From contig AP031354.1 of NCBI GenBank assembly GCA_037833965.1, positions 20,996,001-21,060,000 on the forward strand: a DNA stretch of 64,000 nucleotides, given 5' to 3'. Below, in pieces: positions 1 to 64,000 of the stretch. Each line of letters starts with the position of its first letter. The stretch's first letter is position 1. The translations under genes were made by a program, and so were the position numbers. The notes under the pieces are model-generated. The model saw only the letters and a program-made list of their open reading frames with translations. It made no database searches and was not told the DNA's origin. Source of the DNA: Marchantia polymorpha subsp. ruderalis (Eukaryota > Streptophyta > Marchantiopsida > Marchantiales > Marchantiaceae).

Positions 1-1879
1 TCGTACAATAATCAGGTGTAATGCAGTCGTGCGAATGCATTCCTCTGATAATCCAATAGGTTTCCACAATCGAGGTGCTGAACGCTTTGCAATCTCTATC
101 TAGGTCAATTGCAATCTAAAGGTTTTAGATGAATGCGATACCTGAACAATTGAGACAAATCGAGGCATGTTGGGATGAAAATAGAATGATCGGCATAAAA
201 AAAGAGGAGTAAATCTGTGCTGCAAGCTAGGCTACTCCCAAGGTGTTGCACTCGGATGAGAGTCAACAGTATCTTCTCCTTACTTCGTACAGCCTGATAT
301 AACCTGCACACGATGACTGATAAGTGCAAACATCAGTTTACGCGAGGGGCAATCAATGGGCACTCTTCAACAAATTCAATGCTGAGACCTTGTAGACCAC
401 ATGGGGTGAGCACGACATCTAAAATTCTTGAAACTCATAAGAGATTCCATTCAAAGAATGAGACATATAAGTTCATGTAAGTTCTCTGCTGTGAGATCAC
501 CCCCAATATTACGATCATTGCTACCTGATGTCATAGTCTCAAGCAAAACTCTACAACAGGTTATGACGATCTCCTTGAGTTGATGATGGGCTGAAAGGAT
601 TGTAACCATTCAATAAAGAGTTATGCGTGAAGAAAACGTCAAGCGAATTGTCTGAACCATGTTACTTCTGCAAATCACCAGGACATCCTGGGAACATTCA
701 AGGATACTTGGAAGACGACATGTGAACTAAATAGACAAGGACAGTGAAGAAAGAACCGTAAGCAAGGGTGGCAGAAAGAAGACAGTCAAGACCGAAAACA
801 ACATTTCATGCAAAAAAAGGACAAGCATTGCACGCAAATAATCAAAGAGATGATACGTAAAGACCGACAGCGGGTCGTGAGAGGGTAAGCGCTTTATGTA
901 AGCGATTTGGTGGTAGTAGCTTTATGTAAGCGCTTCCATTCAAAGAACACGGCATGGTAATAACCAAACACACCAGATCCAAGCATGTCTTCCTACGAAG
1001 ACCACCATGCGGGTCGAGCCAGAAACGTTGCACCCAACGTATGCTCGTCATCAAGTTTCTGCCTAAAGCTTTGAAGCCGTCTAAAATATCCTTAGACTTC
1101 TTGAATGTTATATGTTCAACAAAGAAACATCGCAAGTGAAATCTGGGTTAGTTTTCTGATACAGCTTTTCCTGACGAAATAAAGGCGGAACGCCTCGTTC
1201 GACAGTTGAGTGTGGACAAGGCATCCTCTACCAGAAGACGAATGGTGACTTCAACACTTCGAGAAAGCAAAGTGGCTGAATACTGAACATAAACCTACAA
1301 CTCTAGAGAAGTTTGTTTGATGTTGTTATCCATCTTCGACGATATTCCATCATAAGGCATGGCCAAATAATGTATCAAGTATCGTACCACTCAACGAGAG
1401 TAACTTCGAAGGCTGAATTCACACGTCAGTTTCAGAAATGCGAAGAAAGAGAGTTGTAAGCACAGAAGGCATGTAATTTTCAAAGAAATCACGGCTCTTC
1501 TAACAGTAATTAAATAAACAAAGTACCTGTTTTTTGAGGTCATTCGAGGCCTTCTTTCTGAACAGTGAGCAGAAACATGACATGTTGCATCTCCACAACG
1601 TTCGCAAGATTCAAAGAGAGGACCTGGCTACTTGCTGGGCTGCATCAACTCGAAGTTTAATGGCCGACTTCCCGCCTAGTTCTACTTCATTACTGGACGA
1701 TGAATGAGAAATCCACAGGTACGGAACAACACTATCTCAGACCATGGGCCTTGAGACAGAGCTGATCACGGTAAGTCGAAAGAGATACCGTGTCAAGAGA
1801 AAAATTGGAGATATGCCCGCACCGAACAACATAATCTTTGAACGTCATTCCGCCGCAGTTGTGCTATAAGGTACGAAGA
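1..1879. other. Flanking DNA without an assignable gene
   Basis: Moderately AT-rich and non-repetitive. The only stretch that looks faintly coding is 842-1135 on the minus strand (about 97 codons, with a segment rich in Trp, Phe and Arg). It has no recognisable domain and could be a terminal exon of the unknown minus-strand gene at 1,880-2,812. No other feature could be supported. Confidence 0.3.
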
Positions 1880-2554
1880 TCAATCCGGTTGATTACTAGA
1901 GATACAGAGCCTAAAGGTTGGTATGCCTGGTGCCGACTTTTGTCGGCCGTTTGGCAAGAATACATCAATCATAGGTAGTAAAGCACAAAGATCTTCATCA
2001 TTGTTTATACTCAAAACAGAAAGAGAATGTAAGGCGTCTAGACTGGCTTGCGAATCGACCCGAGAATGATTAGACCTCCCGACATCACATGGAAGAAAAG
2101 CCGCGTCATTCTCGTACTTCTCCTGTCGATCTGGGTAGTTGTTCTTGGAACTTTCTGTGCCTCTCCTCGTCGGCATTAAGTCGGAGCCGACCTCATCCAT
2201 CCATTCAGATATTGGAAATTGCACTTCTCTCCAGATCAACTTGACAAGGCTCTCTGAAGAACTTGAAAGCAACAAGATTTCATTGATTTTTGATGGCAAG
2301 TCCATATCGAAAACTGACTTGAAAGATGGAAATTTCTCTTGCTTACGAGAAGTTGTCCAGAAAACATAAAATCGACCCACAATGTAACCTAGTCGTTCCA
2401 GATAACAAAAGCTTGATAGGCGGCTTAACAGAATCCTGCAATCGTCAATCGACATGATTCTATCGTCATTGGGCATGACAAGGCTCCCTAAGCCTACCAA
2501 GTAAACGAATTCCTCAATATTGCAGTAGACTTTACTGCTTCTGAGAACACACAT
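1880..2554 (-). CDS. Hypothetical protein, unrecognised
   Basis: An uninterrupted minus-strand frame of 224 codons, which is long for DNA of this composition. I recognise no domain. The first half is fairly hydrophobic with several Cys and Leu-Ser runs; the second half is polar, with a serine-rich stretch and acidic residues, and no obvious transmembrane segment. Just before the frame opens, the minus strand reads TGTGTTCTCAG followed by open sequence, which could be an intron 3' splice site, so the printed start Met need not be the true start. A second short open minus-strand frame lies at 2,615-2,812. The region shows no similarity to the transposons elsewhere in the window. It may be one exon of a lineage-specific gene or a chance ORF. 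Confidence 0.35.
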   Translation of the reverse strand: MCVLRSSKVYCNIEEFVYLVGLGSLVMPNDDRIMSIDDCRILLSRLSSFCYLERLGYIVGRFYVFWTTSRKQEKFPSFKSVFDMDLPSKINEILLLSSSSESLVKLIWREVQFPISEWMDEVGSDLMPTRRGTESSKNNYPDRQEKYENDAAFLPCDVGRSNHSRVDSQASLDALHSLSVLSINNDEDLCALLPMIDVFLPNGRQKSAPGIPTFRLCISSNQPD

Positions 2555-2614
2555 ACTTCACCACATTTTACCCTTCTTCACCGTCACTTCAGCCATTCCC
2601 AGGAAGGCACAGAA

Positions 2615-2812
2615 TCATCTTCCTTGAAATTCATATTTCCTGTCAACTGTCACACGCTCCGAGGAGTCACTTCCAGCATTTGCAACAGTAAAATTTTGAT
2701 ATAAAAGAAAAGCACGGAATTGATGACACATAAACTCTGCAAATCCGTAAGTCGAGTGCTTGACAAACACGGCAAGCCGAGAAGAGTCACGCTTGCAGTG
2801 ATCGTCATTCAC
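2615..2812 (-). CDS. Possible upstream exon of the hypothetical gene
   Basis: A 65-codon open minus-strand frame just upstream of the 224-codon frame. The residue mix is protein-like (Phe, His, Arg and Ser without low complexity) but no family is recognised and no donor GT clearly ends it in frame. Listed only because its strand and spacing would fit a multi-exon gene. Confidence 0.18.
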   Translation of the reverse strand: MNDDHCKRDSSRLAVFVKHSTYGFAEFMCHQFRAFLLYQNFTVANAGSDSSERVTVDRKYEFQGR

Positions 2813-5800
2813 TCGACAATTGCGTGATTCTGCTTCATTCTGCTTCTTCTTTCGTGCTTCTGTATGCTTGCGTCTTGTGAGCGAGCTACACTAATGCCCT
2901 GCTATCATTGAGACGATAAAGAAACAAAGCATTTATAACGCATGAAGTTGTAACTGGATGAATCGGTCAACTATATAATGAATAAAAACATTAAATTTGA
3001 TGTACAAAATATGTTTTCTTCAATATTCCGAAATCACAAACAAATGCGTTTTGTATACTGATCTGATGTTTGAACTGAACTGTGATTGTCTAGTCATCAT
3101 AAGTGAAATTTAGTTAATTTCCAATATATATACAGTGGAAATTAACTAAATGTAATGGACACATCATTTTTAAATTTTTACATTATATTTTTCATTTACA
3201 TGCTTGCTTTGTTCATAATTAAAATGCAATAATATACACAATTGAAGCATAAAAACTGATTATAAATATTTTATATTTGCAGTTTTGCTTATATTTAATT
3301 ATGCATTTGATTGACACAAATTTTAGCAAATCTAATGATAAGAATTTCAAAATCACAATCGATGCTCAGATTGTGATTGTGAAAAAAATTTCAGTTATAA
3401 CATGTATCTATTTGTTTGAAAGATGGTTTGAAATGTGCTCTAACACTTTTACATTACAATGAACTTCATGTTCATTTAAATTAATTATTTTTCTTAAAAG
3501 TAAAATTTGGAATAAAATTTTGCTGCTAAACTCCAATAATTTGAAAATTATTGGATTCTTGTTATCTTTTTATTGGACATTTGTTCACAATGATTCAAGT
3601 ATACACCATGTAATGGATGTTTAATATTAGAATGTGTCAAAGTTATAATCATTTATTTACTAAATAATGTTTCGATATCATTGAAAAAAAAATTGATTTT
3701 CAAATTATTTTTATTGACTTTGAAAATAAAAGTTCTAGTTGCAGCTAAATGCATTTTCACCATTTATCTTGGTGCTATGAAAAATGTCAAAGTTATAATA
3801 TTTCATCTTTAAAATATTTCTATTTAAAAAAAACGATGATGTAATTAAAAAGTGATACGATATTAAATATGTCATATGCATATGTAAATACACGAATTAT
3901 CTGCATGTAACGATGTCAGATTTGAAAACAAATTTTAAATGTACAATAAATATTTTTAGCTTTTGATTTGACCAATATATTGATACTATTTTCAAATGAT
4001 GAAAATTTTATTTAGAGAATCAATGAAATATATTTAATAAACACATATTCAGAATTAGGGTAAAATTATTAAAAACTTTTAAAAACTATCTGTAAATCAA
4101 AAGTGGATTTATAAATGTATAATAACAAAGTAATACGAGAGTCATACATGACAGAAACCATCCAAAGTAAACACCATAAAAGATTCAACAGAAGATGGAC
4201 ACAAGCTGTAATGTGGTTAACTACTCATGGAGCTACGTCCACAACAGGAAAGTTCACAAGGTACAGTGTCACACACAAACCCCAGGGTTAAATACCCCAA
4301 CACTAGATAAATTGAGAAAACAATTCAATTTGAATCAAAAAAGTATCATAATATTGAATCAAAAATATCATTCAAGTAGCAAATAATTTTAAAAAATAAA
4401 ACCTACAAAAATGACTAAATTACATGTCTTATTCTCACCATTCATTAAAATTTATATGAAAAAATGACAATATATTCCGTTTTTGAATTCATAGCATACA
4501 AATTTATGACAATGAAGTTTTTATTTGATTCATTGAAAACAATTTTCATATTAAAAAAATTTTATGTTAAGTATTTCAATTTAGTTCTTACTAAGAATAT
4601 TTTCTTAAAGAAATTCAAATTCAAATCTTGGTTTTTCAGAAAACAAAAAGCCAAATCAACAAAAACTAGAAAGAATACAAATCATACAAACTTTGAATTT
4701 CGTTAAAAAAAATTGTGAATAGTTGAAGATGTGAAAGATGACAAAAATTCACAATGTGTTATAACTCTTGATAAGGTAAAAATTGAACTTAAATTTACAT
4801 TCATTGAACTTACTTTCTTGTCAAGGTTAATACTGGCTTTCAAAGTCTTTCTTTTAAAGTAAAAAAAATCTAGAATTTATTTGACAAATTTACCAACGGT
4901 TACTGAATTGATTTGAATAAATTAATTTTTTATATAAATAAATAAAAATATCAATGACTTATATTTTAAATTCAAAATATTATTTCTAAAAACATGTCAA
5001 AGTTCAAAATAATTGTTGAATGATGAGTGTTAACTGATATGTTTGAAATCATACTATCCATTTTATATTTTTAATAGGAGATCTTATTTAATTTTCTGTG
5101 TTACGTTACAGAAACATAAGTAAAAACATTTAAGTTAATTTATTTCTAAATTAAGTTAATAATCTGCAGTGCTGGTTGAATTTTCAATTTTATGAAATAT
5201 AAAATGTCAAATTGTTGGGAAATCAAGATTTTTCAATAAATCAAGTATTCAAGATTTAGATTTGATTTTTTCTAATACTCATGAAATGAAGAATAACCAA
5301 AAGATATATAAATGTTAGAAAAGTACATGAAATATATGAAACTAAAGTTTTATTCTCTATTTTAAGAATTCTTATCCAATAATTGATAGAGAGAATATAT
5401 ATTGAAGAAAAAAACATATATTTTGTAAAGACATTTGGAATGGAAAAAGTAAAGAGGAAATGATCCCATATTCTGCAAGCAAATCAAATGCTTTGCATAG
5501 ATCTGCTAATCATCAAAATGAGTTTAAATAAGACATACATCTACTTTTGTCATTAAGATGTTTGTCACTTGTTTGATTTGTGAGAAAACTAGGCTTGATA
5601 TCTTTACTAGAGCATTAACACCCTTGGACAAACAAGGTCAAGATTCGTGGACAAAGTTTACTTTGGCCTTGCATATCATAAAAGAAAGCAATATGTATGA
5701 AGATTAGAGTCGTTTTAAAAATAACAGTACTTCAATTTTTGTCAAGATGTTAAATTCCATCATGAAGCAACAGTAGCCAAATTTTTGAAGTAAATTGGAG

Positions 5801-6327
5801 TAAAAAATGCTGAATCTCACATCAAAATCTTCTTCTTGGTCAAGGAATAAAATAATCTTCTGGATTTTTGACAGATTTTCCTCTAGGAAAATAACATAAG
5901 TTTTGATGAAAAGCAAGAAGAAACCATCATGCTACATACATCAGTTCATGAGATGGTTTAATTATTTTTCCTCAAATCAATTCAGGAAAGTGAACTACAA
6001 TCAAATTTTGCTATGAAAGTTAGCATCAAGTCTTACGTAGTAGTTATCTTAGCTAATATTTATGTGCAAGATAAGGTTATATTCGTTGAAGTAGAATATG
6101 TGCAAAAGAATACAAGACCTATTGATATGATATATGTATATACAAGACATACAAGACCCATTCATATACTTGACACATATATCATATCACCATTCACATT
6201 TCAATTGTTAATACACTTTAATCCACCTATCATGATGAATTCTCAAAACACACAGGACTAAAATGACATGGAAACCAACAAAAAAGCACATAAGAAAAGA
6301 CTCCTCAATCTTCATAGTTGAAATTTC
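2813..6327. other. AT-rich intergenic stretch
   Basis: Long AT-rich DNA full of short A/T runs with no convincing coding frame on either strand. The open frames in it are short and of A/T-driven composition (Lys, Asn, Phe, Ile). Apart from the hairpin at 3,108-3,151 no repeat or regulatory signal could be supported. Confidence 0.6.
3108..3151. repeat. Perfect 16-bp inverted repeat
   Basis: The left arm ATTTAGTTAATTTCCA (3,108-3,123) is exactly reverse-complementary to TGGAAATTAACTAAAT (3,136-3,151), with a 12-nt AT-rich loop. The flanking bases do not continue the pairing. It could be the ends of a very small foldback element or a chance AT hairpin; there is no neighbouring gene to tie it to. 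Confidence 0.6.
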
Positions 6328-6333
6328 TTTATT
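6328..6333 (-). other. Candidate polyadenylation signal of the ZIFL gene
   Basis: The minus strand reads AATAAA about 400 bp downstream of the transporter stop codon, a plausible distance for the end of its 3' untranslated region. Plant polyadenylation signals are loose, so this is only a candidate. Confidence 0.3.
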
Positions 6334-6734
6334 GAACACTCCCCCCTCATTTCTGATTGTAACATTATCTCTTGTTGACTCTTACCGCTATTGAATTTGC
6401 TTGACTGTAACTCGACATACGGAGATGTGCGAGCATGTAGCACACGGTCAACAGTAGCACTTATGGATTCTTCCCTAATCTTCCGATGGCTCTCAAGATG
6501 CTGATCTATCAAGTGGCCTCCTTTTGACGTTTCTTCCGGAGGTCTTGAGGTTACAAAACTTTGTAGTTCTATAAAGCTTCTCTTCCTCCTTTACTTGCAT
6601 ACGGTGAATACGCTTGCCCGTACGTGCCCACCAACATGTCAAATACTGGGGCAGATGGTGAATGGAGACGAAAACACATAGCTTTCCTGGCGAACCTCAC
6701 ATGACTTGAGAAATATGTCGCTTCTATGAGCTCT

Positions 6735-9700
6735 TCACTTAACTTCCTTATCCGTTGAAAGGTGAACGTGCTCATCCTGGTCATGCTTCGGTCTATCCAC
6801 ACTCTTTGGAAGAAACGGTTCGAATGTCAAAATTATATCCACCACCACTACACTTCCAAGGATGAAGAAGACCAACTGATTGCCTGAAGAAGGAAAAAAG
6901 ACGAAGAGTTAGAGCAAATTTGACTAATGTCATTGTACACCGACAGAAAATTTCTTTTAAAATTCACAAGTATTGACGGAGCTAGCAGCATTGACTTGTG
7001 GACTTGTTGACAAAATCTATTCAATCTTCGGTGATAAACTTCCGCCTTAAATTGTGTCCATAAATATGAGAAATAGTGGTAGACAAAGCAAACTTGTTGT
7101 TGTAACGCATTACCAAGACAACGTAACCAGCACACTCAGCATTTGACATTAGCACAGTTTACTTACCTGGCAAGAACCAGGCATCTGGTCTGCTCTGTCC
7201 CCATGCAAATCTGTCATAGTCACAATGCACACGTTAAAGATATTAAATGAATGAAGATGACTTACTCTGTCTAAGATGTGCTATATAATAGATAAAATTC
7301 AAATCAATATACTCAGTTATATATTTATCTAGTACTTCTCATATTAAACGATGAATATTGATGACCAATACAATTATGAAATCTAAGAATAGCAATCTTC
7401 TCCTAAATCGTTGATCTTACCTCAGTGGGTAAGCCTCACATAAACAGATTAAACAAAAGAATTTAGGTTTCTTTGCATTTTCAAGTCCATTGTATCCACA
7501 TCTTGTCTCTCGATGTTAACGAGCTACTGTAGTTCGGTACAATAGGTGGGCCCGGTAGACAAGCAAAAGATATTCAGCCATGGAAAGATTTAAATATGAA
7601 ACTGGGTTTCATTCGAATCCATAACTTACATTGCACCTCCGGCCCCCGGACCAATTGCTTTGAAGAGAGAAACTGCACTCACTGACAGCCCGTTCGCCCT
7701 CCCTCTTTGCCGTGGGGTCTGTCATATATGAACAAGGACGATAAAAAAACCTTCCTTTCAAAAAAACTACTAACACACAAGTTCGCATATTTAAAAATGC
7801 GATGTTCGAAGTTACGAAGGATTTCGAAATCTTGCAACCAGGAAAACTTTGACTAGACAAAAGCATTAATAATGTCGCATCAAGTTCAGACCTTATTGAC
7901 AGTTGTAAACGACAATACATATAAAAATCAATAATTAGGCAATAACGCAGTAAAGTCAAAGTGCGAAGATGATTTTGTGTAAGAGCGTTCAAGGTGGGAA
8001 AGCGAGGTACTCACCACTGAGTTGTTTATGAGCAAGAATGATCCACTGAGTGTTGCAACCTGCAATACATATGTCAAGAGTAGGTGAGGGCTACATACAT
8101 AAGGCCGACAGGTTATATTGAAACATTTACTCACTGCGCGATCCTGTGAGTATAAAAAAATGTATTATAATAACAAGCTAAGGCTAGATTTGTTCTTGAT
8201 TCACGATTTGAACAACCTAAACTTCTCTTTAGGTCTCAGTATGAAGATACATCACTATTAATTAATTCTAAACATGGAAGGCTGATCAGTCACGGATTTT
8301 ACTTCGATTTACAGACTTGGCAGAAATACCTGACTTATGTCCCCTTCTCTGAAGAAAATAAACTTGGATGCCTTCAAGAGAGTTATTTACTCACCGCCAA
8401 GGTGCTTTTCGATACGGAGACGAATACAAGGAGACTCCAAAGAAGAGTCCCGTAAAGCTTGGTGAGAAAGGGGTAAGTGCACAGCAACGGCAAGGCAAGA
8501 ATCTGCAATTGAAACAAAGTCTTCAGGAGAGTGTACTTCGAAAATGATTAAAGCACTATAGTTTCTCATGAAGAATTTTTGCAAAGTTAAAAACCAAGCC
8601 CGAAATTCCTGATGCGTCAAAGATCAAGGTTCTCAGCTGACGAGTAGCTTAGGATATAGGAACGCCTCCTTACAGCTGAGATCCGAGTCGTACTGATAGG
8701 CCCCATTCGCTTCGCAATTGGAGGAAACGCGAGAAGTTGGAAAATAAGCACGGCCAGACCTTTCAAAATGGAAGAAAATAGCTCCATCAGCAGAATTTTC
8801 CTATCACCTGAGAATTAGACATACTGCAACCTACTTGAAAGCAGGCTCAAGAAACTTAGGGCCATCCAGTCCAATCCTATGCTGGTTGAAGGTAATTGAA
8901 GGCAAGTCGAATGCATATGAAGTTGAATCAATATGAAATCCGATATTGAATAGATTTTCAAGGGCTATTTGTCTAAGGAAATTATTTTACTGGATGTAAG
9001 ATAGAGGATAAAGATACAAAATAATTCTCGTGTTACTAAAAAAACCGATTGTGTGGACATTTAACAGGAACGACTTTGAAGAAGAAAAACGTTTCAAACC
9101 TGAGATAGCTAAAATATTGCCAACATCTGTGGTTGTGAAGCTCAGTCCACCCATTGTCCTCGGGGAGACACACCACAAAGCAAATATCTGCAACCAAGGG
9201 GAATGCATAGTTACTTTTATCAACATATTAGGTGTCTTAGACATACTACAATGCTACTGTGCAAAATTTAACAAAAACCCTGACATCCGCAATATCATTT
9301 ATCCTCAATAAAGTGATTCATATTCAACCCAGAAAAATTTTGAACGATTTCTTTCATTGTTTTGTACCTCCGTGTAAGCCATGTTGTGCATTGACCAGGT
9401 ACAGTAAACGAGTACAGCAGAGACCAAAGGCCAGTTGCGCAAAACTTCTAATAAGGAGTCATTCTTCTTAGCTTCCTGCTTCGCAAGCTCCTCTGCGCTA
9501 TCGCTTTCCTCGCCGAGAAGTTTTTCCCCTGCTTCTTCTCCTTTGATCTTATCATATTTATCAGCGTAAGTACTCGATACGAAACCATCTTCATCACCTT
9601 CGATAAGAGCATCTTCATCATTATGAATGTGCAAAGTTTCCTGCACACATATCAAATGCAATGTGAATTGTCTTGTACACGTATGGGTAAACCTAATCAA

Positions 9701-12700
9701 GTGAACGCCGTTAGGGTCACTGCAGACGGAGATACTTGCAGTAACAAACTCCCATTACAGTTTGTTCCACATGGTAAATAGTACATCGTTTTTGGTTGGA
9801 TTGTGTTCTTTTCCTTTTCCTTTTTGCCAAGCAGTCATAATCTCATAGTTCAAATTCTCCACTCGCGACATGAAAGCGAAGTTATGGAAGGTGATTTTAC
9901 TTGCTTGTTCATCATCCGCGTAAGAACGAGTTAGAACACAACTTATTACTAGTATGGACGCCTTGTATAGAGCTTCAGCTCAGACTATGATCAATTTCCT
10001 TTCCGTAAGACTTAAAGAAGTATAATATAATAATATTCGATCACACTGATTTAGAAGTCTACTTACAGGAAGGTAAAGCACAGTGATGAAGAGCGCCACA
10101 ACGGAGATTGCTGAACAGAAGACACATGGCAGCAAGTAGGGATACCTGCAAAGTAGTGAACGTCTTGGTGATTTCAGTATTGATCTCAGAATACCCAAAG
10201 GGCCAGAGTAGGTTGTCCAGTCCCTGACTTAGAAATTTTAAAAAGACTGAACAGGTTCTGTCATATCACAAGAATTGGCCTGTAAGATGAGTCGCCTACT
10301 AATGAAAGACAGGCCCGGTCGCGCGGGAGAAGGAAGGAGAGAGAGATAGATAAAGATGAACCATTTCTAGACAGCAATATGGACGAAATAGGTGTTAGAG
10401 CGAATACTCACACAGCAAATAGAGAACCGGGGGGAAACATGGCCGGATACTTGAGAGCTGGCTGTAAATAAAAGCCATGATATTGTTTGACGTTAGTCAT
10501 TTCAACCTGAACTAACTGTTCAGGAAGTTGTGAATCTTTTTAGGATATGCTGCTTCTAACAAACTTGGCATAACATTTGAACTTGCGAATTCGTTCCATA
10601 CTTTACAACAAAAAATATTTTAGTCCATTAATTGAAGAAACTAAACCTCACAACACACACAATTACCCGTAGGAATCAAATTCTATTTTGCATATACTTT
10701 GCAGGCCAACTTGTACCATCTACCAGGGAGTAACTTGGGAGCAAAATTGGTTAGTTTCACTTCTTTGAAATGATAGCGACAAGTTGTCGTAGCTATATCA
10801 ACCGCGTTTGAAATAATAATGAAGTACTTACTTGAGATAGATAGCCTCCAAGGCTGGGACCAATGACCATCCCTAGACCTAAAGTTGTTCCAACCTGACA
10901 GACACCCATCAACATTGTACTTACTTAGTAGAGCAGTGGCACAAAAGCAGCTGTGGATGTTGTCTGTGCATCTTAAAAAGTTTATCAATCTGATTTGAAA
11001 AATAAATTTGGAGGATATAGAAGGGTGTTCACGTTCTAACTGGTACCCGTAAGAAAAGGTCTACCTCTCCTTAAAATTGAGGTGCTGAAGGTACTCACCA
11101 CAGAGACTCCTAATGGTTGATGCTCATCGCTGCAAATCTCGGATGCGTAGGCCTATTATATACATGAAGAAAGAGGAGAAGACCACATTGAAGTTAGTGA
11201 GGAGCAAATTTGACAGTTCAGCAATACGATCAAAACTCTGTCATACAACCCCTAAGAGGTGTCTGTGGACGTTAAATCTGACATCTGCGAAATGTACACC
11301 TGTATCTTATAAGCTTGCAATCGGTTTTCAAAACATTTTCTAAACGTAAATGAATGTAGTGTTGGGTACAAATCTTACCTTTACAGGTCCAAGTATACCA
11401 TTGAAGCCTCCCAGGAGGAGGCGGGCAAAAAATGCCATCCAAAAGTCCTGACTTAATCCGAACATAATGCTGAAGACTATCCTGTACGATGAGAAAAGTA
11501 AAGGCTCGAATAAATACAGTGGAACTTTCATACCTTCGTCCTTCATGTAGAGGCAAAAACAATAGGCTGAGTTACATTCAGGTGACGTGACTCTTACTTG
11601 AGAGAATCTATCTTTCGGGTATATCATGGAATTTAAAAGTAAAAAGGACTCCAACTCACACTGAAACAACTCCGGCGAGCATTACTGGCTTCCGTCCATA
11701 TTTATCAGCAATCACTCCCCATTGCATTGACGTTAGAAATCTCCCGAACATAAACGCCGATCCTGCAAAAAAATTACTGGAAACGTCATGATTGTCCATT
11801 CTTCCGTCGAAAACATTTCTGGGTTATGGTAGAGTTTCTTGCTACAAAGACGTATGGAATATAAATTTGGCATGCGGAAGTGGAATTTGAACAGCAGCCC
11901 GTCCACAGAAATTGAGTTCATCTAGTCCAGTGTGTCTCAATAGGTGGGATTCTACTCAAAAGCTCTGCAATATGTAAAAGTGACGATTTCGGCTCGAATT
12001 TGACATTGTTCGAAGTGTAGAACTCCGTTACCAAAGATATAAGTTCCACGTATGGAACGTATGAAGACGTTAAAATTGTTTTGTAAACGTAAAAACTCGA
12101 AAGATTTTCCTTCACAAACTGATAAATTACGGGGGGAAGGTCGGACTGATATCCGATTTTCCAATTGGTCAAAGACTATTGAGGATGCGTGCATGAACTG
12201 CAAGACTACCATGTGAATTCGAGAGACGAAAGAAGTTACATTCGAAATACTAAGCTCTCCTACAATCCATCGGGGGCGCAAAGACGTATCGATGTAAACA
12301 GCTGAGTGGTAATTAAACAGCCCACAACCCCTTGAAATAAAGTACTCCATCAGTGCATATTATTTCGAACTCAAGCTAGCAAGGTCTGTACAGTTGCCAG
12401 ACCCATCAACGATGGAACCCAGCAAACATTACCTCTTCTGCAGCAGAAAAGTGAATTATGGAGCTAATTCTCACATCGAAGTTATAACTACGTAGGAACT
12501 CGTCGAAATTGATTATTGAAGAAATGAATGTACTTCTTGTTTCATCTATCTTTCAAATTTTGTGAGACGCGATAAACTAAGCTGGGCTGAGTGGAAACTG
12601 AATAAATTGTAATTTGGTGCATAGATTCACTGGAATGAGATGACCGGTACAATCTAGGCTGTGCGAAAAGTCACAATTGGCCCTCTGAATTAAGAAGACA

Positions 12701-13727
12701 AATCAAGTTCTTAAATACGTACCAATGTATCCGGCATAAAAGCCGATGTCTTCTGGACGTTTTGCAACATGCATATCTCTCACCTTCAAGCACAGTAGAG
12801 AGAAAGAAAAGATAAACTTTCTGCAGACGGCTTAATTGATTGTGGATGGACCTACCCACGGTCTTCAAATACACCAAGCATATACAATTACAGCAGTTAT
12901 AATCGAATATTGTGACAGCTTCTGCTCAAGTCCAAAGAGAAAGTAGGATGATCGTACCATAAAGTAAAGGAATGGATACATGAACGAAATGGGTAGCGCT
13001 GCATCGAAGGCCACATCAAAGTCAGTCAAAACATTTCTTCGAATATATTGATCTCCAGTTAGCTAGTCAATGAATCAGAAATGTAATCGGAAATAAACAG
13101 CAAACAGATTGTTTCAATTCCGGACGAACATGACCATTTACGATAGATCTCTCAGCAATTCTTTCTCTCTCTCTCTCTCTAACAGACACACACTCTCTAG
13201 AAATTTCGACAAGGTAGACTTCGTCAGCACCTGGGAAGAAGTAACAGAATAGAATGGTAAGTTTGATACGTACCATTGCACAGCATCATAATCGCCACAA
13301 AGCAAAGTTCTTTATAGGAAGGGGGTGCTCCGTCCGCTGAGAGATGGGCAACTTTGCATCCTGGGCATTTCGGGAACACCTTCAACGGAGGAGTGGGTTG
13401 GGATATTTCGGCTTCGCGCCCGTGCAAAAGCGGCTGTTCCAAATCACGCTCGTTTGCTGCTTGCATTCTAGCCATGTCGTCGTCCTGTCCTCGCTCGAAA
13501 TTGGCCAGCAGCTGATGATTATTAACTCCACTCTTCTGGTTCTGAACCTCGAGTTCTGGATTGTTCGAAGTAGTGAGAATAATTACCCGCTGCTCTAGCT
13601 CTGGTCCTCGGCCCCCGTTGAGGTTTGTGCACATATCCTCCGGGTTCAAATTCCTTCTTATACCCATAGCCACTTCCTTTGATTCGGGAAATATATTGTT
13701 CTTCATATTCCAAATTCCAAATTCCAC
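6735..13727 (-). CDS. ZINC-INDUCED FACILITATOR-LIKE MFS transporter, 17 exons
   Basis: Exons, 3' to 5' in window order: 6735-6883, 7167-7210, 7630-7718, 8015-8059, 8395-8502, 8674-8759, 9100-9187, 9368-9640, 10067-10145, 10412-10461, 10832-10894, 11099-11152, 11379-11481, 11660-11762, 12723-12783, 12958-12998, 13274-13727. Each inferred intron is GT-AG and the phases join without a break into 629 codons plus TGA. The product matches plant ZIF1/ZIFL transporters: the N-terminal CPGC motif, WGVIADKYGRK after the second helix, GPSLGG in helix five, and an acidic cytoplasmic loop in the 273-nt exon. Known relatives are tonoplast or plasma-membrane proton antiporters linked to zinc-nicotianamine, potassium or auxin handling; the substrate here is not predictable. 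The N-terminus is about 100 residues longer than usual if the first Met is used; an internal Met in MARMQAANERDLEQPLLHG would give a usual length. All core segments are present and the gene looks functional. Confidence 0.93.
13160..13181. repeat. CT microsatellite in ZIFL intron 1
   Basis: A run of CT dinucleotides inside the first intron of the transporter gene, close to its 5' splice donor. A likely length-polymorphic site. Confidence 0.8.
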
Positions 13728-16324
13728 ACGCGGTCATGTTACCTCCACTACAGATTCTGCGCTGGACATGTCAGGGCCCCATCTCCGACCCGATCATCGA
13801 CCACCGACTACTGCTGCGATAGATTGCACTCCCCACCAAACGAGCAAGAAGAGCAAGCGCACGAGCCTGCACACCAGCCGGATGCCCATGCACCTCGACT
13901 ACGACGGACGTGTTGGGACTTCTCTCTCTCGAACTGCAAGCAACCGCTAGAGTCACTCTCGTTACAAGAGCTAGACAGTTTGGCTCCTTCGATAGCAGCC
14001 GGAACGCGCCGACCATTTTCATGCACAATCTATTCAAGTCTGCGTCCTTTGTGCTTCTGGTGCCGATTTGGTTTGAGAACCGATCTCACACATCTGTTTT
14101 TCAGCATTCTTTATATTTGGTATTTGGTTAAGGAGTACAAAGTACAAGCTTTTTATATTCTAGTATGTTCAGTATATTTCACTCATAGCAGAGTCTTGAT
14201 AGACTCTTCCCATTCATTGCTTACTATTTACTAGACCCTTTCAATATACTCTTGTGTTCTTAAACCATAAGCCCTTTGGTTTAAGATTGAAGTATACTGG
14301 AGCAAAGACGTTCCTGTACCGGAGCAAAAATGGATTCACATACGCCATATGATACGACAAGGTGTACTTTCTATATACGAACACCTCGTAGGTATACGGA
14401 TGTGTTTGTAAATCTGATCCTTCGTCCTGTAAATATGAATATACTTGAAGGGTTTAAGGTTTTAACTGAGCCTTGTATGATGTCTTATACGAAAGGTAAT
14501 ATGATATACTAGAATGTCATTGTATGAAGGGATACCTCTTAATAGCTTCCGACTGAACCGGAGGTCGTTGTCATTTCCATGACACGCGGTAGACAGGTAA
14601 ATGTGGTCCCGCCATCATAGTAAGCTTTTGCCCGCAAGCGAGCATAACATGTGTTTTTAGCGGGGTAAACAGGCAAAAGAAGATTCGGCACGAGTCGTAA
14701 GGCTCTTCACGATCACACTGCAAGAATGAAGTCGATGAGCCTACTCATTATCCACTAAATTCCGCATCTTCATCTGTCCGAGCATTCGTCTTACCTTTGG
14801 ACCCAAAGATGCGACCCTTGGGATAGTTGAATCGCGATTCACTTCAAAGGTGCATTGGTCACAATCACAGCTGTTTCTGAACCGCGTCCCAGCTACTAGC
14901 CATGTACAGTGCTGTAAATGTCATCAATGTGTTGTGCTCGAGGGGAATCGTAAGTAAGTAAGCATAGCTGACTATGAGAGAAATGAGTACATGAAAATGA
15001 CAGTGAGTGTAAAGGATGTAAGATAAGATATTTACATTAGACCATCTTCATCTCGTAACACTTGTATACAGCACATGATATACTTTGAGATGAATATAGA
15101 CTTGAGCATATCATAAGTCTACATATATACATCCGTATGAACTCATGACAAACATGTTGTAAACACAAATATTCAAATAATCAAGGAACGTTTTATACTT
15201 TTAATTCAAAATTTTGATTTTTAATTATGATAAATTTTACCTTATACAAAATATTTACAAATAAAATTTTCAATGTGTCTTTTGTTCCTAAATTTTGAGG
15301 GAAAAAATTCGAAACACTATCACACTAAATTTTTAGACTTGCAGAGCTTCAAGTAGTCTTATCATCATTAATCCATCCCCATTTCCAATTTTTCTATCTA
15401 AACTTTCTGTATTCAAAGTAGGTTCTGATATTTTGATTGATTGTTATCATACATTTCATTATTCATAAAATGATGTAGAAATAAAATAAGTTATCTTAGA
15501 TCATTTATCATATATACATTAGAAAAAAAACTTAAAAAGGGTTAAAAAGATATTTAGACAACTTTAAATGTATTTAACACACATAAAATACACAAATTTT
15601 TTTATTCTTATATTGACATTGATATAAATTCTAATTATTTAATGATACATATTTCAATTTTTAGACTTGAATCTAAAATAATAATCTAATATATAATAAT
15701 TATAAAATTATATGTGCATGATTTATTTATTTTATATTATAAATGTCTTATTTAAATAACCTGAAATTTTATTACATAAAACTTAATAACATCATTTCAG
15801 GAGATAAATCTAATATTTTTCAATTTTTTTAAATGAATAAATTCATTTTTTTAAATTTAAGATCATTTATGTATATTTGGTTTGAAAATCATTTCAAATT
15901 GTAATAATATGAATTAAAGTTGTAAAGATAAATTATATATATCATGTTTAATATTTAAAGTTTGATTATTCAGAAACGATGCATTTAATATTATGAAAGA
16001 TCTTTTTTAATATTGACCATGTTTAATAAAAATAAAATTTAAAAATTTTTCTTGTGAGACATGATTATTAGTTATTTAGTAGAAAAATAATCTCATCATA
16101 TAAGATGATTTTATTTTTAATTATATTATTTTTAAGAATATCTTTTGATACAACCAATAAATTGTGAATTGTCTAATGATATTTAATTTCCAGTTACCAA
16201 CATGCTCTGTATTATGAGGTAATAATTTGATTGGACCCCATCTCAACACAAATTGCTTACTAGTTCCAATCAAGTTTCAGTCACAAAACAATCAAGTAGC
16301 CAGTCATAGTCCTGCCACGAGCCG
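13728..16324. other. ZIFL upstream region and AT-rich intergenic DNA
   Basis: The first 350 bases or so next to the transporter start are more GC-balanced and probably hold its promoter and 5' leader, but I could not pick a TATA box or transcription start with confidence. From about 15,000 the DNA becomes strongly AT-rich with no coding signal. Confidence 0.4.
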
Positions 16325-16563
16325 CAAAGCGTGTTGCAGGAGGAGGAGCTTCAAGGCGTAGCGTTGCTGGTGTTCGCCAACAAACCGTTTCTACCAGGAT
16401 GCATGAAAGAACTTGAGGAGTTCAAGGAGAGTTTCGATCTTGCAGCCTTGCACGAGAAGAGGCCAATGCATCGCCAGAGCACGTCCGTTGTGACAAGAGT
16501 ACTTCTCGAGGGTCTGGAATGGTTGTTCATCACTCTCACAAACAAATCCATCAAGCCCCGATA
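16325..16563 (+). pseudogene. ARL1-type small GTPase, broken C-terminal fragment
   Basis: The frame reads LQEEELQGVALLVFANK followed by a diverged stretch and then LLEGLEWLF, matching in order the C-terminal third of plant ARF-like GTPases of the ARL1 type (helix 3, the NKxD guanine-specificity loop, then the segment around the final helix). The NKQD motif is altered to NKPF, so guanine recognition would be lost, and the region between the two conserved blocks is scrambled. The N-terminal P-loop and switch regions are absent upstream. It looks like a relic gene fragment, perhaps a retrocopy or a TE-carried piece, not a working gene. Confidence 0.6.
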
Positions 16564-17635
16564 GTTACTCTGTCTGTATTGATCTTATATTGTTGCTTCT
16601 CACTCGACATAAAATAATTATGTCGCTCTCTTCTCATTAGAACTCGTCGACACTTCTGACTTGAGGAATTAGAGCGCTTTCATCTGTGGAGTAAATGCGA
16701 TACGCCTTTCCAACCTCTTATTTTTTAATCTATTGTCTGGGCCTAGACTTTTTCTCAATAGAAAAAATTATGGCCATCATCTCTTTTAGGAGCTTTTAGA
16801 TCTCCAAAATTTGAGATGCCTACTTACTCAAAATGGTGATCTACAATGCGCTCTACCATTCATGTTTCATTAGATAGATAGTCAATTCGACAACAAGCCT
16901 TGTCTTGGTTTCGTTCACCTTGGAAGAGGTAAGCATGTGATCGAAGAACCAAAAATATGAATCCAACCCGCGGACATGCTCAATATAGACTCTTGATCTT
17001 TGAGCGTCGGTTATAAATTCTTCACGAGCTTGAAAATGATGATACCATGTACTGTGCTTGTCAACGTCTCACAACCATCACACTATAGCTCGAATCATAC
17101 ATATATAGAGTAATAGATTTTAGAACTTGACAACTGGTGGAGTTTCATCGGGTAAAACAAAACTTGATAGATCCCAATAAATATATTTTGTTATGTAGAT
17201 CTCTATCAAGTAATTTACTTCTATAATAATTAGCTTTGCAAAAATTATAACATATAATACAAATCAAAATTGACTTTATCAAGCGTTGTATTATGTATCA
17301 GATATTTTCTATTTTCGAATGAGTATCATCTTCCAACTTTGAAATAATCAATTATTTCATGAATAATTGTATTGATTGTTAATTTTAAAATCTAGCATGA
17401 AGTGAAAATAATAATTTTATGGCCAAATGTAAAACAAATTCAAATTTCAAAATTCAAAGATTGAATAAACGTGTAAAGTGTGATGTATGTCTTACAAATT
17501 ATATCAATAAATATAATTCATAAAATTTTATACAACAATAAAGCTTAAAAAATATTTAAAAAATTAAATTCATATTTGCTATAATAAAAATATAATATTT
17601 TCAAAAAATAATATATCAATAAGTATTTCCAATCT
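16564..17635. other. AT-rich intergenic stretch
   Basis: No supportable gene or structured repeat. Base composition drops to strongly AT-rich from about 17,150 up to the LTR element. Confidence 0.5.
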
Positions 17636-17903
17636 TGTTGAGGTTAACTCCAATTAAGGAGTAACCTCTGGATCCAGCTACTTATAGCTGAGACTTTCTG
17701 AACTAGGGTTAAACACCCTGGCTTTTGCCTTGTACAATTTGTCGTTCTCAATAGACTTTCAGTAGAAGTTGTATCAATGTTCCTGGTGGACGTAGCTCTT
17801 ATCCTCCGAGGATGAACCATGTTACTTCTGTCTCTCCTGTTGCTTGTTGATTCTTCAGTGTTATCAACTCATGTTCACTGATTATTCTCAGGTTGCCGCT
17901 ACA
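17636..17903 (+). repeat. 5' LTR of the small element
   Basis: 268 bp, TG...CA ended, followed at once by the decayed tRNA-type primer site. It differs from the 3' copy at many positions, mostly transitions, so the insertion is not recent. Confidence 0.8.
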
Positions 17904-18168
17904 TTTGATATCAGAACGATGTTACGACTCGGGTTTATGACAAAGAGACACATTTTTATTTTTATTTTTGAAGTTTAAGTTTTGAATCTCTCACAATTTT
18001 CATTGAAAGTTTTGAGGCTTTTGGTTGGCTTTTGATTAGTTGAGTACAATAGTCAGTTGCCGACCAAAGTCACGGGCGACACTTGGTGGGTTGATTGGGT
18101 AGTATCTCGTTCTCTTGAATCTCATCCAAATTCTACATTGTCATCTGGATTAATTGTATTTCAAAATC

Positions 18169-18610
18169 ATGGATAGTCATAGTGAGAAGGTATTAATAGA
18201 TTCCTTTCAACGAATATTGGAACATGCTGATTTGAATATCATGAATAGACAAAAAGTTTTGTTATTGACAGCGGTGGATAGCGGTATAGATTCAAATTCA
18301 CTTGGGTATGAGAATGTGATGAAGAATGTTATTGACGACTTTTTTTACAACAATGCACAAGTACCACATAGGTAAGATATGTCCACATGTGTGAAGAAGT
18401 AAGATGCGAAAACATCACTGGATGCTGAGACATGGATCTGTAGTATTTGCCTAGATGTTGAACTCATTCACGGCTGAGATAGATTAATTACGAAACTCGT
18501 ATACTGGCATTGGTTCCATTTTGATTGTATTGCTTCAACATTCATGGCCAAGGGGTGAAAGCAGTGTCCCAATTTCCAGTATGTAGAGAAGTGACATTGG
18601 TTTGGTGCCA
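18169..18610 (+). pseudogene. Captured RING-H2 gene fragment with two stops
   Basis: An open start (MDSHSEK...) leads, after a break, into a frame reading WICSICLDVE, then after a TGA a segment with HWFHFDCIASTFMAKG, then after another TGA QCPNFQ. This is the order of a plant RING-H2 domain of the CSICL / FHxDCI / KGxxQCPNC type. Both stops sit where Arg (CGA) is expected, so C-to-T change at CG would explain them, and the last zinc-binding Cys has become Phe. It is the only protein-coding content between the LTRs and reads in the same direction as the element. Confidence 0.6.
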
Positions 18611-18912
18611 ATAAATAGTGGTCGTGATGACAATTCACATGTCAAAGAATTTGAATCTATAAGTTCTAGATTCTGTGCTTTGGCAAAACTAAGCTATGGG
18701 CTTTGAATAGTTGTTTCTTTCGATGATGTCTTGAGACATTGTTTAATTACCTCTGTATTATTACTCTATCATGTTAAGGCTACGACATACTTGTAATTCA
18801 CTCTGCTTTAAAGAGAGACTTTGTGTTAGGTTGTCGTCTAGAATTTTCCGCGGAGTAATAATATAGGTTAGAGAGTATACTGAGTTTTCTTAACACGAGT
18901 AAAGGGGGAGAT

Positions 18913-19183
18913 TGTTGAGGTTAACTCCAATTAAGGAATAACCTCTGGACCTAGCTATTATTGGTCAGACGTCGTCTAGACTATGGGTTAAATACCCTGG
19001 CTTTTGCCTTGTATATTTAGTTGTCTCGCGACAGACCTTGAGTAAAAGTTGTATAAGTGATCCTAGTGGACGTAACCCTCCTCCCCTAAGGGTGAACCAC
19101 ATTACATCTTTTTCTCATGTTGGTTGTTGATTCTCAGGTTTTATCACCTCGTGATCACTTATTAATCTCAGGTTCCTGCTACA
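18913..19183 (+). repeat. 3' LTR of the small element
   Basis: 271 bp, preceded directly by the polypurine tract AAAGGGGGAGA, which fixes the orientation as plus. Confidence 0.8.
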
Positions 19184-21397
19184 ATGCTAAATATAATAAT
19201 CATGAATCAAAAATTATTTATTATAAAAATCAGATATATATTTTTCATATATGTATATTTAATATATTAAATAACAATATATTAAAATTGACTCTCATGA
19301 ACTCTAAGCAAACCTCATTTTAAAATAACATTTATCACAACTTTTTTTTATCAATATGAATTCAAAATAATCATGATTTTTGTGAAGAATGTTAACAAGA
19401 TGAAAATTTTGTGACAACAAGATCATAATAATGATATTTTAGACATCAAATATTTTTAATTGTTTAGTTAATGATTTCAAATTATTTTAAGAATAAATTA
19501 TAAAGTTACAAATAATTTTTAACTCAACTTAATTAAAAAAAATTTAATTTTTACATACACAAGTAGATTATGTTATCAAGATTATGAATTTATAAATCTA
19601 GGAATGAATAAAAGGATGTCCAATATATATAATATTGAATGAAAGATCAAGTTGTTGATACATGATTATAATGTAAGCAAATGACACATTTATATGCTTT
19701 ACATACAGGAATGTTAGAAATATTATAATAATTAGACTGACTTAGTAGATTTTTATGTTATTTAAGATAACTATTTTTAGTATAAAATTTAATGTGAACA
19801 TGACATATGTGATGTTATGATATGATAACATGACGATTATCACAATTAATGTAATTTCATCTCCAATAAGTATGCATCTAACAGCATGTATAATTTATAA
19901 CTAAAAAATTACATGAATTTCATGCTGATATTAACTCAAGTCTCGGATTAAACTCTACTTAACATAACTCGGATTAGAGCTAAATTTAAGCTCAACCATA
20001 GTTAGATCTAAACCCAAGGTGTGCTTTTTTCTTATATATATGAGTGCTAGCCATAGTTTGCTGTAAACATTTGTGATTTTTTGGTTACGGAATTTGTTGT
20101 TCCCGTGAGAATGGCGAACCATTTTTATTTTTTTTTCGGTGTGATTTATGTTACTGTCCGAATTGTTTATGTATTCGTGGACTTTATAAATAATTGTGTT
20201 ACTTTTTACAATCCAAATAACAATATGGCAATAATTTCGTATATCATTTTAGAGTTACGTAACAATAATACAAAGTGTCTGGTCACATTTTGTGATCTGT
20301 CACATGTTAAAAAAATAAAATAAATCATCTAATGAAAAACAGATAGGCTTTAAATCTTGCTCATCATCTCAAACATGAATTCATAAATGTGGCAAAGTAA
20401 AGTTGGAAATGAATATTCACTATGATGCTAGATTTTAGAATGAAAATACTTCAAACTCAAGTTTACATTTGATATGTTTTAATGATTAGCATCATTAAAA
20501 CATGCTTCAATCAATAACACAATTGAATACTAGAAAAAAATCTTATTAAAACTCTAGGTAATACTGTACAAGCTAATAAATCATAAATCCCAACATGCAA
20601 ACAAAGAACGTGTTCTTGAATAACTACATGTATTTAATTAGAATCATAATAGACATAATTCAAAATGGTTTGATAAGATTTGAGAATGAATTTAGATTCG
20701 CCAAACGTATAACATTTCATATGATAAGATAATGCTCTACTATATACAATCAACAACAAAATAATATTAAAATCAAGGAAATCATGATAATGTTCTAGAA
20801 TCATAATGTTTGGGCATTGAATCAGTACAACATTGTATGCAGATAAAGTGTTGAAATTCTCTTTTTTTCTTGCTGTTACAAGAATACACCACATGACATT
20901 GGGATATCAAAATCTGGGGGGAAATTTCCATCATTTACATTAAAAAAATAATAGCCCACATGCCTCCATATCAACGTCAAATTTATATAAAATTTTTGTC
21001 ATATATAAGTCTGCAGTGCACAACGGACAACAAAAAATGAAAAATACCATCGCAGGTATTAAGTGCGCCTGACAACTCAATGTTAATTTATTGCAACACC
21101 ACTGCTTGAGAACAGAAATTGCTATCACCTTACTAACAAAAGTTATGGTTTCCTATGCATCCGATGAGAGCTTTACAATTGCAAAAAGTGTCAAACCTCG
21201 AGCTAGCTAAGACAAATCTGGGTCGATATGCCCTGCCTTGTGGAAGTTACACGTGTTCAATCCCAAGTGCTAACGTCAACCACCATAATGGCCAGGTTTA
21301 GCCACTTGTGGTGCGACGTCTTGCAGTTGGCGAAAACTAAGAAACTCCCAATCAAATGAAAACACCAACATGCTAATCTCATCAACGACAAGAAATC
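19184..21397. other. AT-rich intergenic DNA and invertase 3' flank
   Basis: No convincing coding frame. From about 21,130 the sequence becomes more balanced and probably contains the 3' untranslated region of the invertase gene; a minus-strand AATAAA at 21,087-21,092 is a possible polyadenylation signal, about 300 bp beyond the stop. Confidence 0.45.
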
Positions 21398-24276
21398 TCA
21401 GAATGAAACGGATCTGGTCAATGATGGCTTCATTTTTCTGTCTTCCTCCAAGCTGATCATCCCCAAATGCGAGGGATCCTCCAACATCATCTTCGACACC
21501 AAATACCCAGCGATAGACCAGGTTTGAAACTTCCTGGCCTGTTTGCCGATGTACCGACCCAGTTTACCGTCGTAATATTCTGGCCATCCATCTTTCATCA
21601 ACCTTGCTTCCATAAGCTCAATTGCTTTGCGAGCAATTTGCGGTCTTCCAGTCTTTATAGACGCTGCAGTCAACATCCATAGGAGGACTGCCAAGAGCCA
21701 AATACCAATGGAAATCTTAGGTTTCTTTCTACGATAGAATCCAGGACACAATTCCTTCTTAAGAAATAGGTTGAGCTTTTGACAAAGTCATGGACTCAAT
21801 GATGATGGATCGAAGGAACATTTCAGGAAAATATAGAACATTCAACAATCAATAAGAAACTTTTAGAAACGTGTCAAGAATGTGGAAAACGGAACTCGGT
21901 ACCTGGCCAAGAGCCACCGTTATGATAGCTCCATCTTGTGTTCTTTGGATCACACCCAGTCGTGATTTGCCACTCACGTGATTCCAGTGCGGGATAGCAC
22001 ACCTTCAAGGGCATAAACCCTACGAGTTCTTCCCAACGCTCCTCGATGAGATCCATGATAGCAGATGATTGGTCGGGAGTGGACAATGATGATAAAATTG
22101 CTACACAATTACCGATAGTAAACCATCGGAAATCCATTCTAGCCGGACTGACATTCCCAATGAAGTAGCCTCCTTTCATGGGCATCCAATCAAAGAGCCA
22201 ATCAGGGATCGAATCAGGAATGACATTGAACTTGTTGACAGCAGTCTGAGAATACTCTTCCGTCTTGTATCTGTAGATATTGTTCAGTTGCTGGTGGTCT
22301 AGCCAGTAGTATGTTCGAATGTGAAAGCTCAAAGCGTGGAGTCTTTTGTCTATTCGCTCCAGAAACTCTTTTCCCCCAGCTTCAGGTCTGAGCAGAAATC
22401 TTGCGCAACGCAGGGCCATGAAGAAAAGCGACTGTATCTCGATCGGATATCCGTAAATTCCCTGCACAAGTTGGCATGAGGCTTCTATGTCAATATTTGG
22501 GATTTCCACTTCCTAGTCATTAATCAAGGGCTTGAAGAAACTAGGCAGTAAGGCCAGATATAGACTGATAACTCAAAATATCGAATGCTCACGGGCAACG
22601 TCTAGTTGCTACCAGTCGTCAAGTGAGAAGATTCTTATTTTCATATCTCCCGAGATGAACAATGAAGAACACTAGCTATAGGTGACTAAGGCTTCGAATT
22701 AGCAATCTTCGCAATGTATAACTGATGTAATTCTAGAAGAAGTTGGACACCACCATGCAGGAAATACAACTAATCTCAAAGAGCATTTATAAATGCCTAC
22801 GTGTATTCACTGTTTAGAAGGAAATACAAACTCACCATTCTTCGGTCGATCATGCAGCAGCCATCCGCGCAAAGAAGTGTTGGAAATGTATCAAAGCCGT
22901 CCGAGAGGCACAATGTGAGAATGAGCCTCATCCCACGTTGACAATCTGACATGTCTGCTAGACTGTGATCGCCCGTAGACTTCACATAAGCTCGAAGTAA
23001 GATGATCCACCAGAACCCTGAGTCTACTGGCGCAACTCTACCAATTGCACTCTCCCCAAAGTCTGCTATCATCGTATCGAATTTCCGGGACGGATCATGT
23101 AGGACTTTGAAACTCGCAGGCATCACCCCTTCACCGAGGGTAAAACAATCGATGTGTTTTTCCCATGATTGAAGACGGAGTGCTTTCAACAAGAAGTTTT
23201 TTACAATTTCTGGTTCACCGTTCATCAGAAATGCCAAACCACTGGGAACGAAGTCTCGAACGAAAACCTGAAGGCATCAACGCATGTGTCAGTCACATTT
23301 CACGACCAAGATTTAACGTTTCTAATTGGTGCTGTGAGGGGACGTAGATTCGTCAATACTCGATGGCCAGGCCCTGTTATCTTAGAATATGAACGCTATC
23401 TTTCTGAATCTTGGTGTATGATCTGATCGTTCTTGGTAGAGATGACGTAATTCTATATGGCGTTTCGCCTTCGCGGACCAGTAACAAAGTATCATGACTT
23501 TTTCGAATCAGGTCCAAGAGAAGAAAAGAAACGAAAATTCGTAACAAAAGAAACATTTAGCTGCAAAACTTTCTGCCTACTTCTTGCAGTTTCGACACGG
23601 CACACTTGGAGGAGAGAGATGATACTGTCCTGAGAATGGGCTAGCTCCACCACAGATAGTGTCATCTAAGATCTGCTCTAGACGTCTTTTAACGTTCGAC
23701 GTGAAGATTGGAAGTCCTCACCTGATTGTAATTCAATGAGTCCTCCGTTGGATCACACGCAGCGAGCGTTCCAACCGGCTTGCCGCGAAAGTGTACCAAA
23801 GACTTTCTTAGAGCCTCCCAAGCACTTGAGATCATAGCGTTAGGTTCAAATGTTGTTTGGGGACGAGGCTGACTTGTACTGGAACTCGAATTTGCTCTTA
23901 TACCCGGAGAGACCATACCCTCTAAACACTCTGAGCTTTTGACTGTCTCTAGTGCTCGGGGAGGCCGAACGGCTGTCTCTGGGAAGTTCATTATCTCACT
24001 GAAGGACTTTTCATCCAGGGACCGGTGAGTTTCACCCCCTGCCTGGCGATGTTTTACGTCCATGAGTTTCACGAGATCAATTGGATCCTTCGCGGAGTGA
24101 TGGAATTCTATAGTCCTGTTCCCAACCTCAGAACGACGTTCCGACGACGTATCTGCATGTTGCAGACCTGATTCCAAGCGCAAAGCACTTACGCTGTCTC
24201 GAAGCTCGCTGAAATCCGATTCCAGGCCCACTGAGCTTAGATCATCACTCAGCTCACTCCCTCCCGTCACAGCCAT
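21398..24276 (-). CDS. Neutral/alkaline invertase (GH100), 4 exons
   Basis: Exons in window order: 21398-21687, 21903-22461, 22836-23267, 23722-24276. Junctions are GT-AG and phases join into 611 codons plus TGA. The enzyme hydrolyses sucrose to glucose and fructose at near-neutral pH. Conserved GH100 blocks are intact and in order: [82 protein letters not shown] and the C-terminal [20 protein letters not shown]. The body resembles the plant cytosolic clade (CINV type). The N-terminal 150 residues are variable and Ser-rich. The first ATG shown begins [12 protein letters not shown]; an in-frame ATG at 24,339 would add 21 residues (MSRLFKSSS...), basic and Ser-rich like a possible organelle-targeting extension. 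The gene appears intact and functional. Confidence 0.95.
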
Positions 24277-24339
24277 TGTGCGGTAAAAAGAACGCAACGT
24301 GAATGTGGGCAGTGAGGAGGATTTGAACAGTCGACTCAC

Positions 24340-25560
24340 AAACTGGTAGGCTTTGAGAGTACGACCATTTACAAGGGAATTGTACTATCAACCACAAGCA
24401 TCCATCGTCAATCAGCAAGACGCATCTTCTTGGCAAGCACACGGCACTGGGCTGTGAGGAAAAACAAGAACGTAATGGATGATGACGTTGATCTCGTGAA
24501 ACCTTTCATACGTTTCTTCCTCGGCTACGATTGTTGTTCATTGGCTATCTTCTAGCGAGGACTATTTTGGATTAAAGACGAACATGGATGCGAAGTTCAA
24601 ACTGCAAAGCAGTTTAAATAACGGAGAGGAACAGATCAGAACAAAATTGCACTGCACTCCCAGACTACAAATGTTCGCACCGTGTGACAGCGGAACATGA
24701 ATTCCCACTGTATGAAGCAAATTGCAAGTATCGTCCCCACAGCAAACGAGCATGTTTTGCTCAAAACTCCTTTCCCAGAAACTGCAGTCAGCGACACGAA
24801 ATAATTAACAACTCTCGCTCAACAAGAGACAGGATCGCAGCGCGACCTGGCCACGGGACAATGCACAGCAAGCTATACAAAAGCCTTGATTCAGACCAAG
24901 GCGACGACGAATCAGGAGCCGTCTTTGATACTTCTTCGTACTGGCAGAATGTACACACAAAATCTACGTTACTTTCTCGCCTCGAATGAATCCAAAGCAT
25001 TCCCCGAATTCCCTCACCCGGCCCCACCCCACCGATTCGTATGCAATTCGGAGCACAATGAACCTCTGCGGCGATCAATGCGCATGCTCCGAATCATCAC
25101 TCGCCTCACTCAGTCTCGTCTCGAATTCGACCATCCGCTGCCAAGCCCACAGCCCGGCTGGGCCTTTCTTTGAATGGCCCAGCCAAGCAACGCAACGCCG
25201 TATGCAGAACAGCGAGCGAGAGCGCGAGCAGAAGACAAAGACGCGAGAGCCTCCCTCTTCGTCTCACCGGTAGCGTTCAAACTTTTCGTGCTCAAATAGC
25301 TGCTCCGCCTTCACACATATACTTACGACGCCGACGACGGCTCTCCGCTCACGTACCGTCCGTTTCCCGATTCCGCTCAGTCGCTCCGTCGCGGTCCGCG
25401 GCTCCATACGTACCGCGCCGCGCTATAACTCGCAGGCTTTCCGGCGACGGCAATTTTGCCGCGGGCCCTTCTTTCACGTATCATGTTGTCGACTAGGCGA
25501 GGTTTCCTTCCGTTCCCTTCGACACACGCTAGCAGCCGCCTCCTCATCCTTTCGGTAACG
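24340..25560 (-). promoter_or_regulatory. Invertase upstream region with a GC-rich block
   Basis: The 25,050-25,560 segment is distinctly richer in G+C and CG dinucleotides than everything around it, ending abruptly into AT-rich repeats. That fits a promoter plus 5' leader (perhaps with a leader intron) of the invertase gene, or a bidirectional promoter. The several overlapping open frames here on both strands have no domain and no codon signature, so I treat them as chance frames in GC-rich DNA. No TATA box was assigned. Confidence 0.35.
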
Positions 25561-25936
25561 CGGTAGTGTTCTTGTGTCAGTCGTTTCTAGTGTTCTTGTT
25601 CGCAGCAATTACTTGCATGCATGCACATTACATGAAGGACGGATTGTCGTTATGTCCTCCGGTTGATCACACTGTAGCACGTACCAAACTGCGTCTGCAA
25701 ATAAGTAGCTTCTATGTACCGCAGATAGCGACCGGTAAATTTTCTGAATATGTACTGTCTGAGCTTTGAAGAATGAGAGATCATTCCGGTGTATTGTAAC
25801 AATTTCAGTTGAAATAAATCGAATAAATCATGATAAAGAGAGTTGCCCAAAGATCAGCAATTTGGATTTACGTAAATTAAGGGGAAAGAAACATAACAAA
25901 ATCTATGAAGTACATGATTCGTAATTACTTTTTCCA

Positions 25937-26283
25937 GTAATGAAGTACTTCATACAGTTTCACTTTAGGTGAGACTTGGTAATCAGTGGTACAGAAAATT
26001 AAAGCTACGTATAACACATGTGGCTACAATACATTAATTTCATGAACCTACTGATTACCAAGTTCCAACTAATACGAACCGTATAAAGTATTTCTTTTTT
26101 ATATTATACATAGCATTAAGAAAAAGAAATACTTCATACGGTTCATATTAGGTGGGACTTGGTAATTATTCGGTTCAGAAAATTAATATATTGTAGCCAC
26201 ACATGTTATGCGTAGCTTTAATTTTCTGTACCACTAAAAAACCAAGTCTCACCTAAAGTGAAACTGTATGAAGTACTTCAATA
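25937..26283. repeat. Long foldback MITE, arms of about 170 bp
   Basis: The left arm (about 25,937-26,105) and right arm (about 26,106-26,283) are near-perfect reverse complements over their full length, with no real spacer. The outer ends share the palindrome GAAGTACTTC. There is no coding capacity. Transcribed, it would form a long double-stranded hairpin, the classic form of a miniature inverted-repeat element and of a small-RNA precursor. Confidence 0.85.
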
Positions 26284-27640
26284 CTGAAAAAATAATTATC
26301 AATCATGTAATGTACAAAGTATTTTTTTAATGCTAATGTATATATGATATAATTTGGATTGAGTTTTTATTTCAATTATATTTAAATAATTGAAATATTT
26401 TTGAACTTAGCATGTGTATCATTACAATAATGAAATATTTCATATCATATGCCAAAGTAAGTTTGTCCAACTCCTCCAATCTGAAAGAAATTGAAACTTC
26501 AAAGTATATGTTTTCAAAGAATATCATAATAAACAAATCTTTAAAAAAATCACGATAGAAGTTAAAAGTTTTATATAATTTAATTAATAAAATCAATCCA
26601 AAAATACAAAGGTCTTTTTTAATTGAATCTATAACAAGACATGTTGTGTGTAACATCATAAACATTAAGTAGTCATATGGCTTCTTGTTGATTTTGATTT
26701 GATAATCTATCAATACAAGAAATAAATGCTACACAAACAAGTGTTATTACAATAATCAAGTTTATAAAAATTTTGTACGTTTGTATTCATTTGAATTACT
26801 AATGCTACACACAACATGTTTTACTGTAACAACTGAATAACAAGTCGCATCTAATGTGAAACTATATGAAATAATTCAATATTATGATGTTACATAGAAC
26901 AAGTATTGTTACAAAGTCATAGAAATATGCATTTTTAAATTTTTGATTGATTTTATTTATTAAATAATTTTTCTTCAAATAAATAAATAAAATTTATCAA
27001 ATTTTAATCCCAAATTTACCTGACTCCTATATCAACATATGTAATGTGTAGCAGTAGAGTAATGATTTATTTCATACAATTTCATTTTAGATGTGAATTT
27101 ATAATTAGTTTATACAAAAAATACATGTTATGTGTAACATTAATTGCATGTACGAATTGAATATCAAGTTGCACCTGTATGAAATAATCCATTTTTATAA
27201 TGCACTACACAACATATATTGTTACAAGATTAGAGTAAATATAAAAATCTATACTTTTGATTATCTTTCTTCATTAATTTATTATTTTTAAATAATAAAT
27301 CAATTCAAAAAAATGAATTTATATATATTTGAAACCTATAACAACATATGTGTTAGCTTTATAATAATGAATTACTTCATACAAGTGTGATTTGATAATC
27401 AGTAGTTATAGAAAAATATGTTGTGTGTAGCATTAGTTTTTCGTGTTATCATATCGTCCTTGATGTGAAACTTTATGAAGTTCTTCATTACTATAATGCT
27501 ATACACAACATGCTTTGTTACAATTATCAATTAAATATAAACCTTGTACAATAGGATCAATTTCATTTTTCATTTTTATTTTTAAATTTCAAAATAATAA
27601 TCATTTAAAAATATATAAAATTTGTATTAACATGATGTTT
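26284..27640. repeat. Decayed relatives of the foldback MITE
   Basis: Several degenerate units repeat the themes of the foldback element in both orientations: a block like ATGAAATACTTCATA, then a block around AGTTTCACTTTAGATG, a block like TTGATAATCAGT, and a block like AACATGTTGTGTGTAGCATT. The same units resume at 31,310-31,814 beyond the copia relic. The array looks like repeated insertion of one MITE family into itself followed by decay. Confidence 0.6.
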
Positions 27641-30600
27641 GTGTCAGCCCTAAACCTCCACCCTTATGCGTTGTGGTTTAGGTGAAAATATTTGGCTTAC
27701 ATATACTTGTATAGTTTCACTTAGCTCTTGAAACTTAAATTACAATGTTCGCACGATACAAAAATCACACATACTATTTTATTTGAACAATCCAGCTTAC
27801 AATTATTTAATTTTACTCTTCGTAATGAAATAACTACAAGTCATCTAAACACACAATTTGCTCACATGACTACCTCGTACGAGCAGGCTTCTTGACCTCC
27901 AATCAAATGAAATGTACAGTATGCTCTCATCTGAACTTCCCACTAGCTTCTCATTTGACTTACTTTAAACAATTTATTTTTGCCCTAAACCTAATCCTTG
28001 TGTTTTCCTTGCGACGCTCGAATCATCAATCTTGTGAATATAAGTTTAGGGTTATTGCTTAATTCTCTTTTTTCCTCAAAGTCACTATGTTGTTAGTCTT
28101 GGATATCATTTATCTATAAGTTGTTGTTTCTACTGTCATCATCTAAATCATCATGCAAATGTTTCTTTTCACGTCAATCCAAAGTCAACAAGTTTTATAA
28201 TCTATGCATGCAAATATTTTATCGCTGAGAAAGTACATGACAATAACCATCATATGCTCCTTGCGCATTGTCATTGTCTCTAAGAAAGTAGTCAATTATC
28301 TCCATCTGCTTCATCTCTGATGCGCTTGAAAACATTCTTACTTTCCTCATACACTACGATCATTTGACTATGTTATAGACAAATTTTTTAATTTAAAGAA
28401 ATGATTATAATCAAGGAGATATTTTGACTATTATTTTCTTACATCACATTATCAATGTAACATTCTCCACCTACAAAGATTCTTATGAAAGACGTGATGT
28501 TGATCACATGACTTCTTTTATCTTTTAAATTCATTGTTTGACATTGAGAGTATTGTATTTGTTAAAAATCAAATGTTTAATAAAATCCAAGATACATTGA
28601 TTTGTAATAGGTTTAAACTTGATATGTAAATTTTTTTTTGATATTTTTTGTAATGTTTGACTCAAAAGACCTTGAGTGAAGGTCTAAGAAAAGAGAGTGT
28701 TGGGGATAAGAGTACGTAATAAGAATATGTTTAGAACTCATAAGCACAACACTTTTTATCTGTTAGAGGTCGTTACCATATATGATGAAGTTAAATTTAC
28801 TGACTCACAAGCTTAGATGTCTCATGTGTGACAATCTAGGCTAGGCCATGTGAGTAATATATATTTATCTCTCCTTAAAACAATGTGATGTGTAATAGAT
28901 AAAATTAATTCCAAATTATGCAAATATTGTATTATAGGCAAGCATCATAGTATGATTAATCAATAAGTAACTAATGATGTGACACAAGGATAGACTCTGA
29001 TAAAGAAGGAGCAAATTCTTGAACATAAGAATTAGAGCAATAGAGAATTAAAGCAATAGTTTGTCGTTGATAAACTTGAAGTATTTGAACCATATGTTAT
29101 TGTTGATGAACCTTAAATATTTGCACTAGACAATAGAGATCAACCACAGTTGTTCACAAAAAGATCATTATATCTGATTAGTAGAGCTCATCCAAGATGT
29201 AGATTATAGATCTATTATACCATTTTTGAAGATCATGATATTGATAAAAAAATGATGAAGACATTGCATTGATTTAAAAAAAAAGGAAATTTTTTTTCTT
29301 ATAGTGATGCTTATGCTTCTATCACTAAGATTGAAAATTATGCTACTATAAAGCAAGAAAATCAAACAAACAAACATTTTTTTATTGTTTATAGTTTCTT
29401 GCTTCTTAACAAGATCTGAAATCTAATGGATCTATAAATAAATCAAGCTTTGATTAATTGCAAATGGGAGTATAAGCTGAAGTAAAATCCATTTGATGAC
29501 AAGAATAAAATTTTCAAAGCCAAGTTGATGGTTAAAAGTTTCACACAAGGAAAAGATATGGACTACAACAAAGTTTTTTGGCTCTAGCAAAGTATGATAC
29601 AATTTGTCTAATATGTGCACACTATGCAATATTTAATGTGGTTATGAATCACATTGATGTAAGTATTGCAATTTTCAATCAATCTTCAAAGTACAAACAT
29701 TACATGATACAATCAGTTGGCTTTGAGGAGAAAGGTCAAGTGAAATTGGTTTGTACATTGCTTTATATCATTATATAATTGAAGAAAACCTCTTAGATAG
29801 TTGAATGCAACATTTGATGTGTTGATAAAGCACATAATTTTTCACATAATATTTGTAATTCTTGTGTACCCATGAATAAGAAGTTGAATAATGAGATCTT
29901 CAATTTTATTATTCAAGTATTGTGCGTGGATGATATGCTCATCTTGGCAAAAAACCAATCCACGATGCAAGTTACAACCAAAGTCTATATATTTAAATGG
30001 GAAGATCTGGATAAATCTAGATAGTATTATGGATATATATTTGTAGATATTTGATTTAATTTTTTTTTTGATTAGGCAAGTGTGTTCAACTTGTCCTTGA
30101 AATTATTAATATGACATATTCTAAAGGAGTATGAAAGTTTTTTGCAACACATTTTTTTAACCCTTTGCAATTCAATGTCTAGTCGATGTCATTGAAAAAG
30201 AAAAGATGTCATCAATTTACTATGACAAAGTCGTGGGCAATCTTATGTATTTTATGATATGCATAAGACATGATATTGCTCAAGCTATGGCCAAGATGAG
30301 CAGATTCATGTTAAATGTAAGAAAATTGCATTGAGAAGAGTTGAAATAAATTTTGAGGTAATTTAAAAGTACTAAGTATCATAATTTATTGTTTGATGAT
30401 TTATAAGACAATGTTTAATCCTTATTGATTATAAACAAGATTATGACAAAAGTAAATCAATAACAATGTATGTATTTACAATTTTATGATGTATGCATTA
30501 GTTAAATATCTATCTAGCACAACTGTGTAGTTCAGTCTACAACAGAAGTTGAAAATGTAGTAGCAACTGAAATAACAAAGACAACTATTTGATTCAATAA

Positions 30601-31309
30601 GCTTAATAAAGATGAGATTGAAACATGAGGTTGTCACTCTTCACATTGTGATAGTCAAAGTGCATTATATCTTGTTGCAAATAAAATGATGATCAGCAAA
30701 TGAAACATATCAGAGTTAGATTTTACTTTATCAAACATGTAATATTTTATAAAATTATTGAGCTAGTCAAAGTTAATGATAAATTCAATATAGATTATAC
30801 TTTGATCAAAGTATTTTTTTGAAAATTTTAGTAAACATTGTGTTATTACTCAAGTTTTGTACGAGAATCACAACTAGATCTTACCAGCATTTTTAATAAA
30901 CTCTATTTATTTTTACTCTATCATATTTTGGCTATGGTGTAATTCTAGTCTGCTCTATTTTAAAAATGAACCTTTGTTACATTTCATTTTAGAATATGCT
31001 ACAAAGTAATCATATAGGTTAAGAAGTATGTTGTTTTCAAACATATGTTAAGGGGGATATTGTTAGAGTTCAACCTTGTTAGTGTATTGTAGATTGCCAT
31101 TAGATTACTAGGTTTAGAATTCGTTGGCTGCAACTTACTATCTTGGTTTCAAATATCAGACTTATAAAAATATTTGACTCAATAAGAAGATTCATTGCGT
31201 CAGATATTTTCAAGAAATAGTGAGTGTTCACGTGAACATAACATACAGGCAAATCAAGTTATTTTTTTGTGTTTCACTCGTGTGACATCTACTCTTGTGC
31301 TTAACGCAT
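27641..31309 (+). mobile_element. Decayed Ty1/copia retrotransposon
   Basis: Fragments of copia pol appear in order on the plus strand, broken by many stops. 28,830-28,960 has a GAG-pre-integrase type segment with RLGHVS and CKYC...GKHHS. 29,500-29,640 has the RT start with a VKSFTQGKDMDYNKVF-like segment. 30,220-30,370 has VVGNLMYFMICIRHDIAQA and SRFM, the late RT / RNase H region. A polypurine tract AAGGGGGATAT precedes a TGTTAGAG sequence at 31,061, the likely start of the 3' LTR. The part before 28,700 shows no clear gag and no matching 5' LTR was found. The element lies inside the MITE field, whose units continue on both sides. Confidence 0.75.
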
Positions 31310-31814
31310 AATAAGCAATTAAAAACCAAATTGCATCTAATGCAAAACTCTATGGAATAATATATTCTTATAATATTACAAACAACTATAAGTGTTGTTA
31401 CATGAGTAAATTTTATGTAAACTTTGTATGTTTGAGTTGATTGATATTAATTTTTTAAAAAATTAAATTGATAGAGTATATCGGTTGAAATGTAGAAAGT
31501 GTATATTCACTTGAATTTTGTAACAACACATGTTTTGTGTAGCATTATAGTATTGAAATACTTCATAAGGTTTGATTTTAAAAACATTTTGATGATCAAT
31601 CTATACAAGGAATACATATTGTGTGTCGATACATTTAGATTGATTTTATTTATTGAAATATATTTCCTAAAATTATTAGTGAATAAAATTGATTCAAACT
31701 TACAGAGTTCATATTTACTTGCTTCTTGTAACAACACATGTTGTTTATAGCATTATTAAAATGAAATATTTCACAAGGTTTTATCTTAGATGAAACTTGA
31801 TAATTAGTCGGTAT
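31310..31814. repeat. MITE-family repeats, continued
   Basis: Degenerate units of the same family as at 26,284-27,640, with AACACATGTTTTGTGTAGCATTA-like and GAAATACTTCATAAGGTTT-like blocks repeated. They end exactly at the chromovirus LTR, so the chromovirus inserted into, or was joined to, this array. Confidence 0.55.
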
Positions 31815-32222
31815 TGTAACATTAGAGATTAAAAAGCTCACTCAAAGGTGAAAACATAAACTTTGAAGTTGAGAGATATTCACAATGATTTTTCTCTCCA
31901 TTATATAGCTCTTACCAAGAAGTACAAGAAGATAAGATGTCATCATCATCATCCACTCCAAGTGGATGAATGACGTGACAAATAACCTAACAAGCACACA
32001 AATTGCATGCGTGACACTCTCAACTATGACACTAACTAACACACTTAATCCTTATCTAACAAACACACGGATTGTAGACGTGGCGCTATAAATTAACACA
32101 TTTACTCTCTACCTGCCAAGCACGTGGATTGTTGACGTCGCAACTATGACTAGTGACAAAGTAATTATAACTTTATTTTGAGTAACCTCTACTTTAGTTT
32201 AAAATAACCATAGATGGTTACA
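31815..32222 (-). repeat. Chromovirus 3' LTR
   Basis: 408 bp, minus orientation TGTAACCATC...TGTTACA. It contains several short repeats built around the phrase 'AAGCACACGGATTG', also seen in the other LTR. Confidence 0.85.
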
Positions 32223-32235
32223 AACCTCCCTCCTT

Positions 32236-32463
32236 TTAAGACGCAACGTCATTATTGTACGTCCGTTCAAATTTTTGAACTATCAACGATGCATTAGCTA
32301 GATTTCTATCTGGTTTCCAAGTTGATTCGTATAATGAATATCCTTTCCATTGAACCAAATATTCAACCTTGTAATACTTATGACCTCGAATCTGTTTCTT
32401 GAGTATCTTTTTTATCTCAAATTTCTCTTGATCATCTATCAAGATTGGTAAAGGAGATAACAC
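32236..32463 (-). pseudogene. Chromodomain at the integrase C-terminus
   Basis: A 75-codon frame with EIKKILKKQIRGHKYYKVEYL, VQWKGYSLYESTWKP and an LIVQKFE helix: the chromodomain fold with its aromatic positions (Tyr, Trp, Trp). In chromoviruses this domain follows integrase and is thought to steer insertion to particular chromatin. It stops just before the polypurine tract and LTR, as expected. The upstream integrase frame is broken, so this is the best preserved piece of a dead polyprotein. Confidence 0.85.
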
Positions 32464-34450
32464 CGGTTGGTTTGTGATTTTTTTGGATCATGATACATGT
32501 TTTCACAATCATGACACATGAAATACAAGATGTATTTTCATATATGACGGAAGTTCCAACTTGTATGACACTTCACCAATACATTTCAATATCACAAAGA
32601 AAACCAATAAATCTAGGATTAAACTTTGTGTTTCTGTAAGAGACAAATTTGTTGTAGATAGCCAAACCTGATACTCAACCTAAAAAACTAACTCCCAAAA
32701 ATTAGCATCACAATATTATTTTTGTCAATTCTAAGCAAGCAATAACTTTTCCTTTGCTTGGTGTAGACCTTGGTGGATATGTTCCACAAATTTGTTGACC
32801 ACGGCTACTTTAGTTGAAAACTTCTCTCATATTGAAAACTTCATCAAACTTGATGGTGTAATGGGATGAACACCGTACATGAGGTAAAATAGAAACATCT
32901 TTGTGGATGCATTTATAGAATTGTTGTGTGCAAATTTCACAAGAGACAAAAGAGTATGTCATTCTTCTTGCTCTTCTAATGTGAATGCCCGTATCATATT
33001 CTCTATAGTTCTATTGGCTCTCTCTGTTTGACCATCAATTTGAGTATGATAAGCTGTTGAAATTGCTAAGTGATTTTGAAAAAAATAAAAAAAGTTATCC
33101 AAAACAAATTAGTGAAATGACTATCTTGATTAGTGATCAAGACTTTGCTTAATCCATGATTCACAAAAACAAAATACAATTAAGAAAGTTGTAGAGCCAT
33201 CACTGTTTTTATAGTTGGCTCAATGTGAATCATTTTGCTTAATAAGTTCACAAAAATCATCCATGAATCATTTTCTAATAAATATTTTGGTAACTCACGT
33301 ATGATATCCATGGTGACATGTTCTCATCGCTGCTCGGAAATAGGGAGAGGCTGTAATAAACCAACTGATTTTTGATTACTTGCCTTATTTTGTTGACAAG
33401 CAACACAACTTCAATGTGGAGGCTTACGTTTTGTGTTGCTTTCGTAAGCCTTCACATCCTCGCGTAATTTGGGCCAAAAGTAAACCCGTTGGATGCTCTC
33501 CAAAATATTTTCCACTCCCACATGACCTTCAATGATTGTATCATGATTATTTGATAAAATCATTGTGTGTAACTCTTGGTCTTATAGAATTTGCATACAT
33601 TGTTTATAGAACGCCAAACCTCTAGACTTCTCTGTCCTCCCAACTTATAATGTCTTCAAAATCTCTTCTTACTCTTTTGTGGCATTGTGTCATCTTACTC
33701 CATCAATCGACTTGAATCTTCACTTTTGCAACATGGTTCAAAAAGTACATGTGTGTGAGAGCATCCGCAAGTTGCTTCTTCCCTTTACGTACACAATCTT
33801 CATCTTGAAGCATTGACGTCATTCTGTTAAGTAAATTTATCGTTTAAACATATACTTCTAAGTTTTCAAATAAAAAAAGTGTTTATAATCAATCTCCACT
33901 ACAAACATTTTATCACCCAAGTTATGCTTCAAATGTTTTGTTGGCAACACAATGATCAACTATTCTTGTTCTGTCGTGTGGTAATTTTGTTCCGCTGCCA
34001 ACATCTTCTAAGAATAAAGAGCAATTGGATGTAATACATCCTTCCATTCTTGTTGAAGTATGCCACCCACCATTGTACCTAATGCGTTAGTTGGCAACTT
34101 GATAAGACGTTTAAGATCATACTACTTGAGGATTGAGGGATGTAACTAAGCTTATTTAATGCTTGAAAATGTAACTCTTGAGCTGTTACTCATTTCCATT
34201 TTTGACATTTTTCTAGCATAGAAGTCAAAGCTTGAGCTAGACGAACAAAGTCTTTCACAAATCTACGATAAAATCCAATGAATCCTAGAAAGTTCTTCAA
34301 CTAAGTTTGATTTTTGAATAACATCTATCTTTTCACTCATAATTTGAATTACTACGGTTGTAACTCTATGATCCAAGTAATCTACTTATGATTTGCCAAT
34401 TCACATTTTAAAGCTTTGACATACAATTGATTGTCTCTCAAAACTTGAAG
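32464..34450 (-). pseudogene. Chromovirus RT tail, RNase H and integrase remains
   Basis: No long frame survives, but conserved landmarks can be read on the minus strand. About 34,255-34,300 encodes FLGFIGFYRRFVKDF (RT connection). About 33,385-33,410 encodes CVACQQNK (integrase zinc-binding). A run at 34,380-34,450 encodes LRDNQLYVKALKCE, the segment following the RT active site. Stops and frameshifts are frequent. Confidence 0.7.
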
Positions 34451-34455
34451 AACTT
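34451..34455. other. Target-site duplication, left of element A
   Basis: AACTT at 34,451-34,455 is repeated as AACTT at 40,168-40,172. Removing one copy and everything between joins the chromovirus RT sequence sensibly, which supports this being the insertion footprint of element A. The terminal T may be shared with the element's TG end. Confidence 0.75.
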
Positions 34456-34770
34456 GTCATGTGTATCGACGATGGTGTCGATTTGAGTTCAGACACGTTA
34501 GATTTGAGTTTGAGGGGAGATACACGTTGGGACGCGGTACACGTTGGGACGCCCTACACGTTGGGATGCCATGCATGTTGAGGTCGACGACCGTGGGATA
34601 TATTCGAGGCTAGCTCGAAGAACTGTCAGTTCTTCGAGTTGAGCCTTTCGCGTCGGGGTTGATCCCCATAGCTTCGACCCTTATACTACTTGCAAATCGT
34701 GGGTTAGGCTCGACTCTTTGTACAGTTTGTGACATTTACCTTTCTTTTACTCGAAGAACTGAGACAGTGA
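34455..34770 (+). repeat. Left LTR (partial) of element A
   Basis: Starts TGTCATG like the LTR of B, contains the CTCGAAGAAC / GTTCTTCGAG hairpin (34,616-34,640) found in B's LTR, and has a TTTGTGACATTTACC segment matching the start of B's LTR-terminal repeat. The right boundary is uncertain because the sequence drifts from B after about 34,770. Confidence 0.55.
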
Positions 34771-34979
34771 ACGTCGATGTAGTGTACTCAGATTTTGGAT
34801 TTTTTTTTGTTTTCGGTTTTCTTTCCATGTTTTTGAGTTCAGTTCTCTCTTTGTGGTGTTTCACATCGTGTGTATCCCATCGCTTCTCATCTCAAAGTCT
34901 TGTTCCAGGAGGGATGAAATTTGAGCTGGACCGGTATATTAGCTCAAAGCAGTACATCATACGAATGAATGTATGAAAA

Positions 34980-36030
34980 GCCACATCTACTCGAGGGTAT
35001 AGAATCATACAGAAAACTGATATGCTGAATGACGTCACTCAATCGTACAGGGCCAACATTGCATCGATGTATCAATTACAGATTGGACAGTGGTGTCGTA
35101 TTCTACTCATCTCCTCCGCACGCCCTTGCACATGCGATGGCCGCTCGGGATAAGAGCTCCATCTTCGGACATGTCAAAACATATGCAGCATGACTTCTCC
35201 ATCGAAGCAGTCAAAAGAGCCAATTCCTGAAGAGACGAACTTGTAGAAGACTCATTATTATCTCCTTGGTCCGCTACGCTTGAGTGGAACATCGCCGATT
35301 GTTGGTGAAATGCTCCAGGTATTCCGGTCATTGTGAATGATTCAGCATGTGTTCTAGAGAGAGACTCTGAATACTCATTTGCATTCAAAGTATAGGAGGA
35401 GTATTGGGCAGGAGCATGCAGGAGTCCACACGATGCTGGGAATCTGACAAACGAAGAAAAGGAGAAAAGGAGGACCGATGTGGTGGAAGAGGCCCGGAAG
35501 CAAATAATTGCGCAACATTAATGCCGAGCCGGTAGAAACGGATTGGGAAATCCTCCTCGTCTCTTTTACCGCACCCCGTGCGCTTGGATCAGAGAGAAGC
35601 GCAGAATTCGATGCCACTCTCCTCACTTTCGCTTGTTGGAACCGGAAGAACCCGAGTGTTTTCTTGGATGCTCTGCCGCTTCGTTCCGCTTTCCATGCCG
35701 CGACTTCTGCACCACGAGTGATCGAGTTCCTTGTCGGTACGCGCCGTTCGTGAGTCGGGCAAAACCTCCCGCTGGCCCTCCGCGCCCTACTTCGGCAGCG
35801 CCAAGGTCCATTTCAGATCTCCACAGGAACAGCGCAGAGATTACTATCGTTACCTTAAAATAATCGCCCAGGCCTTTTTGACGATCTGTCCTTTGCATCG
35901 GCTTTCTCTCATGTCTGGGATGCTAATCTCTTCCCGCACTTCTGTGGCTCCAAAAGCAGCAGCACGACGGAAGGAGGCCCCCTACGGAGCGCGAGGTTAT
36001 CCGAGAAGAAAAGAGGAGTTTCTGTAATGC
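34980..36030 (-). pseudogene. RING-finger gene fragment carried in element A
   Basis: On the strand opposite to the element, frames at 35,623-35,898, 35,375-35,626 and 35,107-35,388 look protein-coding: a basic Ser/Gly-rich start, a segment ETRRISQSVSTGSALMLRN, and a polar segment ending SMEKSCCICFDMSEDGALI with PSGHRMC. The last is the first half of a C3HC4 RING finger (CCxC...GHxxC); the second half is missing and one zinc Cys is replaced by Ser. The family is like plant RING ubiquitin ligases with a C-terminal RING, but I cannot name it. The GC-rich part at 35,600-36,020 may be its former 5' end. It is probably a host gene piece picked up by, or inserted in, the element. Confidence 0.55.
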
Positions 36031-37335
36031 TTAGATTTACACTCTGAGAATGTCACAAAGTGTGCTATTGTAACGGACAGTAATAGTAGCTACGGTTTGA
36101 ATCGAAGTAGGCATTATTAAATCTGATGCAAATGGCCTTGGGATATTGAAAGTCGAAGAGAAAAGTCTTGTGGTTTTATAACGCAACTATTTTCAGTAGG
36201 TCTTTTTTTTCTTAAGGCCTTAGTTGTAGTTTTAATGTGGTAGGAAAATCCAAGAGCAAGGGTAATAGTAGTGGAAGAATCAAGTTGCTCCGGTGAGAGA
36301 GAAATAGAATTATTAGAGATGGTTTTATCATCCTTTGTATAAGGAAGTTTGTGACTGTGCACATGTTTGATCACTGAGAAGAAGAAAGAAAAAAGTCGAA
36401 GAGAAAAGAGAGAAAAAAAAAGAAAAAAAAAGAAAAAAATATTTTTTTTGAAGAGATTGAGAATTTGCACTCGGTCTCATTTATTACAATTTTTTAGTTG
36501 TGAAAATAATGGATTTATCATTATTACTTTTCCTATGGGTTCGGTTAGGGTAAATAGACTTTCTTTATATTCTTTGTCCCTATTTCTAGTGTGATGTGGA
36601 GGTATGAGGCGAAGTGCGGTACAACTCGGAGTGGAGATTTTCTCGGCTACTTAGTGGAAGAGGGGACATTGTAGGCCCTGGAGGCGGAAGGGTGGATATC
36701 ATCTTTGTGACGCAATGGACGACATCGCGTTGCAGGCGCTGGAGGTGGGAGATAGAAGGCGATGGACTTCGACTCGGGGTCGCGATGCGAGGCGATGTCC
36801 CTTGTGTTGTGTTGTTCTGTGCTGTGTTTCATTTCGGCTGGAGAGTCGTTGCTAGCTGTTTGCTTGTGTTTGGATCCTCTCCAGTCTTGCTTCTTGATGC
36901 ACGCCCATGTTTGGGTTGACGCTGATTTCCAGAGTAGTTTTACTCCAGTGTGCTGTCGATAGTGCAGCTGGATTTGATCACCGGCGCCTATCTTTGTTTC
37001 CCTCACGGTGAGACTGGAGTGATGACCAGTGGACCATGAAAGTCTTCTTGCGGTGATGACAAGTTAGGTTGCCCATACCCATAGTCAGTAGGGCTAGAGC
37101 TGGTTAGTGCAGGGACGAGGGCAGGTGGAATTGTGGCAGTGGTGCCGGTTGGTGAGTTAGTCATCACGAATGAGTTTGATGGTTAGTTGAGGACCGTGGA
37201 GGATTTACGCGGAGTGGGTTGAGGTATCGGCTACCTCATCCTAGCGCAGGAGTGGTTGCAGAGGCGCAGGGTGTGGCAGATAGCGGATCTTTGGTGGTGA
37301 TATCATCTAGGGTCTCACACTCGTGGACTAGGAAC
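36031..37335 (+). other. Element A leader
   Basis: Non-coding stretch before gag. It has a purine-rich low-complexity run at 36,380-36,445 and a GT-rich part from 36,590. From about 37,190 it aligns with the leader of B at the window's right end (shared phrase GGATTTACGCGGAGTGG). No primer-binding site could be found. Confidence 0.4.
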
Positions 37336-39093
37336 ATGGACGAGATGTACGGGGCCATGGAGGGCTCACGGCGGTACTTTGGTGCAGTGGGCACCATTGA
37401 GTTGGATGATTTCATCCAGGAGTTTGACACGTGGTGCGATATGCAGTTCTTGCGTAACCCCACGTTGTTTACACCCTTCTTTGCTTGGAAGGGGTTGTTT
37501 CAGCATCTGGAGGGGCCTCCCATGGATGACTACCATGAGTTTGGAAGAGATTATGCTGTGGAGATTGACGCATGGAGGCGTCATTGGTCTCCAAACTATA
37601 TGTCGATCACCCAAGGTGGTGTTGGTACCAGTGGAGGTGCGAGTGGTAGCATCACCGATGGTACTAGTGGAGCAGGTACCACCAACGATGCTGTTAGCGT
37701 TGCCAGCACAAGTGGGGAGACTACTGGCGTACCTTCATTCAGCCCCATTCCTGAGTTCTTCAAGAGGTTGAGGAAGAACTATAAGGGGGTGAGGACGGAG
37801 AAGTTGAGGAGTCTCCAAGAGTTTGAGCGGAAGACTGGTGAGAGTCTTCGGGAGGCATACACTCCTATACGGCGGTTGATCTCAGTTACTCACGGTGTAA
37901 CTGAGGCGCAGGCGGTCCAGTATTGGTACAGGATATTGGACAGAGAGTTACAGCGGAGGGTTCGGGATGCTACCCTCTTGAGCGATGCGTCACCTACATT
38001 GGCCTATGTGTTTGCTCTTTCTGAGAAGATTGAGCTTAACATAGTGGAGGAGAGAGTGGTGACTTCTTCATTCGCTAGAGACGTAGCCACTTCTTTTCGT
38101 GTCCCGCAGAGCACGGCACAGTCTAGACCCTTTGATGTTGGTAGTGATGGGGGTCGCGGAGCGCAGACACGACACCAGACGGCCGCTAGAGATACATGAG
38201 CACGTGCACCCGTGCCGTCGTTTGCTGGCCAGCAGCAAGGACCAGCATGTTGGACATGTGGAGGGGATCATCTGCGGAGAGATTGTCCCCAGGAGGCTGG
38301 AGGTCGGAGTGCACAGGCCAGACCCCAGTCAGCAAAGGTGGTGTGTGATCACTGTGGTCGAGCAGGTCATACTCGAGATCGGTGTTTTGACTTTCATCCA
38401 GAGTTGACATCTGGTGGTAGAGGTCGTGGTGGTGATACTTCCCGAGGTCGAGGTGGCCGTGCTCGTAGAGGTGGTCGAGGTGCCAGTGTAGTTGGACGCC
38501 CTGTAGCGAGCGCTACTTCGGCCACAGAGAGCGCGATGGCTGCCCGAATTGAGCAGTTGGAGCAGAGGCTCGCTGCTATGGCGAGTTCTGGAGCGAGCAC
38601 TTCCATCTCTTACGAGGAAGAGGATTTCTCTTATTTAGCGAGTGCAGCACAGGTGGAGGCATCGGTTGCAGTGACTAGAGGTGTAGCTCGAGCTCTAGAG
38701 CCACGCGGAGCAACAGGGGAGTTGGACCCTCAGAGGGGTGAGGGTGGGCGTCAGGCCAGACTTCCCCAGTCGTTCTTGTTGTCAGAGGTGGGCAGGACTT
38801 CATCCATAAGACCTGTACCACTAAGTGACCTTAGTGGGAGGACTGAGACATCTACGTCACGTGTTGTGGACACAGACACACCATCTAGTGCAGTGACGCG
38901 GATGGCTAGCTCAGTGATGAAATCTCCACTATTTTCATCTACGGAGCTGATAGACTCTGGGATTGACTTGGCTCAGGTGTTTCGTTTAGTAGCCACGTTT
39001 TGTGAATGTGGGAGTGTCAATGCTACGAGTGCCGAGATAGGCAAGGCTATTGTTGAGGAGCTATACTCTACGACTACATTGAGCAATGAGTAG
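37336..39093 (+). pseudogene. Element A Gag
   Basis: Gag begins at the ATG at 37,336 (MDEMYGAMEGSRRY...), in frame with a longer open stretch from 37,219. A retrotransposon Gag core with FERKTGESLREAYTPIRRLI follows a Ser/Gly/Thr-rich insert. After an in-frame TGA at 38,198-38,200 come two CCHC zinc knuckles, CWTCGGDHLRRDC and CDHCGRAGHTRDRC, and a Gly/Arg-rich tail. The TGA stands where B has Arg, and a TAG at 39,091-39,093 stands where Gln is expected. Gag would package element RNA; here it is split and probably dead. Confidence 0.85.
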
Positions 39094-39350
39094 ACATGGC
39101 AGGCGGCAGCGGCGCGGATGGAGTTCTTACCAGCCCGACCAGCCATTGATCGTGAGGGGATTCTCCCTGGTGTGTGTATGGTGGACAACCGGAGTGGTGT
39201 ATTTCGCTTGATGAGTGCTACAGGGCGGGTGTATGTCCCAGCTAGAGTGTTGTTGGATTCTAGTGCACAGCCCTTGATGTTGGGCAAGACAGCATGCATT
39301 AGTTTGGGAGTTCGGAGGTCCGAGTTGGAGCCTTATCCGTTCGAGTGGCA
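39094..39350 (+). pseudogene. Element A protease start
   Basis: The frame contains RVYVPARVLLDSSAQPLMLG, the retropepsin-type active-site loop with the usual DSG changed to DSS. It breaks off after RRSELEPYPF, where the large internal deletion begins. B has the same segment at about 56,359-56,560. Confidence 0.7.
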
Positions 39351-39380
39351 ATGGAGTGACGCTGATTGATCACCGGACCA
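39351..39380. other. Internal deletion junction of element A
   Basis: Protease sequence passes within about 30 bases into integrase sequence (CTGATTGATCACCGGACCACG) that in B lies about 4 kb further on. The missing part includes the methyltransferase, RT and RNase H. The exact breakpoint cannot be set by eye. Confidence 0.7.
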
Positions 39381-39899
39381 CGTCTCGAGATCATCCAGAG
39401 GCAGATGGCTTGGCTGAGCGTGTTGTCTAGACAGTAAAGAGAGCGTTGCGCAAGTATGGCCTATAGAAGGGGCATCTTGGGGATTGGGATATTTACACCA
39501 TCAATTTATAGGTTCTGTGTGGGAGACTACGTCTATTTACAACAGACTGCACCGACTACGTTGGATGTGACGGCAGGACGCACTATCTTGCGATTGCGAG
39601 AGGTGTTACCTTTTGGAGTTCTCATGTTGGAGGGTCGTGATGGTGTCGTTTGGAAGGATCATGTGCGCAACTGTGCGCCATGCCACCTCCCAAACGTTGA
39701 TGGTACTATGGATCCAAGCTTGACGATTGTACGTGCCGGCTTGAGGTGCATGTTATGTGGGTCAACTGATCAGGCTGCCCATATGTTGGTGTGTGATAGG
39801 TGTTCTAGGGGATGGCACATGTCGTGCTTGACTCCACCTATTGATGTTGTTCCTACTGGACGGTGGGTTTGTCCTCGATGTTCTTCAGAGGGTAGATGA
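39381..39899 (+). pseudogene. Element A integrase tail with PHD finger
   Basis: Starts with the integrase E-motif region (GLAERVV, then TAG for Gln, then TVKRALRKYG). After a break comes a frame with FCVGDYVYLQQTAPTTLDV, a strand-rich GPY/F-like module and a PHD finger of C4HC3 spacing: CMLCGSTDQAAHMLVCDRC, WHMSC and WVCPRC. PHD fingers commonly read histone H3 tails; in this place it replaces the chromodomain of chromoviruses. Confidence 0.8.
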
Positions 39900-40048
39900 C
39901 TTGATCTTCACATGTTATGAATTGCAGATATGCGACTAACGATGGGGCGACATAGCACCCGGCCTACTGGTTAGCGCACCCACGAAGGTGCATAGTATGT
40001 AGTTGTAGATAGAGCTACCTGGGAGTCAGAGGGACCTGATCGCCAGCT

Positions 40049-40167
40049 AGGGGGACGAGTTGTGATACCTTTGTGTGTGGACACTCTCGTTCCTTGTGTA
40101 TATGTGTGAGTTGTGAGTAGAGCATGTCAGCGATGTATGATGTATGTCGATACCGAGTCGCACGACA
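40049..40167 (+). repeat. Polypurine tract and terminal repeat of element A
   Basis: CTAGGGGGACGAG (polypurine tract) is followed by TTGTGATACC... ending CGCACGACA, which abuts the target duplication. This 107-bp segment corresponds to the 120-bp repeat found twice at the matching end of B. The LTR core with the CTCGAAGAAC hairpin is missing here. Confidence 0.65.
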
Positions 40168-40172
40168 AACTT

Positions 40173-40703
40173 CTCATCATTGGCGTCTATGATAACTCAA
40201 AGTTTTGCTATATACCAATAAATCATCTAGAAAAACAATAAAATTTTTATCCACATAAGGGCAAAAGATATCATTCATCAATCCCAATTGATTGATTAAT
40301 TGATGCATTAATGAGATCAAAAGGCATCACTGGATATTGAAAGTGGCCATATCTAGTACAAAAAGTAGTCTTGTGGACATCTTCATCTGAAATTTGAATT
40401 TGATTGTAACCGCTTCTCAAATCTAGCTTGGTGAAGTACTTTGCTCCTTGAAGTTGATCAAACAAATCATCCATACGAGGTAATGGATATTTGTTTTGCA
40501 CCGTTTGCTGATTCAACCCGCGATAATCGATGCATAGTCTCATGGATCCATCCTTCTTCTTCACAAAGAGCACTGGAGCTCCATAAGGTGAAACACTTGA
40601 TTGAATGAATCCCTTGCTCAACATCTCCTCCACTTGAGCTTTGCATTCTTTCAATTCGTTTAAAGCCAAACGATATGGAGCTTTGCAAGTTGATGTACTT
40701 CAA
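40173..40703 (-). pseudogene. Chromovirus reverse transcriptase, N-terminal part
   Basis: Contains the RT landmarks [52 protein letters not shown] and [15 protein letters not shown], then FLDDLLVYSKT, the catalytic box with the first YxDD position changed. The frame is broken near 40,270, and element A interrupts just past the catalytic box. Confidence 0.9.
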
Positions 40704-41266
40704 GGTATAACCTCAATCTTGTGATCTACTCGCCTCTTTGGTGGTAATCCTGTAGGTATGTCATCTGGAAAAACATCTTTATACTCCATAAAAATATCGA
40801 TCAAGGACTCCGGGATGTAAGGTTTGTCCGTGGACCCAATATCTTTTATAAGTCCAAGTAAACATACATCATCTCTAGAAATGGATGTTGTACTCATCAC
40901 AAAGAGGGGTAAATTCCTATTCTGAGATCTAATTCTATTTCCATAGATCTTCCATCCACTTCTTGTAATCACTTTTCTTCTCCAATCTACCTTCGTATTA
41001 TATTGTTCCATCCATGGCATTCCAAGTATGACATCATATCGAGCTAAACGAATTACTCTCCATTCAAAGCTCTCTTGGTATCTACCTATAGATAATTCTA
41101 CACTCCGTGGTAGTGTTTCTATCACTTCAATTTGCCCATTTGGCAATTTAACTTCTTCACTCACGTCCTTCATCAACATCAAACCTAACTTCATAGCAAC
41201 ATTTCTTGATAAAAAATTCTTAGTTGTTTTAGGATCAATTAAAACTCTCACCTTGTGTCCTTCCAT
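40700..41266 (-). pseudogene. Chromovirus protease and linker
   Basis: A 188-codon frame with VRVLIDPKTTKNFLSRNVA, the position of the retropepsin D-S/T-G loop, but the catalytic triad reads D-P-K, so protease activity is lost. It continues with DVILGMPWMEQYN, another typical feature, and runs up to RT. Confidence 0.8.
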
Positions 41267-42548
41267 GAAACCATCAGTGACAATGAGTTAAGCTTGTTTC
41301 TTACTCCTTCCATGAGCTCCCAACCATTGCCTTCTTCCAACCTCGCCTTTTCTTTGTTTTGTAGAACCAATAAGGCCGCGAGGCAAGTTTCCTGGTGATC
41401 TTTGTTTCCCAAAACTTCTTCCTCCACCTCTTCATACTCTATCTCCTCCATGTTGTTGAACAGTCGTCGCTGCATGGGCCGTCCTTCTTGTTTGACAATT
41501 CGACAAAACTTGGCAATGTGATCCATTCGTCCACATGCATAGCATTGACGATTGTCACGAATTCCAGCTCCTCCTCGAACCATTCCGTTATTTGCATAAC
41601 CTTTTTGCAAATTTCGAACTCCTGGTCGCAGAATCTCACCTCCAAATCTTGGTGGTGGTACTCTTGTTGGTGCAAAACCTTCTCTACGTCAAAGGTTTTC
41701 CAACTCCATTGGTGTTGGACCAGATGGATCTCAAAAATTGCTTACTGGTTCACCGTGTGTGACACCAAAAGCACCCAAAATTTGTTGAGCAATTGCGATT
41801 GCTTCATTCACAGTAGATGGATTGCTTATCATCACCATCTTTCAAATTCGATCCTTCAAGCCTCGTTTGAACACGTCCAAGGCTTCAGCTCTACTCATAT
41901 TCATGATAGATACTTGAAGATCACAAAATTCTTCAATGTACTCATATATACCTCCTTTTTGTTTCAGATCCCACAACTTCATTCTTGCAGTTTGAAGAGA
42001 ATCCACCGCTTGAAAATTTTGCAGAAGTATTTCCTGCATTCCACTCCACAAAATGGTAGCACCTCGTTATGAAAGCATTCTCTCCTATGTTGTGTACCTG
42101 TGAGAGCCTTATCCATAAGATAAGATCTCATGAACATTCCTGCAATATAATTAGAAACATGAATATGGGATAAATGAATATTCATCCTCATAATACTTCC
42201 CTCTAACACTCTCATTGCTCTACTCTCTTTTGTAAGCTTCCACCTTATAGGATTTTCCCATTCGAAGCAAAAGATTTGCTTGATCTTCAGTCTCTTGAAG
42301 ACGTCTCCTATTTGCCTCTGCTGCATCAATAGGAGTTTGTTCTGGCTGAACTTGGGAAGCTTGAACTTGAGGTTCAACTTCCATCTCTCCAACTCTCTCT
42401 CTCTCTCTACTTTCTCACTCTTCAATGCGAAGATTTTATCTTCCATAGCTTGTTGCTTGGTATGACCATCTACTATCGCTTTTCTCAACTCCTTCATCTC
42501 CGCCATGATTGCATTGAGAACCTCACCCATATCGATTGATGTCCCCAT
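41267..42548 (-). pseudogene. Chromovirus Gag
   Basis: From 42,548 a start region MGTSIDMGEVLNAIMAEM and a coiled-coil-like Lys/Glu-rich helix; further on a Gag core with AVDSLQTARMKLWDLKQK (about 41,990) and a single CCHC knuckle CYACGRMDHIAKFC (about 41,525-41,566). Several frameshifts and stops separate these blocks. A CT run lies at about 42,386-42,412. Confidence 0.75.
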
Positions 42549-43039
42549 GCTTTCTCAAGAAAATCTCTCCATATCCTCTTCTGTCGATATACTGTTCTAA
42601 TCTCTACATAAGTGCTGAACCGAACCGGGACAGATGGTTCGCGATTCAAATCCATGAAACATTCAGTATAGAATGTATATAGTACAATCCCAAGTCTCTC
42701 CATAAATAACTATTGGAAGAATCAATGGCACTCTCGATTCCATCACTCTAGTCATAAAATGTGCACCCCAACAAGCCACAAGGTACATCCAAAAATGATG
42801 TTTCTCCATGCAACGAAGGTGAATATCGTATAGGTTAGAAATTGGCCAGTGCGGTACTGGATTTCTGTCAATCCCATCTGCAGAACCACAATTTCCTCCT
42901 TCCACCTCTCTCTACATGCAGATGAATGACCTTTGCCAACCTCTATACACTCTCAAAACTGCACTCCATCATCACTCACTTGCTATTCCATGAGGGGTAA
43001 TCCACACTCAAGGAAAGAGCAAGATTGCTCTTATACCAT
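42549..43039 (-). other. Chromovirus leader with primer-binding site
   Basis: Untranslated region between 5' LTR and gag. At 43,027-43,039 the minus strand reads ATGGTATAAGAGC, a one-base variant of the initiator-Met tRNA primer site used by many plant LTR elements. Confidence 0.75.
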
Positions 43040-43459
43040 TGTAACACTAGGGTTAAGAGAGAAGCTCACTTGAAGATAGAAACGTAAACTCTGAAGATGA
43101 AAGATACCAACAATGGTTCTCCTCTCCCTTATATAGCTCTCACCAACAAGTACAAGGAGATAAGATCTTATCCCCACCATCCATCCCACTCCTAGTGGAT
43201 GGATGACGTGGCGGATAACCCTAACAAGCACACGGATCGCTAACGTGACACTCCCAACTAACACACTAACTAACACACTCAATCCTTACCTACAAGCACA
43301 CGGATTGCTGACATGGCATTGTCAAGTAACACATCCACTTTGTACCTACCAAGTGCGCGGATCGCTGATGTGTCAGCTATCACTAGTGCACACTAAAGTA
43401 TCTATATCAATATTTAGGATAACCTCTACTTTAGTTCTAACTAACTAAAGATGGTTACA
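43040..43459 (-). repeat. Chromovirus 5' LTR
   Basis: 420 bp with ends TGTAACCATC... and ...CTAGTGTTACA in the element's direction. It keeps more C/G than the 3' LTR, which has extra C-to-T and G-to-A changes. Confidence 0.85.
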
Positions 43460-44669
43460 GTCGCTGTGTCTGAAGAACGTGTACGCATGACCGTTCCCAT
43501 CAAGCTTAGATCGCCCAATGCTCGGGCTAGATTAAAGATCAAAGCAAGGCAATAGATATTGGAAGCGGGACAGTAGCACGGAGAGTAGAGCTGCTACATC
43601 GCGAGGGCATCCCAACCTAAAAACAAGAACAGAGTTGAATGGAGAAACTGAGGTGAGAGAGAAGGAAGTGCCAGTGGAGGAGGACCTTCGGACTTATGTG
43701 GTAAGCCCTACGCTAGTAGTGTCACGCCGGTGCACGAGGAAGGAGAAAGGTAAGGGTGTCGTAAGGAAGGAAGTACCTCCCGGACGTGATCAAGTTCCTT
43801 CAGCAAGTATTAGGATAAGGGTTTATGTGGAGAAGCCAGCCAAAGTATTGGCAGTGTCGTCAGACACAGAGGAAGACCCTTTGGCCATGGAGAAAGTCAC
43901 TAAGAGGGTAGTAGAAGACATAGTAGGAGAGGCGGTTGCACCACAGAAGGTGGTGTCACCACGGACGTCCACCGGGACGGTCATATTGGAGACGGGCAAG
44001 GATCCTTCAGCGGAGGAGATACAGTCGCAAGTACTCAATGCCGCGGACGTTCTGTGTGGGCATGTGCAACCGTTACTCCAGTATCTTGACCTCAAGCGTG
44101 AGAAGTATACAGGAACCACCAACAACGGATCTTACGTGGAGCTAGTACGTAATAGGATGCGGGCAAAGGTGGCAACAACTTCCGCAGTAGCAGCGAAAGA
44201 ACGGCAGTTGTAGGAGACAGAGGCGAAGTACAAGGTACTTTAAAAAGATTGGCCAAGGAAGTCAAGAAGCGGAGGTATTTGGAAAAGACCTGTGAGGGTC
44301 TTCGTGAGGACATTGAGGTCGCTATATATGCGACGGTGGATCTCCGAAATACGCTGGAAGCGTCTTGGACCGCCTACAATGCAGAGTCGCAGAGGATTGA
44401 CGAACTCACGGCAACTTTGAAGAGGAAGGATTATGAGCATGAAGCCGAGCTAGCAAGAGATGAAGGATCTGGCAGAGTGCGAAGTTGATAAGATTGCGGA
44501 TCGAGAATTGGAAAAGAAGCTGGAGGCCTAGTGCAATGAGTTGAGGTCTCAAAGATCGCAAGCCGAGGAGCAGTTATGTGAGATGGAGGTGAAACTTTCG
44601 GAAGTAGAAGAGAAGAACCGACAGTTAGCGGAGCAGACGAACGACGCCTTGACTAAGAAGGTGAACTGG
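43460..44669 (+). pseudogene. K1: C-terminal half of the coiled-coil mobile-family ORF
   Basis: Plus-strand frames at 43,635-44,213, 44,249-44,488 and on to 44,669 correspond to the second half of the D-type protein: a charged linker with RRCTRKEKGKGVVRKEVPP, then the family motif QPLLQYLDLKREKYTG and SYVELVRNRMR, then a Lys/Glu-rich coiled coil. A TAG after KERQL and later stops break it. The N-terminal domain is missing on the left, where the chromovirus LTR abuts, and the right end is cut by another copy's terminus at 44,670. Confidence 0.75.
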
Positions 44670-44815
44670 TGTAATGACAGACAAATACCAAAATGAGGCA
44701 TAATGGAACAGATCTGATCCCACGAGGATAGAAACAACCACAAAAGTCACGATTTGCAATGTGCAAACTCGCACAAAGATGAAAGCGCGGCGGCTGATAA
44801 TCGATGATGGTTGCA
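44670..44815 (-). repeat. Terminal fragment of another K copy
   Basis: Begins TGTAATGACAGACAAATACC and carries the family's terminal block (ATCCCACGAGGATAG, CAAAAGTCACGATTTG) for about 90 bp, then unrelated sequence to 44,815. It abuts K1 exactly at the TG end, so it is probably the relic of an insertion into K1. Confidence 0.6.
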
Positions 44816-44821
44816 TGTAAT
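44816..44821 (-). repeat. Left tip of K3, split off by K2
   Basis: TGTAAT here, joined to the sequence after K2 (GTAATGACAAACAAATACC from 49,228) with one GTAAT copy removed, restores the family terminus TGTAATGACAAAC. K2 therefore landed within the first bases of K3. Confidence 0.75.
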
Positions 44822-45388
44822 TGTAATAATAGACAAATACCAAAATGGAGCATAATGGTATAGATCCGATCCCACGAGGACAGAAACAAACACAAAAGTC
44901 ATGATTTGTCACAAGATAGCATTCTATTACGAAGTTTTACTTCTTAGGCCAATGCTACTCCCAGAAGACACTACTCAGCTAGAGCCGAAGACTCAGAAGG
45001 TAGTGCAAAACCGTACTCACAACCTGAAAATTTTCCAAACACAACCTGCAAGAATCGCAAGCGATCTCACACTTATATTTCAGGGGGAAAACTTCCCAGC
45101 ACTGCATACATCTCAACACACTTATCGGAATACACATACCCAAACTTGCTTAAATCCCGCGGTAACCCCAGGCTATCCAAAACATCCAGGCCAAATATTC
45201 ACAACTCCTATCGCGGTAACTTCGACAAACAGGAGCGCGCCGTGCTCGATGTCTGGATCACACATCAGTACAGGGACACACAACGAAGACAGAATGATAG
45301 TTGAGACAAGTCAATTGACAGAAAAAACTCCCAAGGAAAGAGACTTGGGCCTCTTTATTCACAATGGCAACTCTGGGATATCAACCTC

Positions 45389-46854
45389 CTAAGGCGAATC
45401 GACCTCAAGAGCTGTGCCGTCCGATGTAACGGTTACAGCATCGTCTGAACTACTCTCTACTCCTAATCTACGCAACACGTTTACAATCTCAACTTCTACA
45501 TTCTGGCGCGCCTCATTCAATTCCTCTGAAAATGAATTAACTAACTCTACAATCTGTTTGTGTCCTGTGGATCCGCTAGACTTCGCGCTCATCAGCCGTC
45601 GCTTGAGCAGACCCAGTTTCAACCACTTCACCGAATCCAATCCTCACATCGCGAACCCGTTCAGGCACTTCTCTAACCGCAATCTCAACACGTCGGTTGA
45701 ATACTCCCACAGCTGACGATAGGCATCCTCTGCCTTTTGCATTCTCCTCTGCGACTCTTCCGATCTCATCTCTCCGACTTCCCTAACTTCTCCCGTAACC
45801 GTCAACAGTCAGATTCAACTTTAATCTACATTCGACCTCCGAAGACTTGGCCGACTCGTACTCTACCAATTTCTTGGCCCAATCCTTCAACTCATCTTCA
45901 TGCTTCTGATTTCCCGCCGACAGACTTGCTAATAACTCCTCCGCAGGTCGGAATTCTGTTTCGTACTTTGCGTCAATCTCCGAGATTTGCCTACGAAGAT
46001 CTTCCTTCGCCGTCTTCGTACCTGCGAGCTTGCCTTGAAGTTCTTCAGCGATGCGAGCTTCTTCGGCTCTTCGGACCTCCAACTGAGCAAGGTCTTCAAT
46101 ATGCTTCTTCTCTCGTCTCTCCGCTGTCGTGATCAATCGCTCCGCCCTTTTGACTGCTACATCGTAAGCTTCCTTGGATTCCTCCAACCTCAACATCAAA
46201 TCCACTATTACCTTCTGGGCATTCTCATTAGAGGTACGAAGTCCTCCGCAGGTCTCTTCCAACTCTGCACAACGTCCCGATTCCTTCTCTAGATTCAGCT
46301 GCAGCACTTCACACTCACTTTCCTTCTCCCGAAGCTCGGCTTCTCGCTCCCGCAATGTTGCCTTCACTGCCGCACACGCGGCTGACAAGGTTGCAGCTCG
46401 CTCCCGTGCCAATGCAGTCGCGGAATCCCACTCCCTCTTTATTGCAACTGCTCTCTTAAGCTTTGTTCTGTTCCTGATCATCTGAACGTAGAATCCTGGC
46501 TCCTTCGATACAGCATACTTCTTTCTCTTCCCGTCCAAGTACTTTAACAATGGTACTACACTATCCTGCAAGAATTCAGGAAATGTAACTTCCAATGTCT
46601 TCACCTCTTTGCCCGAAGTCTTCTTCCCTTCTTCGGGTCTCATCTCTTCCACATGAGACGTCGGCAATGTAATGCCCTCGGCTTCCACCACCGTTCCTCA
46701 TACCCTTGCGACAACCTGTTCCAGATTCTCCTCGCTCAAAGTAAACTCCTTCTCCAGGTCCTCGTTCATCTTCATCTGGGATGTCCCTTCGCCTTGCGCA
46801 GACCGTGTCTGCTCCGAAGACAAAGAAATCAGACTTACCAATTCCGTTCCCTCG
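45389..46854 (-). pseudogene. K2 ORF, C-terminal coiled-coil half
   Basis: The 302-codon frame at 45,783-46,691 holds the family motif VVPLLKYLDGKRKKYAVS with FYVQMIRNR, then about 200 residues of heptad-like Glu/Lys/Leu-rich coiled coil. The frame at 45,389-45,640 adds the C-terminal piece EIVNVLRRLGVESSSDD, which matches the end of the intact D protein (VSAALQRLGLRS). Two breaks separate this from the N-terminal half and from its own tail, so K2 no longer makes the full protein. Confidence 0.75.
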
Positions 46855-46855
46855 T

Positions 46856-47986
46856 TCAAAGGTTCTGCCAGGATATATCTGCCGGATCTTCAATTGACGC
46901 CTCCGAAGGTACCTCTAACTTCACAGATCGCATTACCTCGCTATTTGCGACTTCGGATGTGTTCATAATTGGTGCCACCGTCTTCTCCACACTACTATCT
47001 GACAGCTCAACTGTCACCAGCCTCCGTTTTGCCCTCTTCTTTAGTCTTGCACGAGTTCTGTGCTGTCTGGCTCCACTCACTTCCATATCCATCCTTCTTA
47101 CCGTGTGGGCCAATTCTTCCTCATCATCGCTTACGACCTTCCTCTTCTTTGCCACTCGCCTCTCTAGCTGCTCCTGCCTTGGAACCACGTCCACCTGCAC
47201 TGGTGCTCGAGAGGTAGTGTGTGTCAGAATTGCGGGAGATGGGTTCTCGTCTTCGGTCCCTTCACTGGACTCCACTGTAAAGCTCTCCCGCTCCCTCGGA
47301 AATCGCTTTTCCTCCTCCCTCGTAAGCAATCCCATTCCTCGATAGAAATGCACCAGAAAGGGGGTAAGATGGCTGGTCATCGATTCTGTCCATCGACCAT
47401 ACGCATTCATCCAGACAAGATCGTAAAAGATCCTTGCCCAATGTACGCGTTGTTCCTTCAAAATGCGCTCGAAGAATCCCACCAGCCAGGCCGTCACATA
47501 CGTCGTGCGCGCTGGCCGTAAGATGTGCATGATCCCCAACGCGATCGCCCTTCTCTTTAAATCCTTATAATCAACAGTCTTCCATCCATTTATTCCCTGT
47601 CTTCTCGTCTCGAAGAGAGGTCCGTAGGAGAATTCCTCGACACGCGTAAGTCCTACGCTATTCTTGTCAAACAGAAGGTCTCCGTCGCTTCCCGCACACT
47701 GTCCCATGACTTTTGTCCAATGCTCGACGGTCCACAACATGGGATTACCTCGGAGCTCCTCGCCCTTGGTCGCGCTCTTGTCCATAACCTCCTTCCAGAT
47801 ACTCGCTGAGACGCAATTCCAATTCCATAGAAGGAATCCTAACCGCAGTTCCCTCAACTCGTGTCTGAAGGGTCTCAATTCCTCATACGGCACCTTGAAG
47901 GGAAATAATTTCCTCACCTTCTCACTGTTCTTGGGCGCCATGTGTTCAATTTGCGCTTCGCAGATCGCGGTTTGGCTCAATTGCAA
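46856..47986 (-). pseudogene. K2 ORF, N-terminal domain and linker
   Basis: A 376-codon frame. By comparison with K4 and D, translation should start at MAPKNSEKVRKLFPFKVPYE (about 47,941). The globular domain has LGFLLWNWNCVSASIW, WTVEHWTKVMGQCAGSDGDL, LTRVEEFSYGPLF, GWKTVDYKDLKRRAIALGIM, RVHWARIFYDLVW and LTPFLVHFYRGMGLLTREEE; all have counterparts in D. A charged, Arg-rich linker follows. I do not recognise the domain from known families. Its pattern distantly recalls the 'putative plant transposon protein' domain of large plant gypsy elements, a guess only. Confidence 0.75.
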
Positions 47987-49227
47987 TTCCTCTCGCTCTC
48001 AATCGTTCTTGCTCGATACCGCAATGTCGGCGAGCAGTCTCCTCTTACTGCCTTTACCCTTGAAGCCCTAACATTGCTGTCTCATGCGCCTCGTAGAACT
48101 TCCGACGCGTGCGAACCTCGTCCGGCCCGTTACATGATTTGAAATTGATTCCGATGTCTTCGCCGAAGACGCAGCTCTTCGTGCTGCAACCTCCGGGCTG
48201 ACTCTCACTCAGGTTTACCTCTGATGGCTTTGTGGTAGCGCATCATGGTTCTAGAAGACTAAGATTCATACTCTCACTCATGTCCCAAACACCTTCTCTT
48301 ACAAACTCTCATGTATCACTCCAGCTCACACACAACTCTCCTCACATCACCCTCTTCACATAAATGCAAACACACGTCGATACTCCAAGATACTCAAAAA
48401 CTTCACTCCTTCATTACTGAAACAAGTCCTCACACATGACTCTCCAAACTTGCTTGAGAGGTGCTACTCTACCTCTCTATTTATACTACTTGAGAAGTTA
48501 CCATAGTAACATGTGGTAATTTCTCCTAACTTACTTTTACCTAGGTAAGTTTGACTAACCTTCTCTACGTGGCAACATGCCATTGGCCTACCTAAACCTT
48601 CTAGAAGCTTCCGGAATCCAAGGTTGAGGTGGCGACATGCCATTGGAAGCTTTTAAACTTCTACAAGCTTCCTAGCCACTAAGTCAACATTAGACTTAGT
48701 CTAGCCAATCATCTTTCATACATTTAGTCAAACCAATCAAATCCAAGCTTCTAGTCAAATATCTAATCCCTTGGAATCTAGAACTTTTGTATGAGACAAA
48801 ATAGAAGTGCTCATTCCTTGTGAAAGACAAAATAGAAGTGCTCACTCCATTCTTCTAGAACTCCGCTAATTATTCCGCCAACTATAGAGATTGTAGCTAA
48901 ACTTAGTCATGACTAGATAAACTTAGTTATAACTAACTAGTTTAGTCATAACTAGCTAGTCTTAGCTATGCCTTGGCTAATCATCCTTATTCCCTTGACC
49001 ACTTTTAAGACTTAGTACATATGTGCAACACCCAGTCTTACAGTGCGTCTTAAAAAGGCTGCGCCGAAGACGCGAAGATCTGAAGATCTTCTGACGTAGA
49101 CAAATCCTAACTAATCCTGTCATAACTCCTATAAATCTACTCTTTCCACCTTATATAACTATCTTCTACACACATATGTTTATGTTTTTGTTAATTTTTA
49201 AAGAAAAACGAAAAAGTAGGCCCCACA
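47987..49227 (-). other. K2 5' leader
   Basis: Non-coding by inspection. Near the ORF it has a GTCTTCGGCGAAGAC hairpin (about 48,158-48,172) that recurs in K4. Further out are short direct repeats: GTGGCAACATGCCATTGG with a one-base variant (48,571-48,645), and GACAAAATAGAAGTGCTCA twice (48,796-48,843). A second hairpin-like GAAGATCTGAAGATCTTC lies near 49,076. The part at 49,040-49,150 aligns with the K4 leader. Confidence 0.5.
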
Positions 49228-49745
49228 GTAATGACAAACAAATACCAAAATGGAGCATAATGGTACAGATCCGATCCCACGAGTATAGAAACAACCGCAA
49301 AAGTCACGATTTGTCAGAGAATAGCATTCTATTGAAGAGTTTCACTTCTCAGGCCAATGCCACTCTTAGAAGACACTACCTAGCTAGAGCCGAAGACCCG
49401 CAAAGTAGTGCATAACCACAACCACAGCCTGAAACTTTTCAAACTGGGCTTCTCGCTCCTGCAATGTCACCTTCACTGCCGCGCACTCGGTTGCCAAGTT
49501 TGTCGCTCGTTCCCGTGCTAATTCAGTCGCGGAATTCCACTCCCTCTCTACTACTAGTGCTCTCTTGAGCTCAATTCTATTTCTCACCATCTCTACATAA
49601 AATCCTACCTCTTTAGACACAGCATACTTCTCTCTCTTCCCATCCAGACACTTCAGTAATGGGACCACACTATCATGCAAGAAGTTAGGGAAAGAAACAA
49701 CTAACTCCTTCGGTTCCTCCTCAAAAGTCTTCATCTCTTCTGTAG
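49228..49745 (-). pseudogene. K3: 3' part of another copy
   Basis: Starts with the family terminus and subterminal blocks (49,228-49,440), then a minus-strand frame with VVSFPNFLHDSVVPLL, KCLDGKREKYAVSKEVGFYV and the beginning of the coiled coil. Beyond about 49,745 the sequence switches to the leader of K4 in the opposite direction, so K3 is truncated at an inverted junction. Confidence 0.7.
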
Positions 49746-50703
49746 TTGTACGAGTTAGAATGAGTAGCTTATGAGGAGTTATGACAAGATTAGTTAGAAT
49801 TCGTCTACGGCCAAAGATCTTCGGATCTTCAACGCAGTCTTTTTTGGACATTGCAAGAGCTGCGTCTTCGGCGAAGACATATGATTCAATTTCAAATCGC
49901 GCAACGGACCGGAAGACGGTCGCACGCGTCGGGAATTCTAGTGGGCGCGGGAGGAGGCAATGTTATGGCTTCAAGGGTAAGGGCAGTACGAGGAGTCCTC
50001 GCGCCGACATTGCGATATCGAGCAAGAACAAGCGAGCGAGAGAAAGAGCAAAATCGACCAACCTTGCTAGCAGCGAAGACGCGAATCAAAGTCATGGGGC
50101 CAAAGAAGAGTGACAAAGTGCGGGAATTGGTTCCCATGAAGGTGCCCTACGAAGACTTGGGATCCTTCAGACGCGAGCTGAGCTAGTTGCGACTTGAATT
50201 CCTCTTTTGGAATTGGAATTGCGTCTAAGCGAGTATCTGTAAGGAGATAATGGATAAGAACGTGACCGAGGGTGTGGAGCTTTGAGTTAATCCCATGATG
50301 TGAACAATTGAGCATTGGACGAAGGTGATGGGACTGTGCGCAGGTACCGACGCAGACCTTTTGTTTAATAAGAGTAGCGTGGGACTTACGCGCACCGAAG
50401 AATTTTCTTACGGACCACTCTTCAGTTCCGGGAGGCAGGGGACGAACGGGTGGAAGACAGCGGATTACATAGATCCAAAGAGAAGAGCGATTGCGTTGGA
50501 AATTATGCACATCTTGCGACCAGCACGCACGACGTATGTGACGGCCTTACAGGTAGGGTTCTTTGAAGGAATCTTGAAGGGACAGAAAGTATACTGGACA
50601 AGGATCTTTCACGATCTTGTCTGGGTGAATGCGTCCAATCGGTGGACAGAAACATTGGTCAATCATCTCACTCCCTTGTTGGTGATTTTCTACCGAGGCA
50701 TGG
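49746..50703 (+). pseudogene. K4: 5' half of a copy, interrupted by element B
   Basis: Leader (49,746-50,095) aligning with the K2 leader, including the GTCTTCGGCGAAGAC hairpin. The ORF starts MGPKKSDKVRELVPMKVPYE at 50,096, with stops near 50,186, 50,226 and 50,275, then the long open stretch GLCAGTDADLLFNKSSVGLT to LTPLLVIFYRGM. At 50,704 the coding sequence runs straight into the LTR end of element B, so B inserted here. The flanking CATGG (50,699-50,703) would be the expected duplication; its partner lies outside the window. Confidence 0.75.
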
Positions 50704-51114
50704 TGTCGTGCGAATACATATCGCCATACACTCTACATTGCTGACATGCTACTCACATACACATACGCACACACATACACACATATAAGGCGCGAGAGAG
50801 TCCACACTCAAATGTCACAACTGAAAAGAACGGGAGATTCCCCATTGGAATTCCCGTCGGTCAATTACCCTACTGGCAACAAACCGTCACCGTCACAAAC
50901 ATGAGTCAAGCCCAACCCACTCCACACTCGGAGAATCCAGGTCGACGCAAAGGGGAAAGTCATTCTACGTTCCCAACGCTTCCAGGCTCGACTCGAAGAA
51001 CGTTAGTTCTTCGAGCCGTCCCCGACTGTATACCCCTCGTGACCCGAACCCTAACTTCACGTCTAAATATAGTAAGTGTCTAAACTGCGTGAGCCGACTC
51101 GTAACTACATGACA
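50704..51114 (-). repeat. 3' LTR of element B
   Basis: 411 bp, in element direction TGTCATG... to ...CGCACGACA (TG...CA). It holds the CTCGAAGAAC / GTTCTTCGAG hairpin (about 50,993-51,018). Its last 120 bp (50,704-50,823) are nearly identical to 51,117-51,236. The ends match the outer ends of element A (34,455 and 40,167), which supports the boundaries. Confidence 0.65.
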
Positions 51115-51116
51115 GC

Positions 51117-51236
51117 TGTCGTGCGAATACATATCGCCATACACTCTACATCGCTGACATGCTACTCACATACACATACGCACACACATACACACATATA
51201 AGGCGCGAGAGAGTACACACTCAAATGTCACAACTC
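51117..51236 (-). repeat. Extra copy of the LTR-end repeat next to the polypurine tract
   Basis: About 120 bp nearly identical to the LTR's own end, placed between the LTR start and the polypurine tract CTAGGGGGGCGAG (near 51,233-51,247). A corresponding segment follows the polypurine tract in element A. This makes the LTR boundary ambiguous: either the LTR is 411 bp with its end duplicated inside the element, or two short repeats bracket a 293-bp piece. Confidence 0.6.
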
Positions 51237-51403
51237 GCCCCCCTAGCTGGCGGTCAGGTCCCTCTGACTCCCAGGTAGCCCTATCTACAACTACATGCTA
51301 TACACCTTCATGGGTGCGCGAACCAGTAGGCCGGGTGCTATGTCGCCCCATCGTTAGTCGCCTATCTGCAATTCATAACATGTGAAGATCAAGTCATCTA
51401 CCT

Positions 51404-53242
51404 CTATGAAGTACATCGAGGACAAACCCATCGTCCAGCCGGAATAACATCGATAGGCGGAGTTAGGCACGACATGTGCCATCCCCTAGAGCACCTATCA
51501 CACACCAACATACGGGCCGCCTGACCAGTTGACCCACATAGCATGCACCTCAAGCCAGCACGTACTATCGCTAAGCTTGGGTCCATAGTGCCATCTACGT
51601 TTGGGAGGTGGCATGGCGCACAATTGCGCAGATGATCCTTCCAAACAACGCCGTCACGACCCTCCAACATGTGAACTCCAGAAGGTAACACCTCCCGCAC
51701 TCGCAAGATTGTGCGTCCCGCCGTCACATCCAATGTCGTCGGTGCAGTCTGCTGTAAATAGACGTAGTCTCCCACATGGAATCTACGAATCGATGGTCGA
51801 TAACCTCCTCCCCGAATGGTTGCATATCGCAACGTATCTCTATGTTGAGCAATCGCAAGATTCTCAAACGCTGCAGGCATAACTCTCCGAAAGAGCTCTG
51901 CACGCTGAGAACATACTCTCACCCACATATTCGGGTCATCAAGGTTCACCACCTCGCTAGACTCACGACGAATCGATGTTGGCAAGTCTGGATCTCGGCC
52001 GTACAATAGAAAATATGGTGAGAAGGAAGCCAAGGATGCCTGCCGACTGAACCGATATCCCATGGCCAACCACGGTAACTGGATATCCCAGTCCCCAAGA
52101 TGACCTTTATGCATGCCATACTTGCGCAACGCCCTCTTCACCGTCTGTACAACACGTTCAGCTAAACCATCCGCCTCTGGATGATCTCGCGACGTGGTCC
52201 GATGATCAATCAGTGCCTTGTCGCACAAGACCTGAAACTCCGTTCCCTGATCGGTCAACACCTCAGCTGGTGCACCATAGTGACTAAGCACTCTGTCAAG
52301 AAAAGCATACGCTACTCCCTCACTTGCCTTGTCAGGTAATGCCACCAACTCAATCCACTTGGAGAAATGCTCCACCATCACCAACACATACCGATGATGT
52401 CGTACAGTCAAAGGTAGTGGTCCAGCAAAGTCCAAACTCCAACGGTAACCCAACCCCATGATGGGTAATGGATGTAACACTGGTGTCAGGGCATTGAATG
52501 ATGCCCTCACTCGATCACAAACCATGCAACGTGATACCAACTGCTGTACCTGAGTATGCATACCACGCCACCAATACTGACCAAGGAGTAAGCTGTATGT
52601 ACGCTTCACTCCAAAATGTTCCAACTCCTCATGAGCATGCCTCACAATGCGTGCTCTCTGGGCTGGATGTGGTACTACTCGTACCCTACCGTCCTCCCAC
52701 ACTCGGAGAACATGTGATCCCTCCAATCGGTACCTCTTGGCCCGTTGGAGAACACGATCTCGCTCCTTGGCACCCACTGTGCCTGGCACCATGCTGGTCC
52801 GTAGGAACTCCAACACCAATGCATCATCGTGTACATCACGCTGATCCACATCACCATCCTCAACCTCAGGATCTGAAGATCGACCATCTACTCTCTGACT
52901 AGAGTAAGATGTCAGATGATCCTCTCTGCTGGAGTTCCCACGTAACCAACACATGAAGGCAGATGCATGCCAACCAGGCACCATCTCCTCGTCAATCTCA
53001 CCATGCCATCTAGCTCCGGTGTCATCCTCCTGGCTAGTGCATGGGTTTTGACTCAAACCATCGGCATCTAGGTTCGCAACTCCAGGTCTATGCACTACCT
53101 GAAAGTCGTACTCCTGTAAGATGAGAGCCCACCGTGCAAGCTTCCCCGTAAGCTTGTCGGACTTCATCAACCACTTGAGCGGTTGATGATCAGTAACAAG
53201 GGTGAACTGCGTACCAAACAAGTAACACCTGAAGTGCGCCAC
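51404..53242 (-). CDS. Element B RNase H end, integrase and PHD finger
   Basis: A 612-codon uninterrupted frame. It opens with the RNase H tail (FTLVTDHQPLKWLMKSDKLT). The integrase zinc-binding part has HAHEELEHFGVKRTYSLL and CMVCDRVR. The catalytic core shows WSLDFAGPLP, VLTDQGTEF and HPEADGLAERVVQTVKRALR (D, D, E). After a linker comes FHVGDYVYLQQTAPTTLDV and a GPY/F-like module, then a C4HC3 PHD finger: CMLCGSTGQAARMLVCDRC, WHMSCLTPP and WVCPRC. Integrase inserts the element; the PHD finger probably tethers it to chromatin by binding a histone tail, as the chromodomain does in chromoviruses (inference). An in-frame TGA at about 53,243, where Trp is expected, separates it from RT. Confidence 0.9.
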   Translation of the reverse strand: MAHFRCYLFGTQFTLVTDHQPLKWLMKSDKLTGKLARWALILQEYDFQVVHRPGVANLDADGLSQNPCTSQEDDTGARWHGEIDEEMVPGWHASAFMCWLRGNSSREDHLTSYSSQRVDGRSSDPEVEDGDVDQRDVHDDALVLEFLRTSMVPGTVGAKERDRVLQRAKRYRLEGSHVLRVWEDGRVRVVPHPAQRARIVRHAHEELEHFGVKRTYSLLLGQYWWRGMHTQVQQLVSRCMVCDRVRASFNALTPVLHPLPIMGLGYRWSLDFAGPLPLTVRHHRYVLVMVEHFSKWIELVALPDKASEGVAYAFLDRVLSHYGAPAEVLTDQGTEFQVLCDKALIDHRTTSRDHPEADGLAERVVQTVKRALRKYGMHKGHLGDWDIQLPWLAMGYRFSRQASLASFSPYFLLYGRDPDLPTSIRRESSEVVNLDDPNMWVRVCSQRAELFRRVMPAAFENLAIAQHRDTLRYATIRGGGYRPSIRRFHVGDYVYLQQTAPTTLDVTAGRTILRVREVLPSGVHMLEGRDGVVWKDHLRNCAPCHLPNVDGTMDPSLAIVRAGLRCMLCGSTGQAARMLVCDRCSRGWHMSCLTPPIDVIPAGRWVCPRCTS

Positions 53243-53245
53243 AGC

Positions 53246-54379
53246 TCACACCGCTGCCAAGCACTCTCCCTCGTACGAACTATACCGCGACTCCGCTGCA
53301 TTGTTCGAACGACTAGCGTACGCAATCACAAACTCCTTGCCCTCATCATCACGCTGCGTCAACACCGCTCCAAGTCCCAACATACTCCAATCAGTGTGCA
53401 ATTGGTATGGACGACCTCTGATAGGTCTCCTCAAGATGGGAGCGGCCACCAACCTGGCCTTGAGTTCAATAAAAGCTCTCTCCTGCTCATCTCTCCATTG
53501 CCACTCCTGATCTGACTTCAGCAACTGGTTCAAAGGCTTGGCTATAGCACTAAACCCCTTCACATACCTCCGGTAGTAGTTCGCTAAACCCATGAATGCA
53601 CGAACTCTACTCACATCCGTGTGACGAGGGATGCTTGCAATAGCCTCCACCTTTGCTTGCTGAACTCCTAAACCACCTGGGTATATCACATGACCCAAGT
53701 ACTCAACCTTCTCCTGAAAGAACTTACAATTCCCAGGATGTAACCTCAAACCATGAGCCCTCAATCGCTCAAACACAATCTGCAAGTGTATCTGGTGTTG
53801 CTCCACAGTGTCACTAAACACCAAGATATCATCAATGTAACATCTGACAAAATCCAGCTCCGCCAGGATTCTGACCATAACCCTCTGAAACTCGGCAGGT
53901 GCATTCTTCAACCCAAAGGGTAAGAATCGCCACTGATACAAACAATCCTTGCCGTGGGAGTTGACGCCCCAAAACGGTGTCTTGGTTTTGTCCTCATCCC
54001 GAATTGGCAACTGATGGTATCCTGCCCGAAGATCCAAAGTACTCAAAATCCTCGCATGTTCCACCACATCGAAGATCTCCTCCGGTGTAGGCATGGCATA
54101 CTTATCGGACTTCGTCTGCCGATTGATAGGACGGTAGTCTCCACACATGCGCCTATCCGTGTAGTTGCCATGTACATCCTTCTTCACCGGCATGACTGTG
54201 GCTGACGCATACTCACCATGCAATAACTCGACTAGTCCAACCTCCAGTAGGTCCAACGTCCTACTCCGAATCAAATCACTCTCCATCTCACTGTATCGAT
54301 AAGGACGACGGAAGATTGGCGTATCACTAGCCAGTTCTATCCGTATACCGGGTCCAATCAACGCACCCAACTCCTTCAT
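53246..54379 (-). CDS. Element B reverse transcriptase and RNase H start
   Basis: A 377-codon frame with a full gypsy RT: IFRRPYRYSEMESDLI, ASATVMPVKKDVHGNY, MCGDYRPINRQTKSDKYAMP, ILSTLDLRAGYHQL, WRFLPFGLKNAPAEFQRVM and the catalytic YIDDILVFSDT. The connection region has FMGLANYYRRYVKGFS. RNase H begins with PYQLHTDWSMLGLGAVLTQR. Both RT aspartates are present. The printed start Met is not a true start; the frame continues upstream through a stop from the protease-methyltransferase part. The product ends at a TGA in place of Trp. Confidence 0.92.
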   Translation of the reverse strand: MKELGALIGPGIRIELASDTPIFRRPYRYSEMESDLIRSRTLDLLEVGLVELLHGEYASATVMPVKKDVHGNYTDRRMCGDYRPINRQTKSDKYAMPTPEEIFDVVEHARILSTLDLRAGYHQLPIRDEDKTKTPFWGVNSHGKDCLYQWRFLPFGLKNAPAEFQRVMVRILAELDFVRCYIDDILVFSDTVEQHQIHLQIVFERLRAHGLRLHPGNCKFFQEKVEYLGHVIYPGGLGVQQAKVEAIASIPRHTDVSRVRAFMGLANYYRRYVKGFSAIAKPLNQLLKSDQEWQWRDEQERAFIELKARLVAAPILRRPIRGRPYQLHTDWSMLGLGAVLTQRDDEGKEFVIAYASRSNNAAESRYSSYEGECLAAV

Positions 54380-54520
54380 ACAGAAAGCAAAACAACTCCT
54401 ATAGTCTTGTAGGAATTATGTCAATCGTCGCCTCTCTCCTCCTGTGATCTGGGAACCAATCAATGGCTCCCATTCCTGCTCCATAGGCACATTAGAGGAA
54501 GGCGACACTGTCAATGGTTG

Positions 54521-55740
54521 CTACGCTACACACTGCAAAGAAGGGTTCTCCGTACTCTCCTTCGTAGCCACCTCCACCTGAGAATCCTCTCCAACTGCAT
54601 GGGCTGCAACTCTGGCAAGTCCTTTCGTCACGTCCCATAAACTCCAAGGATGCCGAATATCTCGCCTGTCGCCCCCAGCCATTGCCACTACCGTCCCGGT
54701 AGGCAATGAGCTAATAAGTGGTGTAACGACCACCAAATCTGCGCGCAAATGGCGTTGCTCGGCCAAACCCAAGCTCACAATCCACGTCAAGCAGTTCAGG
54801 TCTATAGCCTGACCCAAAACCTGACGACGCGACGCCTCTGAAACTAAAGAAGCCGCGGTCACACCAGTAAGAAACCCCATCGCACGCTCTCTCTCATCAG
54901 CGTTGGGCTCCACCAACTAATGTAGGGTACTGTCCCATAGTAGTCCAGGTCCCCCATCACGATATGCATGTGATGCCGGATAACTGACAAATGTAGGTAA
55001 AGCCATCCGAGGCTGACCTACGCGGTTCACCAACGCCATAGGTGACCTGTCAGCAACTCTCACTACTTGAGAGTGTTAGGAAACATCCAAGATACTGTCA
55101 ACGGTGAGTGTAGGATCACGCTGCACCGAATCATAGGCATGACGCAATATCTCACGTGGCAAAAGGTTGGTCCACCACAAACGTGCACGATGAGCCCGGG
55201 ATCCAACCTTCGCAACATCCACCAATACTGCTGATCCAATCCATGCTTGGACTTGATGGACACTCGCCATCAACTAGGCCCGAGTGTCACCCAACAATGG
55301 TACATTCTCCAGAATGTATGCTGGAGAACGTGTCTACTGCACTTGGAGATGACGTAACACTCGCATCATCTCCCAAAACATCCGAGATCTGGGATCATGC
55401 AACCTTGTCCCATGTCCAGCGCGTGTGTGTCCCTGACATGGCCAACCCGCAATCACCATATCAATATGGCCAACACGGTCAAGGTCTGGCGCCCCCAGCA
55501 ACAAAATGTCTGAAGGCAACGCCTTCTGGAATCCTCGGACAGCTGATCGCGGCAACAACGAAGGAAAACGCCGCATCAACTGTGCAACATGTCGTGAAGA
55601 GACTCGACGTGCAGTCTCGTCCTTCTCCACATACAAGTATCTCCGTACGAGAATGCCTGACTGCAACACTGCAGCCAAACCTGTGCTGATTCCACCAATA
55701 AGATCCAGCAAACAAACACCCTCTGAGGAATACACCCATC
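54521..55740 (-). CDS. DNMT3-like cytosine-5 DNA methyltransferase in element B
   Basis: Lies between protease and RT. C5-methyltransferase motifs in order: motif I VCLLDLIGGISTGLAAVL (S-adenosylmethionine binding), YLYVEKDETARRV (II-III), DMVIAGWPCQGHTRAGHG (IV, catalytic Cys codon at 55,436-55,438), AYILENVPLL (VI, ENV at 55,301-55,309), VLVDVAKVGSRAHRARLWWT (VIII, strongly DNMT3-like), TFVSYPASHAYR (IX region), and ERERAMGFLTGVTAA with ASRRQVLGQAIDLN (X). The order is standard, not the permuted DRM order. In-frame stops (TAG near 55,332, 55,273 and 54,917; TAA near 55,074), mostly at likely Gln positions, and a frameshift near 55,738 interrupt it. All catalytic motifs remain readable, so an ancestral active enzyme is likely; this copy is probably inactive as a whole. 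Such methyltransferases have been reported in retrotransposons of charophyte algae and dinoflagellates. Confidence 0.87.
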
Positions 55741-56950
55741 TGCAGTAGGTGTAGTAACCAATGGAGACAATGCGCTAGACCCACTAACTAGCCGATCAGC
55801 TGAAGCCCTGTCTGGCTCTGCTGGTAAAGAGGCTTCACTCCAAGCCTTTTTCACCAACCTATCAGCCTCCAACTTTAATGCCTGGCACGAACTCCACAGT
55901 GGAACATCTAAGGGTGAAGTCACCGCCGCTGTGAAACTCACGACCTCCTCCACATCCTCGTAGAGTGAGGTATCGTCGGCAGACATGTTCCCCTCCAACA
56001 AGTCATCGGGCCAGGTAAGCACTCCGCTAAAACCCGCAACAGATGCCAAGACCGCTGATGAAGATCCAAGAGGTCGATCCCGAGAAATAAATCTCACTGG
56101 CAGCTCGCTAAGACGTCCATCTCCGGACTACCAACCAGGACGATATGCGGCAGTCTTCGTCCAATAGTCCATCCGAAAGCCCATCGGGTATAACACCACT
56201 CCACCAACAAGCACATCATATGACTCTGCTGATGTAACCACAGCACGAACTCCAAACTGCGAGCTATCATGAGGATGATCATGCCTCAACTGCACCGCTA
56301 TGCTCTCCCTAGTCATAAAGTAAGACCTGTTGCTGGCGCCACCAAGGGATGTCTAGATCTAGAATGGGCAAGGTTCCAACTCTGACCTCCGAATGCCCAA
56401 ACTAATGCATGCAGCCTTGCCCAACATCAAGGGCTGTGCATCAGAATCCAACAAAACTCTGGCTGGGACATACACCTGTCCAGTAGAACTCACTAACCGA
56501 AATAGACCACTTCGGTTGTCCACCATACATACACAAGGAACAATACTCTCGCAATCAATGGCTAGGCAAGCTGGTAAGGACTCCATCCTCGCCGCTGCGG
56601 CCTGCCAAGTCGTCTCCTCGAACAATGTAGACCTTGGGGATGAGTCCTCAACTATATCCTCACGTATCTCGACACTCGTAGCAGCGACTCTCCCATGCTC
56701 ACACGACGTGGCAACTACCCGAAAAACTCGAGCCAAATCAATACTAGAGTCTATCAACTCCGTGGCTGAAAACAATGGAGATCGCAAGACTGAAGTGGCC
56801 ATCCGCATCACTGCACTAGATGGCACGTCTGCGTCCACAACAGATGATGTAAGAACCTCAGTTCTCACTCTAGTGTCACTAGGCGGTGCAGGTCTCATAG
56901 ATGAACTGCTACCCACCTCTGACAACAAAAAGGACTGGGGAAGCCTAGAC
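55741..56950 (-). pseudogene. Element B protease and linker to the methyltransferase
   Basis: The frame at 56,359-56,928 has a Ser-rich start, then WQAAAARMESLPACLAIDCE, VYVPARVLLDSDAQPLMLGK (retropepsin loop, with DSG changed to DSD) and CISLGIRRSELEPCPF. After two TAGs it continues with NRSYFMTRESIAVQLRHDHP, YDVLVGGVVLYPMGFRMDYW and, after another TAG, ELPVRFISRDRPLG. The linker at 55,780-56,000 is acidic and Ser-rich. The protease would cut the polyprotein; the altered active-site Gly suggests this copy is inactive. Confidence 0.75.
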
Positions 56951-58197
56951 TAACGTCCACCCTCACCCCTCTGAGGGTCCAACTCCACAGTCGCACCACG
57001 TGGCTCTGAAGTGCGAGCACCACATCTGGTCACTGCAACTGATGCCTCAACCTGTGCTGCACTGGCCAAATAGGAGAAATCCTCTCCCTCGTAAGATGTG
57101 GAAGTGCTTGCCCCCAGACCAGCCATAGCAGCAAGCCTCTGCTCCAACTGCACAATCCGAGCAGCCATAGCGCTCTCTGTGGCGGAAGTAGCACTCGCTG
57201 CGGTACGCTCAATGGCCCCGGTACCTCTACCACCTCTGCCACCTCGGCCTCGCGGAGCATCACCTCCACGACCTCTACCTCCAGATCTCAACTCAGGATG
57301 AAGGTCAAAGCAACGCTCTCGAGGATGACCCGGTTGATGACAATGATCACAGGTCACATGTGCCGGCTGTGGCCTAGCATGTGGAGTTTGTACCTCTCGC
57401 TCCTGGGGACAATCCTTCCTCATATGACTTCCTCCGCATGTCCAACATGACGGTCCCTGTGGCTGGCCCGAAAATGAAGGCAGTGGTGGCCGCGCACTAT
57501 GCTCTCTGTGACCTGAAGGATGTCGTGTATGACCTCCACGACTCCCACTTATGGGGCGAGACTGTGCTGGGCTATGTGGGATACGCGAAGTAGTGGTCGT
57601 GTCCCTCGCAAATGTAGACGTCACCACCCTCTCCTCCATCATGTTAAGCTCAATCTTCTCAGAAAGAGCAAACACATGGGCTAATGTGGGTGATGAGTCG
57701 CTCATGAGAGTAGCATCACGCACTCTCCTCCGCAACTTTCTGTCCAGGATCCGATACTAGTACTGGACAGCCTGTGCCTCAGTCACACCGTGAGTAACTG
57801 AGATGAGCCGTCGCATACGAGTGTATGCCTCACGAAGACTCTCACCAGTCTTCCGCTCAAACTCTTGGAGCCTCCTCAACTTCTCCGTTTTCACCCCCTG
57901 ATAATTCTTCCTCAATCTTTGGAAGAACTCAGGAATGGGGCTAAACAAAGGTACGCCACTAGCATCTCCTCTCGTGCTGCCACCGGCAATGCTAACGGTA
58001 CCGCTGTTGGTACTAGTACCAGTTGCGCCAATTGCTCCACTGGTACCCTCGCTGATGCTACTACTCGCACCTCCACTGATGCCGATACTCGCAGCTCCAC
58101 TGGTACCCACACCACCCTGGGTAATGGATGAGTAGTTCGGAGACCAATGCCGTCTCCATGCATCAATCTCTGCAGCATACTCTCTCCCAAACTCATG
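56950..58197 (-). pseudogene. Element B Gag, main part
   Basis: Gag core with FQRLRKNYQGVKTEKLRRLQ and GESLREAYTRMRRLISVTHG, a Gly/Ser/Thr-rich insert, then after a TAG (Trp expected, about 57,757) MRRRVRDATLMSDSSPTLAH, two CCHC zinc knuckles (CWTCGGSHMRKDC, CDHCHQPGHPRERC) and a Gly/Arg-rich tail. The frame ends at a TAG (Gln in A) near 56,951. The right end is the insertion point of element D; the rest of gag is at 63,617-63,809. Confidence 0.88.
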
Positions 58198-58202
58198 ATA
58201 AT
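58198..58202. other. Target-site duplication, left of element D
   Basis: ATAAT at 58,198-58,202 is repeated at 63,612-63,616. With D and one copy removed, B's gag reads through in frame with element A's gag (DDYHEFG). Confidence 0.9.
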
Positions 58203-59211
58203 TGTAATAACCCACTAAAGGCTAAAACTGCAATATAGTGGTAGAAAGGTCGAACCCACAGGGACAGAGGAACACACAGGGTACAAAGTGTCACGTTTTA
58301 ACAGACTATTGAGGAGTTTGAATTCTCAGGCGACTGTCACTCCCAGAAATACTGCAAGTGTCCACTCGGAGCGCACTCGAAGGTCGCACAGTGCAGCGTA
58401 ACACACACACACACACACACCTGAAACTACAGAAACACAACCCAGAGATCCGTTAGGACCTCTACTTCAAGATTTCAGGGGGAAAGTCTCTCACGAGCAC
58501 ACTCGGCAAAGCTGCGGGCAGTGACTTCCAACTCCGGCTTTTACAACACTTCCACTAGCTTGCTGCTAGTGTAGGAAACCCGGTTTGGACTGCCTACTTC
58601 GGATCGAAGTCACTCCTACGCGGTGAACAACACTCTCAACTCACAAAACGCGCAGAGAACACAGGTCCGCACTGAAGGACTCACTGTGAAACATTCCAGT
58701 AACACAACAACAGTCTATTGAAGAGTTTGAATTCTCAAGCACTTGTCATTCCCAGAAATACTACAGGGGTTACCCTCAAGGCACCTGCTGCAGCGTAACC
58801 TGAATTTACAACCAAGGCTTACACGAAGTAGCAAAACTTCACTTTGGCATTCAGGGGAAAAATCCCAAGGAGTACAATCAGAAAGAAACACTCGAAGGTG
58901 TAGGGGCGAAACTGTTCAAGTATCTAACTAGTCACTGGCTCTGAGCATCGGCAGTCACCCGCAGGTGCAGATCCGAACTACTCAAGTCTCTAACCAATGT
59001 ACTAGCTCTGAACATTCGGCCGAAGGCCTTCAGCTACAAAATGCGGAACGCTAAGTTGTAACTCCTCGTGCGTGGTGACAGAACTCAAGGACACAAACAC
59101 GCAAAGGAAATGGGTTCCTGATCTGCACTTCTGATGGGAAAGAACCCCAGGCAAAACGCCTGGAACTATTTTATACCTTCTAAGTCCTACCTAGCACTAC
59201 ACTGCACTACG
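58203..59211 (-). repeat. D 3' region with duplicated subterminal block
   Basis: The block TCTATTGAGGAGTTTGAATT...CCCAGAAATACTGCA occurs at about 58,306-58,373 and, slightly altered, at about 58,713-58,767. Related blocks sit at the same end of K2 (44,925-44,975) and K3 (49,327-49,375). An AC microsatellite lies at 58,400-58,421. Near the tip the minus strand reads GTGGGTTCGACCTTTCTACCA, resembling the T-arm and 3' end of a tRNA. Confidence 0.65.
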
Positions 59212-62200
59212 CTACACGCCTGCACGGAACCACGCTACACTACACTCCGCGGAACCTGTACTACGTCTCCTGCGCGGCCGACTGCCGCGCACTAACTCCC
59301 TACCCTGCCACTCTTCCGCTCGACTACGCAGTCCCAACCGCTGCAACGCCGCGGACACCTCCCCCTCGAGGGCGGACATGGTATCCTGTGCCTTCGACAG
59401 AAAGGCCTCGAGCTTCTTCGCTACCTTCCGCCGACTCCTACTGTCGCCTGACAACAACCCGGCTGCGCGCAATTCAAACTCACGCAGTGTGAGTTTCTCC
59501 TGCGCCTTCACTTCCCAGTGGGCGTAGCCCTTGAGACAGTGGGCGACTCGCCTCGCCGTCTCCACCTTCGTGCGATCCGCCTCCTTCCTGCGATCCTCTT
59601 CAATCGTCACTAATTGCGATTCGGCTTCAGCACGTTGCGCTCTCAATTCGCCACACTCTGACTGCAAACTGCGGATTAATTCTTCATCCGCCTGCCGTGC
59701 GAGCTGACATTGTTCCAACAACCGCGTCTGTCGCACGAGCTCCTCTGACAAAATCCGATTCTGGGCCTGCTCAGAATCGAGTGCTTCCTTGACCTTCACC
59801 TGCTCCTTGGTGAGCTCGCCCAGTTTCTCATCTTTCATCTTCTCGGAGTGCTTGTAGAACTTCTGATTAAGCTTGTACTGTCCCCACAAGCACTCATGCT
59901 TCTCCTTCAAGTCCCTCAACTCCTGGTTCACTCTAGCTAATAGCTTGCTGGTGTGGACGTTAGTGCGAGTCCGCCTGCGCACTAACTCGATGTAAGATCC
60001 CGGCTGGAGTGGGTCGGCGTATTTATCGACCTTGCGATCCAAGTACCGCAGCAACGGAATCACCTGCTCAGAGAGCGCCGCCGCCGGCGCTCCAACAATT
60101 TCCTCCTCCTCCTCCTCGGTGTCTTCTGCTCCTGACATTTCTTCCGTGGAGCCTCCGTCGTCATCATCCGAGTGGAGAATTTCAGTCGCCATTGATTGCG
60201 TCGGCGACTGCCCCGAGTGGGGCTGCACATCATCGACGTGTGCTGCCTGCGAAGGCACGGCTGCAGCCTCGCTGCTCGTCGCCAAAATGTCTAAGGCGGA
60301 AGGCGAATGTATCCGAGCGGCATTCCCGTCGCTCGCTGGCTGATTGCCTACCGCATTCTCTCTGTCGCCGTCGTCCGTCGCCGAAGGCGATTGAGCGGAG
60401 GGTGGCTGCGCGGGGTTGGATTGCGCGTCGCGCATCGAGATTTCATCCCGCAGACAGTCACTCCGCTCTTCCGTCTGCTGCTCCCTTGATCGGTCCGTGG
60501 GGGCTGTGCCCGGCCTGTGCGCAGGCGCATTTGCCGGCGCCTTGTCCGTCGCAGGCGTAGCGCCGCGGACATCTATCGCCGAAGGCGACATGGCCGGGGG
60601 CCGCACGCCCGATGTTCCTTGGCCTATAGGCCCTACCGCCGAAGGCGCATCTATCGGCGTACTTCCCGCCGATGGTGCGGCCTCCGCACGCTCTCTGCTC
60701 GTATCCCCTCGGCTCGAAGGCCCTGGCGCCGAAGGCGCGAATTGCGGCGCGTGGTGCGCCGGAGGGTCTGGCCCCGAGGGCCGGTGTCTCGTAGGCGGTT
60801 CTTCCGCCGGCTCCTTCCCCTTCCTACGTTGGAACGGGGGTGATTCTTGCCTGTGCACAGGCGGCACGTGCGGAGGTGTTCTGTGCACAGGTGACCTGTG
60901 CACAGGCGACCTGTGCACAGGCGAGCGCCTGTGCACAGGCGGACTGCTCCTTCCCACGCGTAAGCGTAAATCCACGTCCACTTGTGTTCGCCGGTCCGCG
61001 GAGGCTCGTCCGTCCGCGGAGGTTCGCCTGTGCGCAAACGGAACATCTGTCCGCATCGCACGTGGTAACTCCGGAGGCCCCTGGCCCGTAGGCGGCCTCT
61101 CTCCCGACGAGGTTGCAGCGTGGCCCGTTGCTCCTGCGGTCGTCCGCGCTTCCTCTCGCCTCTCTGGCGACGCACTTCCTATCTCCGTCGCAATCGTCGC
61201 CGTGTCTGCACTGTCAGCTGGTAACACCAGTCTGCGTGCCTTCTGCTTCGGCCGGCTGTATGGCTCGCACAGCGGCCGCGGTCGAATGGGAGCAGAGGGT
61301 TCTTGATGCTGCTCCTCTTCGGACTCTTCCCTCCATCGCCGCTTCCGCGGCACTCGCGCTGCAGGGGTGTGTCTCCCTTCGTCCCTCCGTCTCGACGGGG
61401 TAGAAGTCGGTGACTCCTCTGCATCAGTATCGACCTCGTTCTCCCGCACATACTTCCCGGGATGGTCGATGGACAATGGCGGAAAATGTTCAAGCTCCGC
61501 CGCCGTCAAACAATTCCGCTGTCGATAAAAATTGATGAGGAAAGGAGAAAGATGGTTTAGAGTTCCCCCCTTCTCCTCAAACGCGTGCTGTCGCATCACC
61601 CTGTGCAGGATGCTCGCCCAGTGAATTGGAGTTCCCTCGATGACGCACTCCACAAAAGAGACCTGCCACAATGTGATGTAGCAGGCGCGGTGCGGCTGCA
61701 GTAATTGCATCAGCGCCGCGGACAAAGTCCGGCGAAATCGATCTTTGTAATCACGGGTCCTGTACCCATTCTTGGTAGACCTCCCGGTCTTGAACAGCTC
61801 CACAAATTGCGCCTCTTCTTGCTTGGTCACCTTGATGCTCTCACTGTCGAAAAGGAGATGCCCTGGCATGCCAGCACATCTTCCCAACGCCTGCGCCCAA
61901 TCTTGGACTGTCCACCGATCAACATGCGGACGCAATCCGCGCGAGGGTGGTCCCTGTGGCTCTAGCCACTCGCGCACCATATTCGCGCAGATGTAATTCC
62001 ATCCCCATAGCAAGAAATCGAGCTTTCTTGCTATTAAGCGCTCTTCGAAAGCGCGCAGCCCGTTCTGCGGCAGGCGAAGTGGCACCATCCGCAATCTGCT
62101 CGGTCTCGTCATTGCGTTCCTGGGGTTCGCTCGCCCGCTCATTCTACTTCCGCACTGTCCGCGTTTCTTTCTCTCTCGGCAAACTCTAATCGCTCTCAAT

Positions 62201-62238
62201 TCCAAATCACGCGCACTCACTTCTCCCTCAATCAACAA
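59212..62238 (-). CDS. 1,008-residue ORF of element D, new family
   Basis: The longest intact ORF in the window. Alignment with K2/K4 suggests the start at the Met of MTRPSRLRMVPLRLPQNG (about residue 43) or MSGRANPRN, not the first Met. Residues about 45-260 form a globular domain with LDFLLWGWNYICANMV, WTVQDWAQALGRCAGMPGHL, NGYRTRDYKDRFRRTL, CYITLWQVSFVECVIEG, PIHWASILHRVM and HLSPFLINFYRQRNCLTAAE. Residues about 265-700 are a disordered Arg/Pro/Ser-rich linker with VHRS repeats, made largely of palindromic DNA. About 722-760 is the family motif LSEQVIPLLRYLDRKVDKYA and SYIELVRRR. About 770-910 is coiled coil; the C-terminus is Arg-rich. No enzymatic motif is seen. A Gag-like or DNA/RNA-binding structural role is possible, but I do not recognise the function. 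Confidence 0.8.
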   Translation of the reverse strand: MLIEGEVSARDLELRAIRVCRERKKRGQCGSRMSGRANPRNAMTRPSRLRMVPLRLPQNGLRAFEERLIARKLDFLLWGWNYICANMVREWLEPQGPPSRGLRPHVDRWTVQDWAQALGRCAGMPGHLLFDSESIKVTKQEEAQFVELFKTGRSTKNGYRTRDYKDRFRRTLSAALMQLLQPHRACYITLWQVSFVECVIEGTPIHWASILHRVMRQHAFEEKGGTLNHLSPFLINFYRQRNCLTAAELEHFPPLSIDHPGKYVRENEVDTDAEESPTSTPSRRRDEGRHTPAARVPRKRRWREESEEEQHQEPSAPIRPRPLCEPYSRPKQKARRLVLPADSADTATIATEIGSASPERREEARTTAGATGHAATSSGERPPTGQGPPELPRAMRTDVPFAHRRTSADGRASADRRTQVDVDLRLRVGRSSPPVHRRSPVHRSPVHRSPVHRTPPHVPPVHRQESPPFQRRKGKEPAEEPPTRHRPSGPDPPAHHAPQFAPSAPGPSSRGDTSRERAEAAPSAGSTPIDAPSAVGPIGQGTSGVRPPAMSPSAIDVRGATPATDKAPANAPAHRPGTAPTDRSREQQTEERSDCLRDEISMRDAQSNPAQPPSAQSPSATDDGDRENAVGNQPASDGNAARIHSPSALDILATSSEAAAVPSQAAHVDDVQPHSGQSPTQSMATEILHSDDDDGGSTEEMSGAEDTEEEEEEIVGAPAAALSEQVIPLLRYLDRKVDKYADPLQPGSYIELVRRRTRTNVHTSKLLARVNQELRDLKEKHECLWGQYKLNQKFYKHSEKMKDEKLGELTKEQVKVKEALDSEQAQNRILSEELVRQTRLLEQCQLARQADEELIRSLQSECGELRAQRAEAESQLVTIEEDRRKEADRTKVETARRVAHCLKGYAHWEVKAQEKLTLREFELRAAGLLSGDSRSRRKVAKKLEAFLSKAQDTMSALEGEVSAALQRLGLRSRAEEWQGRELVRGSRPRRRRSTGSAECSVAWFRAGV
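60840..60950. repeat. Cluster of 16-bp palindromes in the D ORF
   Basis: The palindrome CGCCTGTGCACAGGCG or close forms occur five times in about 110 bp and are translated on the minus strand as PVHR-type repeats. More copies lie at about 60,517, 62,654, 62,711, 62,728, 63,030, 63,046 and 63,090. Confidence 0.8.
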
Positions 62239-63611
62239 GAAATCTCATGTGTGACGACGTCGAGAATGGTCCGCAGCCAGCAGATGGATGCGCGCAGCGC
62301 GCACAAGAGATTGAAATCGCGAATTCAAGAATGGGACGCTCTCCGCCGCCCGGTCGAAGGTCATGGTCGGCTCTTGGTCGTGAAGAACGTCTCACTTGAT
62401 GGCCGCGCCGGCTGTACGCTGGAACGGTCTTCGCTCTCACGCGCGGCTTCACGCTCCGCCGTCGTCGATTAAACTCTCACGCTCGAATTGGCGGATTTGA
62501 ACTCCGCGAGCGTGTCACCCTCCGGACATGGGGGCGTAGCGCCGAAGGCGAGTTTTCCGCCTTGCGCGGTACACTTGTTCGTACCGCCCCTCGGCCAATC
62601 TCCTTCTGCCTTGACGCGTGTGTCCGCATGTCGGACAAAAATTCAACTCCTGCCTGTGCGCAGGCAGGGGCCTCGGCGGATTCTCCGCCGGCGCGGAACT
62701 TGAACATCCTCCTGTGCACAGGCGTTCGCCTGTGCGCAGGCGAATTCCGTCCGCGGCGCTGCGCTGGCGCGGAAGGCGTTGACCGTGGTCAGCCGTCTCC
62801 GTCCAGTCTGTCCGTTCCTTGTCTCTCCGTCGGCGCTTCCGCCGCCGCAACTCCGTCCGTCCAAGAGCGCATCCACCCGTGCCGTCCGCACGGTCCGTAC
62901 CTATTGGATTACTCTGGCGGCTCTTCCGACGTACGCGGCGCTGCGCGGGCGCGGAAGGCGCCGTACACTTTCTACCTCACAAGGCGCATTTCTAGGGCCC
63001 AAGGCGGATTCTCCGCCGACGCCGAAGTGCCTGTGCACAGGCGTACGCCTGTGCGTAGGCGGACTTCGCGCCTTCCCTAACCCTACTTCGCCTGTGCACA
63101 GGCGAACGCCTTCGTCCGTGCATAGGACAAAACTTGAATCCCCCTTCCGCGTAGGCGGAATTCGCTCCGGTGGCGAACTCCTTCCGCCGTAGGCGACCGC
63201 CTCCGTTTCTTCCAGTAGCGATAACTCCCTAAGCCCTCGTCCGTTCCAAGCGTCCTTGGGCTCGTTAGAATCAGCGCGTCGAGCTCTTTCCAACGGGACC
63301 CTAACTTGGTCAAGGCGCCCGAGGGTTTGCCTAATTACGGGGGTTTCCCCTACAGCCGCGGACGCAACCTCCGAAGGCGGGTTTTGCGCCTTGCGCCGTA
63401 GAGATCCTAACTGCGGAGCTCGCAGGGAGGGTGGTGCCTGTCCTTACTGCGGCACCCCAAATCCCAGATTCTACAAGATCCCTCGAGAATCCCCGCGATC
63501 TTCCGGATTCACTCTGTTTTGATGTACCGAAGGCTATTTACAATGCGGCCAGGGTACAGTTTTTCAAAAATGTTTTAATTTCCTCAAAATTGCCAGAAGT
63601 GGGGTACCACA
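62239..63611 (-). other. D 5' leader
   Basis: GC-rich, no ORF with a recognisable domain. It holds at least six copies of the CCTGTGCACAGGCG palindrome and many small hairpins of the form CGCC-GAA-GGCG or CGCC-GTA-GGCG. The last 70 bases at the tip (63,541-63,611) are AT-richer and end TACCACA. Confidence 0.55.
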
Positions 63612-63616
63612 ATAAT
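63612..63616. other. Target-site duplication, right of element D
   Basis: ATAAT, the partner of 58,198-58,202. Confidence 0.9.
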
Positions 63617-63809
63617 CGTCCATGGGAGGCCCCTCCAAATGCTGGAATAACCCCTTCCATGCAAAGAAGGGTGTAAACAACGTGGGGTTACGCAGAAACT
63701 GCATATCACACCACGTGTCGAACTCCTAAATAAAATCATCAAGCTCGATGGTGCCCACTGCACCAGAGTAACGTCGAGGGCCCTTCGCGGCCCCGTACAT
63801 CCCGTCCAT
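63617..63809 (-). pseudogene. Element B Gag, N-terminal piece
   Basis: Starts with ATG at 63,809 (MDGMYGAAKGPRRYSGAVGT), then IELDDFI, a TAG at 63,726-63,728 where element A has Gln, then EFDTWCDMQFLRNPTLFTPF and ends at the D insertion within the codons for DDY. Same protein as 37,336-37,530 of element A. Confidence 0.85.
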
Positions 63810-64000
63810 GTCCCAAATCAATGGGGTTGGAACACTAGACGATATCATCACCAAAGACTCTGTGTCTGCAACACTCTAGTCCTGCTCCGCAACAACAAGC
63901 AAAATAGGTGAAGGTAGCCGATACCTCAATCCACTCCGCGTAAATCCACCGCGGTCGTCAACAGGACCACTAGACTGCTCCGTGATGACGAGACCTCAAC
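63810..64000 (-). other. Element B leader, cut by the window end
   Basis: Untranslated region upstream of gag. It shares GGATTTACGCGGAGTGG and GGTATCGGCTACCT with the leader of element A near 37,205-37,240. The 5' LTR and primer site lie further right, outside the window. Confidence 0.65.

What the first reader, a model, noticed from the sequence alone, without database searches (positions are those of the whole stretch)
54521..55740. DNMT3-like cytosine-5 methyltransferase inside a plant Ty3/gypsy polyprotein
Seen: C5-methyltransferase motifs I, IV (WPCQGH), VI (ENV), VIII (AHRARLWW) and X in the standard order, between protease and RT of element B, on the same strand. Known: such captures were described in retrotransposons of a charophyte alga and of dinoflagellates; I do not know of one in a land plant with these genes. 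Inference: the element may methylate its own copies or its targets, to persist under silencing, to influence host defence or to set insertion sites.
Basis: partly seen in the sequence, partly recalled or inferred. Interest (0 to 1): 0.92.

Follow-up and report, generated by a model that had tools for sequence, protein, structure and literature searches.

The report
Liverwort retrotransposon carrying DNA methyltransferase
A jumping gene of the liverwort Marchantia carries its own DNA-methylating enzyme, kept open and under selection in many copies, and related elements in other liverworts, peat mosses and environmental samples carry it too, so a silencing tool of the host has become a lasting part of the parasite.

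Summary
Window 54,521-55,740 (minus strand) holds a C5 methyltransferase with motifs I-X in order, between protease and reverse transcriptase. The genome is Marchantia polymorpha. This copy is broken (four premature stops, a frameshift upstream), but the domain belongs to the family: 94 scored copies, 24 open gag-PR-methyltransferase frames, dN/dS 0.14. Sequence and predicted fold are closest to DNMT3A/B.

Beyond the finding: (1) ORF1 ends right after the methyltransferase at a kept UAG-CAA-CCA, so the enzyme would be made with Gag, and RT-RNaseH-IN-PHD only by read-through (re-initiation not excluded). (2) Repeats are DIRS-like and split (A1...B1-GC-A2-B2), but ends are TGTC...GACA with 4-bp target duplications and a DDE integrase. 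(3) Relatives occur in Calypogeia, Riccia and Sphagnum. A wider integrase-PHD lineage carries the enzyme in two positions, before RT or between RNaseH and integrase; enzyme and integrase distances correlate.

The kind is known (KnitGypsy-Dnmt3 of Klebsormidium, 2018). My searches of an open-access library showed no paper on land plants, the UAG, the ends or the relocation. Self-methylation of the element's DNA is my favoured function, untested.

The parts
54521..55774 (-). DNMT3-like C5 methyltransferase region, same frame as the RT reading frame; domain proper about 54,790-55,725; 4 premature stops in this copy
   Evidence: PF00145 E 6.8e-9
55691..55711 (-). motif I (LLDLIGG here)
   Evidence: DL[FI]GG in 42 of 43 copies
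55427..55444 (-). motif IV WPCQGH (catalytic Cys)
   Evidence: PCQG kept in 41 of 43 copies
55298..55312 (-). motif VI ENV
   Evidence: ENV kept in 41 of 43 copies
55172..55195 (-). motif VIII AHRARLWW
   Evidence: AHRAR kept in 42 of 43 copies
54794..54817 (-). motif X LGQAIDLN
54521..54523 (-). conserved UAG followed by CAA CCA; end of ORF1, proposed read-through codon before RT
53246..54415 (-). reverse transcriptase and first part of RNase H (RVT_1 E 1e-29)
51404..53245 (-). rest of RNase H, integrase H2C2 and DDE core (rve E 7.8e-11)
51413..51547 (-). C-terminal PHD finger of the integrase (PF00628 E 1.3e-10)
56359..56949 (-). protease region (VLLDSDAQP here; VLLDSGAQP in a copy with open frames)
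   Evidence: no Pfam match
56950..57756 (-). gag C-terminal part with two CCHC-like knuckles
   Evidence: Pfam only zf-C2H2_10, E 0.004, below cut-off
57757..58221 (-). gag (Retrotrans_gag E 0.0037, below cut-off); an earlier part of gag lies at 63,613-63,989 beyond an insert; the element's 5' end is outside the window
51117..51235 (-). split repeat B1, preceded by the polypurine run GGGGGGCG
50823..51116 (-). GC dinucleotide (51,115-51,116) and split repeat A2 with the kept hairpin CTCGAAGAAC...GTTCTTCGAG
50704..50822 (-). split repeat B2, 3' end ...CGCACGACA; 98% identical to B1
34455..40167 (+). second copy (element A): A1 at 34,455-34,749, gag-protease part, internal deletion of methyltransferase/RT/most of integrase, B1 at 40,058-40,167; flanked by AACT on both sides

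Best explanation
SHOWN: the methyltransferase is a regular, selected domain of a high-copy Ty3/gypsy family of Marchantia polymorpha with DIRS-like split repeats. It is DNMT3-type in sequence and predicted fold, with motifs I-X not rearranged. ORF1 is gag-CCHC-protease-methyltransferase and ends at a conserved UAG-CAA-CCA; ORF2, in the same frame, is RT-RNaseH-integrase-PHD. INFERRED, most likely first: ribosomes mostly stop at the UAG, so the methyltransferase is made in large excess over RT and integrase. The protease frees it and it stays with the Gag particle. It methylates the element's own newly made double-stranded DNA, probably at CG sites, before or just after integration, so that new copies enter the nucleus already bearing the host's mark of its own DNA. 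Integrase joins the abutted ends (GACA-GC-TGTC) to target DNA with a 4-bp duplication, guided by a PHD finger of the kind that reads the H3 tail. My probabilities: integral selected domain 0.97; DNMT3-type 0.95; ORF2 by UAG read-through 0.75; acts mainly on the element's own DNA 0.45.
Against: No activity, expression or methylation data here. The one tested relative of the same kind, KnitGypsy-Dnmt3, gave no methylation in yeast, called inconclusive by its authors; SymbioLINE-Dnmt gave none either (PMC5890265, section 10). An ATG stands 13 codons after the UAG in 42 of 43 copies (the 43rd, L020, was read from a premature stop), so re-initiation could make ORF2. The 9 nt at the stop are well conserved but not unique locally: 7 of 50 nine-base windows, itself included, are as low. 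CpG sites do not decay faster than other C sites (C>T 0.0075 CG, 0.0119 CHG, 0.0076 CHH per site per copy), so no CG-specific footprint is visible. Five integrase-PHD relatives of the second group span RT to integrase without a detected enzyme, so it is not indispensable; 41 of the first group also have none in the chain, but their upstream ORF is not seen. In P0060, P0173 and P0224 methyltransferase and RT share one frame without a stop, so the UAG is not universal. All matches scored in the genome are capped lists.
Confidence: 0.6

Rival explanations
1. The methyltransferase acts in trans on the host: it alters methylation of host genes, of silencing loci or of target sites, for example to find or prepare insertion sites or to disturb host defence.
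For: It would be made in excess if the UAG reading holds. About 119 PF00145 matches of the element's range exist. The integrase carries a chromatin-reading PHD finger. Excess retrotransposon DNMT was proposed to have shaped the Symbiodinium methylome (PMC5890265, discussion read).
Against: K. nitens, with a like element, has an ordinary plant-like methylome (PMC5890265, section 9). No data here on host loci.
Confidence: 0.2
2. The domain limits the element itself: methylating its own promoter after insertion keeps copy number tolerable for the host.
For: C>T change exceeds T>C in the copies in all three contexts, consistent with methylated, silenced copies. De Mendoza et al. raise a like option (PMC5890265, discussion).
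Against: Decay in a silenced copy is expected from host enzymes alone. Open frames and near-identical repeat pairs suggest recent insertions.
Confidence: 0.15
3. The fold is kept but the substrate is RNA (genomic RNA or a primer), or the domain serves as a nucleic-acid-binding part of the particle.
For: It is on the Gag side of the polyprotein. Motif IV is PCQ, not the PCN of DNMT3A (alignment).
Against: Catalytic motifs kept in 41-42 of 43 copies. Closest sequence and fold are DNA enzymes, DNMT3A/B; DNMT2 is far weaker (best E 4e-7).
Confidence: 0.1
4. ORF2 is made by re-initiation at the ATG 13 codons after the UAG, not by read-through.
For: That ATG is present in 42 of 43 copies and its surroundings are conserved.
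Against: The two frames stay in register in both subfamilies. The stop is UAG in 95 of 100 listed places, with CAA CCA behind it, the TMV-type leaky context (CARYYA rule recalled; leaky UAG in TMV seen in passages of PMC2754532). The predicted start of the separate RT ORF differs in relatives.
Confidence: 0.2
5. Chance insertion of a host methyltransferase gene into one copy.
For: None found.
Against: 94 scored copies, other genera, purifying selection, correlated trees.
Confidence: 0.01

Closest known systems
KnitGypsy-Dnmt3 of Klebsormidium nitens (de Mendoza et al. 2018, PMC5890265; abstract, sections 9-11 and passages read)
   Same: Gypsy-type pol with a non-rearranged, intron-less DNMT3 domain in the polyprotein; DIRS-like arrangement of repeats with gypsy domains; [quoted passage not shown] plant-line host.
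   Different: The parts I read place the domain in the Pol ORF and mention no stop before RT, no PHD finger and no target duplication; bryophytes appear only as hosts of ordinary DNMT3. The Marchantia family has the domain upstream of a conserved UAG. I could not compare sequences: no K. nitens entry is named among the listed hits.
SymbioDIRS-Dnmt3 and SymbioLINE-Dnmt of dinoflagellates (same paper)
   Same: DNMT captured by retrotransposons; SymbioDIRS domain active on CG in yeast.
   Different: Different retrotransposon classes (DIRS, LINE); independent captures by the authors' account.
DIRS/PAT-type retrotransposons with split direct repeats (general features recalled; seen as a search listing only)
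   Same: A1 - ORFs - B1 - A2 - B2 arrangement.
   Different: DDE integrase (rve) instead of a tyrosine recombinase; TGTC...GACA ends; 4-bp target duplications.
DNMT3A/DNMT3B
   Different: No PWWP or ADD domain found by Pfam in ORF1; motif IV PCQ; about 24% identity; part of a retroelement polyprotein.
Plant DRM enzymes
   Same: Related catalytic domain; two exons that I read as host DRM by their motif order lie in this genome.
   Different: DRM has the C-terminal motifs before motif I; the element's enzyme does not.

Membership tests
Ty3/gypsy (Metaviridae-type) pol | order protease - RT - RNase H - integrase (DDE) | tested here: met
   RVT_1, RT_RNaseH, H2C2, rve in this order; protease by motif LLDSGA only
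Ty3/gypsy (Metaviridae-type) pol | two ordinary LTRs at the ends | tested here: not met
   A1 ... B1-GC-A2-B2; only A at the 5' end, in 3 of 3 copies read at both ends
DIRS/PAT | tyrosine recombinase, no target duplication | tested here: not met
   rve integrase found and no tyrosine recombinase match at E <= 0.001 in the two frames of one copy; 4-bp duplications in 3 of 3 copies read at both ends
DIRS/PAT | split direct repeats | tested here: met
   B1-GC-A2 exact in 9 of 14 loci L031-L044, which include those three copies
KnitGypsy-Dnmt3 kind | gypsy pol plus DNMT3 domain plus DIRS-like repeats, under purifying selection | tested here: met
KnitGypsy-Dnmt3 kind | common descent with the K. 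nitens element | not tested
   no K. nitens sequence was available under a name
DNMT3 | catalytic domain closest to DNMT3, motifs I-X not rearranged | tested here: met
DNMT3 | de novo DNA methylation | not testable with these tools
   needs expression
DRM | rearranged motif order (C-terminal motifs before motif I) | tested here: not met
programmed UAG read-through | conserved in-frame UAG with CARYYA between two selected frames | tested here: met
   the CARYYA rule itself is recalled
programmed UAG read-through | fusion protein made | not testable with these tools
   needs reporter or proteomics

The most novel reading that the evidence does not exclude
This is one tip of an old lineage of Ty3 elements in green plants and algae, marked by an integrase ending in a PHD finger, that took up a DNMT3-type methyltransferase once and kept it through most of its radiation. 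In one branch (bryophytes and relatives) the enzyme is read with Gag, before RT, set off by a leaky UAG. In the other it has moved between RNase H and integrase. The element's split LTRs are explained by joining of a circular DNA whose abutted ends (GACA-GC-TGTC) are opened by a DDE integrase, like the circle junction of IS3-type elements. DNA methylation by the element would then be part of its replication cycle and not a recent accident.
Probability: 0.35. Interest if true: 0.9.

Novelty: new variant of a known kind. Interest (0 to 1): 0.76.

Why it matters
Cytosine methylation is the host's main mark against transposons, so a transposon line that keeps its own DNMT3 for a long time raises an open question: what does the mark do for the parasite? 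Marchantia polymorpha is haploid and transformable (recalled), has many open copies, and in one published list has only MET, CMT and DRM enzymes of its own (PMC5784723, passages), so the question can be tested there. The UAG makes a clear prediction: the enzyme is a bulk particle protein, not a rare pol product. The ends give a testable route for an element that mixes DIRS repeats with a DDE integrase. A practical point: the element's ORF1 is annotated as a Marchantia gene (Mp_4g09160 is 100% identical over 1,278 aa to ORF1 of copy L037), so counts of plant DNMT3 genes may include it.

Tried and rejected
Chance insertion: rejected. Ordinary LTR search in the window: no ordinary LTR pair, explained by the split repeats. 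Viral contigs with the methyltransferase profile: 15 loci (L054-L068), short matches of 26-43% identity, not looked at further. Literature for PHD-bearing gypsy integrases and for green-algal cases: nothing relevant by title and abstract start among the 2 and 12 papers listed. A host DNMT3 gene in this genome: PF00145 scored 123 of 290 candidates, about 119 with the element's match range; of the other four I fetched two, which I read as DRM exons, and left two unclassified. So I cannot say that a host DNMT3 is absent. CpG footprint of self-methylation: not seen. Element A as a one-repeat circle product: not decidable, since recombination between B1 and B2 gives the same form. Pairing of P0017/P0165, P0089/P0215 and P0094/P0194 as same-contig rests only on equal contig lengths in the tables. 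The methyltransferase tree has no host DNMT3 as outgroup, so 'captured once' is not proven.

Rows dropped: dN/dS left out L001 (window), L004, L019, L020, L033, L042, L043, L044, and per region those with poor alignment (numbers). The mutation count left out L004, L013, L015, L019, L020, with L006 as reference (24 copies, window copy included). UAG count: L043 had no anchor. L020's first stop was a premature one; its UAG is the second. In the co-inheritance test only chains with both domains long enough were used (32, plus Marchantia and the three contig pairs).

Full report
WHAT IS THERE. The minus strand of 58,221-50,704 carries most of a Ty3/gypsy element: gag with two CCHC-like knuckles, a protease motif, then a C5 methyltransferase with motifs I, IV, VI, VIII and X in standard order and in one frame. 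RT, RNase H, integrase and a PHD finger follow. Pfam finds PF00145 at E 6.8e-9, RVT_1 at 1e-29, rve at 7.8e-11 and PHD at 1.3e-10. This copy is damaged: three TAG and one TAA inside the domain, a frameshift near 55,740, a stop in RNase H, and an insert of 5.4 kb in gag. Its 5' end lies outside the window.

THE HOST. The window lies in a held genome of 241 Mb in 9 contigs. ORF1 of its copy L037 is 100% identical over 1,278 aa to the annotated protein Mp_4g09160 of Marchantia polymorpha subsp. ruderalis (P0105), so the host is M. polymorpha.

A FAMILY FEATURE. The domain finds 94 scored matches on all 9 contigs, of 830 candidates. The RT of the family finds 81 scored matches, of 3,904 candidates. 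59 have a scored methyltransferase match directly upstream and 11 more a PF00145 match within 1.6 kb upstream: 70 of 81. Of the other 11 I read three; all keep some of the methyltransferase frame before RT, from a whole domain split by an inserted piece (L048) to about 60 nt of its tail (L050). PF00145 gives 123 scored matches in the genome, about 119 with the element's match range; 24 lie in open frames of 1,351-1,365 aa, the size of an open gag-protease-methyltransferase. Between two subfamilies dN/dS is 0.142 for the methyltransferase, 0.068 for RT-RH and 0.207 for protease plus linker. PCQG is kept in 41, ENV in 41 and AHRAR in 42 of 43 copies.

THE STOP. In 43 of 43 readable loci a TAG stands at the same place between methyltransferase and RT, followed by CAA CCA in 41 and CAA CAA in 2 (L043 not readable). 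A genome pattern with the codon left free gives 124 places; of the 100 listed, 95 read TAG, 1 TAA, 2 TAT, 1 CAG, 1 AAG. ORF2 is in the same frame, and its RT-RH part is under stronger selection than the parts of ORF1 measured. Predicted ORFs of relatives end at the matching place: 98 aa after motif X in Marchantia P0105, 100 in P0002 (Calypogeia), P0072 (Sphagnum) and P0004 (unnamed). The simplest reading is leaky termination in a TMV-type context (the CARYYA rule is recalled; leaky UAG of TMV in plants seen in passages of PMC2754532), so the methyltransferase is a Gag-side product. Against certainty: an ATG 13 codons later is also kept (42 of 43), and 7 of 50 nine-base windows nearby, itself included, are as conserved as the stop window. 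P0060, P0173 and P0224 have methyltransferase and RT in one frame.

THE ENDS. Three copies read at both ends show A1 (288-294 bp) - about 10 kb - B1 (112 bp) - GC - A2 - B2, with A1 = A2 at 99.3-100% and B1 = B2 at 100%. The outer ends are TGTC and GACA and the flanks give 4-bp duplications ccat, tact and taga. B1-GC-A2 is exact in 9 of the 14 loci L031-L044, which include these three, and in the window copy. A polypurine run precedes B1, and the sequence just after A1 (CTCGAAGAACTG) is complementary to one arm of a hairpin inside A. From this I infer: LTR in replication order is B-A; priming by the RNA's own 5' end, as in Tf1 (recalled); reverse transcription gives B-A...B-A; end joining gives the exact A|B seam seen at the 3' end; integrase opens the B-GC-A junction. 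Element A in the same window has one A and one B between AACT repeats: either a one-repeat circle was inserted, or B1 and B2 recombined later.

RELATIVES. The enzyme occurs in Calypogeia fissa, Riccia sorocarpa, Marchantia paleacea and Sphagnum species, and in many unnamed metagenome proteins. Searching with integrase-PHD gave 356 hits, 120 listed; of the 119 new ones held, 46 carry the methyltransferase, some only in part, by my own profile. Two placements exist: before RT, and between RNase H and integrase (17 proteins spanning RT to integrase, and 27 with the enzyme next to integrase but no RT in the chain, one of these a Marchantia gene model, P0063, that skips RT). Named members of the second group are Volvox (P0197 with part of the enzyme; P0229 without it in the chain) and Haematococcus (P0257, none in the chain). 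In the integrase tree (117 chains) the two placements fall in two groups with support 0.999 and 0.607 on midpoint rooting; the first holds 3 chains with enzyme and RT together and 41 with no enzyme in the chain, Marchantia's ORF2 among them. In the methyltransferase tree (118 chains) the second placement is one clade with support 1.0. Distances of the two domains correlate (r 0.66, n = 36; r 0.77, n = 30 within the second placement; 0 of 2,000 permutations each). Five proteins of the second group span RT to integrase without a detected enzyme, two of which I read (P0232, P0260). So the enzyme has travelled with this integrase for long, has changed place, and can be missing. Without host DNMT3 in the tree a second capture is not excluded.

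WHAT IT DOES. I favour methylation of the element's own DNA in or near the particle. For: Gag-side place, kept catalytic residues, CG activity of a dinoflagellate relative (PMC5890265, section 10). Against or open: the K. nitens domain gave no activity in yeast (inconclusive by the authors), no CG-specific decay is visible, no expression data here. The PHD finger is closest to those of CHD4, KMT2C/D, PHF12, DPF2/3, PHF21A and KDM5, with UHRF1 and AIRE lower in the list; that several of these read the H3 tail, some only when unmodified, is recalled.

WHAT IS KNOWN. De Mendoza et al. 2018 (abstract, sections 9, 10, 11 and passages read) describe KnitGypsy-Dnmt3 in K. nitens, with DIRS-like repeats. 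A 2025 paper (PMC12344493, section 5 and passages read) repeats that some DNMT3 lie in retrotransposons of streptophytes and dinoflagellates. Schmid et al. 2018 (PMC5784723, passages) list MET, two CMT and two DRM for M. polymorpha. One search listed 20 papers holding Marchantia, DNMT3, methyltransferase and transposable; I looked at passages of six (PMC12344493, PMC9516144, PMC6453930, PMC8566409, PMC10952607, PMC8616336), which show no retrotransposon DNMT in bryophytes, and saw the other 14 only in the listing. Searches showed no other paper on such an element in a land plant (one search listed two, one of them, PMC9487137, seen only as a listing); none on a PHD integrase or green algae, by listing. 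Only the open-access library was searched.

Noticed in passing
window 34,455-40,167 (+): Second copy (element A) lacking methyltransferase, RT and most of integrase, with one A and one B repeat between AACT target duplications.
   Followed up: partly
window 58,198-63,612: 5.4 kb insert in the gag of element B with a 1,010-aa minus-strand frame without a Pfam match above cut-off and many short CTGTGCACAGGCG-like repeats; class unknown.
   Followed up: partly
window 46,856-50,744: Two diverged stretches in opposite orientation (77-78% complementary); one holds an open frame of 380 aa without a Pfam match above cut-off.
   Followed up: no
P0105 (Mp_4g09160), P0113 (Mp_6g11220), P0136 (Sphagnum fallax): Element ORFs annotated as plant genes; the latter two gene models appear to leave out the stretch where the UAG lies.
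   Followed up: partly
P0200, P0201, P0227, P0230, P0274, P0276 and others: Metagenome polyproteins with the order RT-RNaseH-methyltransferase-integrase-PHD.
   Followed up: partly
P0219 (Calypogeia) against L022; P0189 (Riccia) against L039: ORF2 protein identity of 87% over 484 aa and 77% over 520 aa; slow change or horizontal transfer, not tested for lack of DNA.
   Followed up: no
P0164 (EukProt transcript): A transcribed RT-integrase-PHD frame of 1,083 aa, 70% identical over the searched part; species not named in the output.
   Followed up: no
window 25,985-26,235: Inverted repeat of 115 bp arms, 89% complementary, 21 bp apart.
   Followed up: no
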